Shown here: positions 1 to 43,026 of the stretch, one piece after another | Numbering within the stretch: position 1 is the stretch's first letter | Layout of the letters: each line of letters begins with the position of its first letter | Assembly (NCBI GenBank): GCA_026710875.1 | Contig: JAPOQE010000059.1 | Coordinates: 1-43,026, forward strand | Length of the DNA stretch: 43,026 nt | Source: Gammaproteobacteria bacterium | Lineage (GTDB): Bacteria; Pseudomonadota; Gammaproteobacteria; UBA4575 | Reading direction: 5' to 3' | Notes under the pieces: model-generated | What the model saw: only the letters and a program-made list of their open reading frames with translations | The model's database searches: none | Told to the model about the DNA's origin: nothing | Position numbers and translations under genes: made by a program

Positions 1-124
1 CTCCAGCCCAATCCAGAATCTCTGGTATGTCACTTGTATCAATTTTCTCATCCGGAAGCTTGGCAAGTGCTTCAATTTCCGCCTTTTACCCACTGGTGAG
101 TTCTTTAGAAATTCCCGTCTTCAT
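1..124 (-). pseudogene. BrnA/CopG-like antitoxin, premature stop, cut by window edge
   Basis: Read on the minus strand from the ATG at 124, which has an AAAGGAG ribosome site just upstream, the frame gives 12 residues ending ISKELTSG and then TAA at 86-88. Past the stop the same frame continues to the window edge with AEIEALAKLPDEKIDTSDIP. This is the familiar 'LPDE-IDTSDIPE' signature of small CopG/BrnA-type antitoxins partnered with BrnT. The stop sits where the family usually has Gln, so one CAA/CAG to TAA change explains it. The start overlaps the preceding BrnT fragment by 20 bp, as expected for a toxin-antitoxin pair. The family is assigned from motif memory. Stop-codon read-through or a sequencing error cannot be excluded. 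Confidence 0.6.
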
Positions 125-290
125 AGGCTCTCCTTTCATGTGCTGTGGCTTTCTGGGTACTGACTATACGACTCACTTCCGCACCTATTTCATGTTCTGG
201 TCTGAGCCACGTGTGTGCTAGGATCACCATCACGTTACTGATCATACCAATGGTATGCCATCGTTCATCTTCCGAGCTTGTACATAGCAA
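105..290 (-). pseudogene. BrnT-like toxin, C-terminal fragment
   Basis: The 60-odd residues include DERWHTIGMISNVMVILAHT, then SRIVSTQKATAHERRAYE near the C-terminus. Both match the second half of BrnT-type RelE-fold ribonuclease toxins ('EERW-TIG' strand and final 'RIISAR-AT--ER--YE' helix). The N-terminal half with the first strands and catalytic residues is missing: an in-frame TGA lies two codons upstream of the TTG-like first codon, and the neighbouring DUF5615 gene ends only about 30 bp away. The 3' end overlaps the start of the BrnA-like antitoxin. I infer a dead toxin-antitoxin pair in which both partners are disabled. Confidence 0.6.
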
Positions 291-322
291 GATTCACTGA
301 CTCTATGGTGTAGGCCCTTCGT

Positions 323-649
323 TCAAGCTGAAACCTGGTAAATTTGCTTATGCAAGGTACCGGAGAGAACAGTGATTACTTGAGGAACAAGTGGCTGCAG
401 TTCCTGCAGGCGATTGCGGGTGGCAAGCATGATAACGACCGGGATTGGCAGAGTGTTCAGGTTCTGCTCGTGCGCTATTCCTTGGTCAACTGTGATCATG
501 GCATCGAAGTCACTACCTGCTGCCAAGTGGAGTAACTTGCCGTTACCGGTGCCAGACCAGCCCATCTGTGGGACCGTACGGACCTCGAATGACTCGGGGA
601 AAGATGCTGTTAGCCTCTGAGGCACAGATTCGTCAAGCAGCAGCCTCAT
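323..649 (-). CDS. DUF5615 PIN-like toxin
   Basis: A protein of about 108 residues starting MRLLLDESVPQRL, the classic opening of DUF5615 (Mut7-C/PIN-like) proteins. The conserved acidic residues are visible: the early Asp-Glu of LLLDES and the DFDAMITVDQG strand. The C-terminal half (PVVIMLATRNRLQELQPL) also fits the fold. Such proteins are predicted metal-dependent RNases acting as toxins with DUF433 antitoxins. I chose the ATG at 649, where family homology starts; a TTG at 664 would add five residues. The gene overlaps the end of the DUF433 gene by 17 bp, so translation is probably coupled. No disruption is visible. Confidence 0.8.
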   Translation of the reverse strand: MRLLLDESVPQRLTASFPESFEVRTVPQMGWSGTGNGKLLHLAAGSDFDAMITVDQGIAHEQNLNTLPIPVVIMLATRNRLQELQPLVPQVITVLSGTLHKQIYQVSA

Positions 650-857
650 TCCCATCACTCGCAAGCATCACCTTGACCTGTTCAAGCACGGCTATGGCCT
701 GAGCCCGCGATACTGAGGGGTAGTCCTCCAGAAATTCATCGAGACGGTCACCTGCCTCAAGATGCTCCATCAGAATACGCACAGGAACTCTTGTTCCAGC
801 AAATACCGGAGTGCCTCCAAGGATCTCGGGATTTCTGTTTATCGTCATGTCAGTCAT
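633..857 (-). CDS. DUF433 antitoxin
   Basis: A protein of 74 residues (MTDMTINRNPEILGGTPVF...) carrying the DUF433 signature 'NP-I-GG-P-F-GTR-PV' followed by a helical segment (LEAGDRLDEFLEDYPSVSRAQ). DUF433 proteins are small winged-helix/HTH antitoxins that neutralise DUF5615 toxins and usually repress their own operon. The start at 857 is favoured by a strong GGAGGAAACC site; an upstream in-frame codon at 872 lacks one. It is the first gene of a two-gene operon with DUF5615. A broken second copy of this gene, with the same upstream flank, lies at about 16,660-16,833. Confidence 0.85.
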   Translation of the reverse strand: MTDMTINRNPEILGGTPVFAGTRVPVRILMEHLEAGDRLDEFLEDYPSVSRAQAIAVLEQVKVMLASDGNEAAA

Positions 858-873
858 GGTTTCCTCCTTCACT

Positions 874-883
874 ACGAATTCGT
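874..883. promoter_or_regulatory. Palindrome upstream of DUF433/DUF5615 operon, candidate operator
   Basis: The perfect 10-bp palindrome ACGAATTCGT lies 17 bp upstream of the DUF433 start. Just beyond it on the minus strand are a TATTAT-like -10 (887-892) and a TTGAAG -35 (908-913), although their 15-bp spacing is short. The palindrome is conserved at the same place in the broken second copy (16,850-16,859), which supports function. I infer autoregulation by the antitoxin; this is not shown. Confidence 0.4.
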
Positions 884-1096
884 TTCATAATAAACAAAGA
901 TATCATGCTTCAATACTTCGTATACTTCTATTACAACATGAAAGTCAGGCTTGCGGCCAATAGACCAATTTGGAGTTCAGTGCTTTAGGTGGTCAGATTA
1001 AGCTAGATAAATTTCAGCTAAAGATCGCGAGTGTGAAATTCTCTCAAGACTGAACAATATTGAAAATCTTAATTGTAGGCTCTATAAATTTGACCC

Positions 1097-2701
1097 TCAG
1101 CATCGTAGCTCTAGTTCCAACTGAATTCGGTCAGCCATTCGTTTGAAGTTATCAATTGCTGCCTCGAAGAAATCGCTCTGTCCCTTACCGAAACCTGCTT
1201 CCAATAGACTCTGCTTGACGTCGTCGTTCTGAATGAGCCGAATTATCCGATCAGAAGCCTGAATGTTCCATCCACTGCGGCCTACAGGCATCCAGCTATA
1301 ACCTCGCGTACCACCCTTATTAGACATAGCTGCTTGAAGTCCCTCCAGAGTATAGCGCTCACAGTAAGTCAGTGAACCCATCATCTCCCATGTGTCATAT
1401 AGCTGTTCGAAACTCGGGACGATTCCAACAAAACTCTCACTCCATTTCCCAAAAAGATTAAAAAGATGATCGCTCAATACATGTTTGCAAGGATTCATTC
1501 CCTCAAGCATTGCCCAATAACTATTCTCACCTCCTTCCCACAACCCTAGGAACAGTGATTCAACAAGGCGTTTTGGTTCTACTTTATTTCTGATTTCCAT
1601 CTCCGATGATAAAAAGAAATGTAGTTCACGCCAGCGTCGGCTACGAACAAGACCAATCCCATAGGCTGTAGTCAATAGCACTGCGGGATACGAGAGCAAA
1701 TTAATCCAAGGAGTTAGCCCTCCTCTTACTTCATTGACTTCACTGTATACGAAACGAATGATGTCCATCACCATTGCAACATTGCTGTCATCTCCCCAAC
1801 GCCCAATCACACCGACCATCTTCGCAAGTGGTTCAGTGGCTGCCTCGTAAATTGCCACTCGCTGCCGAAATTCCTCGGCATTCCAATTTTCGCCAGCAGA
1901 AAAACCTGCCGCTGCTAGTTTATTCACAAGAGAATGAGTCTCAGAAGTCAGAAGCTCATCCAGTTGGATACGGTACTCGGCCTTTTCGAGATACCGCTTC
2001 GTGCTACTAACCAGGAGATCGATGCTCTGTGGATTCTGGCGGTGCGCTCTTGCAAGCGTTTCAATACGATTACGGACCTCGACCAGAAACTTGTCAGCGT
2101 CTGCAATTCTAATTTGGAATCCTTTCCTGTGTGCTACTAGTTCCAGTGCTCCCGCACCCAATTCCCCATGTGCTGCCCAAAACATGGAATACCGTCTATT
2201 TGTACTGCGCAATACAGCAGCTCTCAAAGCATAATCCCATTCACCTGACCAACCACACACTACAAGACCATACTCATCGAAGATACGATCAAGAAGCGCA
2301 TCATATTCAGGCGAGTATTTGGAAAGCTCATTCTCCGTGTTGAGAATACGGACATCCTTGTAATCGCCATGCACCTTAAGCAAATAGCAATTTGAGTGAG
2401 CAAGTGGTTCGGCTCCCTTCAATGCATCTACGGAAGCGACTACCGTAGGCTCTACACCCCGTTCACGCAAAGCACTTTCCAGGAGCCTGTCAAAGTTTGT
2501 GGATATAATCACACGCACAAATCCCAACTGCACTAGATCAGCAATTGCATAATGTGCCGCAGTTGGAAGCTTGCGACCCTTTTCGCGGTCTTCAGCGGTG
2601 GGTTCGATATAGCTGTCCAATATCGAGCGACGTTCATCACGTGATACACCTAATTCACTGACCAGCATCGTGTAATCTGGTTCGTAGGCAGTATATAAGT
2701 A
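1097..2701 (-). pseudogene. SIR2-family defence protein lacking its N-terminus
   Basis: About 530 codons. The first recognisable part is the second half of a SIR2_2-type domain: VRVIISTNFDRLLESAL, then YLLKVHGDYKD (the 'K-HG' motif with the catalytic-type His) and EYGLVVCGWSGEWDYALR. The remaining ~330 residues are a helical region I cannot name. The frame is open upstream of the first Met (2668) to about 2701, reading YEPDYT, which also fits the family; then a TGA occurs. The glycine-rich NAD-binding 'GAGxS' segment expected 60-100 residues further upstream is absent from the next 180 bp in any frame. I therefore infer a 5'-truncated, probably inactive NAD-consuming defence gene. Confidence 0.7.
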
Positions 2702-2879
2702 TCAATTATCTTTATTAATTAGTCGCTTGTATCACTTGTCCGCTCAATACTGAAGTTGAATAATCAATCACTTACACCTCACAAGGATTTGCAAGATGTA
2801 CAAAACTGGCACAGTCGACCCCAAGTCAATTTTTTGTCTCAGTGTCTTTGTTTATCGGGCAAGTAAGCTCTCTGACCAT

Positions 2880-4100
2880 TTAGTTAGCGTGTAATCGAAC
2901 AATAAATCGTTCTTCGTTTTCCACTAACTCTGGGTCAGTTCCATTGTGTTCGTTCATTCCCCGTATGATCTTTCGTGGGACACCCATTCCACTGTGCTCA
3001 AGATAACCATAGTCACGCATAACATCCTTGATGAGTTGGTTCCTAGATGCCCTGCAGCCTGTACGCATATGCTCTGGTGTGATTCCGTTAGGTAGTCTTC
3101 CAAGTGAAATAATGTCTATATGGTCCGTGTAGACACTTAATTCGATATCCGTATTCACCAGCATGTAATCCCAATGACACACTGAATTTACGACTGCTTC
3201 GCGAATAACTTCCGGCGGGTACATTGGCATTTCTGCGCGGCGCGCGCCGTCTTCTAAAACAGCTTGTACACCTGTATTCCTCCTTACAAAGTCCAAAGCT
3301 TGTTCGACCAAACCTGCTTCGACTAGTTCACCATCCTCGTTTAGCAAAGGAGCTATGGGCCCTCGTAGTTGGCTTCTTTCACGGGCAGCATAATCTTTAT
3401 TCGCACTTGGATAAGCTGCACTATCAATACCTGCCTGCCCAAGAAACCGATTAGGGTTTCTACCAAACAGTAGTAACCCAGCGAGTGTTACACCGTCTTC
3501 TCCAACTATTTCAGTATTGAACAACAGCCTTTGCCATTCTTCCTCATCATTGTCAGCTGGTATATCTTGTTGACGGATATGTACAAAGTAGTTTTTCAGC
3601 CGACGTCGATCAAGATCAGCCAAACTAGATCCTGCAACCGGTCTTAATTCTGCCCGGAACATTCCACGTTGCTGGAACAACCTACCCAGTTCTTCAGGGG
3701 TCGGTTCACGGCTCTGTGTTCCTACACGAATGAAGTAGGTATTGCGGTTGTTATACCACAGGCTATGTACACTACCACCCCGCGGCACACTCACTATAGC
3801 TATATCTTTATCCAATTCCACATCCCGAATGACAGAATAATTAGGGATAATTGCAGGCCTAATTTTGTCTCGACATGCATTCATGACCCATTCTTCTAGG
3901 ACATCGTCACGCGTCACACCACTCACATTTCCGTCATCCTCCACTCCCAGTAAAACCATCCCACCCTCAAAATTTGAAAATGCAACCAACTCTTTCGCTA
4001 GCACATGATTTTCAATCACATCACGTTTAAACTCGACAGTGGAATTCTCACCATTTCGCAAAATATCTAGTAACTCTACCCTTGTAATCATATCGAACAT
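2880..4100 (-). CDS. AlbA_2 (Schlafen-type) DNA/RNA-binding protein with C-terminal GHKL-like domain
   Basis: About 406 residues. Residues ~10-130 form an AlbA_2 domain: NGENSTVEFKRD, then LAKELVAFSNFEGGMVLLGV and the VSVPRGGSVHSLWY / YFIRVGTQSREPTPEEL strands. Residues ~290-390 resemble the RecG-like HATPase_c_4 module (VIREAVVNSVCHWDY, SVYTDHIDIISLGRLPNG, then RNQLIKDVMRDYGYLEHSGMG). Such proteins are often annotated as RNA-binding or putative transcriptional regulators. The ATG at 4100 shares one base with the TGA of the TrlF-like gene (TGATG), so the two are co-translated; MITRVELL at 4091 is an alternative start. I infer a partner or effector of the upstream ATPase. Exact activity is unknown. 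Confidence 0.8.
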   Translation of the reverse strand: MFDMITRVELLDILRNGENSTVEFKRDVIENHVLAKELVAFSNFEGGMVLLGVEDDGNVSGVTRDDVLEEWVMNACRDKIRPAIIPNYSVIRDVELDKDIAIVSVPRGGSVHSLWYNNRNTYFIRVGTQSREPTPEELGRLFQQRGMFRAELRPVAGSSLADLDRRRLKNYFVHIRQQDIPADNDEEEWQRLLFNTEIVGEDGVTLAGLLLFGRNPNRFLGQAGIDSAAYPSANKDYAARERSQLRGPIAPLLNEDGELVEAGLVEQALDFVRRNTGVQAVLEDGARRAEMPMYPPEVIREAVVNSVCHWDYMLVNTDIELSVYTDHIDIISLGRLPNGITPEHMRTGCRASRNQLIKDVMRDYGYLEHSGMGVPRKIIRGMNEHNGTDPELVENEERFIVRLHAN

Positions 4101-6838
4101 CAAAAACCGTATTTCAGGCGTCGCATCTCGAAAGCTGCCTTACCGCCTTCAAGAATTTCCTCTACCACCTCACGCACTGGTTCAGCATCAATTGACCCCA
4201 TGTGTCTGCTTTCTACATAACCATGCACGCCGTCATTTACCACTCTTGTCGTCAATCCCAGAATTAGTTCAGCATCCCCTAGCACAGGGATATTTGCATT
4301 GTGTGTCGAAAAAATGAACTGACGTTTTCTCTTTTCACCTTTCATGGTTGGCACTACGCCGTCTGTGATAAATCGGTTATCTAGATCATCTTCCGGCTGA
4401 TCAATTATCAGAGGGGCCTCGGATTCCAAAAGCAGCAACAGCAATACAGCCGTTGCCTTTTGTCCCGTCGAAAGTGCCTCTAAGGTTTGCCACGCTTCTG
4501 GTGCTCCCTCTGGTGCTCCCTCTGGTGCGGTGTTCAGCTCAATTTTTGTCGTCGCTGGGAGATCCAACTCTTCAATCTCCATAAATAAGTCTTCTCCGGC
4601 CTGAGCAACACGCTCCGCTGCTGCCGGCGGCCAACCATACTGCATTCTCAATGCCTCTTTTCCCTCTCTACATCTATCTGACAGGTCGAGCAGAGAAAGC
4701 TCCTCTCTCTGCTTTAAACGTTCAAGAGCTTGTCCAAGCTGACCCCCAACTTTTCTCCGCAACAGTTTTTCCAGTGGCTCGATATTGCCTGCCATCTTCA
4801 CTTTTACTTGTACCCGTCCTCGAAGTTTGCGAGTAACTTTTTTTGCTGCACGGGATAAAGCACGGAATTCAGCCGACTGTAGATTTACCCATTCATCCCG
4901 CAACTGTCGCCGACTGGACTTATGTTCCTTTAAATCCCGAGTCAGTCTTTCGAGCTTTTCCTGCAACGGCCGCAGGCCTTCAATCTGTCTCCGCAATTGG
5001 ATAAACTCTTCTCCATCAATTTTTAACTTGTGTAATTCTCTTAGCAGCTTCTCATAGTTCGTATCGGCTAATTTGCGCAACTCATCCCACTGTGTATGCA
5101 GAGTAGCCAGTTCGTCACTTGCAGATTTTAAAGCGTTACCAGTCTCAATAGTGATCTGTCCTAATTTCTTGGATAGGCGTTCCAGAATCTCTTTTCCGGT
5201 AGCCAACAACTCGGCGTTAGGCAGGTCTTTAAGAGATTTCTTTGAGAGAAACGCAATATCGATCGGCGTCAGTTCTTTCAAATCCTCAAGCAACGATGCA
5301 ATTGGTGATAATCGCTCCTGCATAATCGTTAACACACGTTCTTCTCGTATGAGTTGACTTTTTTCCTTTAGTCGATCCTCTAATCCGGCCTCCTGAAAAC
5401 GTTTCAGCGTTTCTTCAAGCCCTGGAAGAGCCGCTAACTGGTCTTCTATCGACTTAATTTCATGTTGAACTTCTAAGATTCTTGTACGTGATCGTTCAAG
5501 CTCCAGCTTCACTTTAGCTTTTTGTGAAGCTGCTGCCGCATCCTGCTGGACAAACCTGGAAAGTAGTAAAGTCAGTTTTTCCCTGCTTTTTGTGAGCTCA
5601 GAAATTTCGTGTTGTCCAAACACTTCCACACCAGGCACGATATCTTGCGGCGTCAACGTTAACACTGCACCACACTCATCTTTTACAACAGCTGGATTAG
5701 GTATGGTCCGCTCAATGGTATAACATCTCTGCGATGGATGGTGTGACCTAACAAGCAGTGATACCTTAGTAGCACTTTTTAAAACGAAACGGATAACACC
5801 CTCATGCGCGTTCATCGCGTCTTCCCCAAGCGGATCGAGTCCCAATACATAACGCAAGCTTTCGATGATCGTTGATTTCCCCGTACCGCGTCCTCCAACA
5901 AAGACATTCAAGTTTTCATTAAAGTGCAGCCTTGTCCCATCAAGGAACCCACCTTCCCATGCCATACTGAGAAACTCTACATGAGATTCAGGTTGCGGGT
6001 CACTATGGAGACGGATACGGGAATGGGGGTCCAAAAATGCCTGTCGTAACCCCTCTACAGATATCTCTGACATTTTGACGAAGCAGCTTGCTCCAGGCTT
6101 TATTAACTCTTCTGGACCATTCACGTCTTGAGCATTGATAATAGCAATCGGTCTTTCACGATGGTGATGATGTTCACGGTTTGCAAGTATTGGCTGCAAA
6201 TTTTCTGGAGCATCATCAACGCATCCTGCCAAGGCACATGCTAATAAGTTTGGTGAGTTCCAGACTCGGATACGAGTTTTTCCAGACAGTTTTCTAAGAA
6301 GACCTCCACCGGTTGCTGCTACATGTGCGGCAATACACATGCCACCCCATCCCTTTGCCAGATTCAGAAGTTCTAGACTGTCCTGTGATCCTATCGGTGA
6401 CAATTCTTTGTCATCGTGGATGCCACATTCCCCAATGAACCGTTCTAGATTATTGTCTTTGTCCGGATCAAAGAGACACAGGTAATGAACCCCGTCCTTC
6501 GCCACTGCTTCGAACCCGCTAAATGCAAACAGACCCGCTTCGCGTGCAGCTAATACCAATCCAAGGGAATCTTGCACCCTATAGTGATCAGTTACACCGA
6601 TCACCTCTATGCTATGTTCCTTACAAGCCTCAATGATTGCTGTATTGTACTCTGCCTCCGTAGCATACATTGTCTCCTTGTTATGGCGGTGTGAATACAT
6701 GAAGGGATTTACTTGCAGCGCACAACGGTAAAATCGCGCACCTTTTGGAGAATTGAGTGCTTCTCTTAAACTTTCTGAAACTGTCACACCTGATGGCTCA
6801 ATCTCAATATTTTTAGCTGTGCTTTCAAGTCTAGACAT
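4100..6838 (-). CDS. TrlF-like PHP-domain SMC-type AAA ATPase
   Basis: 912 residues. The N-terminal ~270 residues look like a PHP phosphoesterase domain (HSIEVIGVTDHYRV, FSGFEAVAKDGVHYLC, MCIAAHVA), followed by an SMC/RecN-like ATPase. Walker A is GGRGTGKST near residue 315. A long coiled coil runs from ~430 to 710. The ABC signature is LSTGQKATAVLLLLL and Walker B is LIIDQPEDDLDN near 810. This matches the TrlF family of AAA-like ATPases, which occur in defence islands. The first PHP metal motif, usually HxH, reads ALQVNPF here, so this metal site may be altered. The gene is first in a two-gene unit with the AlbA_2 protein. A nucleic-acid-sensing ATPase controlling a phosphoesterase is inference. 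Confidence 0.8.
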   Translation of the reverse strand: MSRLESTAKNIEIEPSGVTVSESLREALNSPKGARFYRCALQVNPFMYSHRHNKETMYATEAEYNTAIIEACKEHSIEVIGVTDHYRVQDSLGLVLAAREAGLFAFSGFEAVAKDGVHYLCLFDPDKDNNLERFIGECGIHDDKELSPIGSQDSLELLNLAKGWGGMCIAAHVAATGGGLLRKLSGKTRIRVWNSPNLLACALAGCVDDAPENLQPILANREHHHHRERPIAIINAQDVNGPEELIKPGASCFVKMSEISVEGLRQAFLDPHSRIRLHSDPQPESHVEFLSMAWEGGFLDGTRLHFNENLNVFVGGRGTGKSTIIESLRYVLGLDPLGEDAMNAHEGVIRFVLKSATKVSLLVRSHHPSQRCYTIERTIPNPAVVKDECGAVLTLTPQDIVPGVEVFGQHEISELTKSREKLTLLLSRFVQQDAAAASQKAKVKLELERSRTRILEVQHEIKSIEDQLAALPGLEETLKRFQEAGLEDRLKEKSQLIREERVLTIMQERLSPIASLLEDLKELTPIDIAFLSKKSLKDLPNAELLATGKEILERLSKKLGQITIETGNALKSASDELATLHTQWDELRKLADTNYEKLLRELHKLKIDGEEFIQLRRQIEGLRPLQEKLERLTRDLKEHKSSRRQLRDEWVNLQSAEFRALSRAAKKVTRKLRGRVQVKVKMAGNIEPLEKLLRRKVGGQLGQALERLKQREELSLLDLSDRCREGKEALRMQYGWPPAAAERVAQAGEDLFMEIEELDLPATTKIELNTAPEGAPEGAPEAWQTLEALSTGQKATAVLLLLLLESEAPLIIDQPEDDLDNRFITDGVVPTMKGEKRKRQFIFSTHNANIPVLGDAELILGLTTRVVNDGVHGYVESRHMGSIDAEPVREVVEEILEGGKAAFEMRRLKYGF

Positions 6839-7276
6839 ATTCTTACAGTGCTCCGAGCAAATTTAGCCTATATAGCTACACGCTCACAATTATGGCGTAG
6901 TTCATTGGTCAAAAATTTCACTTCATTTTCCTTGTCCCAATTTTTCAGACTTTCGAGTTACTCTTGCCTAATTGTATAAGTCTAACAAGTACATCTCGGA
7001 ATATTGGCTCCACAGCTCATAGCTACAATATGCTCAGTCCCCAAAATAAACCATGCATATGCAACCACGCCACCTCTCTCTCACAGCCTTTTTGAAGGCA
7101 AAGCTGTCCCGGTCAGTATAAGCCGTAACAAATGCTACTTGCTTTTCGCTTTCTCGGCTAGTAACTACGTGAAAAGTGTAGAGAGCACATAATGTAATGG
7201 AATGGTCCGCTTCTTCTGGATACGGCTTCGGTGAGCCAAAATGATTTCATCATTTACACCTGAAGAAGGAGCGGAT
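6839..7276. other. Gene-free stretch between TrlF operon and IS110 relic
   Basis: No convincing coding frame on either strand. It should contain the promoter for the minus-strand TrlF unit. The part after ~7195 is probably the left flank of the IS110 relic. Confidence 0.4.
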
Positions 7277-7474
7277 ATGAACCAGCATAATGGAAAACGG
7301 GAGATCACAGTAGTGGGTATCGATCTGGGAAAGACCTGGGTGCAGGTCTGTGGCCAGGATGCCAGGGGGCAGAACCAGTTGGAGCACAAGATGAAGCCGA
7401 AGGCCTTGCGGGCGTACCTGTGCAAGCTACCACCCTGTCGGATCGGGATGGAGGTGTTGACAGCAACTGTATGA
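7277..7474 (+). pseudogene. IS110-family transposase, N-terminal fragment
   Basis: The frame starts at the ATG at 7277 behind a GAAGGAG site. It reads ITVVGIDLGKTWVQVCGQDA and LRAYLCKLPPCRIGME, the first strand and following segment of the IS110 DEDD transposase, with the first catalytic Asp in 'GIDLGK'. Homology stops abruptly at about 7458 and a stop follows, so more than three quarters of the transposase is missing. It belongs to a different IS110 lineage from the scrap at 40,866-40,958. The next 270 bp before the DUF2806 gene shows no gene I can support. Confidence 0.75.
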
Positions 7475-7747
7475 ATCTCCACGATACGGAGAACTGGATC
7501 TAGCCTGCGGTAGGACGAACGTAGAATGCGGAGATTCTCGGGCTTTCTCTTGCGGGAGCAGGCAATCGGGTGTACGGAATCGGCATCACTGAAACCCCGC
7601 ATTGAACCTAGGCCTGCTGAGATTCCGCTACACGGTAGAGGATTCGTAGTGAAGTGTCGATGACGATGAAGCAAAAGAGCGATTTGGCCGTCGACCACTT
7701 CGAGATTGCGGTCGATAAACTGCGGCACGGGCGCTTGAGGAGCAACT

Positions 7748-8752
7748 ATGGGCGATGATGAAGGGCAGCAATCAGAAACCAGTTTGCTTGGGGAACTGTT
7801 GGAGATGGGGCACGCAATACGTCCGCTTCTCCGCAGACTGCCCACCGCGATGAAGGCAATCGATAAGCTGACTGGCGGACTTACCAGCGCGGGCGTCAAA
7901 GCACTAGCGGCACGGCTAAACCGCTATCGGACGGGCAACCTGATACAGGAGGCGCAGCAAGTGGCTGATGCTACCGGGTTACCGCTGCCAGAGGTCTTTG
8001 ACAGGCTTGTCCGGCAAAGGCGCATCGATGAGTTGACAGTGGAAGCACTGAGGCGTGTTAGCGAGAGCGCAGAGGCTCAGAGCGAGGCCGAGAATGCCGA
8101 TACGGCAGGGGCAGAGAGACAGAGCACTACCGATAGGTGGTTTCACACGCTTTACGCCGAAGCAGGTGCAGTGGACGAGGAGGACGTACGGGAGGCGTTC
8201 GTGCGGATATTGGCTGGAGAGATGCAAGCACCAGGCTCGTTCTCTTTGCGTTCATTGCGAGTGATGGGGGCGGTCAGCCGATCGACGGCGCAACGCTTTC
8301 GCCGGGCGGCATCTGTCAGCATTCGCCTGACTCCTGACGGAACGCATATCATGGACGCCCGCATACCTGCGATTGGTGGTGAGCTGGGGCAGAACTGCCT
8401 CCAAAGTGAAGGGCTTTCGTACGACGTGTTGACGGACTTGACGGAAAACGGATTCATTCACAGCGACTACGGTTCGTACCACCCATACGGCCCTTTGGAA
8501 CTGCCTTTCGATGCACCGCAGTCCGTCCCACCCTTTGTGCAGATACCATTCACCCACCAAGGCACAACTTGGGTGCTTATCCCCAAGGAAAAGCCAAATA
8601 AGGTGCAACCCTTTAATGTGCAAGGCGCGAAGTTGACATCCTGCGGTGTAGAGTTGCTCAAGATTGTGGACATCGAATCCCTGCCGAGCTTCACCGAAAA
8701 GCTGGTGGGACACTTCTCGCAATCAGGGTATCAGATGGTACGGTCAACTTAA
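7748..8752 (+). CDS. DUF2806 domain protein
   Basis: 334 residues. The central region around residues 120-200 carries the DUF2806-like core: a helix with DRWFHTLYAEAGAVDEEDV, then REAFVRILAGEMQAPGSFSL and SLRVMGAVSRSTAQRFRRAA, i.e. the 'RILAGE---PGSFS-RTL' pattern. The C-terminal part has a mixed strand/helix pattern without known motifs. The N-terminal ~90 residues are helical and Arg-rich. The function of the family is unknown; members occur in accessory regions. The gene stands alone between IS remnants with no visible operon partner. A perfect CCCTGATCAGGG palindrome follows 10 bp after the stop. The GTG/ATG start is not strongly fixed; I keep the ATG at 7748. Confidence 0.7.
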   Translation: MGDDEGQQSETSLLGELLEMGHAIRPLLRRLPTAMKAIDKLTGGLTSAGVKALAARLNRYRTGNLIQEAQQVADATGLPLPEVFDRLVRQRRIDELTVEALRRVSESAEAQSEAENADTAGAERQSTTDRWFHTLYAEAGAVDEEDVREAFVRILAGEMQAPGSFSLRSLRVMGAVSRSTAQRFRRAASVSIRLTPDGTHIMDARIPAIGGELGQNCLQSEGLSYDVLTDLTENGFIHSDYGSYHPYGPLELPFDAPQSVPPFVQIPFTHQGTTWVLIPKEKPNKVQPFNVQGAKLTSCGVELLKIVDIESLPSFTEKLVGHFSQSGYQMVRST

Positions 8753-8795
8753 TCTATCGATCCCTGATCAGGGCTGCAGGTACTCCTTGAAGGTA

Positions 8796-8878
8796 CCGGC
8801 CGCATGCCAGCCTGGAGTATAAACCCCCCATGCAATCCCTTAACCTCCCACTGAATATGGTGGGTTTACACACCTAGA
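8796..8878 (+). mobile_element. Solo right end of an IS481-like element
   Basis: From ACCGGCCGCATGCCAGCCTG to GGGTTTACACACCTA the sequence nearly duplicates the 3' end of the IS481 element at about 40,780-40,862. It covers the last codons of the transposase (HASLEYKPP, with a one-base insertion) and the terminal repeat. Nothing else of the transposase is present here. The same orientation as the 40-kb copy makes this a second, almost completely lost insertion. Confidence 0.75.
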
Positions 8879-9131
8879 TCAGTTTATGGAGAGATACCAT
8901 TTTGATTTTGGAATTTGTAAGTACACTTGATATTGTTAGGTCAATAGGGTTTGAGAAGTAAGTCTTGTAAACTTCGAATTTGATATGCGATGTCGTAGTA
9001 TTACCGTTTAAGATAGGTGCAGTTACCTGTTCTTTTCCACGCCCTAGTTTCCGGTTGATAACCAACCTAGCTTCACAGCCCAGTTTGTGCGGCCGATGAT
9101 TGAAAGAACTAATAAATTGCTCCATCAACAT
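8874..9131 (-). pseudogene. Unknown protein, 3'-truncated by IS481 end
   Basis: An 85-codon frame beginning MLMEQFISSFNHRPHK and containing KLGRGKEQVTAPILNG and HIKFEVYKTYFSNPID. Composition and strand pattern look protein-like rather than random, but I recognise no family. Its stop codon is supplied by the CTAG of the IS481 terminus, so the true C-terminus has been lost. It is divergent from the GHKL-nuclease gene, with only 50 bp between start codons, so a shared promoter region is likely. It may be a remnant of a component of the same system, but that is speculation. Confidence 0.4.
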
Positions 9132-9181
9132 ATCGTACCACCGCCCGGAAAAAACAAGCTAAAAGAGTAAGTAACAGCAAA

Positions 9182-11653
9182 ATGATTGATCCCTACACAA
9201 TTGGTGAAGAAACTGGCCAAATCGACGTTGAGCTTAGCTATCGGATTATCGAATTATTTTCTGGAGGACTATATTCCAGTCCGAATAAAACCTTTGAAGA
9301 ATTAGTAACCAATTCGTATGACGCAGACGCATCGCAAGTTGGAGTGGGTATCCCGACAGATATTGTTAATGACGACTTTCTTTGGGTCTTGGACAATGGG
9401 TTCGGTATGGATAGCGCCGGACTGAGCAACCTATGGAAAATTGGCGAATCGACTAAACGTACGAATCAAAACAAGGCAAAAAGAATGCAGATTGGTCGGT
9501 TTGGAATTGGCAAATTGGCTACATTCATACTAGCTAACAGGCTAACTCATATTTCCAAAAAGAACGGGGAATACCGAACTGTAACCATGGACTTCTCTAA
9601 GCTCAATACGAAATCAAATAAAACGGAGATGGTTCAACTCAAGGAAAGGACTCTTACGGTTGAAGAAGCTAAACTGCTGGTTGAGCAGTACGTAAAAAAC
9701 AAAAGTGTGAATACTGCTCCTTTTAAGCTGTTTGGACAGGCTTCGGCAAAGAGCTGGACATTCAGCCTCATGTCGATGTTAAAACCTCGGGCTCACGAGA
9801 TAAAAGTAGGGAGACTTCGGTGGGTGTTAAGTACAGCTCTTCCGCTAAACCCGCAATTTCGACTCTATCTTAATGGTACGAAAATTGAGTCATCAAAAGT
9901 TGCAGCTGCAGTAGAAAAGAGATGGATTATCGGCAAAAACGACAAGGTTGCTGAACAAAACTCGAACTATGAAGTGTGGGGGAAAGATGGTAAGACTGGT
10001 GTCTCACTTCCAAATCTTCCTAAGGTTCACGGTGAGATAGCTCTATACAAGGAATCTTTAGCAACTGGAAAATCGGAAAACTTGTCGAGAAGTCACGGTA
10101 TTTTTCTGATGGTCCGGAATAGGCTAATCAACCTAGACGAACCCCTCCTACCGGGTATGGGTCCGTTTGCACATGGAGCTTTTAACAAGACGAGAATGGT
10201 TGTACATGCAGATGAATTGGATGACTTGATTACATCGACGAGGGAGTCGATCAAAGAAGCTCCCGCTTATACTGATTTAAAGCAGTATCTCACTCGAAAG
10301 TTCAGTGAACTTCATAAATATTGGCTTGAAAAAAATACTAAGGAAGAGAGGTCGCATGACGTTTCCTATAAGCTATCTAGGGCGAGCTACTCACTAACGC
10401 GCGCCCCTCTTTTCCATAGCGCACAGCAACTCATTGAAGGTCGTGTAGGGAATTCCGTGCTGATAACAGTACCGGAGCTTGATGACCAAGCTAAAGTAAA
10501 CAACTTTATCTCTGCTTTAAAAAAAGACCTAGAAAGTGAGGAGGGTATTATTCACTCTTATGAGGATGAATACATTAGTCCCTCACTTCCAGTATGTAAG
10601 TTGGAGTTACTAAGCCGGACTGTGTACCTAAACATGCTGCATCCTTTTGTTATTTTTAACCTTGATTCTGCAAATGACATATCGAACATCCGATTATTAG
10701 TCACTGCTGAAATATTAAATGAGGCCCAAATGATCGAGGCAGGCATAGATGATGAAAAAAGACGATCACTGATTCATAAAAGAGACCAGACGTTGCGCGA
10801 GATTGCTTCGAGCGACAAAAATAACCCTGCAACTGTCGCTCAGATGATCGCAGATTCACAACAAGATGCAGATAAACTTGAGGAGGCGGTGGTGGCTGCC
10901 TTTACTTGTTTAGGTTTTGATGCCGTACCTGTTGGTGGTAAAGGAAAGCCAGATGGAGTTGCGCATGCACATCTTGGGAGTTCGGATGGAATAGATTCCC
11001 CCTATACCGTCACTCTTGATGCAAAAAGCACCAAACATGCTAAAGCATCATCGGGAAACATATCGATTTCAAATATTGACAACCATCGACGAGCCAACGG
11101 AGCGCAACACGCAGTTATAGTCGCACCCAACTATGAAGGAAAAGATAATGAGACCTCAAAAATAAACATTGAAGCAAATAAATTTTCAGACCACATCACA
11201 CTGTTAACTACGTCAGATTTGATCACTCTAGTAACTATTAGCGGACCTAAGCAAATCAGTCTGGCGAAATTGAAAGAACTTTTTGAGACCTGTGCTACTC
11301 CTAATGAATCGGCAACATGGATCGCTACAGTTGAGGCGTTGAAAGTGACACAGGCCCCTTATATTGAAATCTTGGAAACGGCATATGAAATGCAAAAAGA
11401 AGATATAGAAAGGCCTACTATCAGTTCAATACGCTATTCGAACAGTTCTCTTAAGAAATATGCAGAAAAGGATATTAGAAACTGGGTTGAGATACTAGAA
11501 AGGCAACTCCCATCCTTCATCTCTCTTGACGGAGGTGTCATTTCTCTTAATACGAGTCCAGACAAAATTAAGAAAGAACTACAGCGAATTAACTCAGACC
11601 TTCCACTTGAATATAGGGCAATGCATAAAGACGCATTTGGAACTAATGAATGA
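9182..11653 (+). CDS. GHKL (Hsp90-like) ATPase fused to a PD-(D/E)XK nuclease domain
   Basis: 823 residues. The N-terminal ~250 residues hold a full GHKL ATP-binding site: N-box FEELVTNSYDADA (~38-50), DNGFGMD, and GRFGIGKLATF. A central region (~250-550) is unassigned. Near residues 565-650 lies a restriction-type fold: AVVAAFTCLGFDAVP, then GKPDG with Asp591 and TLDAKS with Asp613 and Lys615, a D-x(n)-DxK pattern. The C-terminal 170 residues are helical. I infer an ATP-gated nuclease of MORC/MutL-like logic. It overlaps by 8 bp a gene that starts like a DNA methyltransferase (11,646), suggesting a restriction-modification type pair. The assignment rests on motifs only. Confidence 0.75.
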   Translation: MIDPYTIGEETGQIDVELSYRIIELFSGGLYSSPNKTFEELVTNSYDADASQVGVGIPTDIVNDDFLWVLDNGFGMDSAGLSNLWKIGESTKRTNQNKAKRMQIGRFGIGKLATFILANRLTHISKKNGEYRTVTMDFSKLNTKSNKTEMVQLKERTLTVEEAKLLVEQYVKNKSVNTAPFKLFGQASAKSWTFSLMSMLKPRAHEIKVGRLRWVLSTALPLNPQFRLYLNGTKIESSKVAAAVEKRWIIGKNDKVAEQNSNYEVWGKDGKTGVSLPNLPKVHGEIALYKESLATGKSENLSRSHGIFLMVRNRLINLDEPLLPGMGPFAHGAFNKTRMVVHADELDDLITSTRESIKEAPAYTDLKQYLTRKFSELHKYWLEKNTKEERSHDVSYKLSRASYSLTRAPLFHSAQQLIEGRVGNSVLITVPELDDQAKVNNFISALKKDLESEEGIIHSYEDEYISPSLPVCKLELLSRTVYLNMLHPFVIFNLDSANDISNIRLLVTAEILNEAQMIEAGIDDEKRRSLIHKRDQTLREIASSDKNNPATVAQMIADSQQDADKLEEAVVAAFTCLGFDAVPVGGKGKPDGVAHAHLGSSDGIDSPYTVTLDAKSTKHAKASSGNISISNIDNHRRANGAQHAVIVAPNYEGKDNETSKINIEANKFSDHITLLTTSDLITLVTISGPKQISLAKLKELFETCATPNESATWIATVEALKVTQAPYIEILETAYEMQKEDIERPTISSIRYSNSSLKKYAEKDIRNWVEILERQLPSFISLDGGVISLNTSPDKIKKELQRINSDLPLEYRAMHKDAFGTNE

Positions 11654-11756
11654 TAAAAAAACAAATAGCAATAAGACGACTGCAGTAGATGCTGAAGCTG
11701 GAAGCCAGCTTCTCACAGATGCATCGGTCGACGTAATTATAGCGACACCTTATTGA
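11646..11756 (+). pseudogene. DNA methyltransferase N-terminal stub, cut in motif IV
   Basis: The ATG at 11,646 lies inside the end of the GHKL-nuclease gene (ATGAATGA overlap). The 36 residues end LLTDASVDVIIATPY and stop. 'D-SVDVII-(S/T)PPY' is catalytic motif IV of beta-class DNA amino-methyltransferases, so the gene is interrupted exactly after the catalytic Tyr, with one of the usual two prolines apparently missing or altered. The following sequence is an IS3 relic. The rest of the methyltransferase is not in the window. The overlap indicates that it was the partner of the upstream nuclease. Confidence 0.6.
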
Positions 11757-12060
11757 GGATTAAGAACCTCGAAAGGGAGCGGTGACATATGCCGCAAGAT
11801 GGGGATATCGGAAGCTACTTTTTGCCGCTGGAAGAAGGACTACGGGGAGCTTGAACCTGCATGGGTTCTTGTCACTGGAAGAAGCAAAGGAGAAGACCGA
11901 AGCTTGGAGGCAGTATCATGAGAGCCGACCTCACAGGGCTCTCAACAACCTGTCGCCCAATGAGTACGCGGTATTGAAAGCCGCATGACCCGCCAGATTC
12001 GCATTCGAGGTGGTATCAGGAAGGGGTGACCTCCAATTATGGGAGTTTTACACCTAAATC
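11757..12060 (+). mobile_element. IS3-family deletion relic
   Basis: The frame GACATATGCCGCAAG... gives DICRKMGISEATFCRWKKDY, the helix-turn-helix of an IS3 orfA. About 15 bp later the frame HGFLSLEEAKEKTEAWRQY and RPHRALNNLSPNEYA is the very end of the IS3 orfB integrase. Nearly all of both genes between these points is deleted. The right flank to about 12,060 holds no gene. It interrupts the methyltransferase on its left and abuts a DUF1524 fragment on its right. Confidence 0.75.
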
Positions 12061-12075
12061 TGGATCAAGTTTAGA

Positions 12076-12464
12076 GGGCAGGACAATCATAAAGAGCGAG
12101 TTCCGGTTGAAGAATACATGATCGAGCACATACTTCCGCACAATAAGAATTTATCAGCTAGATGGAATAGGGAACTTGAGGAACTCGAACCTAAGTACCA
12201 GCACGTGCAGGAAATCTGGTTGCACACTTTAGAAATCTTACGCTTACTGGATACAATGCTGAATACAGTGAACACCCATTTATAGAGAAGCGCGATATGC
12301 AAGGAGGGCTTCGTGAGAGCCCTCTGAAAATGAACGAAGGCCTGGGTGCCTGTGAAGTTTGGAATGAGACTGCTATTCAGGCACGTGCAGATAAGCTTGC
12401 GTTGAACACCAATAAAGTGTGGCCTATACCTCAACTGGAATTTGAAGAATTTGAGGCATGCTAG
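12076..12464 (+). pseudogene. DUF262/DUF1524 (GmrSD-like) C-terminal fragment, frameshifted
   Basis: The first frame reads KERVPVEEYMIEHILPHNKN, the DUF1524 HNH-like 'IEHI-P' motif, and continues to WLHTL. There a one-base loss near 12,230 moves the reading to another frame: NLTLTGYNAEYSEHPFIEKR, ending at TAG 12,462. 'H-LGN-TLT-YN' followed by 'F--K' is the standard DUF1524 continuation, so the frameshift is clear. The large N-terminal DUF262 ParB-like domain is missing. Intact relatives are type IV-like restriction enzymes cutting modified DNA. It abuts the IS3 relic upstream and overlaps the glycosylase downstream. Confidence 0.7.
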
Positions 12465-13095
12465 AAAATTGAATAGTACTATCGAACCAATTGAAATCCA
12501 TTCAGCATTTCTAAAGATTTCAGCCAATGTGTCAACTGCACTAGTGGAGGCTCTTTGTAGTGTGGGGCCAATCTCTTTTCCAGAGCGTAAAGACAAAGAC
12601 TTGGGACGTTTTCTCGCCCGGGTTGTGATAGGCCAACAACTTTCAACCAAAGCTGCACAAAGTATTTGGTCCAAAGCCGAGGCTGCAGCGCTATTGGCGG
12701 GGGTTAGTATTACAGAATATTTTAGCGCTACTGATGCTGAGTTGCTCCGGCAATGTGGTGTTTCCAGGAATAAGATTAAGGCACTGCGTTCCTTGCATGG
12801 GGCTGAGCGCAAGGGAGTCTTATGTGCGGAAACCTTACTTCAACTCGATCATGACATGAGGTCAGAACAACTCACTGCCATTTGGGGAATCGGTCGATGG
12901 ACATGCGATATGGTGTCTATTTTTTACTGCCATTGCCCGGATATATGGCCGGAGACTGACCTAGCGGTTCAGAAAACTTTTGCCAATTTGGTCGGACGGC
13001 GATGCGTAAGTGAAGTTGCAATGCAATTTACACCGTTTAGGTCTTTTCTCGCACTGGCTATGTGGCGATTTGTTGACAGGCTGCAGAAGAAATAA
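12442..13095 (+). CDS. HhH-GPD DNA glycosylase, AlkA-like
   Basis: 217 residues with the helix-hairpin-helix of base-excision glycosylases, LTAIWGIGRWTCDMVSIFY, followed by ETDLAVQKTF, where Asp173 is the expected catalytic aspartate. The earlier 'ARVVIGQQLSTKAAQSIW' helix matches the AlkA/3-methyladenine glycosylase II family ('I-gQQiS-kaA--I'). It would remove damaged or modified bases. The start is uncertain: a TTG at 12,442 overlaps the end of the DUF1524 fragment, and no in-frame ATG precedes the conserved region. Lying directly after a modification-dependent nuclease relic, it may have belonged to that locus or be an independent passenger. Confidence 0.75.
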   Translation: MKNLRHARKLNSTIEPIEIHSAFLKISANVSTALVEALCSVGPISFPERKDKDLGRFLARVVIGQQLSTKAAQSIWSKAEAAALLAGVSITEYFSATDAELLRQCGVSRNKIKALRSLHGAERKGVLCAETLLQLDHDMRSEQLTAIWGIGRWTCDMVSIFYCHCPDIWPETDLAVQKTFANLVGRRCVSEVAMQFTPFRSFLALAMWRFVDRLQKK

Positions 13096-13320
13096 CCGAC
13101 TATATATCCAGTGGAAGCTTGACAGCTTGTCTTTTGTTTGAATTTTGCCATGGCCACGTATTCTTGGGTAAGTTCCTCTAGAAAGGGAAATTTCCGTATC
13201 TAGCATAATCCCCCGCTGATCAATAAAGAGGATACAGCGTTAATACCTATTCCGTTGAAGCGATTGAAAAAGTAGAGACTTTGATACATATGCAATGACC
13301 TAAAAAACTGCTTCTGATAT

Positions 13321-13854
13321 CTATATGTGTTGGTCTGTCCCTGGCCAATATTCAAAAACCTCCTGGTTCTCGTTTATCCTCTTTATTGCCAATTCAGAAA
13401 GTTCCTTATGCAATTTCTTAAGAGCATCCATACCTTTTCGCCCACCAAAGTTGAATACGACTTTTGCCTTTCCGCCACTTGGTGGACGCATCCAGTATTT
13501 GCGATCCCCATGGCAGAAATTTTTGTCGAGATATTCCAGAAACTCAGTTGAGTTACTCCAACCATGGTTCACGATGATCCTATCAACCCTCACTTTATCT
13601 TCTGGTGCAAGATGCTTATAGGCTGCACTCGAATCATGCTTGGATTTGGGTTGATTGTTGCCTACCTTCGCCAAAACTTTGAATATCAGTTCAAATGCAT
13701 AGCCGGCACAGACGGCTGAGACGTTCAACTCGTTCCCACGTGGATAACCTGTTAGCTTGTGCGGAAATTCTTTCGAATTCTTAACGTTGTGCAGGTATAG
13801 CATTTCTGCTATTTCCATCCATATCTGTGCATCTCCCCAGTCCAGTTTCAGCAT
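13321..13854 (-). CDS. Unknown protein, helical
   Basis: About 177 residues from the ATG at 13,854, which has a GGAG site 8 nt upstream; an extended start at 13,923 lacks one. The N-terminal half (AQIWMEIAEMLYLHNVKNS, then NELNVSAVCAGYAFELIFKV) looks helical, resembling HEPN-like or nucleotidyl-transferase-partner proteins. The second half contains the Arg/Lys-rich KYWMRPPSGGKAKVVFNFGG. I do not recognise the family, and no HEPN R-x4-6-H motif is evident. It is convergent with the glycosylase and divergent from the XRE relic. It is probably a real small accessory protein. Confidence 0.55.
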   Translation of the reverse strand: MLKLDWGDAQIWMEIAEMLYLHNVKNSKEFPHKLTGYPRGNELNVSAVCAGYAFELIFKVLAKVGNNQPKSKHDSSAAYKHLAPEDKVRVDRIIVNHGWSNSTEFLEYLDKNFCHGDRKYWMRPPSGGKAKVVFNFGGRKGMDALKKLHKELSELAIKRINENQEVFEYWPGTDQHI

Positions 13855-14230
13855 TGTATGTCTCCATTTTGGTAGATGATGCGGGTCGGTAACTAATGTT
13901 AAGCCAATTGAGACAATAGACAAATCCTTACGAATTTTATGTTTTCTGTCCCTTTCGATGTGCCTGCATACTGTGGGGGTTATCCTGCCTCTTTGAACGA
14001 TACTGTCAGTTTGCGAAGTCGATGAGAGTGGAGTGACTACAGTACGTTACAACTTGATCAGGGTAGTGATGTATTGCTGAGAACCAAAGCAGATATGGTG
14101 TTGCAAAAAAAATATTTCCGTGCTGGACTGCACTATGAACGTAATCTCACCCAAACTGACTATTGTATTGAATCACCTAAAGAACTTTCTGTTCTTGGCA
14201 AGCTTTAGTTTATGATAGATGGATAAGTAT
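13855..14230. other. Gene-free stretch
   Basis: No supportable coding frame. It should hold the divergent promoters for the 177-aa protein (minus) and for the XRE/BsaWI unit (plus). The region 14,150-14,180 contains GACT/AGTC-like half sites that could be controller-protein boxes, but I cannot support them. Confidence 0.3.
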
Positions 14231-14441
14231 TATGAGAAATCAGGAAAGAAAGGTCTTGCACACATTAAGATCAATACAGGGTAGTAAAGGATTGTCCCAG
14301 GTTTTGCATGTTCTACTTTGAAACCTGGGTAAGAAAGTACATTGGGAGGAGGTTAAACGTGGTGAGCAGGATATTAATCTTGTCAACATGTATAGAATTG
14401 CCGATGCTTTGCAGGTTTTATCTCGGGGGTTTTTCGGATGA
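14231..14441 (+). pseudogene. XRE-type controller protein relic
   Basis: An ATG at 14,231 opens LHTLRSIQGSKGLSQ, the first helices of an XRE/Cro HTH domain, and stops soon after. Further on, a different frame reads WEEVKRGEQDINLVNMYRIA followed by DALQV, the 'ERGEqniNL-nmyrIAdALqV' second half. Thus one HTH protein has been frameshifted. Its terminal TGA overlaps the start of the restriction gene (ATGA), the usual arrangement of a type II restriction controller (C) protein and its endonuclease. I infer a lost C protein. Confidence 0.6.
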
Positions 14442-15565
14442 AAAAGATGAATAATTATCTTAAGCAACTGCTAGATAACCTCCGTGCTTCACGAGAAAAA
14501 GCCGGGCTTTCACCAAAGGATGTAGAAGAACTACTGATTTTGGGGCCTGGCTGGGTTACACGCTTTGAAAAAGGAGAAATAACCCCGAGTATCGATGTAC
14601 TCCTTGCGATACTTTATGAAACTGGCTCAACATTAAGTGACCTAATAGAAAATCTCCCGGATCTCTCGGGTGCGGTAGGAGTAGAACGGTCAATTTATGC
14701 AGAGCAGATTGGCAGAGATATCACAATACATTTTCGGTACGCAAGTTTCGATGCTACCTATACCCTGGAAAATGCCACAGTCGATGAGTTTGGAGTAGTC
14801 ATAAAAACGCTGTGTGATGGTCTTGCTCAATTGGCACACGCTGATGCTGAGTCGAGTGACGCAGTCAAAGCCGACTCGGTCGCACAAGCCTTCCTCAAGG
14901 CGGTAGAGATATGGCCCGATGCAAATCCATCTGACTTGTGGTGGTTTGTCATCTATCGAGCATACTGTGACCAGTTCAACCACCCTGCACAGTTTGCTCG
15001 TCTCGACTTTGCACAGAGTTGGAAGCGAACTAGCGGCTGGGCATTAGAAAAGGTACTGGTGCAGCATTATGGCTCTTTTCTTGCCCAACATGGTGTGAAG
15101 CTTTTTATAGCAGACGAATCTACCAAAAAAGCTCTGGTGGAGAAGCTCGATGTAGGAGACCGTCTAGAAGCCGATAAAATTGATGTAGTCTTGACAGGAG
15201 GACAGGATGAGCAATTCTTTGGAGTTGTTCACGTCAAAGCTAGTTTTGCAGAACGCCGTACTGATGACGTTCCGATGAGTAGGGCACTAATACAGGCTGG
15301 ATACACATCGCCTCTTTGGACAATGGATTGCAAAAGTACACCTGCAAAACGGCCCAGGAACCGTGGCGAACTCGGCACATCGCAAGGTAAGAGAAGTGCG
15401 AAACGCAAAGACATAGAAGACGAGGGATATTTCACGGGGTGCTTTTCTTATAATCGAAATACTCAGCCAAGTGAAGCAGAACTAGCACCTGAATGCCAAG
15501 TTTATGTATGCGACTTCAACAACCCGGATGATGCATTTTCCCGGTTCATCCTTGAGCAGTGGTGA
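14438..15565 (+). CDS. Type II restriction endonuclease, BsaWI-like, with N-terminal XRE domain
   Basis: 375 residues. Residues ~1-70 are an XRE-type helix-turn-helix (ASREKAGLSPKDVEELL, RFEKGEITPSIDVLLAI). The C-terminal half matches the BsaWI family of CCGG-cutting enzymes: KIDVVLTGG (Asp249), VVHVKASFAERRTDDVPMS (Lys267, Glu272), then TMDCKS and FSYNRNTQPSEAE. The pattern D-x17-K-x4-E with ERRTDDVP is distinctive. BsaWI itself cuts W^CCGGW, so a CCGG-core target is likely here, but this is inferred. It overlaps the broken controller by 4 bp and its end overlaps the convergent methyltransferase by 20 bp. It appears intact. Confidence 0.8.
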   Translation: MKKMNNYLKQLLDNLRASREKAGLSPKDVEELLILGPGWVTRFEKGEITPSIDVLLAILYETGSTLSDLIENLPDLSGAVGVERSIYAEQIGRDITIHFRYASFDATYTLENATVDEFGVVIKTLCDGLAQLAHADAESSDAVKADSVAQAFLKAVEIWPDANPSDLWWFVIYRAYCDQFNHPAQFARLDFAQSWKRTSGWALEKVLVQHYGSFLAQHGVKLFIADESTKKALVEKLDVGDRLEADKIDVVLTGGQDEQFFGVVHVKASFAERRTDDVPMSRALIQAGYTSPLWTMDCKSTPAKRPRNRGELGTSQGKRSAKRKDIEDEGYFTGCFSYNRNTQPSEAELAPECQVYVCDFNNPDDAFSRFILEQW

Positions 15566-16460
15566 GAGCACCAGCCTGTCTGAGTAATGGCACATCGTTT
15601 GTCTGGATATCTTGAAGACGCTGATTAGAAGCTGCAACCTGATCAGGGTCAATTTCAAAGCCGATAAATGAGCAATTTAACTTCAGAGCAGCTAAGCCAG
15701 TCGTACCGGAGCCTGAAAAAGGATCAAAAATCACAACATCCGGACCAGCTTTGCCATATGCGTCAATGCACCGACGAGGAAGCTCTTCAGGGAAACGGGA
15801 GTAGTGAGAAGGTCCGTCAATTTTCTCATTTGGGAATTCCCATATACTGCCAACTGGAGGCGACACACGGAAATGATGGCGTTCGTCACGTGTTAAGAGA
15901 AAAATAGGCTCATGCTGTCTATGTGGACGGCGACAACGGCCTTCGGGCATAGGGTTTTTCTTTCGCCAAATGACTTCACCTCTGTAGAGGTAACCGATTT
16001 CGCAAAGAGAGACTATGAGTCTGCTGGGCAGGGCCATCAAGTTGCCATACGTTAGCCAAGCAGTATGCTTGTCAATAAAAGATTTTCTTTTAGCTCTAGG
16101 TTTTATATATGCAGAGTTATTGTTTGCCAAACCGTTTTTGCTTGGGCCGAGAGAACTATATTTGTGATCATCGGTCTTCCAATTTACAGGCGTGTTATAG
16201 GCATCACCCATATTAATCCACATGAGCCCATGTTTTTTAAGTTTGGGCATACATGCTGTGAAGGTATCAGTCAGAAATTTTAAATAATCCCTAGGATCTT
16301 CCTCGGTGCCAGTTCCATTAGACATTCTTTGTCCCCAATAGGGAGGGCTGGTAACAAGCACATCAATACTTTCATCCTCCAATCTGGGAATTAGATCAGA
16401 GCAGTCCCCTTCAATTACTGTGTTTATTTCAAATGCCCCATTTTTCACACTTTCAGACAC
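15546..16460 (-). CDS. DNA (cytosine-N4 or adenine-N6) methyltransferase, beta class
   Basis: 304 residues. Motif IV SIDVLVTSPPYWGQR is near residues 31-44 and motif I FDPFSGSGTTGLAALKL near 245; the IV-before-I order is the beta class, and TSPPYW favours N4-cytosine. The intervening segment (~100-230) carries the presumed target recognition region. It protects the host from the convergent BsaWI-like enzyme, with which it overlaps by 20 bp tail to tail. The GTG start at 16,460 has an AGGGG site seven bases upstream. It appears intact. Confidence 0.85.
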   Translation of the reverse strand: MSESVKNGAFEINTVIEGDCSDLIPRLEDESIDVLVTSPPYWGQRMSNGTGTEEDPRDYLKFLTDTFTACMPKLKKHGLMWINMGDAYNTPVNWKTDDHKYSSLGPSKNGLANNNSAYIKPRAKRKSFIDKHTAWLTYGNLMALPSRLIVSLCEIGYLYRGEVIWRKKNPMPEGRCRRPHRQHEPIFLLTRDERHHFRVSPPVGSIWEFPNEKIDGPSHYSRFPEELPRRCIDAYGKAGPDVVIFDPFSGSGTTGLAALKLNCSFIGFEIDPDQVAASNQRLQDIQTNDVPLLRQAGALTTAQG

Positions 16461-16659
16461 AGATTACCCCTAAAGCTTACTAGGACTTTTGCAAATGCAT
16501 ATGGTCATCGTACCAGCCCTTCATTGGTTGTCAACAAAGTGTATCATCCACTAAAAATTCTATTTTATACAATTAAATAGGGCCTAACTTGTCGATGGTT
16601 TAGCTTCTATTTTTTCAACTTTTTAGAGCCCTTCTCTTGTTATTTTCCACCACACTAAG

Positions 16660-16833
16660 CATTGAAACAGCAACCTCATTCCCATCGCTCGCAAACATTA
16701 CCTTGATCTGTTCAAGTGCGGCTATGGCTTATTCAAGATGCTCCTTCAGGATACGCACAGGAACTCTTGTTCCGGCAAACACCGGAGTGCCTCCAAGAAT
16801 GTCTGGATTTCTGTTTATCGTCATTTCAGTCAT
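16660..16833 (-). pseudogene. DUF433 antitoxin, second copy, internal deletion and stop
   Basis: The ATG at 16,833 reads NRNPDILGGTPVFAGTRVP, near-identical to the first copy, but ends in TAA after HLE (16,729-16,731). Past the stop it resumes with AIAALEQIKVMFASDGNEV. Compared with the first copy, 18 codons between LE and AIA are missing in frame, and the codon bordering the deletion, Gln in the first copy, is TAA. No DUF5615 partner is present. The upstream flank is homologous to the first copy to about 16,912. Confidence 0.85.
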
Positions 16834-16849
16834 AAAATCTTCCTTTACT

Positions 16850-16859
16850 ACGAATTCGT
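16850..16859. promoter_or_regulatory. Second copy of ACGAATTCGT palindrome
   Basis: Same palindrome, at the same distance upstream of the broken DUF433 gene as in the first copy. Conservation between the two copies supports an operator, unless the copies are simply too young to have diverged. Confidence 0.35.
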
Positions 16860-17028
16860 TTCATGATTAACAAAGATATCATGCTTTCAATACTTCGCAC
16901 GCTTCTATTTCAGGCCTCAGGAAGGTCAGATCAATTGTGTCTCTGCAAGGTGACTGCTGCAACCCCTTGAGTTCAGTGGAGCCATACACTGTTACTCTTC
17001 TTTTATCCTCTCTGGCAAAGCGAATAGC

Positions 17029-17463
17029 TTGACATTTATAGAAGCGGACTTCGGTTACTGCCCACAGTACTTTCCGGGCCTGCTTGATAATTTCGGGATG
17101 ATGTGCCTTGGCCACTTCACCAGTACCTCAAAAATCGGGGATAAAATCCTGCGCATGAACTGGGGGCTGTGCAACTTCAAAGACTTAAAATATCACCTAC
17201 TTCTTGCCGATAATCCTTGCATCTTTACGGAGAACATCGGTCACCCTGACTTGATGATTATGCTTCCTGTAACCCCACGCCAAACATTCATTGCCACTAA
17301 TACTAACCGGGTTGCCAACATCATAAGTGAACAGCATCCTAAGAACCTGTTAATGCGTATCAATGAAAGTTCACTCAATCAGGCACGAAAACGAATATAT
17401 GCACGCGATACATCCCCACGTTGCTTTATTTTCAACCGTATAACCAAAAAGGACTCTGCATAG
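17029..17463 (+). pseudogene. DUF4238 protein, C-terminal fragment
   Basis: From about 17,145 the frame reads MNWGLCNFKDLKYHLLLADN and then LMIMLPVTPRQTFIATNT, RINESSLNQARKRIYARDT. This resembles the end of DUF4238 proteins ('W-----fi-SDNPv', 'i-lPLsP', 'vN------A--vya'). The first ~40 codons do not match and probably come from the sequence into which the fragment was joined, so the start is artificial. The function of the family is unknown. It lies right beside the duplicated DUF433 flank, suggesting a recombination junction near 16,912-17,140. Confidence 0.5.
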
Positions 17464-17767
17464 CGTTGAGATAAAGAGACTGGTAAAGACGTTGTTACCC
17501 TTTAAGCCACCAGTCACCTTGTCATGAAGGACAACTCTATTTTGATCAGCATTTCAGTTAACTAGACCCAATTCCTTGGGCTGAGTGGTTACAAGCTGTG
17601 GAATGCCAACAGTGACATACAAAGGCATGAAAAAAATTGTACCGATGGATATCAAGCAACTGCAGTGTTTTGGTTATTACTTCAAAATGATTCAAAAAAA
17701 ATACTCTTTTATATCGGTTAAATTTGCATATCCCAAAATAATGATGAAGGAATTAGCCTTACTCTGG
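17464..17767. other. Gene-free stretch
   Basis: No supportable gene; the 68-codon frame at 17,585-17,791 runs into the end of the STAND gene and has no recognisable family. Probably decayed sequence downstream of two converging units. Confidence 0.3.
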
Positions 17768-20700
17768 CTATCGATCATCCAGGCCCATTAAGTCATCAAC
17801 TCCATAGAGATTCTTTTCACACATATAGTCAATCAAATCGAGAATCCTTTTGCGTAGGTCGGACCGATTTTCGGTATTCACATATTCTCGTTTCAAAATA
17901 TCCAGCAATTCATGAACAAACACGTATCCAGCTTCTTGCATGATAAGCTTTTCTCCAACTTCGATAACAATCTCTGTAACGTCACATGATGCCTCCTTTA
18001 GAATACGAATAAGGGCTCCAGGAGCAACAACCTCACATGCAGGCGAACGTATGAAAACCCGTGTCATACTCATGAAGTATGGGAATTCCTCGCTTGGTAT
18101 ATTCCAAAATACGCCCCCAGCCGCTTTCCTGACCTGAGGATCCCCATGGGGAAAAAGCTTTTCAAGCTCTGAAATTGCCATGTTGCGAAATTCGGTTTCC
18201 GGAGCGAATTCACAAAGAACTTCCGCCCACAGCTTCAAGTATGAAAGAGATTGTTCATGAATATCCGGGGACAACTTTACCGAATTACCCTGCCGCAATC
18301 TTTCTGCAAGCGTCCAGAAAACTCCGATGACACGCTGGTTCCCATCCGGTGAGTTGATCAGTCTCTCCATCAGCTCTGAAGCGAGTTCAGGCAAGTCACG
18401 CTCGATATAGGAAAAAAGACGAATACCAATATTTGTAGAGAGTGGTGACAGTGCAAAAATTTCATCCCGTTTGCTAGTAACAGGCTTGGTAAGAAGACGC
18501 AGGCATTTGTCGAATCGGTCTATATCGAGACTATAAAGCGATACAAGTGGGTAAACCATCATTGCACGTACGAAAGCAAAGGGCTCTATAACTGCCCGTA
18601 GTTCAAGAAGCTCCCAGATTCGAGCAATTCGCTGAGAGTCGCTCTCGACGAATTTCAATAGCACTTCCCACGCAAGCCCGCGAACTGAATTGATCCCGTT
18701 AGTGATAAGAGAATAATTTACATGATCGAGATCATGTATAGATGAAATTTCGTTCCCCTGTTGAGGAAGGTCAGGCTGTAGAACTTCACGCGCCTCACCA
18801 TGTTCGGCATACCAAAGTATCATTTCAAAGATATCATCATCCTGAATACAAGCTGGATGATGCATGACAAGGTTGGCAACTTGCCATCCAAATGGCCTGT
18901 TCTGATGAGCATGCGCTGCCTGAAGTGCTGCAATGGTCATTTCCTTATCTAGGTGATCTGCATCAGCCAATCCTTGAAGCACATGCTGGCCATAAATTGG
19001 ATTGACACTTTCAGGCAGCTTGAGAAAAAAACCTGTGAAACGATTCGGATCAGACCTTGCGCAACGCTCCAGTTCGCGTGCCAACTCCAGTGCCCCACCA
19101 ACTGGTTCTGTCCTATTACGCAGTCCTATATCCTCGGAATTATATCTTTCCATTGCGGAACGCCATTGTGTGTCGGTCATCCTGGAAGTTGCATCAGACG
19201 GAATCGGCGAATCAACAAGATGAGCCTCATGACTTCGTGGTACTGGAACATTTTCAGCACAAAACTTTCTTTCCAATTCCATCAATCTTTCTTTGCCCTG
19301 TGAGGAAAGCAATCCGTGTCCGATTGTCTTCAGAACGCACCACTCAACATGCCCGGAACGGGCCAAGTATGTTAAGGCATTGCGCCGTAACTCATCATTC
19401 TGATGCTCTTTTATTTCATGAGAAATTTCTTTAGCCAAATCGCACTCCGGGCAATGCTGAAACACCTTGCTCTCGATGTCCTGAACAGGCAGACACTGTG
19501 CCTCAACAACCGACCGTGCCGCATCTGCAAAGGCCTTCCACTCGGCTCCTTCCAGCCCCGCCAAAAAAAGATTTGGTTTATCAAGTAATGCAGTAAAACG
19601 ATGTCCTAAAGCACTCGGGTTTGTACTTATTGTTTCAAGATGCAAATGCAGCAAAACACCATGAGATGCCGGATCAAGTTGCTCAAGACAGGATGCCGCA
19701 TCCGACGGTGATGTTTGTGCAAGCCTTCGCAAAGCATCACGGTATAGAGAAAATAATGCATTGGGGCCCCTCTTGGACCTTGAATCATAAAGGACGTGGA
19801 TTGATGTAGAGTAGCCTGGAGAATCCTCACTCAGAGCTATTAGGACAGATTTATTCAGGACAGGAATCATCCCCTCCAGAAATACATCAGGTGCTTTTTC
19901 TGCCAATTTTGCCAGATCATGCACATCAATTTCTTTGATTCCATCGTGGTTGAACGGGTGCTTACCGGGATTGTGCTTGAACCACTGTTCGAATAGCCTT
20001 TGCAGGATTCCTGAAGATACACGGGGTTCAAACTCGCTAAGCTCCGTCGAAAATTCAACCAAACGACCCCACCTGTTTCCAATCGAGAAATCGACGGAAG
20101 TGGAACATGTAACATCAGACAACAAAGCGATCAGCGCCCTGTCTTCAGGAATCCTGCGCATGGAACAAAACCATTCGAGAACTTGTTCGCTGTGTGCAGG
20201 ATCGAGACCCCACCAATCTCTTATGAGTATCGCAATGGGTCCCGGTCGCATGTCGACGATGCGGCTTAGCCATCCAAGCAAGTAACGTTTTCTTGGCTTT
20301 GCAGCTGTCCTGAGCATGTTGGAAAGTTCACCATTGTCGTTCAAAAGATCAAACCAGAATTCTGATGCAAAAAGCGCCTTGCACATCAGGATTGGGAACT
20401 CCTCCTCACCGTCATCAAGAAGCTGAATGATTTCTAGCTCATCCGGCATTGGGCTATCCAGAGTTGCCAACCACTGTGCAACTGAATGCTTGATGTGTGA
20501 CCTTATCCTGGGATCGGTCAAAACGGTTTCTAATGCTTTCAGATAACGGGATTTTTCTGTGTCCCGCATCAAAGTCAAAATCTGGCGAACCTGGGTACGC
20601 CGGAAAAGGTGCTGTTCAGTTGAAGTGAGGAAAGCGATAATGTCGTCGCCAGACTGAGCAAAGTGCTGTGCAAAGACAAAATCGAAAAAGCTCTCGTGAA

Positions 20701-22309
20701 AGAATGACAACCGGTTTTGCTCGATGACAATCAATCCCTCCGAAGCCAGCCAGTCTTTCACACCGTTGAAATCACCTAAAACATAATAAGGAGCACTCAA
20801 CTCCTGATTATCACTCATCCATTTGGCCATAGAAGATAAAGAAGTACGAACACTCCATTTAACATCACGGTCCTGCGACAGATCACGAGCCTTTTTCTCG
20901 ACCAGTTTTTGGAACAGTTCAGTCCTGGTCGTGAAACTGAAATCTGTGTTGCCAATTTCAAGAAAGATGGAAAGATTTATGGGAAGAGTAAGGAGTTCAC
21001 GCTGGCTGTCTGTAAAGCTCTCTGTTGCAATTCCGCCATGCTTGAGTATTGGCACAACCTCCTGCTCCCATGACAAACTCGGCACCTGCACCCGTATCGC
21101 TTCATCCTGTCGTTCACAGTTTCGGTACCGATGATCATTCTCCAAGTCAAAAGTTCGACAAACCAGAATACATCTGACATCCGCATATAGTTGGGCTTCC
21201 CTTACCAGATCAAACAATATGTCCTTGATGGCACTGTTTCGGCCTGAGACTTCGCTGACTGCATCGATCTGATCGATGATCAGGGCGGAAGTCTTGTCCC
21301 CAGCTAAATTTGCGAGGGCGCTCACAGGACTCTCGTCTCTGCCCAAAACAACATCACCCACTTTTTTGCTTGATCTGTAGGAAAGGTAGCGATCAATTCT
21401 GAAAGCTAGACAGGGGACAGCCTGATTCATCAGATCGGTCATGATTCCTCGCACGACACCGGATTTTCCGCTACCTGCATCTCCTGTCAGGAAGATCAGT
21501 GGTGGCCCGTCTGCAGCCTGCAAGCACTCAACAACCTTGCCAACTTCCGACCTTGCAATCTGTTGACCTGCGATGCCGAATGGTGTGTAGCTATCCAGGT
21601 ATCTCTGGTTTGCAGCATCAATGTCCTCACGAAGTGTCGGATCAAGAGCTGCAGGGCGAAATGTGAAGGTACTTTTTTTACGAACCCATGTCCGTGCAGC
21701 TTCCGTTGTGACCAAAGCATTCAGATTATCGATCAGATAATCTGACAGGGGTGGGTAGAGATTCTCTTCGCCCTTCAGCACATGATTACCATGCATGGCA
21801 ATTACCTTGTCTATTGACTGCTCAGACTCTGTCTGAAACTCACAACGACATAGCCATTTAAACGTATACCTTTTATCAGCATCCCATTTTCTCGATAAAT
21901 CGTCGAATATCTCTTTATTTCTTTTGGAAACTGCATCCAGAAACTCATGTGCATCATTTGCTCTCCTGGCCTCTTCACTGAGTTCACGCAATTGCCTGGC
22001 TGGATCTTGAGAGACAAAAACACACCTGGCCGTGGAATCACTCGAAAGGCGCTTCTTGAAGGCATTCAGCACTCCTTCACTTTTTAGCGCGTTTGGGGTC
22101 CAGTTACTTCCCGGAGCATTGCGCTTGACCTGATGCCATTCCACATAATCTGATCTATGGAGTGCAAATTCAAAGCCAAAATAATCTTGTGATACGCCCT
22201 CATATCGTATTGAAATTGCTTCTCCAGCAATGACTTCGAGAAGCATACGCACCGTCCACTTACGCTCATATTCGTTTCCCAACTTATTTGAAATTCCGCC
22301 TGAAACCAT
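17768..22309 (-). CDS. STAND/NACHT-like NTPase with N-terminal DUF4297/Cap4-like nuclease domain
   Basis: 1513 residues. Residues ~10-130 resemble the Cap4/DUF4297 PD-(D/E)XK nuclease: GNEYERKWTVRMLLEVIAGE, then a Gln-Asp strand and EWHQVKRN, giving an E-x-D-E-x-QVK catalytic set. A STAND P-loop domain follows, with Walker A LTGDAGSGKSGVVRG near residue 275 and Walker B SALIIDQIDAVS near 345. Residues ~600-1513 are long helical repeats (HEAT/TPR-like), the usual ligand-sensing part. This is the Avs-like plan: sense a phage protein, oligomerise, cut DNA. The start is the ATG at 22,309. Transcription is divergent from the TIR gene. Assignment to a named Avs type would need a search. Confidence 0.8.
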   Translation of the reverse strand: MVSGGISNKLGNEYERKWTVRMLLEVIAGEAISIRYEGVSQDYFGFEFALHRSDYVEWHQVKRNAPGSNWTPNALKSEGVLNAFKKRLSSDSTARCVFVSQDPARQLRELSEEARRANDAHEFLDAVSKRNKEIFDDLSRKWDADKRYTFKWLCRCEFQTESEQSIDKVIAMHGNHVLKGEENLYPPLSDYLIDNLNALVTTEAARTWVRKKSTFTFRPAALDPTLREDIDAANQRYLDSYTPFGIAGQQIARSEVGKVVECLQAADGPPLIFLTGDAGSGKSGVVRGIMTDLMNQAVPCLAFRIDRYLSYRSSKKVGDVVLGRDESPVSALANLAGDKTSALIIDQIDAVSEVSGRNSAIKDILFDLVREAQLYADVRCILVCRTFDLENDHRYRNCERQDEAIRVQVPSLSWEQEVVPILKHGGIATESFTDSQRELLTLPINLSIFLEIGNTDFSFTTRTELFQKLVEKKARDLSQDRDVKWSVRTSLSSMAKWMSDNQELSAPYYVLGDFNGVKDWLASEGLIVIEQNRLSFFHESFFDFVFAQHFAQSGDDIIAFLTSTEQHLFRRTQVRQILTLMRDTEKSRYLKALETVLTDPRIRSHIKHSVAQWLATLDSPMPDELEIIQLLDDGEEEFPILMCKALFASEFWFDLLNDNGELSNMLRTAAKPRKRYLLGWLSRIVDMRPGPIAILIRDWWGLDPAHSEQVLEWFCSMRRIPEDRALIALLSDVTCSTSVDFSIGNRWGRLVEFSTELSEFEPRVSSGILQRLFEQWFKHNPGKHPFNHDGIKEIDVHDLAKLAEKAPDVFLEGMIPVLNKSVLIALSEDSPGYSTSIHVLYDSRSKRGPNALFSLYRDALRRLAQTSPSDAASCLEQLDPASHGVLLHLHLETISTNPSALGHRFTALLDKPNLFLAGLEGAEWKAFADAARSVVEAQCLPVQDIESKVFQHCPECDLAKEISHEIKEHQNDELRRNALTYLARSGHVEWCVLKTIGHGLLSSQGKERLMELERKFCAENVPVPRSHEAHLVDSPIPSDATSRMTDTQWRSAMERYNSEDIGLRNRTEPVGGALELARELERCARSDPNRFTGFFLKLPESVNPIYGQHVLQGLADADHLDKEMTIAALQAAHAHQNRPFGWQVANLVMHHPACIQDDDIFEMILWYAEHGEAREVLQPDLPQQGNEISSIHDLDHVNYSLITNGINSVRGLAWEVLLKFVESDSQRIARIWELLELRAVIEPFAFVRAMMVYPLVSLYSLDIDRFDKCLRLLTKPVTSKRDEIFALSPLSTNIGIRLFSYIERDLPELASELMERLINSPDGNQRVIGVFWTLAERLRQGNSVKLSPDIHEQSLSYLKLWAEVLCEFAPETEFRNMAISELEKLFPHGDPQVRKAAGGVFWNIPSEEFPYFMSMTRVFIRSPACEVVAPGALIRILKEASCDVTEIVIEVGEKLIMQEAGYVFVHELLDILKREYVNTENRSDLRKRILDLIDYMCEKNLYGVDDLMGLDDR

Positions 22310-22345
22310 CTTCCGTAGTCCTTACAAATACCACTGAAACATAAA

Positions 22346-22684
22346 TTATGGGATATATTGACCCTTTCCAAAAACCAAGCCAAGTTTTCTACAGGACGCT
22401 TGTCGCCATTCTTTCTTACCAGTAGCTAAAGAAGTTTCTTTCGATTCAGATAAGACATTTGCCTGTATTGTTTCCATCTTGCTGTTAAACCTCCAAGACT
22501 GGTTTGCCGCAGGCTGTTTTGGCACGCATTCAACCTGAACCTGGATATCATCAAGGAATGGGAGTAAGGCAAGCGTAGCCCAAATGCAGTTGCCAGCAAC
22601 TACTTGTACATGATCCAAGCTGACCCGGAATTTGTACAAAAACCACAGCTGCTTGACGTTCTCCAGTAACGCCTTTACAACCAA
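22346..22684 (-). other. Possible small protein or fragment upstream of STAND gene
   Basis: A 112-codon frame, 36 bp upstream of the STAND start on the same strand, reads VKQLWFLYKFRVSLDHVQVV and QVQVECVPKQPAANQSWRF; its first codon TTG follows a TGA directly. Composition looks protein-like but no family is recognised and no good start exists. It may be a relic of a former partner gene, or chance. Confidence 0.3.
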
Positions 22685-22926
22685 TCAAAATTCAAGATCT
22701 GATGTAAAACATCTGCTCAACTGAGACTTCTCACCAGTTCGTTTTTCAGTCGAGGCAGATAGGGGCTAAGCTGCGGCAAAATGTTGCTCGAAGATCATCA
22801 GAAATTCTGCTGTATCCAAAACAGCCTCGACTCAAGATGGGCTTATGGTACAGTAGCGCGCCAGGCTCGGCTCTTCCTCAGATTGGTATACTTTGAGACA
22901 GGCATCCAACCTCCCTTCACTTGTGC

Positions 22927-24069
22927 ATGGCGAATTCAATGACCGAAACCTATGAAGAACTGCTGGCCATCTCCAGCCACATGGCTCAACTGGCTGAACA
23001 TGGGCATCAGCCAGAAATTCAAGAACCTCTGGAGCGCTTAAAGCAAGCTGCTGAAGAAATCGGCAAAGCTTGGAGCGGATCCTGGCTCGGTCATCATGCC
23101 AATGTCTACTACAATGACTTGCAGCCACCGCCTCCAGGGGCGCACTTCAGTCCAGAATGGGGACTCGATAGTGTATTCGGCCATGGCACGTCGGGTGACT
23201 GGCTAGAATTTGGTGCTAACCAGGTGAAAGATGCGATATATGACGAGGCAGGCAATCCTGATTTAGAGTCCTGCCAGAAGCTTCAAAAGGATTTGGCTAG
23301 TAGATTTGATACAGAAAAATCTAATACGGTTTCCATCCTTGAAATTGCAACCGAAGGCAATTCCGACGCTTTTTTACAGGGAATTAAAGTCGAACTGGAA
23401 AAACTGTCCATCCTCACTAAGAGCGAAGTCATTAATAAAATGAAGCCAAGCGGAAAAATCATGACTCGCGACTCGCTTGCTCTTACCCAAGGATTTTGGA
23501 CCCCGCCGCATTTTTCCGTACTTTCGGAAATATTTGTCATCCAACATACTAGTGAAACAGTCTCACATCTCGGAATACTAGCGAAAAAGGCGGGGTCACA
23601 TTTGTTTCGCCGGCAACAAAGAAGCTTGAAAGTAGATGTTGTTGGCACGAACGTATTCATTGGCCATGGCCGTTCACCAATTTGGCGTGAACTGAAGGAA
23701 TTCATTACAGAAAGACTAAAACTGCCTGTAGATGAGTTCAACCGAGTTCCTGTGGCCGGGGTAACCAACACTCAGCGTTTATCAGAGATGATGGATGCAG
23801 CAGCCTTTGCATTCCTCTTAATGACCGGGGAAGATGAGCAGCCCGATGGGCAAGTGCGTGCACGCATGAACGTGATCCATGAGGCAGGCTTGTTCCAAGG
23901 CCGACTGGGATTTACTCGCGCCATTGTCTTGCTTGAAGACGGTTGCGAGGAATTCAGCAATATCGCAGGGCTTGGGCATATACATTTTCCTAGAGGAAAT
24001 ATCAGACATGCTACTGAAGAAATACGTAAGGTGCTTGAACGTGAAGGCCTTCTGGGCAACTCTCAGTAG
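22927..24069 (+). CDS. TIR-like (CAP12/Pycsar type) effector with N-terminal domain
   Basis: About 380 residues. The C-terminal ~130 residues match the PF10137-type TIR-like domain: VFIGHGRSPIWRELKEFI, then LSEMMDAAAFAFLLMTGEDE, and NVIHEAGLFQGRLGF, where Glu319 is the likely catalytic residue for NAD cleavage. The N-terminal ~220 residues are helical with a short Trp/Gly segment (WGLDSVFGHGTSGDWLEFGA) and are unassigned; they probably sense the trigger. It stands alone, divergent from the STAND gene. The ATG at 22,927 is chosen; a TTG at 22,921 and an ATG at 22,939 are alternatives, none with a strong ribosome site. Confidence 0.75.
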   Translation: MANSMTETYEELLAISSHMAQLAEHGHQPEIQEPLERLKQAAEEIGKAWSGSWLGHHANVYYNDLQPPPPGAHFSPEWGLDSVFGHGTSGDWLEFGANQVKDAIYDEAGNPDLESCQKLQKDLASRFDTEKSNTVSILEIATEGNSDAFLQGIKVELEKLSILTKSEVINKMKPSGKIMTRDSLALTQGFWTPPHFSVLSEIFVIQHTSETVSHLGILAKKAGSHLFRRQQRSLKVDVVGTNVFIGHGRSPIWRELKEFITERLKLPVDEFNRVPVAGVTNTQRLSEMMDAAAFAFLLMTGEDEQPDGQVRARMNVIHEAGLFQGRLGFTRAIVLLEDGCEEFSNIAGLGHIHFPRGNIRHATEEIRKVLEREGLLGNSQ

Positions 24070-24144
24070 TCCATCTGGCATCAACAACAATAGACCTATG
24101 ACGCCCTTATACCTGCTTTAATATTTGTCAAATTTCTGCTGTAG

Positions 24145-24927
24145 CTATGCTTCATATCCGGCAATCTCAATAGCTTCTTGTTGCAGGTCCAAAAGGATGT
24201 CCGTTGACATCAATGGAAAATCCTCGCATGGTTCTCCATAATGAGATGGTATCCAAACTGCTTCGCGCGATCTTCGCGGCCATCCTGCTATCCAAGATTC
24301 ATTGAATTCTTTACAGATTTTGAGGTGGAGCGTTGGTGAAAATTGTTTCCAGCGTTCGTATAGCAATGATGGATCAGCCGTATCTATAATTTCAATATGC
24401 TCTATCTTCCTATTACCGCCTTTCAGCCAAGAAGTTTTCAGAAGATTCACGGCATCTTTATCGGATTCCGGTGCGCCAAAACCAAAAATAGTAATAACGA
24501 AAGCGTTTTTAAATCGAAATTCAGCAGCCTGCCAACTATGACTTATGCAAGGTTTGCCTGAGTAGCCTTTCTGTTTTACCGGGTAGAGCAAGGGTACTTT
24601 CTCAAGAGATCCTGAACACTCTGGACACAAGTGGCCAATTCGGCGCCACAGTCCAGGATGCTCCGGGCACTGTCCAATTCTTACGTTGCCGTGGAGAAAG
24701 AAGATCTCCGGGAGAGGCACGTCGAACCGATTTCGCTCGTAGGCATCACACAAAAATGGGTCCCAATTAAATGTAAACACGGAATCAGTTTTTCTCAAGG
24801 AGAGTAACAGCCTGTCATACAATGTTGCTTGATAAGGAAGCTGGAGAGACGCAAAGTATTTCTCCACGACCTTTTCTAAGGCACGTCTGATCAATCCAGT
24901 TTCTGCAGGGTAGGCCCTTTTTGCCAG
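24145..24927 (-). pseudogene. SIR2-like protein lacking its N-terminus
   Basis: About 260 codons, open upstream to a TAG at about 24,928. Motifs visible are SVFTFNWDPFLCDAYERN and EIFFLHGNVRIGQC (the SIR2 'N-D' and 'LHG' elements), a CPEHPGLW...HLCPEC Cys/His cluster, then FVITIFGFGAPESDKDAV. The family normally begins with a glycine-rich NAD site that is absent here. The upstream boundary coincides with an IS3 orfB scrap on the opposite strand, indicating truncation by recombination or insertion. I infer an inactive NAD-consuming defence gene of a different SIR2 family from that at 1097-2701. Confidence 0.65.
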
Positions 24928-24931
24928 CTAT

Positions 24932-25036
24932 TATAACCATAAGCATTATCATGAATTGCTCAATAATCTGACGCCTGCTGATGAATTTTATGGACGGGAC
25001 AAAGATGTACTAGGTCAACGCGCTTTGATCAAATAA
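24932..25036 (+). mobile_element. IS3-like transposase C-terminal scrap
   Basis: The frame starting TATAACCATAAG gives YNHKHYHELLNNLTPADEFY and GRDKDVLGQRALIK then TAA. This is the 'YN--R-HE-LnnLTPAD-y-gR' tail of IS3-family integrases. It begins exactly where the SIR2-like frame on the other strand is broken. No terminal repeat or rest of the transposase is present. The 165 bp that follow, up to the methyltransferase, hold no gene. Confidence 0.65.
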
Positions 25037-25201
25037 AACATCTTGGCTATTAGGCGAAGAATGCATTACGATCAGCAACAAGTTAATCCATTAACCAACT
25101 TGATGAACTAATTTGTCTTTTAAATCAGGTAACCCTTGGTCCAAAAGGTTCTGATGACATTCAAAAATGAATTATTAAATTTTTCTCGAAAATAATAATT
25201 A

Positions 25202-26365
25202 ATGAAACCTATTCATCCTTTTCCAGCAAGAATGGCACCTGAATTGGTAAAGGAAAAATTCATCTCTATGCCTAAAGGATCAAAAGTGCTTGATCCTATG
25301 TGTGGATCCGGAACAAGCTTAAAATATGCAATAGATGCGGGATTAAATCCTGTCGGATGGGATATAGATCCACTTGCAGTCAAAATGGCACGAACGTGGT
25401 GCCGACGTTTCGATATAAAACGACTTAGACGGCTTTCAGAAGAATTGCGCCTTAAACTAAATCGACAGCGTGTATTGCCTCGTTGTCGATTTGATAACTG
25501 TAGCGAAACCCAAGAATTTGTGGATTATTGGTTCGCCAGAGAACAACAAGATGATCTCAATCGATTATCCATTGCAATAGAAGACATGTTTCCACCTGGA
25601 CGTACACGGGATTTTTTCCAAATTGCGATGAGTAGAATTATCATCACGAAATTCAAAGGGGCATCCCTAGCTTGGGATATTTCACACAGCAGACCACACA
25701 AAAAAAAAATAACTAATGACTACCAGACCATACTAGAATTTTTCAAGTCATTTGAAAAACTAGTACAGTTATATGAGGCCACACCCAGTAAATATGATGC
25801 TTCAATCGAACTTAGAGACTGCAGAAAGTCAGTGCCACATAAGGAATTCGATTTCATAATCACCAGTCCTCCATATCTAAACGCAATTGATTACATGAGA
25901 GGACATAAATTTTCGCTTATTTGGATGGGTTACACGATTCCACAACTCAAGAAAATTAAAAGTAATTCTGTAGGAGTAGAACGTGGTATTTCTCCACTAT
26001 ATGAGAACGAAAAATATCAGAAAATAATCAAAGATGTATGCACTGGTCGCCAATTAAATCCGAAAGTAAGAAAATACTTATTACGATATATATATGACTG
26101 TGAAGTTATCATTGAACGGTTGAAATCTACTCTACAACCAACAGGTGATCTCGTTATGGTGGTAGGAAATTCATCTCACTACGGTACAAAAATATCTAAT
26201 GATAAAATTTTTGTAAATATTGCCACTGATGCCGGATTCAATTTAATTGACAAAAAAAAGCGATCTATTGCTAGAAGGTCGAGATATTTACCGATGTTAA
26301 ATGGTCACCAATCTATCTCTAACAGAATCAAAACTGAATCTGTGATTCACTTTGCAATTGCTTGA
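25202..26365 (+). CDS. DNA methyltransferase, probably N4-cytosine, motif order I-TRD-IV
   Basis: 387 residues. Motif I VLDPMCGSGTSLKYA is near residues 29-43 with DIDPLAVKMA after it, and motif IV TSPPYLNAIDYM starts at residue 221. The region between is the probable target-recognition segment. I before IV with a central insertion is the alpha-like order; TSPPY favours N4-cytosine. The opening HPFPARMAPEL is typical of this group. It ends with a 19-bp overlap with the convergent 149-aa gene that belongs with the Z1 helicase, so the three probably form one modification-linked system. Local AT content is higher than in neighbouring regions, which may indicate separate acquisition. Confidence 0.8.
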   Translation: MKPIHPFPARMAPELVKEKFISMPKGSKVLDPMCGSGTSLKYAIDAGLNPVGWDIDPLAVKMARTWCRRFDIKRLRRLSEELRLKLNRQRVLPRCRFDNCSETQEFVDYWFAREQQDDLNRLSIAIEDMFPPGRTRDFFQIAMSRIIITKFKGASLAWDISHSRPHKKKITNDYQTILEFFKSFEKLVQLYEATPSKYDASIELRDCRKSVPHKEFDFIITSPPYLNAIDYMRGHKFSLIWMGYTIPQLKKIKSNSVGVERGISPLYENEKYQKIIKDVCTGRQLNPKVRKYLLRYIYDCEVIIERLKSTLQPTGDLVMVVGNSSHYGTKISNDKIFVNIATDAGFNLIDKKKRSIARRSRYLPMLNGHQSISNRIKTESVIHFAIA

Positions 26366-26796
26366 AGCATATCATTGCTAAAACCTCGAGACTTACTTCT
26401 CTCCAATTTCTCTCGACCTCCAACAATGTACATTTGTCGTTTTCTTCTTTTAACATGCAGATTTAGTGAAGTATCACCTTTTTTTCGAGAAGCTATTTGA
26501 TTAAACTCATTCAAACTTAATGTCAAAAATCCATCATAACCACATACAAGACAAATATAAGTTTTTTCTGTATCTTCTGAAAGCAATTGAATTTCAGTGA
26601 GGTTATCTTTAGTAAAACTGAAAACCCATGGCGAAAGACGTTTTGATGAATGCTTGATAAATAATCCAATTACTTCGTTAACGATAAAGCAATTAACTAT
26701 CCCGTGAATGTCATGAGCTTTGATGTGAATGCCATCAGGTAATTCGACTGCCAACTCTCTAACAACCAATCCGTGGTATTGTTCATAATCAGCCAT
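26347..26796 (-). CDS. Small conserved partner of Z1 protein, unknown function
   Basis: 149 residues. Recognisable parts: WVFSFTKDNLTEIQLL, then YICLVCGYDGFLTLSLNEF and a basic C-terminal stretch LHVKRRKRQMYIVGG. I recall similar small proteins next to Z1-type helicases, but the family is unnamed to me. The start overlaps the Z1 stop by 8 bp, so the two are co-translated. The tail-to-tail overlap with the methyltransferase gene is 19 bp. A nuclease or DNA-binding role is possible; no PD-(D/E)XK pattern is clear. Inference only. Confidence 0.6.
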   Translation of the reverse strand: MADYEQYHGLVVRELAVELPDGIHIKAHDIHGIVNCFIVNEVIGLFIKHSSKRLSPWVFSFTKDNLTEIQLLSEDTEKTYICLVCGYDGFLTLSLNEFNQIASRKKGDTSLNLHVKRRKRQMYIVGGREKLERSKSRGFSNDMLQAIAK

Positions 26797-28744
26797 AATC
26801 AGGCGAATTCCATAAAAAACTTAAGCTGCTTATATCGTCACAATCATATTTATAAAACAACCTCCCTTTTTTGCGGTTGAAGTGAAATATCTTAAAGTGA
26901 TGTGTTGCAGATCGATCTTTGTCTCTATCAAATTGACCCCAAAACCCTCTAGACCTATATATATTTTCAATATCGTCTCCGCGTCCAGGATCAGGTTTGA
27001 AAACACTCACATCTGCAGGTTCATAAAGAGCTACCTTACTGCTACCACCTCCGAAATTTTCGACAAATTGCATAAGATGTGAAGGAAATGCACTAGCTGG
27101 AAGTAATTCATTAAGCCGCGACAATTTCGATTCATGTGAGTCACCATTATCACCAAATATTTCTCGTTCTATATTTTCATTTATATCAAACAGGTTAAAA
27201 GATAATTCTCCTTTTTTCGTTTGAAAAACATTTGTTTTATCAATACTTGAGTTAGCAACGGCTGCCACTCTCTTATCTGTAATCCATATGGGTGGATTCC
27301 CGCTCCTTGCACCATTCAATGAAAGTTTATGGTAAACGAAACAGCGGTGCCAATCGCTATACAGCTTCTTTGGAATCGTTAATTCAAAGTGTTCTAGATA
27401 ATCGCCTCGTACTCCAAACATGCGGGCTCTTTGAATGTATGTGTCTTGTTGGATTTTATGCTTTACATCTCTTGTGAAGTACATTGAAAGTAAGTTATTC
27501 AAGGTCACACCGCGGGAAACTATGTTGCCCCCTATAACCACCGTAAATAATGCTTTAGGGTTCGTGGCATCTTGCCCACTTACGGAAACATCCTTCTTTG
27601 AGTTTAGAACTATTACTTTATGCCGCGAGATATTCTTTAAAATAAATTCCGTAATAAGATTAGGGTCCTCGTTCGGAAACCTTTGACGAGCCTTTTCCCA
27701 TACTTCCTGCACATAGATTTTCCATTTTGGAGAGTTCTTATCTATCAATATCCCAATTGCATTTTGGATGATCTTCATATCCTTTTGATGGTCATTCACT
27801 TTCCCACTTGTATGAATAAGCATTGAATAATTCGTCATTTCAAAATCATCTAATTGTAAATTAATGTAAGAAGCTGCAACGAGAAAACTGAAGAATGCCT
27901 CCCTGGTATACTTGGGTGCATCACAACTATCTGATAGCAGTTCCAGGATATATAGAACATCCTTATGAATAGGAAAGAAATGGTCTTGTCCTGTATAAAG
28001 TTCATGTGCCGGGAACTCCACCCATTTTGCAGTGACATTACCAAAAGTATTATTCAAGTCTAAGCGCGCGGGAGTTGCGGTCACTCCTATATATCTCCCT
28101 TGAATTCCCAATAGCTTTTCAATCAGCTCATTTATTTTTGTTTTATCCTTTTTATTTATTTTTGAGTTCGGCGTTGCATAATCAGCTTCATCATCAATCA
28201 CAACTATATTTCCAAGCGTATCTAATTTGTCTATTAGTTTTTCTAAATCCCTCGCGTTTTTTTTACAAAATACTACATGACGCACTCCTTTAACTCGGTG
28301 AGCAGGATCAATGATTTCAGAAAAATTTTTCGGAGATGGGGCAAGTCCACTAGTCTGAAAGCGTCCTAAATTTTGAGATAAAAGATCGACACTATCATTA
28401 AGGAGCAATACGATTAATTTATAACCTGAATCAAGAAGTTTGGCAGTAAGACAAATCATCATCTCAGTTTTGCCACATTGCGGTTCTCCATAAATGATAA
28501 ATGGAGGAGGAGTTGGCTCATTCAAATTTTCAATTGCTTGGGTAACAGTCTTTTCTATTTGGTCTATCTTTACTTTTTTTCGACTAAGACGTTTAAGTTG
28601 CCCTTCATACTGACTTGAATAATCAGTTAAATTACTGAATTGACTTATATTGAAATTTTGTTCCATATACATTATTTCTGCATTGGGTGTTACAGAGCGC
28701 TCAGCATACGTATTATAAAGATTTGATTTGTGACTACTAGACAC
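26789..28744 (-). CDS. Z1-domain protein, SF2-helicase-like ATPase
   Basis: 651 residues. Walker A FIIYGEPQCGKTE is near residue 86, the DEAD-like box VVIDDEADYA near 184, motif III GVTATPARLD near 221, then VIGGNIVSRGVTLNNL near 400 and QRARMFGVRGDY near 446, the hallmark Z1 region. Z1 proteins are SF2-type ATPases found with DNA methyltransferases and nucleases in defence loci. It is cotranscribed with the 149-aa gene, and the methyltransferase faces it. The GTG start at 28,744 has no clear ribosome site; MEQNF at 28,663 is the alternative. The upstream side is cut close by an IS3 remnant, so any earlier operon gene is lost. Confidence 0.8.
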   Translation of the reverse strand: MSSSHKSNLYNTYAERSVTPNAEIMYMEQNFNISQFSNLTDYSSQYEGQLKRLSRKKVKIDQIEKTVTQAIENLNEPTPPPFIIYGEPQCGKTEMMICLTAKLLDSGYKLIVLLLNDSVDLLSQNLGRFQTSGLAPSPKNFSEIIDPAHRVKGVRHVVFCKKNARDLEKLIDKLDTLGNIVVIDDEADYATPNSKINKKDKTKINELIEKLLGIQGRYIGVTATPARLDLNNTFGNVTAKWVEFPAHELYTGQDHFFPIHKDVLYILELLSDSCDAPKYTREAFFSFLVAASYINLQLDDFEMTNYSMLIHTSGKVNDHQKDMKIIQNAIGILIDKNSPKWKIYVQEVWEKARQRFPNEDPNLITEFILKNISRHKVIVLNSKKDVSVSGQDATNPKALFTVVIGGNIVSRGVTLNNLLSMYFTRDVKHKIQQDTYIQRARMFGVRGDYLEHFELTIPKKLYSDWHRCFVYHKLSLNGARSGNPPIWITDKRVAAVANSSIDKTNVFQTKKGELSFNLFDINENIEREIFGDNGDSHESKLSRLNELLPASAFPSHLMQFVENFGGGSSKVALYEPADVSVFKPDPGRGDDIENIYRSRGFWGQFDRDKDRSATHHFKIFHFNRKKGRLFYKYDCDDISSLSFLWNSPDYG

Positions 28745-28784
28745 TCATTAAGCTTTCAAAAAATTGATGCTAATCACAAAGTGG

Positions 28785-29127
28785 TCCTTCCCCAAAAACT
28801 GGTCCGGACTTTATGCGAAATTCTGACTTAAATGGCTTTGTTTTTCCTCCTGTTTCCGGTGCGCTTGTGCAAACTCCACCGGGGTCTTGTACTCCAGCTG
28901 GCTGTGTGGCCGTTCGTGATTATACATCTCCCTCCATCGGTCTATCTTGACCCGTACATCCTCCAAGGATAAAAACCAATGCTGGTTCAAACATTCCAGC
29001 CTCACCCGCGCATTCAATGACTCGATGAACGCATTGTCCGTGGGCTTTCCAGGACTGGAGAACTCCATGGTCACGCTATTGGCGTAGGCCCACAGATCGA
29101 CCAGCCGGCTGACGAACTCGCTGCCCG
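28785..29127 (-). mobile_element. IS3-family transposase C-terminus with terminal repeat
   Basis: Continuing in frame from an HTH gene, the sequence reads GSEFVSRLVDLWAYANSV, GKPTDNAFIESLNARVRLE (the catalytic Glu) and HERPHSQLEYKTPVEFA, the last ~100 residues of an IS3 orfB. After the stop at 28,811 comes CCAAAAACTGGTCC (28,792-28,805), shared with the left end of the IS3 at 41,968. The junction with the host gene is at about 29,128. Confidence 0.75.
28792..28805. repeat. IS3 terminal inverted-repeat motif
   Basis: CCAAAAACTGGTCC, matched (one extra A) at 41,968-41,982. It marks the outer end of the IS3 fragment here and the left end of the near-complete element there. Confidence 0.6.
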
Positions 29128-29446
29128 CCAACTCATCCAGCGCATATCTGAGAAATTCCAACTGCAGCTTGGATAGTGGAACCTGGCTTTTGGACTTCAT
29201 CTGTTTCCGCAGGCGCTCTTCAATTTCACTGCGGTATGCCGGTAGCGGCGGTTTCTTTGGTGTCTTACCCGATGCTACCCTGGCCCAATATCCTCTGGGT
29301 GGCTTCGGCACCTGAAGGCGGCGGCATAGTTTCCCTAGAGCAACATCAGAGATCCCAAGCTCTCGTGCAACTTGCCGCGCCGGCTGTTCCCACACCAAAG
29401 TAAATAGTTCTTCTCTACCAAGGTCCTTCGATCGCGCAGTATCAAT
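29128..29446 (-). pseudogene. Helix-turn-helix 'GYW' protein, truncated by IS3
   Basis: The frame gives LGREELFTLVWEQPARQVAR, ELGISDVALGKLCRRLQVPK and PPRGYWARVASGKTPKK, a familiar short HTH-containing hypothetical family with a conserved GYWAR. It begins at, or just inside, the end of the helicase gene (helicase TGA at 29,442-29,444), with no clear ATG. At residue ~90 it fuses in frame to the IS3 integrase tail, so the C-terminus is lost. Its position as third gene of the sacsin/helicase unit suggests it was a regulator or component of that system. Confidence 0.55.
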
Positions 29447-32141
29447 GGGTTGACTCGACTGATGACCAGATCAACGCGATCGCTTTATGTTCAGGAATCC
29501 TAAATGGAAAGTTGAGCCCTTCAATCTCAGCCGCAATTACCTCACTTGCTTTTTGAACAAACTCCGTCATCACTTTCGTATGGGTTTTGGGTACACTTTG
29601 GGCTTTTTCTTTCGTGCGAATATTGTTCAGACGTTCAAGAACCTCCCAATCTCGAAGTGTTTTCCAGTCGCTATCCTCTTTTGGCTCCATCCCAACAATC
29701 GCTAGACGCATATGACCGGATTGATCTGTTACGCGATCAAATACCTGAAAGATGACCAACGGTGACTTAAGCTCATTGCTAAACGTTAGTGATACCGGGT
29801 ACTCCGCAGCCACTCGTAATGCTTTATCGAAAACTTTGTGGCCTACACCAAGCACCTTCTCTGCAGTTTTACCCCCCAGGATACTGCGGTCAAAAACCAT
29901 TTCATCATACCTTCTGCGTATGCCTGGCTCATCCAACCAAGATTCTGGGATTTTAAAGGTTAGGCTATCGCCGGTACGAGCTGGCCTACGTCTCTCTAAC
30001 GCCAACATATTTTCGAAAAATGTACGCAAATCCGGCAGGTCTACGTTCGGCACATCCTTAAGTCCCGACAGATCAAACCGCGTTGCATTTCCTACTAATG
30101 CTTTAACGGTGTCGATAGCTGATTCTCCGCCAAGTGTCTCGGCCTTCTTGTCGAACCAGTCATCCAATCGCCCCTTCTTCACAAACTGTCCTTCACTGAA
30201 CAGCTCTGAAAACATACTCGATGACGACATCCCGAGCACCAATTGCAGAAGATCCTCTGGCTCATCCATCGCCCCCGACAGGGCTGACATGATTCTTGCG
30301 AGCTTTGCGTTTAGCAAATCCCAGATTCTTGCTTCCACCGTTGCAGGATTTCGTAGCGTAATTACTTCTACAGGTTTCTTTTGCCCGTATCGATTGAGTC
30401 GACCCACGCGTTGATGCAGACGCATCGGATTCCAGGGTAGATCCACATGAATCAAGGAGTAACACTGTTCTTGTAGATCGATGCCTTCACCACCAGCTTC
30501 AGTAGAAATCAAAAATCGCACTTTCCCCGCGTTGAAGAGATCTGCCGCTTCTCCCCTGTCGATTGATCTATTTACTGTAGAGCCATCAGAAAGTATCAAA
30601 CCCTCCAGTCTCTCGTCTCCATTGATAAATGTGACGCAGTCATCGCCATACTTCGTCATTAACGCCGTCATCAATAGAGACTGAGTAGCTTTGTATTCTG
30701 TGAAAAATAAAACCTGACGTCCTTTGTAACGACCTTCCAGAAGATCTAGTATCTTTTCTATCTTGGTTTCTGATTCCACCGCATCTGCCGCTTCTACTAA
30801 TGCCTCCAAATGCGGAATCTCTTCTTCCATAAGTGTCAGCGTTGCTTCTGCCAACATCATATCTACGTCGTCTTCGAGATCATCCAATATGGATGACTCA
30901 TCAGCTGCAGTTGCAAGTGCCGTCTGCTCTTTATTGGTCAGGCGGATTTTTTCCTTCAGTTCCTCCCTTGTGGCGCGAAGCCTCCCTACTCTCCCTTTAA
31001 GAGCCTTTCGAATCGCAGAAACAGAGCTTGACGCAAGTTTCTGCATCGCAATCAACACGAGAATGACCTGGCGCCCTTCCTTCGCTGACAGAGATGTCGC
31101 ATAGGCTTTACCACTTGCTATAAAGTCGGTTAGCAGCTTGTAGAATGCCTCTTCTTCCTGTTTATATGCATAGGTTTCCGGATAAACAGTAACTGGCTTG
31201 AATAATTTATTTCCATGCATATCGGTAACCAGGCTCTTGTTATTTCTTATGAGAACCTCCCGCAGCAACTCTATTTGTTCTTCATCCGCTTTCTTTGGAT
31301 CGAAAAGGTCTGGCCTTAAGAGTTTCATGAGCGACCAGAACCCAAAAGATTTTCCACGGTGAGGCGTGCCGGTGAAGAAGACACACGACTCCACTTTGTG
31401 TTGCTCTAATAATCGCTCGACGAAACGGTACCCGAGTGTAGACCCTCTCGATTCGTCAGCATTTAGATGGTGAGCCTCGTCTACAATCAACAGATCCCAT
31501 GGATCTGCTTCCAACATCCTTTCATGTCTTCCATGTCGATCAGCCCGTAATGTAGGTAATGAAGCCACCACTTGGTGATGTGTGTTCCAAAAGTAGCCTT
31601 TCTTACTATCCGCCTCCGTCGAATATCTTGCTAACCGAATATCGAACATTTCTCTAAGTCTGAATTGCCACTGCTCTACCAAGGAAGCCGGGCAGAGGAC
31701 CAACAAGCGCCTTACCAGCCCTTTTGAGATCAAAGGCCAAAGAATTAATCCGGCCTCGATGGTCTTGCCTAAACCCACATCATCGGCAACGAGGTAACGA
31801 ATAGGCCATCGACGCGATACGCGGTGACATACCCACAACTGATGCGGCAGAAGAGAGATGCGAGAGCGTGAAAACACTCCCCATGAATCGTTTACAGACT
31901 GAATGGCTGCTGCTTGGCTCTTCGCAATTACTTCAACCGGGTCGTGCCACTCATTCAATTCAAGTGCTGCTTTAAGGCTAACTTGTTTCTTTAGTGCTTG
32001 GATGTCGCACTCTTCCAACCCATGTTCGAACCGTACAATGGCGGTCTCACCCTTTGGATACTCCACTGATCCTGGGCCATAACGCTGATGAACAACCTCG
32101 TCGCCTGGTCGAAGCTGGTGACTACTTCGCTTCTCTTCCAC
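29442..32141 (-). CDS. SNF2/RapA-like DEAH helicase-ATPase
   Basis: 899 residues. A short N-terminal strand region (HQRYGPGSVEYPKGETAIVR) precedes the helicase core. Walker A is VADDVGLGKTIEAGLIL near residue 122, DEAH box LLIVDEAHHLNAD near 222, FFTGTPHRG near 255, and the C-terminal half has LFFTEYKATQSLL, STEAGGEGIDLQEQ and LHQRVGRLNRYGQ. This is the SNF2/RapA plan also used by DISARM DrmD. The C-terminal ~250 residues are unassigned. The GTG start at 32,141 directly follows the TAG of the 2544-aa gene, with AGGAGG about 9 nt upstream. I infer DNA translocation or remodelling in concert with the giant ATPase. Confidence 0.85.
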   Translation of the reverse strand: MEEKRSSHQLRPGDEVVHQRYGPGSVEYPKGETAIVRFEHGLEECDIQALKKQVSLKAALELNEWHDPVEVIAKSQAAAIQSVNDSWGVFSRSRISLLPHQLWVCHRVSRRWPIRYLVADDVGLGKTIEAGLILWPLISKGLVRRLLVLCPASLVEQWQFRLREMFDIRLARYSTEADSKKGYFWNTHHQVVASLPTLRADRHGRHERMLEADPWDLLIVDEAHHLNADESRGSTLGYRFVERLLEQHKVESCVFFTGTPHRGKSFGFWSLMKLLRPDLFDPKKADEEQIELLREVLIRNNKSLVTDMHGNKLFKPVTVYPETYAYKQEEEAFYKLLTDFIASGKAYATSLSAKEGRQVILVLIAMQKLASSSVSAIRKALKGRVGRLRATREELKEKIRLTNKEQTALATAADESSILDDLEDDVDMMLAEATLTLMEEEIPHLEALVEAADAVESETKIEKILDLLEGRYKGRQVLFFTEYKATQSLLMTALMTKYGDDCVTFINGDERLEGLILSDGSTVNRSIDRGEAADLFNAGKVRFLISTEAGGEGIDLQEQCYSLIHVDLPWNPMRLHQRVGRLNRYGQKKPVEVITLRNPATVEARIWDLLNAKLARIMSALSGAMDEPEDLLQLVLGMSSSSMFSELFSEGQFVKKGRLDDWFDKKAETLGGESAIDTVKALVGNATRFDLSGLKDVPNVDLPDLRTFFENMLALERRRPARTGDSLTFKIPESWLDEPGIRRRYDEMVFDRSILGGKTAEKVLGVGHKVFDKALRVAAEYPVSLTFSNELKSPLVIFQVFDRVTDQSGHMRLAIVGMEPKEDSDWKTLRDWEVLERLNNIRTKEKAQSVPKTHTKVMTEFVQKASEVIAAEIEGLNFPFRIPEHKAIALIWSSVESTH

Positions 32142-35100
32142 CTAGTAAACCTCCTCGTCTGTTAGCGCTCTACCCAGTAATTCTTGCTGAAGCTCCCACT
32201 CTTCCGAGACCCTTTTCAGAGGAATATCGAAATCGCCGCAGAAACTGGCTTTTTCCTCCCCTACATTCTCCATCAAGAAACTCTGCATCAAAGGAGATGC
32301 TTTAAGTCGTGGTACAGCTTCAATGTCTTCGCATCCCAATTCATAGAAGAGTCGTCGAACTCGCTGATAGGGGACATAAGCATGTTGACGAAGGTGCGAA
32401 CTGTCGATAATCCGGTTTCGGATCAGCTCCCTGATCACAAAGTTTGCACCCATCCCGAGAGTTCGTCCTAGTGGAGGGGCCGCTATACCTCCCCCTTGTT
32501 GATCTGCATCCGCAAGGGGAGAAAACACCAAGTCCAGATCAAAATGGCTTCGGTACCTTTCCAGCCCAAGCAACAACTCCACAAAATCATCTAGGTGGCG
32601 CGATAATTTATAGATGATGGGAAATCGCATCATCCATTGTTCGTAGTCCTGTTGATCTACTTGCTGATCAATGTATTGATCTAGAACCCCCATCCAGTCG
32701 TTGAAACGTTGAGCTGGAGCGGGGTCCGTGAACACGTCCCACCAACCACGGTTTTGGCAATTTTCGATAAATCTGCGGTGCTGTTCTGGCTGAGTCCGCC
32801 CCATAGTATGGAATCCACCGAGGAGCAACAGCACCAGCCAAGATGACCGATCTACAGTGCCGTCATCATCGTCCGCAAGTCGAAGCGACAGGCCCTCTGG
32901 ATAAATCTGTTTACGATAGTTATCAAGCACTTCGGTTCTTGCGCTTTCCCACCATTCGTATATTCGGTTAAGCGCACTTTCAGCATCAATCCGCTCCAAC
33001 AGTGGGGCACTATCCCCATAGTTATGCCACGCGTTTCTGCTTTCACTCGGCGTCTTTAATACCTGGTATATGAGCTTAGACCGACTATCAGAGTCCCAGT
33101 CCTCCAAATATTCAGAATCCTCACCAACCGACACCAACCAGGTACCACCTATCCCCTTCTCATGCAAAGCACTGGCGACTTGTGAGGCAAGCTCTCCTTT
33201 TATCAGGTATTTCAATGCTGCACGACGTCTGTTGTCATCCTCTGCCTGAATAATCCAGTCCTTGAGCTTCTCTGCTGGAGCCTCAAGCTTGTCGCGACAA
33301 AACAGAAAGAACTCGACAGCGCTCCCATCGTAATCTTTTGCCAAGCGATGATTGTCTGGCGAAAACGCCCATCGAAGCGCCTCATCTTCGCTGTGGTTTT
33401 CGGTAAGAAGGTTTTTGCACTTCTCAATCGTTTCACCAGCAGAATGAAATTGGAGTTCTCTAGCCTTTTCCGCTGCGAGTTTCATATCCTTAATGTGCTC
33501 GAGAGGGACCTCCTTTTCGGGTTGATGCCAACTATCCAATGTTTGTGAATTTAGCGCCTTCCCAAGAATATTTGCATCTGACGGATTTATAGCGTTTTTG
33601 CTATCTAACTGCACAATCAGGCTCGTAAGGTTTGCTATTCTCCATTGCGAGGTATTTGATCCAAACTCAGGAACAAGCATTCTCAGCCAGGTCGCCAGCT
33701 CGGAAGAAACAGCGGTTCTCGCATCCAACATTCCCTGAAAACAGGACGTTTCTGATATAACCTGCAGCACGTGATCATCCGCTAGTGCATCTTTTAACAC
33801 TGTTTTCACGTCTGATATCTTAATTAAACGCTTCAACTCTCCTGGAAGACCGTTTGGAACGACTTCCTCGTCTTCCGCCAATTTTTGCAGCCCCTCTTTA
33901 ATAAGAGCAGTAGCGATAACCCGGGTGCTGGAATCACGCGGCATCTGCGGTAAACGCGCCATCAACACTTTCCAAAGCGTGCCCCACAGATGATATGGCT
34001 CTAGTCCGGGTACCAATTGCATTGCAGCAGAGACGTCCATCCAGCGAGAAGTTACTGACTTATGTAGGTGATCAAGCTCTAACGCTAATTGGCTTCCCAA
34101 TCGACGAGCTAGGCATTCATTTTCAGTGACGCTTGCTGATAGACGTGAACGTCCAGCATCGACTTCAAACATTGCGTTAATTGCAAAGCCTATTCGCTCC
34201 TGCTCTCTAATTGGCGCTGTGACCCACAAATTTGGGATCTCCTTTGGCAGTTCCTCGAACCCTTGTGTTCCTATTGATAGGAGGAGCGCTCCATCAGGAA
34301 GCACAACCCGCAATACAAGGAGATCGTCGCCTGCCTGTCGTGCGTGCCCTACAAAGATATTCTCGCACCCCGGAAGTAATGTGCCCTCCCAGCTAGCTGA
34401 CAATTTGCCGTTGGCACCGCGATCGATATCAATGGCGCGAATATTTCGTGCGAAAGCGACCATGACACCAGCCACTTGCGAGAACTGATTAAGAACATCA
34501 CTTCCTCTGACCTCGACGAGGGGCAACGAAATACCAGTACCTGGCCACTGGCTATCAGGCTGAAATACTGACATTCTCTTGCGTAACTCTCGGCTTTCCG
34601 TATTCTGCGTTGCCATGGGCAGCAACCCACCAATTATTTCTGCTTGAAGTCGGCCACTCAAAACGGTTGGGCGATCGGATATCAGCCAAACGCTTTTAAA
34701 GCCCAATCCGAACTTACCGGTTACATCCTCTCCCTTATCGGAAGCAGACAGGATCAACATGTTTTCCAAGTCCCGATCGTATCCACGATCGCGTCCCGGG
34801 AAGCCCTTGCTGCCAAATTGGTTAATAGCGCGTCCCCAGTGCATGAAGATGAGTCGTTCCTCTGTTGCATCTACGACAAATCGACAAATAGAGGCGGGAA
34901 GAGGATCTACATCCAGATCTCCTGGTTTTGCCGGATAAGCATCGATTAATTCCAGATCGTGCAACGCATCATCTGCATTTTGAAAAATCTCAAAAGGAAC
35001 ACTTTCTATCTGGTATTGAAAATCTCGGATTTTGCGTCTGACCGACTCCAATATCGTTTTCTGTGCACCCTCATCTGATTCAATGATTCTTTGCAAATCA

Positions 35101-38100
35101 ATGAGCGATTCTTCTTTTCTCTTGCTGTATTTTTGTTCCCCAGCTGACCCAGCAAACTCTTTTTCCTTTCTTTCATCGTCCCTATATCTATTTAAGCTGG
35201 AGCTTAGGATGGGGTATTTATGCACCCCCAACTGCTTCAAATAAAAAGGAATATTTTGCAAGATCAGTGAACGGGCAAGCTCGATGCCTACCTGGTCTGA
35301 TTTATCCAGTTCATTCCACAGGTCATCGAGGCGTGGTTGTAATTGATTAAAGACCTCACGCAGAACGTAAGCCGTTGAATTCTTAAGATACGTGGATAAC
35401 TGCTTGTCGGAACATTGTTCTACTGAGATCTTTCGAATAACCAGATCGATACGATATCCATCTTGTTTCTCCATGCGGTGATAACTCGGCCTACCAACCA
35501 GCAATGTCGAGAACTCCTCCTCAAGCCCTACCGAGATTAACTCACCGAGGATCGAATAGACCTGCATGCTATTCTCATCATGAACTCTTACCGTCATACG
35601 AAAGTATTCCAGTGCTTCATCGAACGAAAACCCAAACAACCATGTTCTTGCGCCACCCGAATCGGTACCTTGTGGAATTTTCCAAGGCACCTGATCGACA
35701 AGCCATTCCCTTGAATGTTGGTTAAGCAATTCTCGACAAAGAGATTTGATTGACTTATCTGCACCAAACAAAAGTACAAATAAACCCGTTATCGATGGTG
35801 CGACCCGGCCGGACCATAAGGTAAAGTAATTACGAAGTACACCAGCAGCGGCTTGCGTTTCACTCGCAGGCTCCATCTCCGGTGATTGCTCTGCGTCTTT
35901 TACCGCTTGACGATCTTGAAAAATCAAATTTGCAAGAATCTGGGCTTGTTTTGGGTCCAGGACATGAACTTTCGCTACTCCGATAACATCACTTACCAAT
36001 TCTGCGCTGGACTGCCAACGATTTGCCTGACTGAGCAATTTCAAGCGGCAAACCGCCTCCTTAGCATCTGGAGAGCTTGCAAATACTTTTAAATAGCGAT
36101 TGAAAACGTGAACAGCTTGCCCCTGATCACCACCACGTCCGGAAATCCAATTCAACAGATTTACTATGGCCTCCAGACTCATCGGCGCACTCATCGATGA
36201 CACTAGAGGTAAGAGATCGATATCGTCTCCATGTGCGGCCAAGATCGCTGAAAGGAGCCGCCAACCGGGATGCTCATACGAAGAAAGAAGACTTGCCGCT
36301 TCTCTAAGCGCTTCTGAATTCTCGAAAGTGATACTACCTATCTGGTAGGTATCTAGATCCGCAAGTACTAGTGCAAGCCGATCAATACCTTCTTGCCCGC
36401 GTGAATGATAGCGCTCTTTGATTTTGGGGTAAAAAGGATGCGCCAAAAACTCTTCATCCAGTCTTGATGGCGTAGTGAAGGTATCGGGCACCTGGGCGAG
36501 AATTCGGTCTAACTCAACTTCGGCAGCTTCCAGATCAATAATGTCATCTGGTTTTTCTAGTTCGCCCCTGGTCGTAGGCACCCAGGCTACTTCCTTTATC
36601 CGCCTGCCTAATTCTGGTGATACCTTGTTAGGTCCAGTATTCAGAGATTGCAACGCATCTGCAATCACACGCCATACTTCCTTAACAGTTGGACTTCTCA
36701 GTGCCAGCTCAATAATAGCGCTTTCGTCCAACGGCCTTAGAAGGGCTTTCTGTCGACGCCGCACCTCACTGTCTGAGCTGCAGGGAATCAGATATGCGCC
36801 TCGAAGTAGTTCCTCATCAACGTCTATTACACCACTATCTAGATACACATTTTCGTCGTTCCCCCGAACCGGTTTGCCCTGAGGCGTCCAATGGAAGGGC
36901 AGCGAACACCAGAGTCGATCATCTTTGACTGTTCGGAGAATCTGATCGCATTCTTCTTGACTGAAACCGGAAGAATCGACCATTGTCACGTCTCGTTGCG
37001 CTATTTCTTCGATTACCGAATTCGCGCGTATCTCCCTAATGCCAATCTGGCGCGCGACGTCTCGAGATAATCTATCTGCAATATCAGCCGCTACCAGGTT
37101 CCATGGCTCATCCTCATTTTCGACTAGTTGTGCCCACAGCTTTCGCCAAACCAGATGCTGTTCTTCACCTAGAATCCAGAGGGCATCGTCGTCATCAAAA
37201 TGACCGTTATCGGCATGAAGAAGGAAGCGAAGACCCCGAATTTCAATTTCCCCACTTGGTGTGCTCACGCTGCCAGCCAACTTCGCCCTTGCCTTCAGCT
37301 CGCCAAGAGTTCTGACTTTTTGCCCGAGAGTGCGAAGGACTGCCCCCCCATTGCAAGGTGACATTGCCCGTTCCTGGTTCAACGCAAGTTTTGCCGTTTC
37401 GGCGTTTATCAGGAGAACACGGACGTTCGGGAGGATTTTCTGAAGATCAGGAGCCAGTCCCAATCTTTCTTGGGGGCTAATGCTCTGACTAAAACCAAAT
37501 AAAACGCCGTCTTCCCTGGCGCTCTCTATTTCTCTCAGGGAAACCGCAACCATCTCACCTGATTTACAATCGTACGCCCCCAAGATATCTAGGTCGGCAC
37601 AACGCTGCAAAAGCTGCTTTCGGTGCTCAGCAGCAACGCCTTTGATAATCTGTTCAGAAAGTGACAACGCCGATTTCCGAATTTCTTGACTCGGTTGCTT
37701 CCCGCCTTTTATCACATCTTGCACGTTTCTCAGCAGTTGTGATGCGTCATTTATGGATAGCGATGCTGTGCCACTCCATGCTGTCGGATAAAACCGTGCA
37801 GGCACCAATACAAGGTCGGTATCTATGGAAAACAACTGCTTGAGTAAAGTAGAGGGGAAATTATTGTCTATCCGGAAGCAACGTTTCTCATCCATATGAC
37901 TAACGATTTCTCGAACTCGTTGCTGATTTTTACCCAGCCCATCCTCTCCGGTACGAATCATCCCGGTTTTGAACACCTCTCCTAGTTTCTTATTAACCGT
38001 GCCAATTCGGATATAGGGCCCCGCTGACTGTTCCAGGAAGCTCGCGAAGTAATCCAATAGAGTAGAATCCGAGAACAGCGATCTGTCGTCCACTGAACCG

Positions 38101-39776
38101 AAAAGGTCGAGAAGGTCTTGCTCGCCCCACTGCACCACTGAATCCGGATTTACGATGTTAGGTGCTCCTGCGACAGACAACCAATATTTTTTGGCCATAT
38201 CCTTGAGGGATTGAAACAAACGCCATGGCCTGTTGGGATCTGCTTCCGGTGGTGCTGGGAGACTCAGAATCTTCTTTTCATTATTTCGTAGCGCCCATCT
38301 GACTCCATCTTTGGTGAGTTCCCTCAACCAACTCTGCTGGGCAGTAATTGGTCCTTTGAATCGACGTAGCAAGGCAGTCTGATTCAGCGCCTCAGATAGG
38401 GCCGTTCGCGCCTTATCAGCTAACGGAAGCTCTGAGCAAAATGCATCCAATGCAGGTAGCAAGAGCGGGAGCACGGCAGTATGCAACAACTCGCAGTTCC
38501 AGGCACGACGCAAGGCTTCTTCACTTTCAAACTCTGCGCTATCGAGTCCATCGCATTCATCCAACCCATGTACACCCTGTCGGCCAGCATCAATAAAGAA
38601 ATAGCCGTGCAGTGTAAGACGAAAGTCGTGCGATCCATCGCACCGAATCGCTTCTGAAGCGTGAGCTTCGTCGAGCGGTAGAAATACCGACCAATTGGTG
38701 ACGAGTTGCCCCGTGCCCGGTGTTCGTGAGAAGAAAACTGCGCCATGTGACCGAGCCTTGTCCTTTGCCTCTCTGGAGTGCCCTAAATCATCCCTAACGT
38801 AACTACTGGGCCAGAATTCATGGCCATGCATAACCGTCAAAGAGGAATTCCAGCCAAAATACTCATATCCGGAGAATTCCAGCGTCTGATTTTCCTCCCT
38901 CTTAATTACACGGATTCTGCCCTTTAGCACATTGCGCTTACTGTGTGCCGCATCCACATCCAGAACGTCTTGCTCCACATCTACCAAGGAAGGTCTCTCG
39001 GCACCTTCGCCTAGGATAACGTCGAAGTACGGCTTAGCAGCCTCGCTAACTCCTTCAATCTTCCAATAGGCAGCCCGCTTCACATGTCGGAGCATAGGAA
39101 TCAAAGCGGCGATTTTTACACCGAGGCCATCGTCGTCTAGAAAATTGAGCAGCGCCACATCGTCGCCCGGATATTCAGAAACGATGGCCCCCGCCCTTTC
39201 TCCATTTGGGAGAAAGAGGTGAGCCTTTTTTCTCAGAGGTAGCCACAGGATGAAACATTGATGCGGATCTGACGATATCTTCTTCGTGATACCGGACACA
39301 TAGCGTCTAATGGTTTGGGCATCCTGCTCGGAAAACTCGTCCCAATCCCGATGCAGGGTTTGCTCCGAATCGGCTCCACTCCACGGGTTGAGCACTTCCG
39401 CGTAGGCTTTGTTGCCGTCGTGGGCCAGAAAGAAAAACGTTTCACAGAAATGGAACACACTTTTCATGCCCAGGCCGAATTTACCGATGCTAGCCTGGTC
39501 TGCCGCCTTCGAGTTCTGACCGAATGAACGAATTCCACGGGCGTCTGAGGGCTTGAACTCCCCATTGTTGATCAAAAACAGCCCTGGACCCCTGAGCAAG
39601 GGATGCGTCGCATTCGGCAGTCCAGTTGACAGTCCGTAATGTAGTTCTGACGCCAGAGCATCGTCGGTGTTCTGAATCAGTTCCTTGAGCACAGGGAAAC
39701 CGGTCTGATACCGATCCCGCAGGTTGTCGGCAATCAGGTTTACGAACTGTATAGGGTCCTGGATAAATCCTGCCAT
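32142..39776 (-). CDS. Giant protein with two sacsin/Hsp90-like ATPase domains
   Basis: 2544 residues, unusually long. Residues ~1-250 form a sacsin-type GHKL domain: VLKELIQNTDDA (29-40), then GLFLINNGEF and SIGKFGLGMKSVFHF (~96-110). A second copy begins near 1590: VPFEIFQNADDALHD, then LILSASDKGEDVTGKFGLGF and KSVWLISDRP near 1684-1702. Between them (~250-1580) and after (~1800-2544) lie long helical regions without known motifs; a basic, charged stretch near 1525-1580 (KEKEFAGSAGEQKYSKRKEE) may link the halves. The start ATG at 39,776 has AAGGAAACC. It is followed without gap by the SNF2 helicase. Sacsin N-domains bind ATP and act chaperone-like; an antiphage role is inferred from context. 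Confidence 0.8.
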   Translation of the reverse strand: MAGFIQDPIQFVNLIADNLRDRYQTGFPVLKELIQNTDDALASELHYGLSTGLPNATHPLLRGPGLFLINNGEFKPSDARGIRSFGQNSKAADQASIGKFGLGMKSVFHFCETFFFLAHDGNKAYAEVLNPWSGADSEQTLHRDWDEFSEQDAQTIRRYVSGITKKISSDPHQCFILWLPLRKKAHLFLPNGERAGAIVSEYPGDDVALLNFLDDDGLGVKIAALIPMLRHVKRAAYWKIEGVSEAAKPYFDVILGEGAERPSLVDVEQDVLDVDAAHSKRNVLKGRIRVIKREENQTLEFSGYEYFGWNSSLTVMHGHEFWPSSYVRDDLGHSREAKDKARSHGAVFFSRTPGTGQLVTNWSVFLPLDEAHASEAIRCDGSHDFRLTLHGYFFIDAGRQGVHGLDECDGLDSAEFESEEALRRAWNCELLHTAVLPLLLPALDAFCSELPLADKARTALSEALNQTALLRRFKGPITAQQSWLRELTKDGVRWALRNNEKKILSLPAPPEADPNRPWRLFQSLKDMAKKYWLSVAGAPNIVNPDSVVQWGEQDLLDLFGSVDDRSLFSDSTLLDYFASFLEQSAGPYIRIGTVNKKLGEVFKTGMIRTGEDGLGKNQQRVREIVSHMDEKRCFRIDNNFPSTLLKQLFSIDTDLVLVPARFYPTAWSGTASLSINDASQLLRNVQDVIKGGKQPSQEIRKSALSLSEQIIKGVAAEHRKQLLQRCADLDILGAYDCKSGEMVAVSLREIESAREDGVLFGFSQSISPQERLGLAPDLQKILPNVRVLLINAETAKLALNQERAMSPCNGGAVLRTLGQKVRTLGELKARAKLAGSVSTPSGEIEIRGLRFLLHADNGHFDDDDALWILGEEQHLVWRKLWAQLVENEDEPWNLVAADIADRLSRDVARQIGIREIRANSVIEEIAQRDVTMVDSSGFSQEECDQILRTVKDDRLWCSLPFHWTPQGKPVRGNDENVYLDSGVIDVDEELLRGAYLIPCSSDSEVRRRQKALLRPLDESAIIELALRSPTVKEVWRVIADALQSLNTGPNKVSPELGRRIKEVAWVPTTRGELEKPDDIIDLEAAEVELDRILAQVPDTFTTPSRLDEEFLAHPFYPKIKERYHSRGQEGIDRLALVLADLDTYQIGSITFENSEALREAASLLSSYEHPGWRLLSAILAAHGDDIDLLPLVSSMSAPMSLEAIVNLLNWISGRGGDQGQAVHVFNRYLKVFASSPDAKEAVCRLKLLSQANRWQSSAELVSDVIGVAKVHVLDPKQAQILANLIFQDRQAVKDAEQSPEMEPASETQAAAGVLRNYFTLWSGRVAPSITGLFVLLFGADKSIKSLCRELLNQHSREWLVDQVPWKIPQGTDSGGARTWLFGFSFDEALEYFRMTVRVHDENSMQVYSILGELISVGLEEEFSTLLVGRPSYHRMEKQDGYRIDLVIRKISVEQCSDKQLSTYLKNSTAYVLREVFNQLQPRLDDLWNELDKSDQVGIELARSLILQNIPFYLKQLGVHKYPILSSSLNRYRDDERKEKEFAGSAGEQKYSKRKEESLIDLQRIIESDEGAQKTILESVRRKIRDFQYQIESVPFEIFQNADDALHDLELIDAYPAKPGDLDVDPLPASICRFVVDATEERLIFMHWGRAINQFGSKGFPGRDRGYDRDLENMLILSASDKGEDVTGKFGLGFKSVWLISDRPTVLSGRLQAEIIGGLLPMATQNTESRELRKRMSVFQPDSQWPGTGISLPLVEVRGSDVLNQFSQVAGVMVAFARNIRAIDIDRGANGKLSASWEGTLLPGCENIFVGHARQAGDDLLVLRVVLPDGALLLSIGTQGFEELPKEIPNLWVTAPIREQERIGFAINAMFEVDAGRSRLSASVTENECLARRLGSQLALELDHLHKSVTSRWMDVSAAMQLVPGLEPYHLWGTLWKVLMARLPQMPRDSSTRVIATALIKEGLQKLAEDEEVVPNGLPGELKRLIKISDVKTVLKDALADDHVLQVISETSCFQGMLDARTAVSSELATWLRMLVPEFGSNTSQWRIANLTSLIVQLDSKNAINPSDANILGKALNSQTLDSWHQPEKEVPLEHIKDMKLAAEKARELQFHSAGETIEKCKNLLTENHSEDEALRWAFSPDNHRLAKDYDGSAVEFFLFCRDKLEAPAEKLKDWIIQAEDDNRRRAALKYLIKGELASQVASALHEKGIGGTWLVSVGEDSEYLEDWDSDSRSKLIYQVLKTPSESRNAWHNYGDSAPLLERIDAESALNRIYEWWESARTEVLDNYRKQIYPEGLSLRLADDDDGTVDRSSWLVLLLLGGFHTMGRTQPEQHRRFIENCQNRGWWDVFTDPAPAQRFNDWMGVLDQYIDQQVDQQDYEQWMMRFPIIYKLSRHLDDFVELLLGLERYRSHFDLDLVFSPLADADQQGGGIAAPPLGRTLGMGANFVIRELIRNRIIDSSHLRQHAYVPYQRVRRLFYELGCEDIEAVPRLKASPLMQSFLMENVGEEKASFCGDFDIPLKRVSEEWELQQELLGRALTDEEVY

Positions 39777-39814
39777 GGTTTCCTTGTGTTACATGTAATC
39801 TATAGTGCCCAATG

Positions 39815-40021
39815 TCATCTCATCGCGATACAAGGTCGTTCCGAAAGTTCATCCGAATCCGCGATGGCAACTTCGAAACCCGCTTCTGTTGTACCCACAA
39901 GGAGAGGAAGCGCCGCCTCGACTTCAACCGCCGTCTCTTCGGGTGAAATTAAATAAACGCGTTTTGCCTGATCGATCAGTTCCGGCCAGGTACCGACAAG
40001 AATTCCATGGTTGGAGAGCTA
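39815..40021 (-). pseudogene. C-terminal fragment of unknown gene upstream of sacsin gene
   Basis: A minus-strand frame ending TGA at 39,815-39,817 reads HGILVGTWPELIDQAKRVY and SPEETAVEVEAALPLLVGTT, then GFEVAIADSDELSERP. It looks protein-like with no family I recognise, and an in-frame TAG lies at its upstream edge (~40,020) near the IS481 junction. Position immediately upstream of the 2544-aa gene on the same strand suggests a lost first gene of that operon. Confidence 0.45.
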
Positions 40022-40108
40022 TTTGTGACCTCTCAGCACATTGTTCATTCGGGCCGTATGTCCGACACTATACGAAACTGTAACTCAGATAGTGAAGGAG
40101 CGACCCGA

Positions 40109-40835
40109 ATGAACATCCACAAGAATGCCCGATTAACTCTTGCAGGTCGAACGATACTGGTGCGCCGCATGGTCAAGGAGGGGCTACGCGCCGAGGAAGC
40201 TGCGCAGGCTTCGGGGGGTGAGTGCGCGCACCACCTACAAGTGGCTGACCCACTACCGGGCCGAGGGCCTGGCGGGGCTGCAGGATCGTTCCTGCAGACC
40301 TGTCCACAGTCCCCAGCGCACCGGTGCGGGGGATCGTGCGAAGATCCAGGCCCTGCGCAGGCTTCGGTGCACCTATCAGGAGATCAACCGCCTCACCGGC
40401 GTGGCGCACTCCACCGTGCGCCGCATCCTGAAGCAGGCCGGGCTGAACTGCCTCGCCAGCCTGCAGCCGGATGAAACCGCACACAGCGCCTGTGGCGCCC
40501 TGATCGAGACACTGCGGTACTTCAAGACCCTCGGGGTCTCCTTCACCCGCATCCTGACCGACAACGGCGCCAGTTATCGCTCAAAGCGCTTTGCCAGACT
40601 GTGCCGGCACCTCAAGCTGCGCCATCTCCGCACCCAGCCCTACACGCCGCGTACCAACGGCAAGGCCGAACGCTTCATCCAGACCGCCCTGCGCGAATGG
40701 GCCTATGCAAGAGCCTATGACAGCTTAGAGCAGCGCGCGCACTACCTGCCCCTGTGGCCGCACCGCTACAACTGGCACCGACCGCATGCCAGCCTGGAAT
40801 ACAAACCCCCCAGCAATCCCTTAACCCCCCACTGA
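40109..40835 (+). mobile_element. IS481-family transposase, frameshifted and internally deleted
   Basis: The ATG at 40,109 (AAGGAG upstream) opens MNIHKNARLTLAGRTILVRR, the standard IS481 start. A G-run (40,213-40,218) appears to carry one extra G; in the next frame VSARTTYKWLTHYRAEGLAG continues the HTH. The catalytic core is broken: after LASLQPDETAHSACGAL the sequence jumps to FKTLGVSFTRILTDNGAS, so the first catalytic Asp region ('IDIKKL') is missing, while the second Asp (DNG) and Glu (KAERF) remain. The right terminal repeat, GGTGGGTTTACACACCTA, ends at about 40,862. It cannot move by itself. A near-identical solo end lies at 8796-8878. Confidence 0.85.
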
Positions 40836-40865
40836 ATAATGTGGTGGGTTTACACACCTAGGCTC

Positions 40866-40958
40866 TTGAGGGCTGCGGTTGCTGAAGATCTGGCCAAGCA
40901 CTCGATCCACGTATACGGGGTGGATGCTCAAGGTCGCCGCTACGTGGACCAGAATTGA
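40866..40958 (+). pseudogene. IS110-like transposase N-terminal scrap
   Basis: Directly behind the IS481 end, the frame reads LRAAVAEDLAKHSIHVYGVD, then AQGRRYVDQN and TGA. 'DLAK-SI-VYGVDA-GR' is the first segment of IS110 DEDD transposases. Only ~30 codons remain. Confidence 0.55.
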
Positions 40959-41001
40959 CCAATACCTCACTCATAATCTTTTCCAACTCTTCCTTGTTCA
41001 T
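40959..41001 (-). pseudogene. Possible truncated gene start
   Basis: From the ATG at 41,001 (minus) the frame reads MNKEELEKIMSEVLVNSG before entering the IS110 scrap. It lies 127 bp downstream of the 152-aa gene on the same strand. It could be the start of a second operon gene lost to the IS, but is too short to be sure. Confidence 0.25.
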
Positions 41002-41128
41002 GGTCACTCAAGTTGACGCCACCCAAAATCTGCGTATTGTCTTTTTATTCCACACGGCTATGGATATATGCAGCTCAGTTGACCGGACACTGGTGATCTT
41101 GCTAATACGTGCTACGCAAAAGACGAGA

Positions 41129-41587
41129 TCATATGATTCCATTTTCCTCAAAGAATTTGGACCAGTAATCGACAGCACTGCCAATAACTTTGTTAAACGA
41201 GACTGTGTGGCCATCGAGAAGCTCTATTTCGAGACAAGAAATATCAAAGTCTTCGCTGAAATCTCTGGAGAAGGCACCTTCATGCCGCCGGGCCGCTTTG
41301 ATACCGGGCAGATATCTGGTGATCACAGCGTGTTTCGATTCGTTGCATTTATCCTGAAGGTAGGCAAGTTCGATACAAGAGTCTTTGACGTAATCTTGGA
41401 AATCCTTCAATTTTTTGAACCGGGAGTTGAAGCCAGCCACATTGAATACGTGATCGCAGAGATGCCAAGCCTTGCAGGCGCATTCCCGTGCCAGGTCCTC
41501 ATTGAGATCATCGTGATTGAACCTACTTACAGTAATCCTTAGTACCTTAAATGCTGACGGTGCATCTAGGTCGAATGAGCGTGTCAT
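41129..41587 (-). CDS. Unknown 152-aa protein
   Basis: 152 residues starting MTRSFDLDAPSAFKVLRITV. The middle is helical (LARECACKAWHLCDHVFNV, then YVKDSCIELAYLQDKCNESK with a Lys-His pair) and resembles HEPN-like small proteins in outline, but the R-x4-6-H motif is not clearly present. The C-terminus has a strand-rich SCLEIELLDGHTVSF. I do not recognise the family. The start is just downstream of an IS3 orfA relic on the same strand (an AAGAG site precedes the ATG). It looks intact. Confidence 0.6.
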   Translation of the reverse strand: MTRSFDLDAPSAFKVLRITVSRFNHDDLNEDLARECACKAWHLCDHVFNVAGFNSRFKKLKDFQDYVKDSCIELAYLQDKCNESKHAVITRYLPGIKAARRHEGAFSRDFSEDFDISCLEIELLDGHTVSFNKVIGSAVDYWSKFFEENGII

Positions 41588-41678
41588 TTGTTTGCTCTTT
41601 CCGCTCCAAATTTCCGTAACCCATCATGAGCACTATCTTTGCTGTCTTGGTATAGCAGTTGATTGGACCTGCGTAAAA

Positions 41679-41930
41679 ATGGCTGTTTGCCGCCTCCACC
41701 GCCGCCGCCTCCACCTCCACCACCCGCTTCTTCAGGCGCTCGTTCTCCTCACAAAGCTGCTTGAGCTCTCTCACCTGATCCGGCTCAAGCCCCCCGTAAT
41801 CCTTCTTCCAGCGCTAAAACGTCGCTTCCGCTATCCCTATCTTGCGACAAATATCGCCGATTGAGGTGCCGCTCTCATTGGCCTTGACCGCGGCCACAAT
41901 CCGCTCCACTGAATAACGCTTGCGTGCCAT
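41679..41930 (-). pseudogene. IS3-family orfA, premature stop and 3' loss
   Basis: The ATG at 41,930 (GGGAGGAGGC upstream) gives MARKRYSVERIVAAVKANES and GDICRKIGIAEATF, then TAG where Tyr is expected ('ATFYRWKK'), then RWKKDYGGLEPDQVRELKQL in frame. After ~41,679 homology ends and orfB is absent. The motif is closely related to the orfA relic at 11,790, so both may derive from one IS type. Confidence 0.8.
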
Positions 41931-41967
41931 GCCTCCTCCCCTCTACAGGGATTTATCTGAGGGTCTA

Positions 41968-41982
41968 CCAAAAAACTGGTCC
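41968..41982. repeat. Left terminal repeat of IS3 element
   Basis: CCAAAAAACTGGTCC precedes the plus-strand orfA and matches the motif at 28,792-28,805. The exact tip cannot be fixed without the right end, which is beyond the window. Confidence 0.6.
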
Positions 41983-42032
41983 ACGGAGGGAGTGATTTTT
42001 GAGAGACTTTGAGCAAAGAAGGAGGGAGTCAG

Positions 42033-42299
42033 ATGAAGTCCAAGAGGTATTCGGTAGAGCAGGTGGTGGCGGCATTGAAGCAGCACGAGTTGGGCACGCC
42101 GGTGTCGGACATAGCCCGCAAGTTGGGGGTGGCCGAGCAGACATTTTATCGGTGGAAGAAGCAGTATGGCGGTTTGGAGGCGAGCGAGGTACGGGAGCTC
42201 AAGCAGTTGCGCGAGGAGAACACACGGCTCAAGCGGCTGGTAGCCGATTTGAGTTTGGACAAGGTGATGCTGCAGGATATTGCTTCAAAAAAATGGTAG
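42033..42299 (+). CDS. IS3-family orfA transposase
   Basis: 88 residues from MKSKRYSVEQVVAALKQHEL, preceded by a GGAGG site (an upstream in-frame start at 42,009 is weaker). The helix-turn-helix is DIARKLGVAEQTFYRWKKQY, followed by a leucine-zipper-like stretch REENTRLKRLVADLSLD. It ends SKKW then TAG at a run of seven A, where a -1 ribosomal slip would join it to orfB in the usual IS3 manner. The copy appears intact. Confidence 0.85.
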   Translation: MKSKRYSVEQVVAALKQHELGTPVSDIARKLGVAEQTFYRWKKQYGGLEASEVRELKQLREENTRLKRLVADLSLDKVMLQDIASKKW

Positions 42300-43026
42300 G
42301 CGCATTGCAACGCCGGTCGGCGGTGCGCCATGTGCAGCGGTGTTACTCGGTAAGTGAGCGTCGTGGCTGTGAGGTAACCGGCATGCATCGCAGCACCTGT
42401 CGATACGCGTCGGTGCGTCCATCTCAGGCGGCGCTGCGGCAGAAGATCCGGGATCTGGCACGCAGTCGGATACGCTATGGCTACAAGCGCATCCACGTAT
42501 TGCTGAAGCGTGAGGGCATTCACATCAACAAGAAGCGTGTCTATCGTCTGTATTGTGAGGAAGGCCTGCAGATCAGGGTGCGTCGTCCCAGGCGGCATGT
42601 CACGGCTGCAAGCCGACAACCGCCGCGTGCCAGGCCGCAGGGGCCGAACATGGCCTGGAGCATGGACTTCGTCAGTGACCAGGCTGCGAACGGGCAGCGT
42701 TTTCGCATGCTGACGGTGGTAGACGTGTTTACACGCGAGTGTCTGGCGATTGAACCAGGCCAACACCTGGGAGGTGCAGAGGTAGTCAATGTGCTACGCC
42801 GGATTGCCGCCGTACGCAAGGCACCCAAGCGAATCTACTGTGATAATGGTAGCGAGTTTTCCGGACGTCTCGTGGATCTTTGGGCCTATGCCAACGGCGT
42901 GGTCATGCAGTTTTCACGACCTGGCAAGCCGACCGATAATGCCTATATTGAGTCATTCAACGGCTCGCTCCGGGATGAATGCCTGAACGTACACTGGTTT
43001 GACGATTTGACAGATGCACAGACGAA
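42293..43026 (+). CDS. IS3-family orfB transposase, runs off window
   Basis: The frame beginning ATG at 42,293 overlaps the end of orfA and stays open to the window edge. It contains IRYGYKRIHVLLKREGIHIN, then MAWSMDFVSDQ (first catalytic Asp), RIYCDNGSEFSG (second Asp) and GKPTDNAYIESFNGSLRDEC (Glu), the full DDE set of an IS3 integrase. No disruption is seen. Expression as an orfAB fusion via the A7 slip site is inferred. It is the best-preserved mobile element in the window and a candidate source of the recent rearrangements. Confidence 0.85.
   Translation, partial: MVGALQRRSAVRHVQRCYSVSERRGCEVTGMHRSTCRYASVRPSQAALRQKIRDLARSRIRYGYKRIHVLLKREGIHINKKRVYRLYCEEGLQIRVRRPRRHVTAASRQPPRARPQGPNMAWSMDFVSDQAANGQRFRMLTVVDVFTRECLAIEPGQHLGGAEVVNVLRRIAAVRKAPKRIYCDNGSEFSGRLVDLWAYANGVVMQFSRPGKPTDNAYIESFNGSLRDECLNVHWFDDLTDAQT

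Follow-up and report, generated by a model that had tools for sequence, protein, structure and literature searches.

Genomic organization of the Z1 unit

A Z1 ATPase gene, a gene for a 149-aa protein (hereafter the small protein) and a DNA methyltransferase gene lie together in the window, the whole 43,026-nucleotide stretch of DNA analysed here, and the survey of related loci supports a real, mobile unit of these three genes. Computation established the conserved unit, the motor fold of the Z1 protein, and in the small protein a modelled nuclease fold together with the loss of the canonical acidic residues. We consider it rather probable that the unit is an ATP-dependent, methylation-guarded restriction module, with a complex of Z1 and the small protein acting on unmodified DNA.

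The methyltransferase gene (25202-26365, + strand, 387 aa, ATG start) overlaps the small gene (26347-26796, - strand, ATG start) tail to tail by 19 bp (26347-26365), and the small gene in turn overlaps the Z1 gene (26789-28744, - strand, 651 aa, GTG start as called) by 8 bp (26789-26796). These three open reading frames and both overlaps are exactly as the earlier note on this DNA had described them, save that the Z1 homologues align only from about residue 25-31, which makes an ATG at 28672 or 28666 the probable start of Z1 in place of the GTG at 28744. The three-gene unit has a G+C content of 0.364 compared to 0.457 upstream and 0.502 downstream, and the low-G+C cassette (24900-28810) ends at an IS3-type transposase fragment (28811-29398). 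The low G+C and the adjoining fragment would fit an acquired cassette. Other defence-type genes surround the unit in the window. In the source genome, a draft of 1.79 Mb in 171 contigs, the Z1 gene and the small gene each occur once.

Distribution and gene order across related loci

Relatives were gathered with a Z1-subfamily alignment seeded by viral-contig relatives, giving a survey conditioned on Z1, and the small family was found in the Z1 loci by iterated HMMs; part of the partner-gene tallies also takes in the window and five non-genome loci. The Z1 subfamily comprised 80 genome loci from many bacterial phyla and from Nanoarchaeota MAGs. The neighbourhood survey proposed in the earlier note located the small gene in 63 of the 80, nearly all directly 3' of Z1, with a methyltransferase of the window type in 68 and both partners in 54, an association far beyond chance. 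Same-strand Z1-small pairs overlapped by 4 bp in 32/63, by 8 bp in 6/63 and by 11 bp in 7/63 cases, which suggests translational coupling. The methyltransferase gene was more mobile in position: in 22 loci it followed Z1-small in the same direction, in 18 it preceded Z1 as its immediate co-directional neighbour, in 8 (the window among them) it converged on Z1-small, and in a further 8 it lay elsewhere. Thus the unit proposed in the earlier note is real, but the convergent arrangement that it stressed is incidental. On a phage-like contig (L014) the three genes form a single co-directional operon, Z1-small-methyltransferase, with two 4-bp overlaps.

A reverse test, in which the small-family profile was run against 369 class-level and 398 phylum-level genomes, returned three matches beyond the window. 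One lies beside Z1 with a split methyltransferase (L134) and one beside Z1 with a C5 methyltransferase, a UvrD helicase and Vsr (L135), while the third (L136) is a distant family member near a D12 methyltransferase, in a genome in which no Z1 was found. Cyanobacterial plasmids show the reverse order, the small gene immediately preceding a Z1 that is more distantly related; in Nostoc the two overlap by 8 bp. For some Z1-small pairs the available stretch showed no methyltransferase; among these pairs are two from phage-like contigs and two from cyanobacterial plasmids. The expected tie of the small family to Z1 therefore holds in every recovered case except L136, but the tie to the methyltransferase is looser, some pairs having another type or none in view. 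The small-family relatives surfaced only via the Z1-subfamily alignment; with the 149-aa protein alone as query, direct pattern scans of the genome and viral collections gave no match. A 148-aa neighbour of Z1 in Rhizobium (L002) proved to be unrelated to the small family.

Co-inheritance of the components

Protein distances of Z1 and the small protein were strongly correlated over 55 loci (r=0.82) compared to those of Z1 and the methyltransferase (r=0.25). Moreover, two loci (L055, L087) have other TSPPY-type methyltransferases beside Z1-small, and L135 has its C5 enzyme. The two correlations and these differing enzymes indicate that Z1 and the small protein are the core and that the methyltransferase is exchangeable. 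The weak covariation of the methyltransferase with Z1-small also fits poorly with the idea that the small protein and the methyltransferase recognise one and the same sequence.

The small-less loci with enough flanking sequence fell in one fully supported clade of the Z1 tree (11 loci) plus one sequence from a Nanoarchaeota MAG, and the presence or absence of the small gene required 2 changes on that tree compared to 11.4 in shuffles. This one clade keeps Z1 and the methyltransferase without the small gene. The clade is most simply read from the tree as a single loss within small-bearing lineages. A six-frame search of the small-less loci for a remnant of the small gene gave no significant match, protein lengths showed no sign of a small domain fused to Z1 or to the methyltransferase in the clade, and no replacement gene was shared there besides a GHKL gene in a minority of loci. 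In a single case (L069) the gene immediately after Z1 encodes an HNH protein, and in L004 the next gene after Z1 encodes a DUF4420 PD-(D/E)XK protein and overlaps Z1 by 8 bp. The Nanoarchaeota contigs stop close to the unit.

A predicted nuclease fold with altered catalytic positions in the small protein

The structure prediction suggested in the earlier note yielded a confident AF2 model (pLDDT 94.6, pTM 0.90; alignment with 64 homologues) with the restriction endonuclease (RE) fold of the PD-(D/E)XK superfamily. The best Foldseek matches were archaeal Hjc (E 5.8e-4), the SPARDA nuclease, EcoRV and RecU, and VIA Z-scores were 10.1 for I-Ssp6803I, 9.7 for Hjc, 8.7 for RecU and 8.1 for NhoI. 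The top structural matches had the RE fold; among them were subunits of tRNA-splicing endonucleases, for example the non-catalytic TSEN15. With modest TM-scores (0.4-0.5), these matches identify the superfamily clearly but not the nearest family.

Active-site positions were mapped against Pfu Hjc (PDB-checked) by secondary-structure order and not by superposed coordinates. On this mapping the D...(D/E)xK catalytic residues are missing from the small protein: F37 occupies the place of the catalytic D, with Tyr/Phe in 64/64 members, and F46 that of the catalytic E, with Tyr/Phe in 78% of the 64-member alignment, mostly His/Gln otherwise and no acid among the common residues. K48, which corresponds in position to the lysine of ExK, is invariant (64/64), and S50 stands where a Ser/Thr follows in the EVKxT of Hjc; the distant member L136 has Thr where the Lys is expected. 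Near-invariant positions in the family are D/E3, Y7, G9, S50, R53, P56, W57, F59, C85, D88, G89, R117, Y123 and G127. The loss of both acids speaks against canonical cutting, just as the unchanging lysine speaks against simple decay. The earlier note had named the 149-aa protein as the nuclease candidate, and as to fold the model agrees, but the catalytic D and E are gone from the family; on the model it appears to be a nuclease fold and not a canonical nuclease.

When the small family was searched by sequence in PDB, Pfam, PADLOC and NCBIfam, no match was consistent across its members, and a profile comparison with Hjc (hhalign) detected no sequence similarity. Profile comparisons likewise showed no relation to DUF4420 or, by hhalign, to R.NgoAVII.

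The Z1 motor and the methyltransferase

The protein encoded at 26789-28744 matches the Z1 domain (PF10593; E=4.5e-25) and its model (pLDDT 79.8) retrieved SF2 helicases with Foldseek. The Z1 motifs (Walker A GEPQCGKT, DDEAD and DTYIQRARMFG) are invariant or nearly so in the subfamily, and no nuclease motif was recognised among the conserved residues. PADLOC assigned it to Helicase_II, the N.NgoAVII type, with 155 bits compared to 32 bits for MzaC (N.NgoAVII itself scores 1065 bits on Helicase_II), and it reached only 42 bits on the NCBIfam MzaC model, which has a cut-off of 1500.

The methyltransferase matches PF01555 (7.9e-8) and PADLOC MTase_II (4.6e-27). Motif I, DPMCGSG, precedes a long spacer and then TSPPY, so the alpha order proposed in the earlier note is correct. 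The enzyme is predicted from these motifs to be an m4C or m6A DNA methylase, and it probably marks the cell's own DNA.

A GHKL-nuclease gene as a possible further component

A GHKL ATPase gene (9182-11653, + strand, 823 aa) in the window is a possible optional fourth component and a second nuclease candidate, one that the earlier note had left unlinked to the unit. Its C-terminus carries an intact PD-(D/E)XK motif, conserved as E...PDG...(D/E)AKS (E...PDG...DAKS in the window), and it agrees with paraMORC3 as described by Iyer et al. (2008; PMC2292703), whose paper places GHKL families bearing a C-terminal RE domain in Z1 systems. Homologues lie adjacent to or near the unit in 12 related Z1 loci, and no other non-unit gene of the window has homologues in more than two. 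The window protein is 44% identical to the homologue in L063, and in L063 and L126 the gene order is methyltransferase-GHKL-Z1-small. In the window the gene lies 13.5 kb from the unit on the strand opposite to Z1-small, a distance at which its link to the unit is only inferred. A search of 44 system genomes found full-length copies in 11, and among 185 class genomes there was one in the window's own genome plus one partial match; genomes without GHKL beside the unit had no full-length copy elsewhere either. Being absent from most system genomes, GHKL was rejected as an obligate component, and we treat its involvement as a hypothesis.

Comparison with known Z1 systems

A literature search for the combination of Z1, a small protein and a methyltransferase found only CglI/NgoAVII and general surveys, and the three-gene module appears to be widespread yet undescribed. 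In CglI and NgoAVII (gene set R-N-M), which cut DNA (PMC4267653, PMC5737866), the N-proteins are dsDNA-dependent ATPases needed for cleavage (PMC4267653). Like them, the window has an SF2-Z1 ATPase of the N-protein type in a small gene set with a DNA methyltransferase, but this Z1 is only about 25% identical to theirs. Their partner is a PLD-B3 protein of about 345 aa, compared to a 149-aa RE-fold protein here and no PLD/B3 gene in the unit, and their methyltransferase is a C5 enzyme, compared to an alpha-order TSPPY enzyme here, although a C5 methyltransferase does accompany small-Z1 in L135. Although the unit would work along CglI/NgoAVII lines, these two defining features are missing, and it is therefore filed as a variant of Z1-linked restriction systems and not as a CglI/NgoAVII member.

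The third operon type of Iyer, Abhiman and Aravind (2008), or MZA (MutL-Z1-DUF4420-AIPR), shares the Z1 motif DThhQxuRhFG and an RE-fold partner directly 3' of Z1, and the candidate GHKL ATPase with its C-terminal RE nuclease would be a further, optional likeness. In contrast, the RE-fold partner here is half the size of DUF4420, has no sequence relation to it and lacks E-D-ExK; the methyltransferase is not C5, neither AIPR nor Vsr was seen beside the unit, and by the scores above Z1 is not of the MzaC type. The small protein shares its PD-(D/E)XK fold with Hjc, I-Ssp6803I and RecU along almost its entire length; it differs in the aromatics at D and E and in the lack of detectable similarity at the sequence level.

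Proposed mechanism and alternative explanations

In the reading we prefer, the methyltransferase would modify target sites in host DNA, the Z1 SF2 ATPase would be the DNA motor and the small protein its obligate, DNA-contacting partner subunit, filling the place taken in other Z1 systems by R.CglI (PLD-B3), DUF4420, Vsr or HNH nucleases. The Z1-small complex would load onto incoming DNA that lacks the modification and translocate, and the DNA would be blocked or destroyed. The small protein, probably not a canonical metal-dependent nuclease, would position the motor on DNA, and restriction would come from a block without cutting or from cutting by another protein, in the window plausibly the GHKL-nuclease; alternatively, it may cut with a re-tooled site around K48. 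The Z1 motor may thus take different plug-in partners: PLD-B3 (CglI, NgoAVII; PMC4267653), DUF4420 (L004), possibly HNH (L069) and the small RE-fold protein. Complex formation, methylation sensing and restriction by the unit we infer from the gene associations and models. Counting against this reading are the missing catalytic acids of the small protein, the persistence of the small-less clade without a common replacement nuclease, the Z1-small pairs with no methyltransferase in the stretch seen, and the weak covariation of the methyltransferase with Z1-small.

The alternatives differ mainly in what would cut. That the 149-aa protein is itself the endonuclease, switched on by Z1 as R.CglI is by its N-protein, is possible but on the whole doubtful: the fold, the invariant site residues (K48, S50, R53, W57, D88, R117, Y123) with near-invariant D/E3, the lysine and serine at their Hjc places, the large majority of loci without another recognised nuclease beside the unit, and the HNH, DUF4420 and PLD nucleases at the neighbouring gene position elsewhere all speak for a re-tooled PD-(D/E)XK site, whereas the aromatic replacement of D and E, the Thr of L136, the Z1 clade without the small protein and the lack of sequence support from the Hjc profile comparison speak against it. 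A more specific proposal, a Z1 motor with a re-tooled subunit (Tyr/Tyr/Lys-type site) acting by acid-free cleavage or as a non-cutting clamp and with freely exchangeable methyltransferases, is tentative and somewhat unlikely. BREX provides a precedent for restriction without cutting, and a motor with an RE-fold DNA clamp might similarly block replication or injection of unmodified phage DNA. An intact nuclease motif was recognised in none of the three proteins, and most loci have no GHKL, with no full-length copy elsewhere in genomes that lack it beside the unit; yet the better-known Z1 systems do cut DNA (PMC4267653, PMC5737866), and the small protein has both the fold and the gene position of a nuclease subunit, which leaves this reading rather unlikely.

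Cutting by the GHKL-PD-(D/E)XK protein, with Z1-small-methyltransferase as the recognition and motor part of a larger paraMORC system, would account for the gene order in L063 and L126, the intact E-D-(D/E)xK motif and the recurrence at 12 Z1 loci, and has the precedent of Iyer et al. (2008; PMC2292703), but with so few genomes carrying a full-length copy, and with the window gene 13.5 kb off on the other strand, we regard it as unlikely. Copies on plasmids and phage-like contigs, some with a methyltransferase and some lacking one, would suit an epigenetic or selfish cassette with a regulatory methyltransferase and with Z1-small serving DNA maintenance or mobile-element functions; restriction-type Z1 homology, defence-type neighbours and a patchy spread across phyla make an absence of restriction quite improbable.

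Z1 has long been tied to restriction, and the only biochemically dissected Z1 systems found in the literature are the PLD-type CglI/NgoAVII enzymes. The present subfamily offers an exact gene definition, a partner of known fold and an anomaly, namely a nuclease fold that keeps its lysine invariant but has lost the acids, so what a Z1 motor needs to restrict can be probed using just two small proteins together with point mutants. With the methyltransferase exchangeable, a further question is by what means the motor distinguishes self from non-self. All 64 small-family members match phrog_28860 (function unknown), and the link of this family to Z1 and a methyltransferase is a new addition.

A paraMORC3-like GHKL ATPase with an intact PD-(D/E)XK motif at its C-terminus was encoded on the forward strand of the window (9182-11653). 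GHKL homologues were present at 12 Z1 loci, and the window protein has 44% identity to that encoded at one of the surveyed loci, L063. A second neighboring element (14438-16460) consists of two convergent genes coding for an HTH and putative BsaWI-like restriction endonuclease, assigned from a weak RE_BsaWI match, and a beta-order N4/N6 methyltransferase. Homologues of these two genes (63% and 66% identical) directly adjoined the pair formed by Z1 and its small partner gene at locus L087.

No N6/N4 methyltransferase was present in the 22.9-kb record carrying the Z1-small pair of L013 (5998-8311), a contig that also contains phage structural-type genes. At L134 the methyltransferase (9149-10055, reverse strand) was split over two frames, with the adjoining Z1-small pair intact. 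A distant small-family member at L136 (5693-8468) has a threonine at the K48 position, and no Z1 was found in the genome carrying it; this gene lies near a D12 methyltransferase and a 247-aa gene.

The window encodes further proteins. On the reverse strand these comprised a tandem of a SIR2_2 protein, a Schlafen/AlbA_2 and RecG-C-type protein and an AAA/SMC-like ATPase (1097-6838), a 1513-aa NACHT/AAA-like NTPase (17768-22309) assigned through weak matches as a defense-type STAND protein, and, in adjoining coding frames spanning 29442-39776, a DrmD-type SNF2 helicase (PADLOC DrmD, 1031 bits) with a 2544-aa sacsin-type ATPase after it. A protein with a CAP12/PCTIR TIR domain at its C-terminus was encoded on the forward strand (22921-24069).

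What the first reader, a model, noticed from the sequence alone, without database searches (positions are those of the whole stretch)
29442..39776. Two-gene unit: 2544-aa double-sacsin ATPase plus SNF2 helicase
One protein carries two separate sacsin/Hsp90-type ATP sites (N-boxes near residues 35 and 1598, FGLG loops near 100 and 1687) separated by over 1300 residues of unassigned helices. It is fused by arrangement (TAG directly followed by GTG) to an SNF2/RapA-like helicase. I know no named defence system with this pair, and surrounding genes are all defensive. Two internal ATPase modules could act as an intramolecular dimer clamp driven with a DNA translocase.
Basis: partly seen in the sequence, partly recalled or inferred. 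Interest (0 to 1): 0.8.

Follow-up and report, generated by a model that had tools for sequence, protein, structure and literature searches.

The report
Double-sacsin ATPase paired with RapA-like helicase
This window carries a two-gene unit, conserved across about eleven bacterial phyla, that joins a giant protein with two Hsp90-like ATP engines to a DNA-motor protein; it sits among virus-defence genes and matches no named system I could find, so it is probably an unnamed bacterial defence unit.

Summary
The 2544-aa ORF (32142-39776, minus) has two sacsin/Hsp90-type ATPase modules, and its TAG is followed without a gap by the GTG of an 899-aa RapA/BrxHII-type SNF2 helicase. It is a conserved unit: helicases of this clade were found at 45 GTDB loci; where upstream DNA exists, 41 of 43 lie directly behind the same protein, against 2 of 35 (weak, divergent) for helicases of about 30% identity. 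The two proteins co-diverge (Mantel r=0.90). Both ATP sites are fully conserved, including a downstream arginine in each half. The roughly 1100 residues between the modules are a predicted helical solenoid. No nuclease, methylase or toxin signature was found in either protein. Loci are patchy, occur on plasmids and beside a prophage integrase, and adjoin BREX, DISARM, McrBC, GmrSD, pAgo or R-M genes. PADLOC calls the helicase 'DrmD', but DISARM membership fails (no DrmB in 16 of 20 carrier genomes, this one included); Tiamat also fails. I found no description of the pair (open-access papers; PADLOC 2023; NCBIfam 2026). A defence role is likely (about 0.8). The mechanism, an ATP-gated clamp on DNA or a DNA-bound complex driven by a translocase, is inference (about 0.45).

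The parts
32142..39776 (-). Gene 1: 2544-aa double-sacsin/Hsp90-type ATPase protein
   Evidence: ORF; Pfam SACS and NF047352 twice each; 32 full-length homologues
38427..39776 (-). Module 1, residues 1-450: sacsin/Hsp90-type N domain plus segment equivalent to the Hsp90 middle domain (the latter inferred)
   Evidence: SACS 19-185; human sacsin SR1 5v44, E=8e-13, residues 6-114; R399 in 32/32
39660..39683 (-). N-box 1, residues 32-39 (ELIQNTDD), with presumed catalytic E32 and Mg/ATP-binding N36
   Evidence: invariant in the 30 homologues with the region; equivalence to Hsp90 E33/N37 via PMC9880540
39468..39485 (-). G-loop 1, residues 98-103 (GKFGLG)
   Evidence: G98, G101, G103 in 30/30
35097..38426 (-). 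Residues 451-1560: helical solenoid between the modules, no catalytic motif seen
   Evidence: AlphaFold2 pLDDT 85.1, pTM 0.45; only generic alpha-solenoid matches at low probability; no PDB sequence relative
34077..35084 (-). Module 2, residues 1565-1900: second N domain plus Hsp90-middle-like segment
   Evidence: profile and sacsin/HtpG matches; AlphaFold2 pLDDT 86.5; Hsp90/TRAP1/GRP94 fold matches
34968..34991 (-). N-box 2, residues 1596-1603 (EIFQNADD)
   Evidence: E, Q, N and last D in 32/32
34701..34718 (-). G-loop 2, residues 1687-1692 (GKFGLG)
   Evidence: G1687, G1690, L1691, G1692 in 32/32
34149..34151 (-). R1876, putative catalytic arginine of module 2 (partner in module 1: R399 at 38580-38582)
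   Evidence: both 32/32, in the shared motif F-x-x-D-x-G-R; equivalence to Hsp90 R380 / sacsin R474 is inference
32145..32954 (-). Residues 2275-2544: conserved C-terminal helical domain of unknown kind; candidate contact with the helicase (inference)
   Evidence: W2313, W2345, G2443, R2449, E2450, D2517 conserved in nearly all homologues; helical in AlphaFold2; missing together with the helicase in L009
32139..32144 (-). Junction TAG-GTG, no gap between the two genes
   Evidence: sequence; other loci mostly overlap by 4 nt or lie within a few nt
29442..32141 (-). Gene 2: 899-aa RapA/BrxHII-type SNF2 helicase
   Evidence: Pfam SNF2-rel_dom and Helicase_C; PADLOC PDLC02634 1031 bits; RapA 8so8 E=4e-47 by profile
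31761..31775 (-). Helicase Walker A, residues 123-127 (GLGKT)
   Evidence: G123, G125, K126, T127 in 48/48
31470..31481 (-). Helicase DEAH box, residues 221-224
   Evidence: 48/48
30399..30413 (-). Helicase motif VI, residues 577-581 (QRVGR)
   Evidence: Q577, R578, G580, R581 in 48/48

Best explanation
It is a two-gene anti-mobile-element defence unit of its own. Gene 1 is one long chain holding two Hsp90/sacsin-type ATPase modules (N domain plus middle-like domain) joined by a helical solenoid, with a conserved C-terminal domain. Gene 2 is a RapA/BrxHII-type double-strand DNA translocase. The most likely mode of action is that the translocase loads on and moves along invading DNA while the paired GHKL modules close in an ATP-dependent way around the DNA or a DNA-bound complex, so stalling or stripping replication or transcription, or holding the DNA silenced, without a nuclease of its own. 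Shown here: domain anatomy, conserved catalytic residues in all three ATPase sites, near-obligate adjacency, co-divergence, mobile and defence-island distribution. Inferred: defence as the role, DNA as substrate, clamp closure, the non-nucleolytic effect, and contact between the C-terminal domain and the helicase.
For: Gene 1 lies directly upstream on the same strand in 41 of 43 testable loci of the helicase clade, against 2 of 35 for outgroup helicases; on plasmids all 5 helicase records have gene 1. Distances of the two proteins correlate, r=0.90, 0 of 5000 permutations. Both ATP sites, both downstream arginines and all helicase motifs tested are invariant. Fold matches to full-length Hsp90 for module 2. 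Patchy spread over about eleven phyla by record titles, on plasmids and beside a prophage integrase. Neighbours are BREX, DISARM, pAgo, McrBC, GmrSD and R-M genes; flank proteins matched 188 PADLOC families against 8 for a crude control. No nuclease, methylase or toxin family in either protein.
Against: No functional data. Dimerisation or DNA binding of gene 1 was not tested; human sacsin's equivalent domains may not dimerise (PMC9880540). Hsp90-type modules could act on proteins instead of DNA. The helicase C-terminal region was not modelled, so a hidden nuclease fold there is not excluded, although no invariant PD-(D/E)XK-like motif shows in the conserved positions.
Confidence: 0.45

Rival explanations
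1. Accessory or variant module of DISARM (helicase = DrmD) or of BREX (helicase = BrxHII-like), not an independent system.
For: PADLOC DrmD model fits the helicase at 1031 bits; drmA/B/C lie beside the pair in Trichormus; the pair sits between PglX and PglZ-BrxL in L032, beside PglZ in L022, BrxL in L048 and in a PglZ-BrxA cluster in L108.
Against: NCBIfam DrmD scores are far below cut-off (270 against 610; 157 against 950). DrmB is absent from this genome and 15 other carriers of 20; PglZ absent from this genome and 10 others of 20. Most loci lack both systems nearby.
Confidence: 0.12
2. Chaperone-type machine: the Hsp90-like modules remodel proteins, such as RNA polymerase or phage complexes, that a RapA-like motor displaces from DNA.
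For: Hsp90/sacsin-type N and middle-like modules; RapA, an RNA-polymerase-associated translocase, is the closest solved helicase.
Against: No client-binding region was identified; vertical housekeeping distribution is not seen.
Confidence: 0.2
3. Sensor or licensing unit that activates nearby effectors (nucleases of neighbouring systems) and has no effect by itself.
For: Recurrent though not universal neighbours: PDC-S68 RecD-like helicase in L015 and L108 and a related RecD-like pair in L011; RNase H/SF1 helicase gene overlapping gene 1 in L047.
Against: No flank family occurs in more than 4 of about 50 loci, so no fixed effector partner was found. This window's pair stands between transposase remnants.
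Confidence: 0.15
4. Not defence: a cargo gene pair of mobile elements with a role in maintenance or DNA repair of the element.
For: Found on plasmids and beside an integrase; flanked by transposase remnants here.
Against: Strong company with unrelated defence systems in chromosomes; no association with replication or transfer genes noticed.
Confidence: 0.08

Closest known systems
BREX type 3 BrxHII and RapA SNF2 helicases
   Same: Same helicase class: PADLOC BrxHI|BrxHII 262 bits, RapA closest solved structure; N-terminal Tudor-like stretch as described for BrxHII (PMC12839542; by eye)
   Different: Its own clade, partnered with gene 1 instead of BrxC/PglX/PglZ; PglZ absent from this genome
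DISARM DrmD
   Same: PADLOC DrmD model PDLC02634 covers residues 11-896 at 1031 bits
   Different: Misses both NCBIfam DrmD cut-offs; no DrmB in this genome and most carriers
Tiamat (TmtA)
   Same: Sacsin-type ATPase core; best PADLOC TmtA match 91 bits
   Different: Match covers about 120 residues of a 1370-position model; here two modules and a helicase partner. That TmtA stands for Tiamat, a single-gene system, is from memory
Eukaryotic sacsin
   Same: Several Hsp90-type modules in one giant chain; SR1 matches module 1 (5v44); same catalytic residues as in PMC9880540
   Different: Three modules plus UBL, J and HEPN domains in sacsin (PMC3710099); here two modules, a different C-terminal domain and a SNF2 partner; homology beyond the ATPase was not testable
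Plant/animal MORC ATPases with SNF2 partners (MORC6 and the DRD1-DMS3 pathway)
   Same: By function only: a GHKL ATPase working in a pathway with a SNF2 protein on invader DNA; MORC-1 topologically entraps DNA (PMC8277788 abstract)
   Different: No sequence relationship was tested; different architecture and RNA-guided setting

Membership tests
DISARM | DrmB (DUF1998) present | tested here: not met
   none in G000; absent from 16 of 20 carrier genomes
DISARM | DrmD-type SNF2 helicase | tested here: inconclusive
   PADLOC PDLC02634 1031 bits, but NCBIfam NF038317 270 against 610 and NF038318 157 against 950
DISARM | DrmA, DrmC and methylase beside it | tested here: not met
   no DrmA or DrmC match among the scanned window proteins; methylases in the window match type II enzymes; DISARM genes adjoin the pair in Trichormus
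BREX | PglZ present | tested here: not met
   none in G000; present in 9 of 20 carriers
BREX type 3 BrxHII / RapA class | RapA-type SF2 core with all motifs | tested here: met
BREX type 3 BrxHII / RapA class | C-terminal inactive REase and alpha+beta domains | not tested
Tiamat | full-length match to a TmtA model | tested here: not met
   only the ATPase core matches, about 120 of 1370 positions
Sacsin/Hsp90-type GHKL ATPases | N-box with catalytic Glu and Asn, G-loop, in each module | tested here: met
Sacsin/Hsp90-type GHKL ATPases | middle domain with catalytic Arg after each N domain | tested here: inconclusive
   R399 and R1876 invariant, Hsp90 N+M fold matches for module 2 only and with low TM-scores; residue equivalence inferred
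Anti-phage defence system | protects against phage or plasmid | not testable with these tools
   genomic context only

The most novel reading that the evidence does not exclude
An unnamed, phylum-crossing, nuclease-free immune system in which two Hsp90-type modules in one chain act as an ATP-gated DNA clamp loaded or driven by a RapA-like motor: a bacterial parallel of MORC/SNF2 silencing of invader DNA and a possible prokaryotic relative of the sacsin architecture.
Probability: 0.35. Interest if true: 0.85.

Novelty: new variant of a known kind. Interest (0 to 1): 0.66.

Why it matters
If confirmed, it adds a widespread two-gene system with three ATP sites and no visible nuclease, and so a likely new way of stopping invading DNA. 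It also gives a bacterial, biochemically tractable protein with tandem Hsp90-type modules, which would help explain the repeat architecture of sacsin, the protein lost in the ataxia ARSACS. Finally, it shows that PADLOC's DrmD label covers a helicase clade whose partner is not DISARM, so current annotation probably miscalls these loci.

Tried and rejected
Membership in DISARM, BREX and Tiamat was tested and not met. A third fixed gene was sought by clustering 398 flank proteins; the largest cluster spans 4 loci (cytosine methylases), so none was found. A hidden nuclease or toxin in gene 1 was sought by Pfam, NCBIfam, PDB profile and fold searches without result. Internal duplication beyond the two ATPase domains was sought with hhalign: ATPase 1 versus 2 gives probability 98, all other segment pairs below 21, so only the ATPase domains are recognisably repeated by sequence. 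Apparent exceptions to pairing were examined: L018 and L042 (MAG contigs) carry the helicase without gene 1; in L018 a fragment resembling the PIN gene of L016 precedes the helicase. Haematobacter gene 1 (L009) lacks both the C-terminal domain and the helicase, and Synechocystis gene 1 (L010) breaks off near IS elements; I read both as decayed copies. Order-level sampling around other carriers failed, so the frequency of gene 1 without the helicase was measured only on plasmids. Human sacsin beyond SR1 was not found among the solved-structure matches, so homology of the solenoid to sacsin could not be tested.
Full report
Observation. The window holds a 2544-aa ORF at 32142-39776 and an 899-aa ORF at 29442-32141, both on the minus strand; the TAG of the first is directly followed by the GTG of the second. 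Pfam SACS and NCBIfam NF047352 each match the long protein in two stretches. The shorter protein matches SNF2-rel_dom and Helicase_C; RapA is its closest solved relative. The genome holds one copy of the long protein.

Is it a unit? A scan of GTDB species genomes with an alignment of five helicases gave 45 loci at 43-80% identity (L012-L056), then a clear drop to about 30%; the scan relies on two short peptide patterns and so undercounts. Mapping with profiles shows gene 1 directly upstream on the same strand in 41 of the 43 loci where upstream DNA exists, often with a 4-nt overlap (L016 and L017 have 677 and 819 bp between the genes). Of the 35 outgroup helicases, only L070 and L079 (Verrucomicrobia) follow a divergent sacsin-type protein. 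Among 72,556 plasmids, the five records with the helicase at E<1e-100 all have gene 1; the two further records with gene 1 carry a truncated and an IS-interrupted copy. Protein distances of the two genes correlate at r=0.90, never reached in 5000 permutations; shared descent with the host contributes to this value and was not separated. In several loci gene 1 is split into two to four ORFs at different points (L008, L011, L025, L051, L052), which suggests that its parts are modular; some splits may be sequencing or decay effects.

Anatomy. In an alignment of 32 full-length homologues, E32, Q35, N36, D39, K90, G98, G101 and G103 are present in all 30 with the region, and E1596, Q1599, N1600, D1603, G1687, G1690 and G1692 in all 32. 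R399 and R1876, each in an F-x-x-D-x-G-R motif in the window protein, are in all 32. By the published Hsp90-sacsin comparison (PMC9880540) these positions would correspond to Hsp90 E33, N37, D40, the G-loop and the catalytic R380; N70 would match the Asn that replaces Hsp90 D79 in sacsin. The correspondence of the arginines is inference. AlphaFold2 of residues 1560-2544 has mean pLDDT 86.5; its best solved matches are Hsp90, TRAP1 and GRP94 over 540-790 columns, with low global TM, so an Hsp90-like N+M arrangement is likely for module 2; module 1 was not modelled. Residues 440-1600 have pLDDT 85 but pTM 0.45 and match only generic alpha-solenoids at low probability. The C-terminal 270 residues are helical and conserved without a named relative. 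The helicase motifs tested (Walker A, DEAH, TP of motif III, motif VI) are invariant or nearly so in 48 sequences; its N-terminal GDxVxHxxxGxG stretch looks like the single Tudor domain described for BrxHII (PMC12839542), by eye.

Context. In this window the neighbours include a SIR2 protein matching PADLOC PDC-S65 (635 bits), an AlbA_2 protein beside an SMC-like ATPase, a HATPase_c_3 protein, a type II R-M pair, a NACHT/STAND-like protein, a TIR protein, and a Z1/methylase group, with transposase remnants flanking the pair. Elsewhere the pair adjoins PglX, PglZ and BrxL (L032), PglZ (L022), BrxL (L048), PglZ-BrxA-PDC-S68 (L108), DISARM genes (L008), pAgo (L019), McrBC (L029), GmrSD (L053), AlwI-type REase (L037), type III REase (L035), DruE-like (L030) and a type IIG/DrmMI enzyme (L014). 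Ninety-five flank proteins matched 188 PADLOC families at 1e-15, against 8 for ninety-five proteins from arbitrary contigs of other genomes. These are family counts, inflated by methylases that match many models, and the control is crude (other genomes, contig starts). An IMG/VR contig (L109) has the intact pair beside an ORF that reads as a tyrosine integrase and ORFs that read as phage early genes (names by eye); whether the pair is inside or just outside the prophage is open.

What it is not. PADLOC's DrmD model PDLC02634 fits the helicase, but the NCBIfam DrmD cut-offs are missed by far, and DrmB is missing from 16 of 20 carriers, this genome included. PglZ is missing from 11 of 20, this genome included. 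TmtA models match only the ATPase core. No open-access paper in the library holds both 'sacsin' and 'DrmD'. The four with 'sacsin', 'phage' and 'helicase', and the one with 'sacsin' and 'antiphage', were judged on title, abstract or passages and do not appear to describe such a pair. NCBIfam of June 2026 has no specific family over its cut-off for either protein beyond the generic sacsin domain. Closed-access work and later tool releases were not covered.

How it probably works. Three ATP sites are kept intact together: two GHKL sites in one chain and one SNF2 motor. GHKL ATPases of Hsp90, gyrase, MutL and MORC close on ATP binding (established knowledge), and MORC-1 entraps DNA (PMC8277788 abstract). 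With no nuclease, methylase or toxin found, the simplest model is a motor-loaded clamp that stalls or silences invading DNA. Rivals are a chaperone that remodels RNA polymerase or phage complexes, a sensor that licenses neighbouring effectors, and an accessory of BREX or DISARM. I put defence as the role at about 0.8 and the clamp model at about 0.45.

Novelty. The parts are known families, and systems that use each half exist (Tiamat for the sacsin-type ATPase, BREX/DISARM for the helicase class), so I file it as a new variant of a known kind, not as categorically new; a shown clamp mechanism without a nuclease would change that.

Noticed in passing
window 1097-2668 (-): SIR2-domain protein, full-length match to PADLOC's single-gene phage-defence candidate PDC-S65 (635 bits).
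   Followed up: no
window 25202-28744: DNA methylase (+), a 149-aa protein without any family match, and a Z1-domain ATPase (-, PADLOC Helicase_II 155 bits): a likely R-M-type group next to the pair.
   Followed up: no
window 9182-11653 (+): A further GHKL protein in the same island: 823 aa, HATPase_c_3, weak match to two type II REase models.
   Followed up: no
window 17768-22309 (-): 1513-aa NACHT/STAND-like protein, weak matches only (PADLOC PDC-M54A 40 bits).
   Followed up: no
window 28811-29398 (-), 40140-40835 (+) and 42009-43024 (+): Transposase/integrase remnants on both sides of the pair; no long direct or inverted repeats bracket it.
   Followed up: partly
L108 (Thiocystis, G372:C176): A second copy of the pair in one genome, within a same-strand cluster with PglZ, BrxA and the RecD-like PDC-S68.
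   Followed up: partly
L016:9451-9957, L018:8192-8578: A PIN-domain gene lies between gene 1 and the helicase in Thiocystis; a similar fragment precedes the lone helicase of L018.
   Followed up: partly
L070:4060-12610, L079:4231-12706: Divergent sister pairs in Verrucomicrobia: sacsin-type protein (473+1443 aa, or 1906 aa) directly before a RapA-like helicase.
   Followed up: partly
L109:202-1302: 366-aa protein directly before gene 1 on an IMG/VR contig, with a stretch (IELKRD) that by eye could be a PD-(D/E)XK nuclease motif.
   Followed up: no
L009:7499-11716: 1405-aa protein with a weak sacsin-type ATPase match (Pfam SACS 23 bits, below the cut-off) beside the truncated gene 1 in Haematobacter plasmid pOT1-5.
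   Followed up: no
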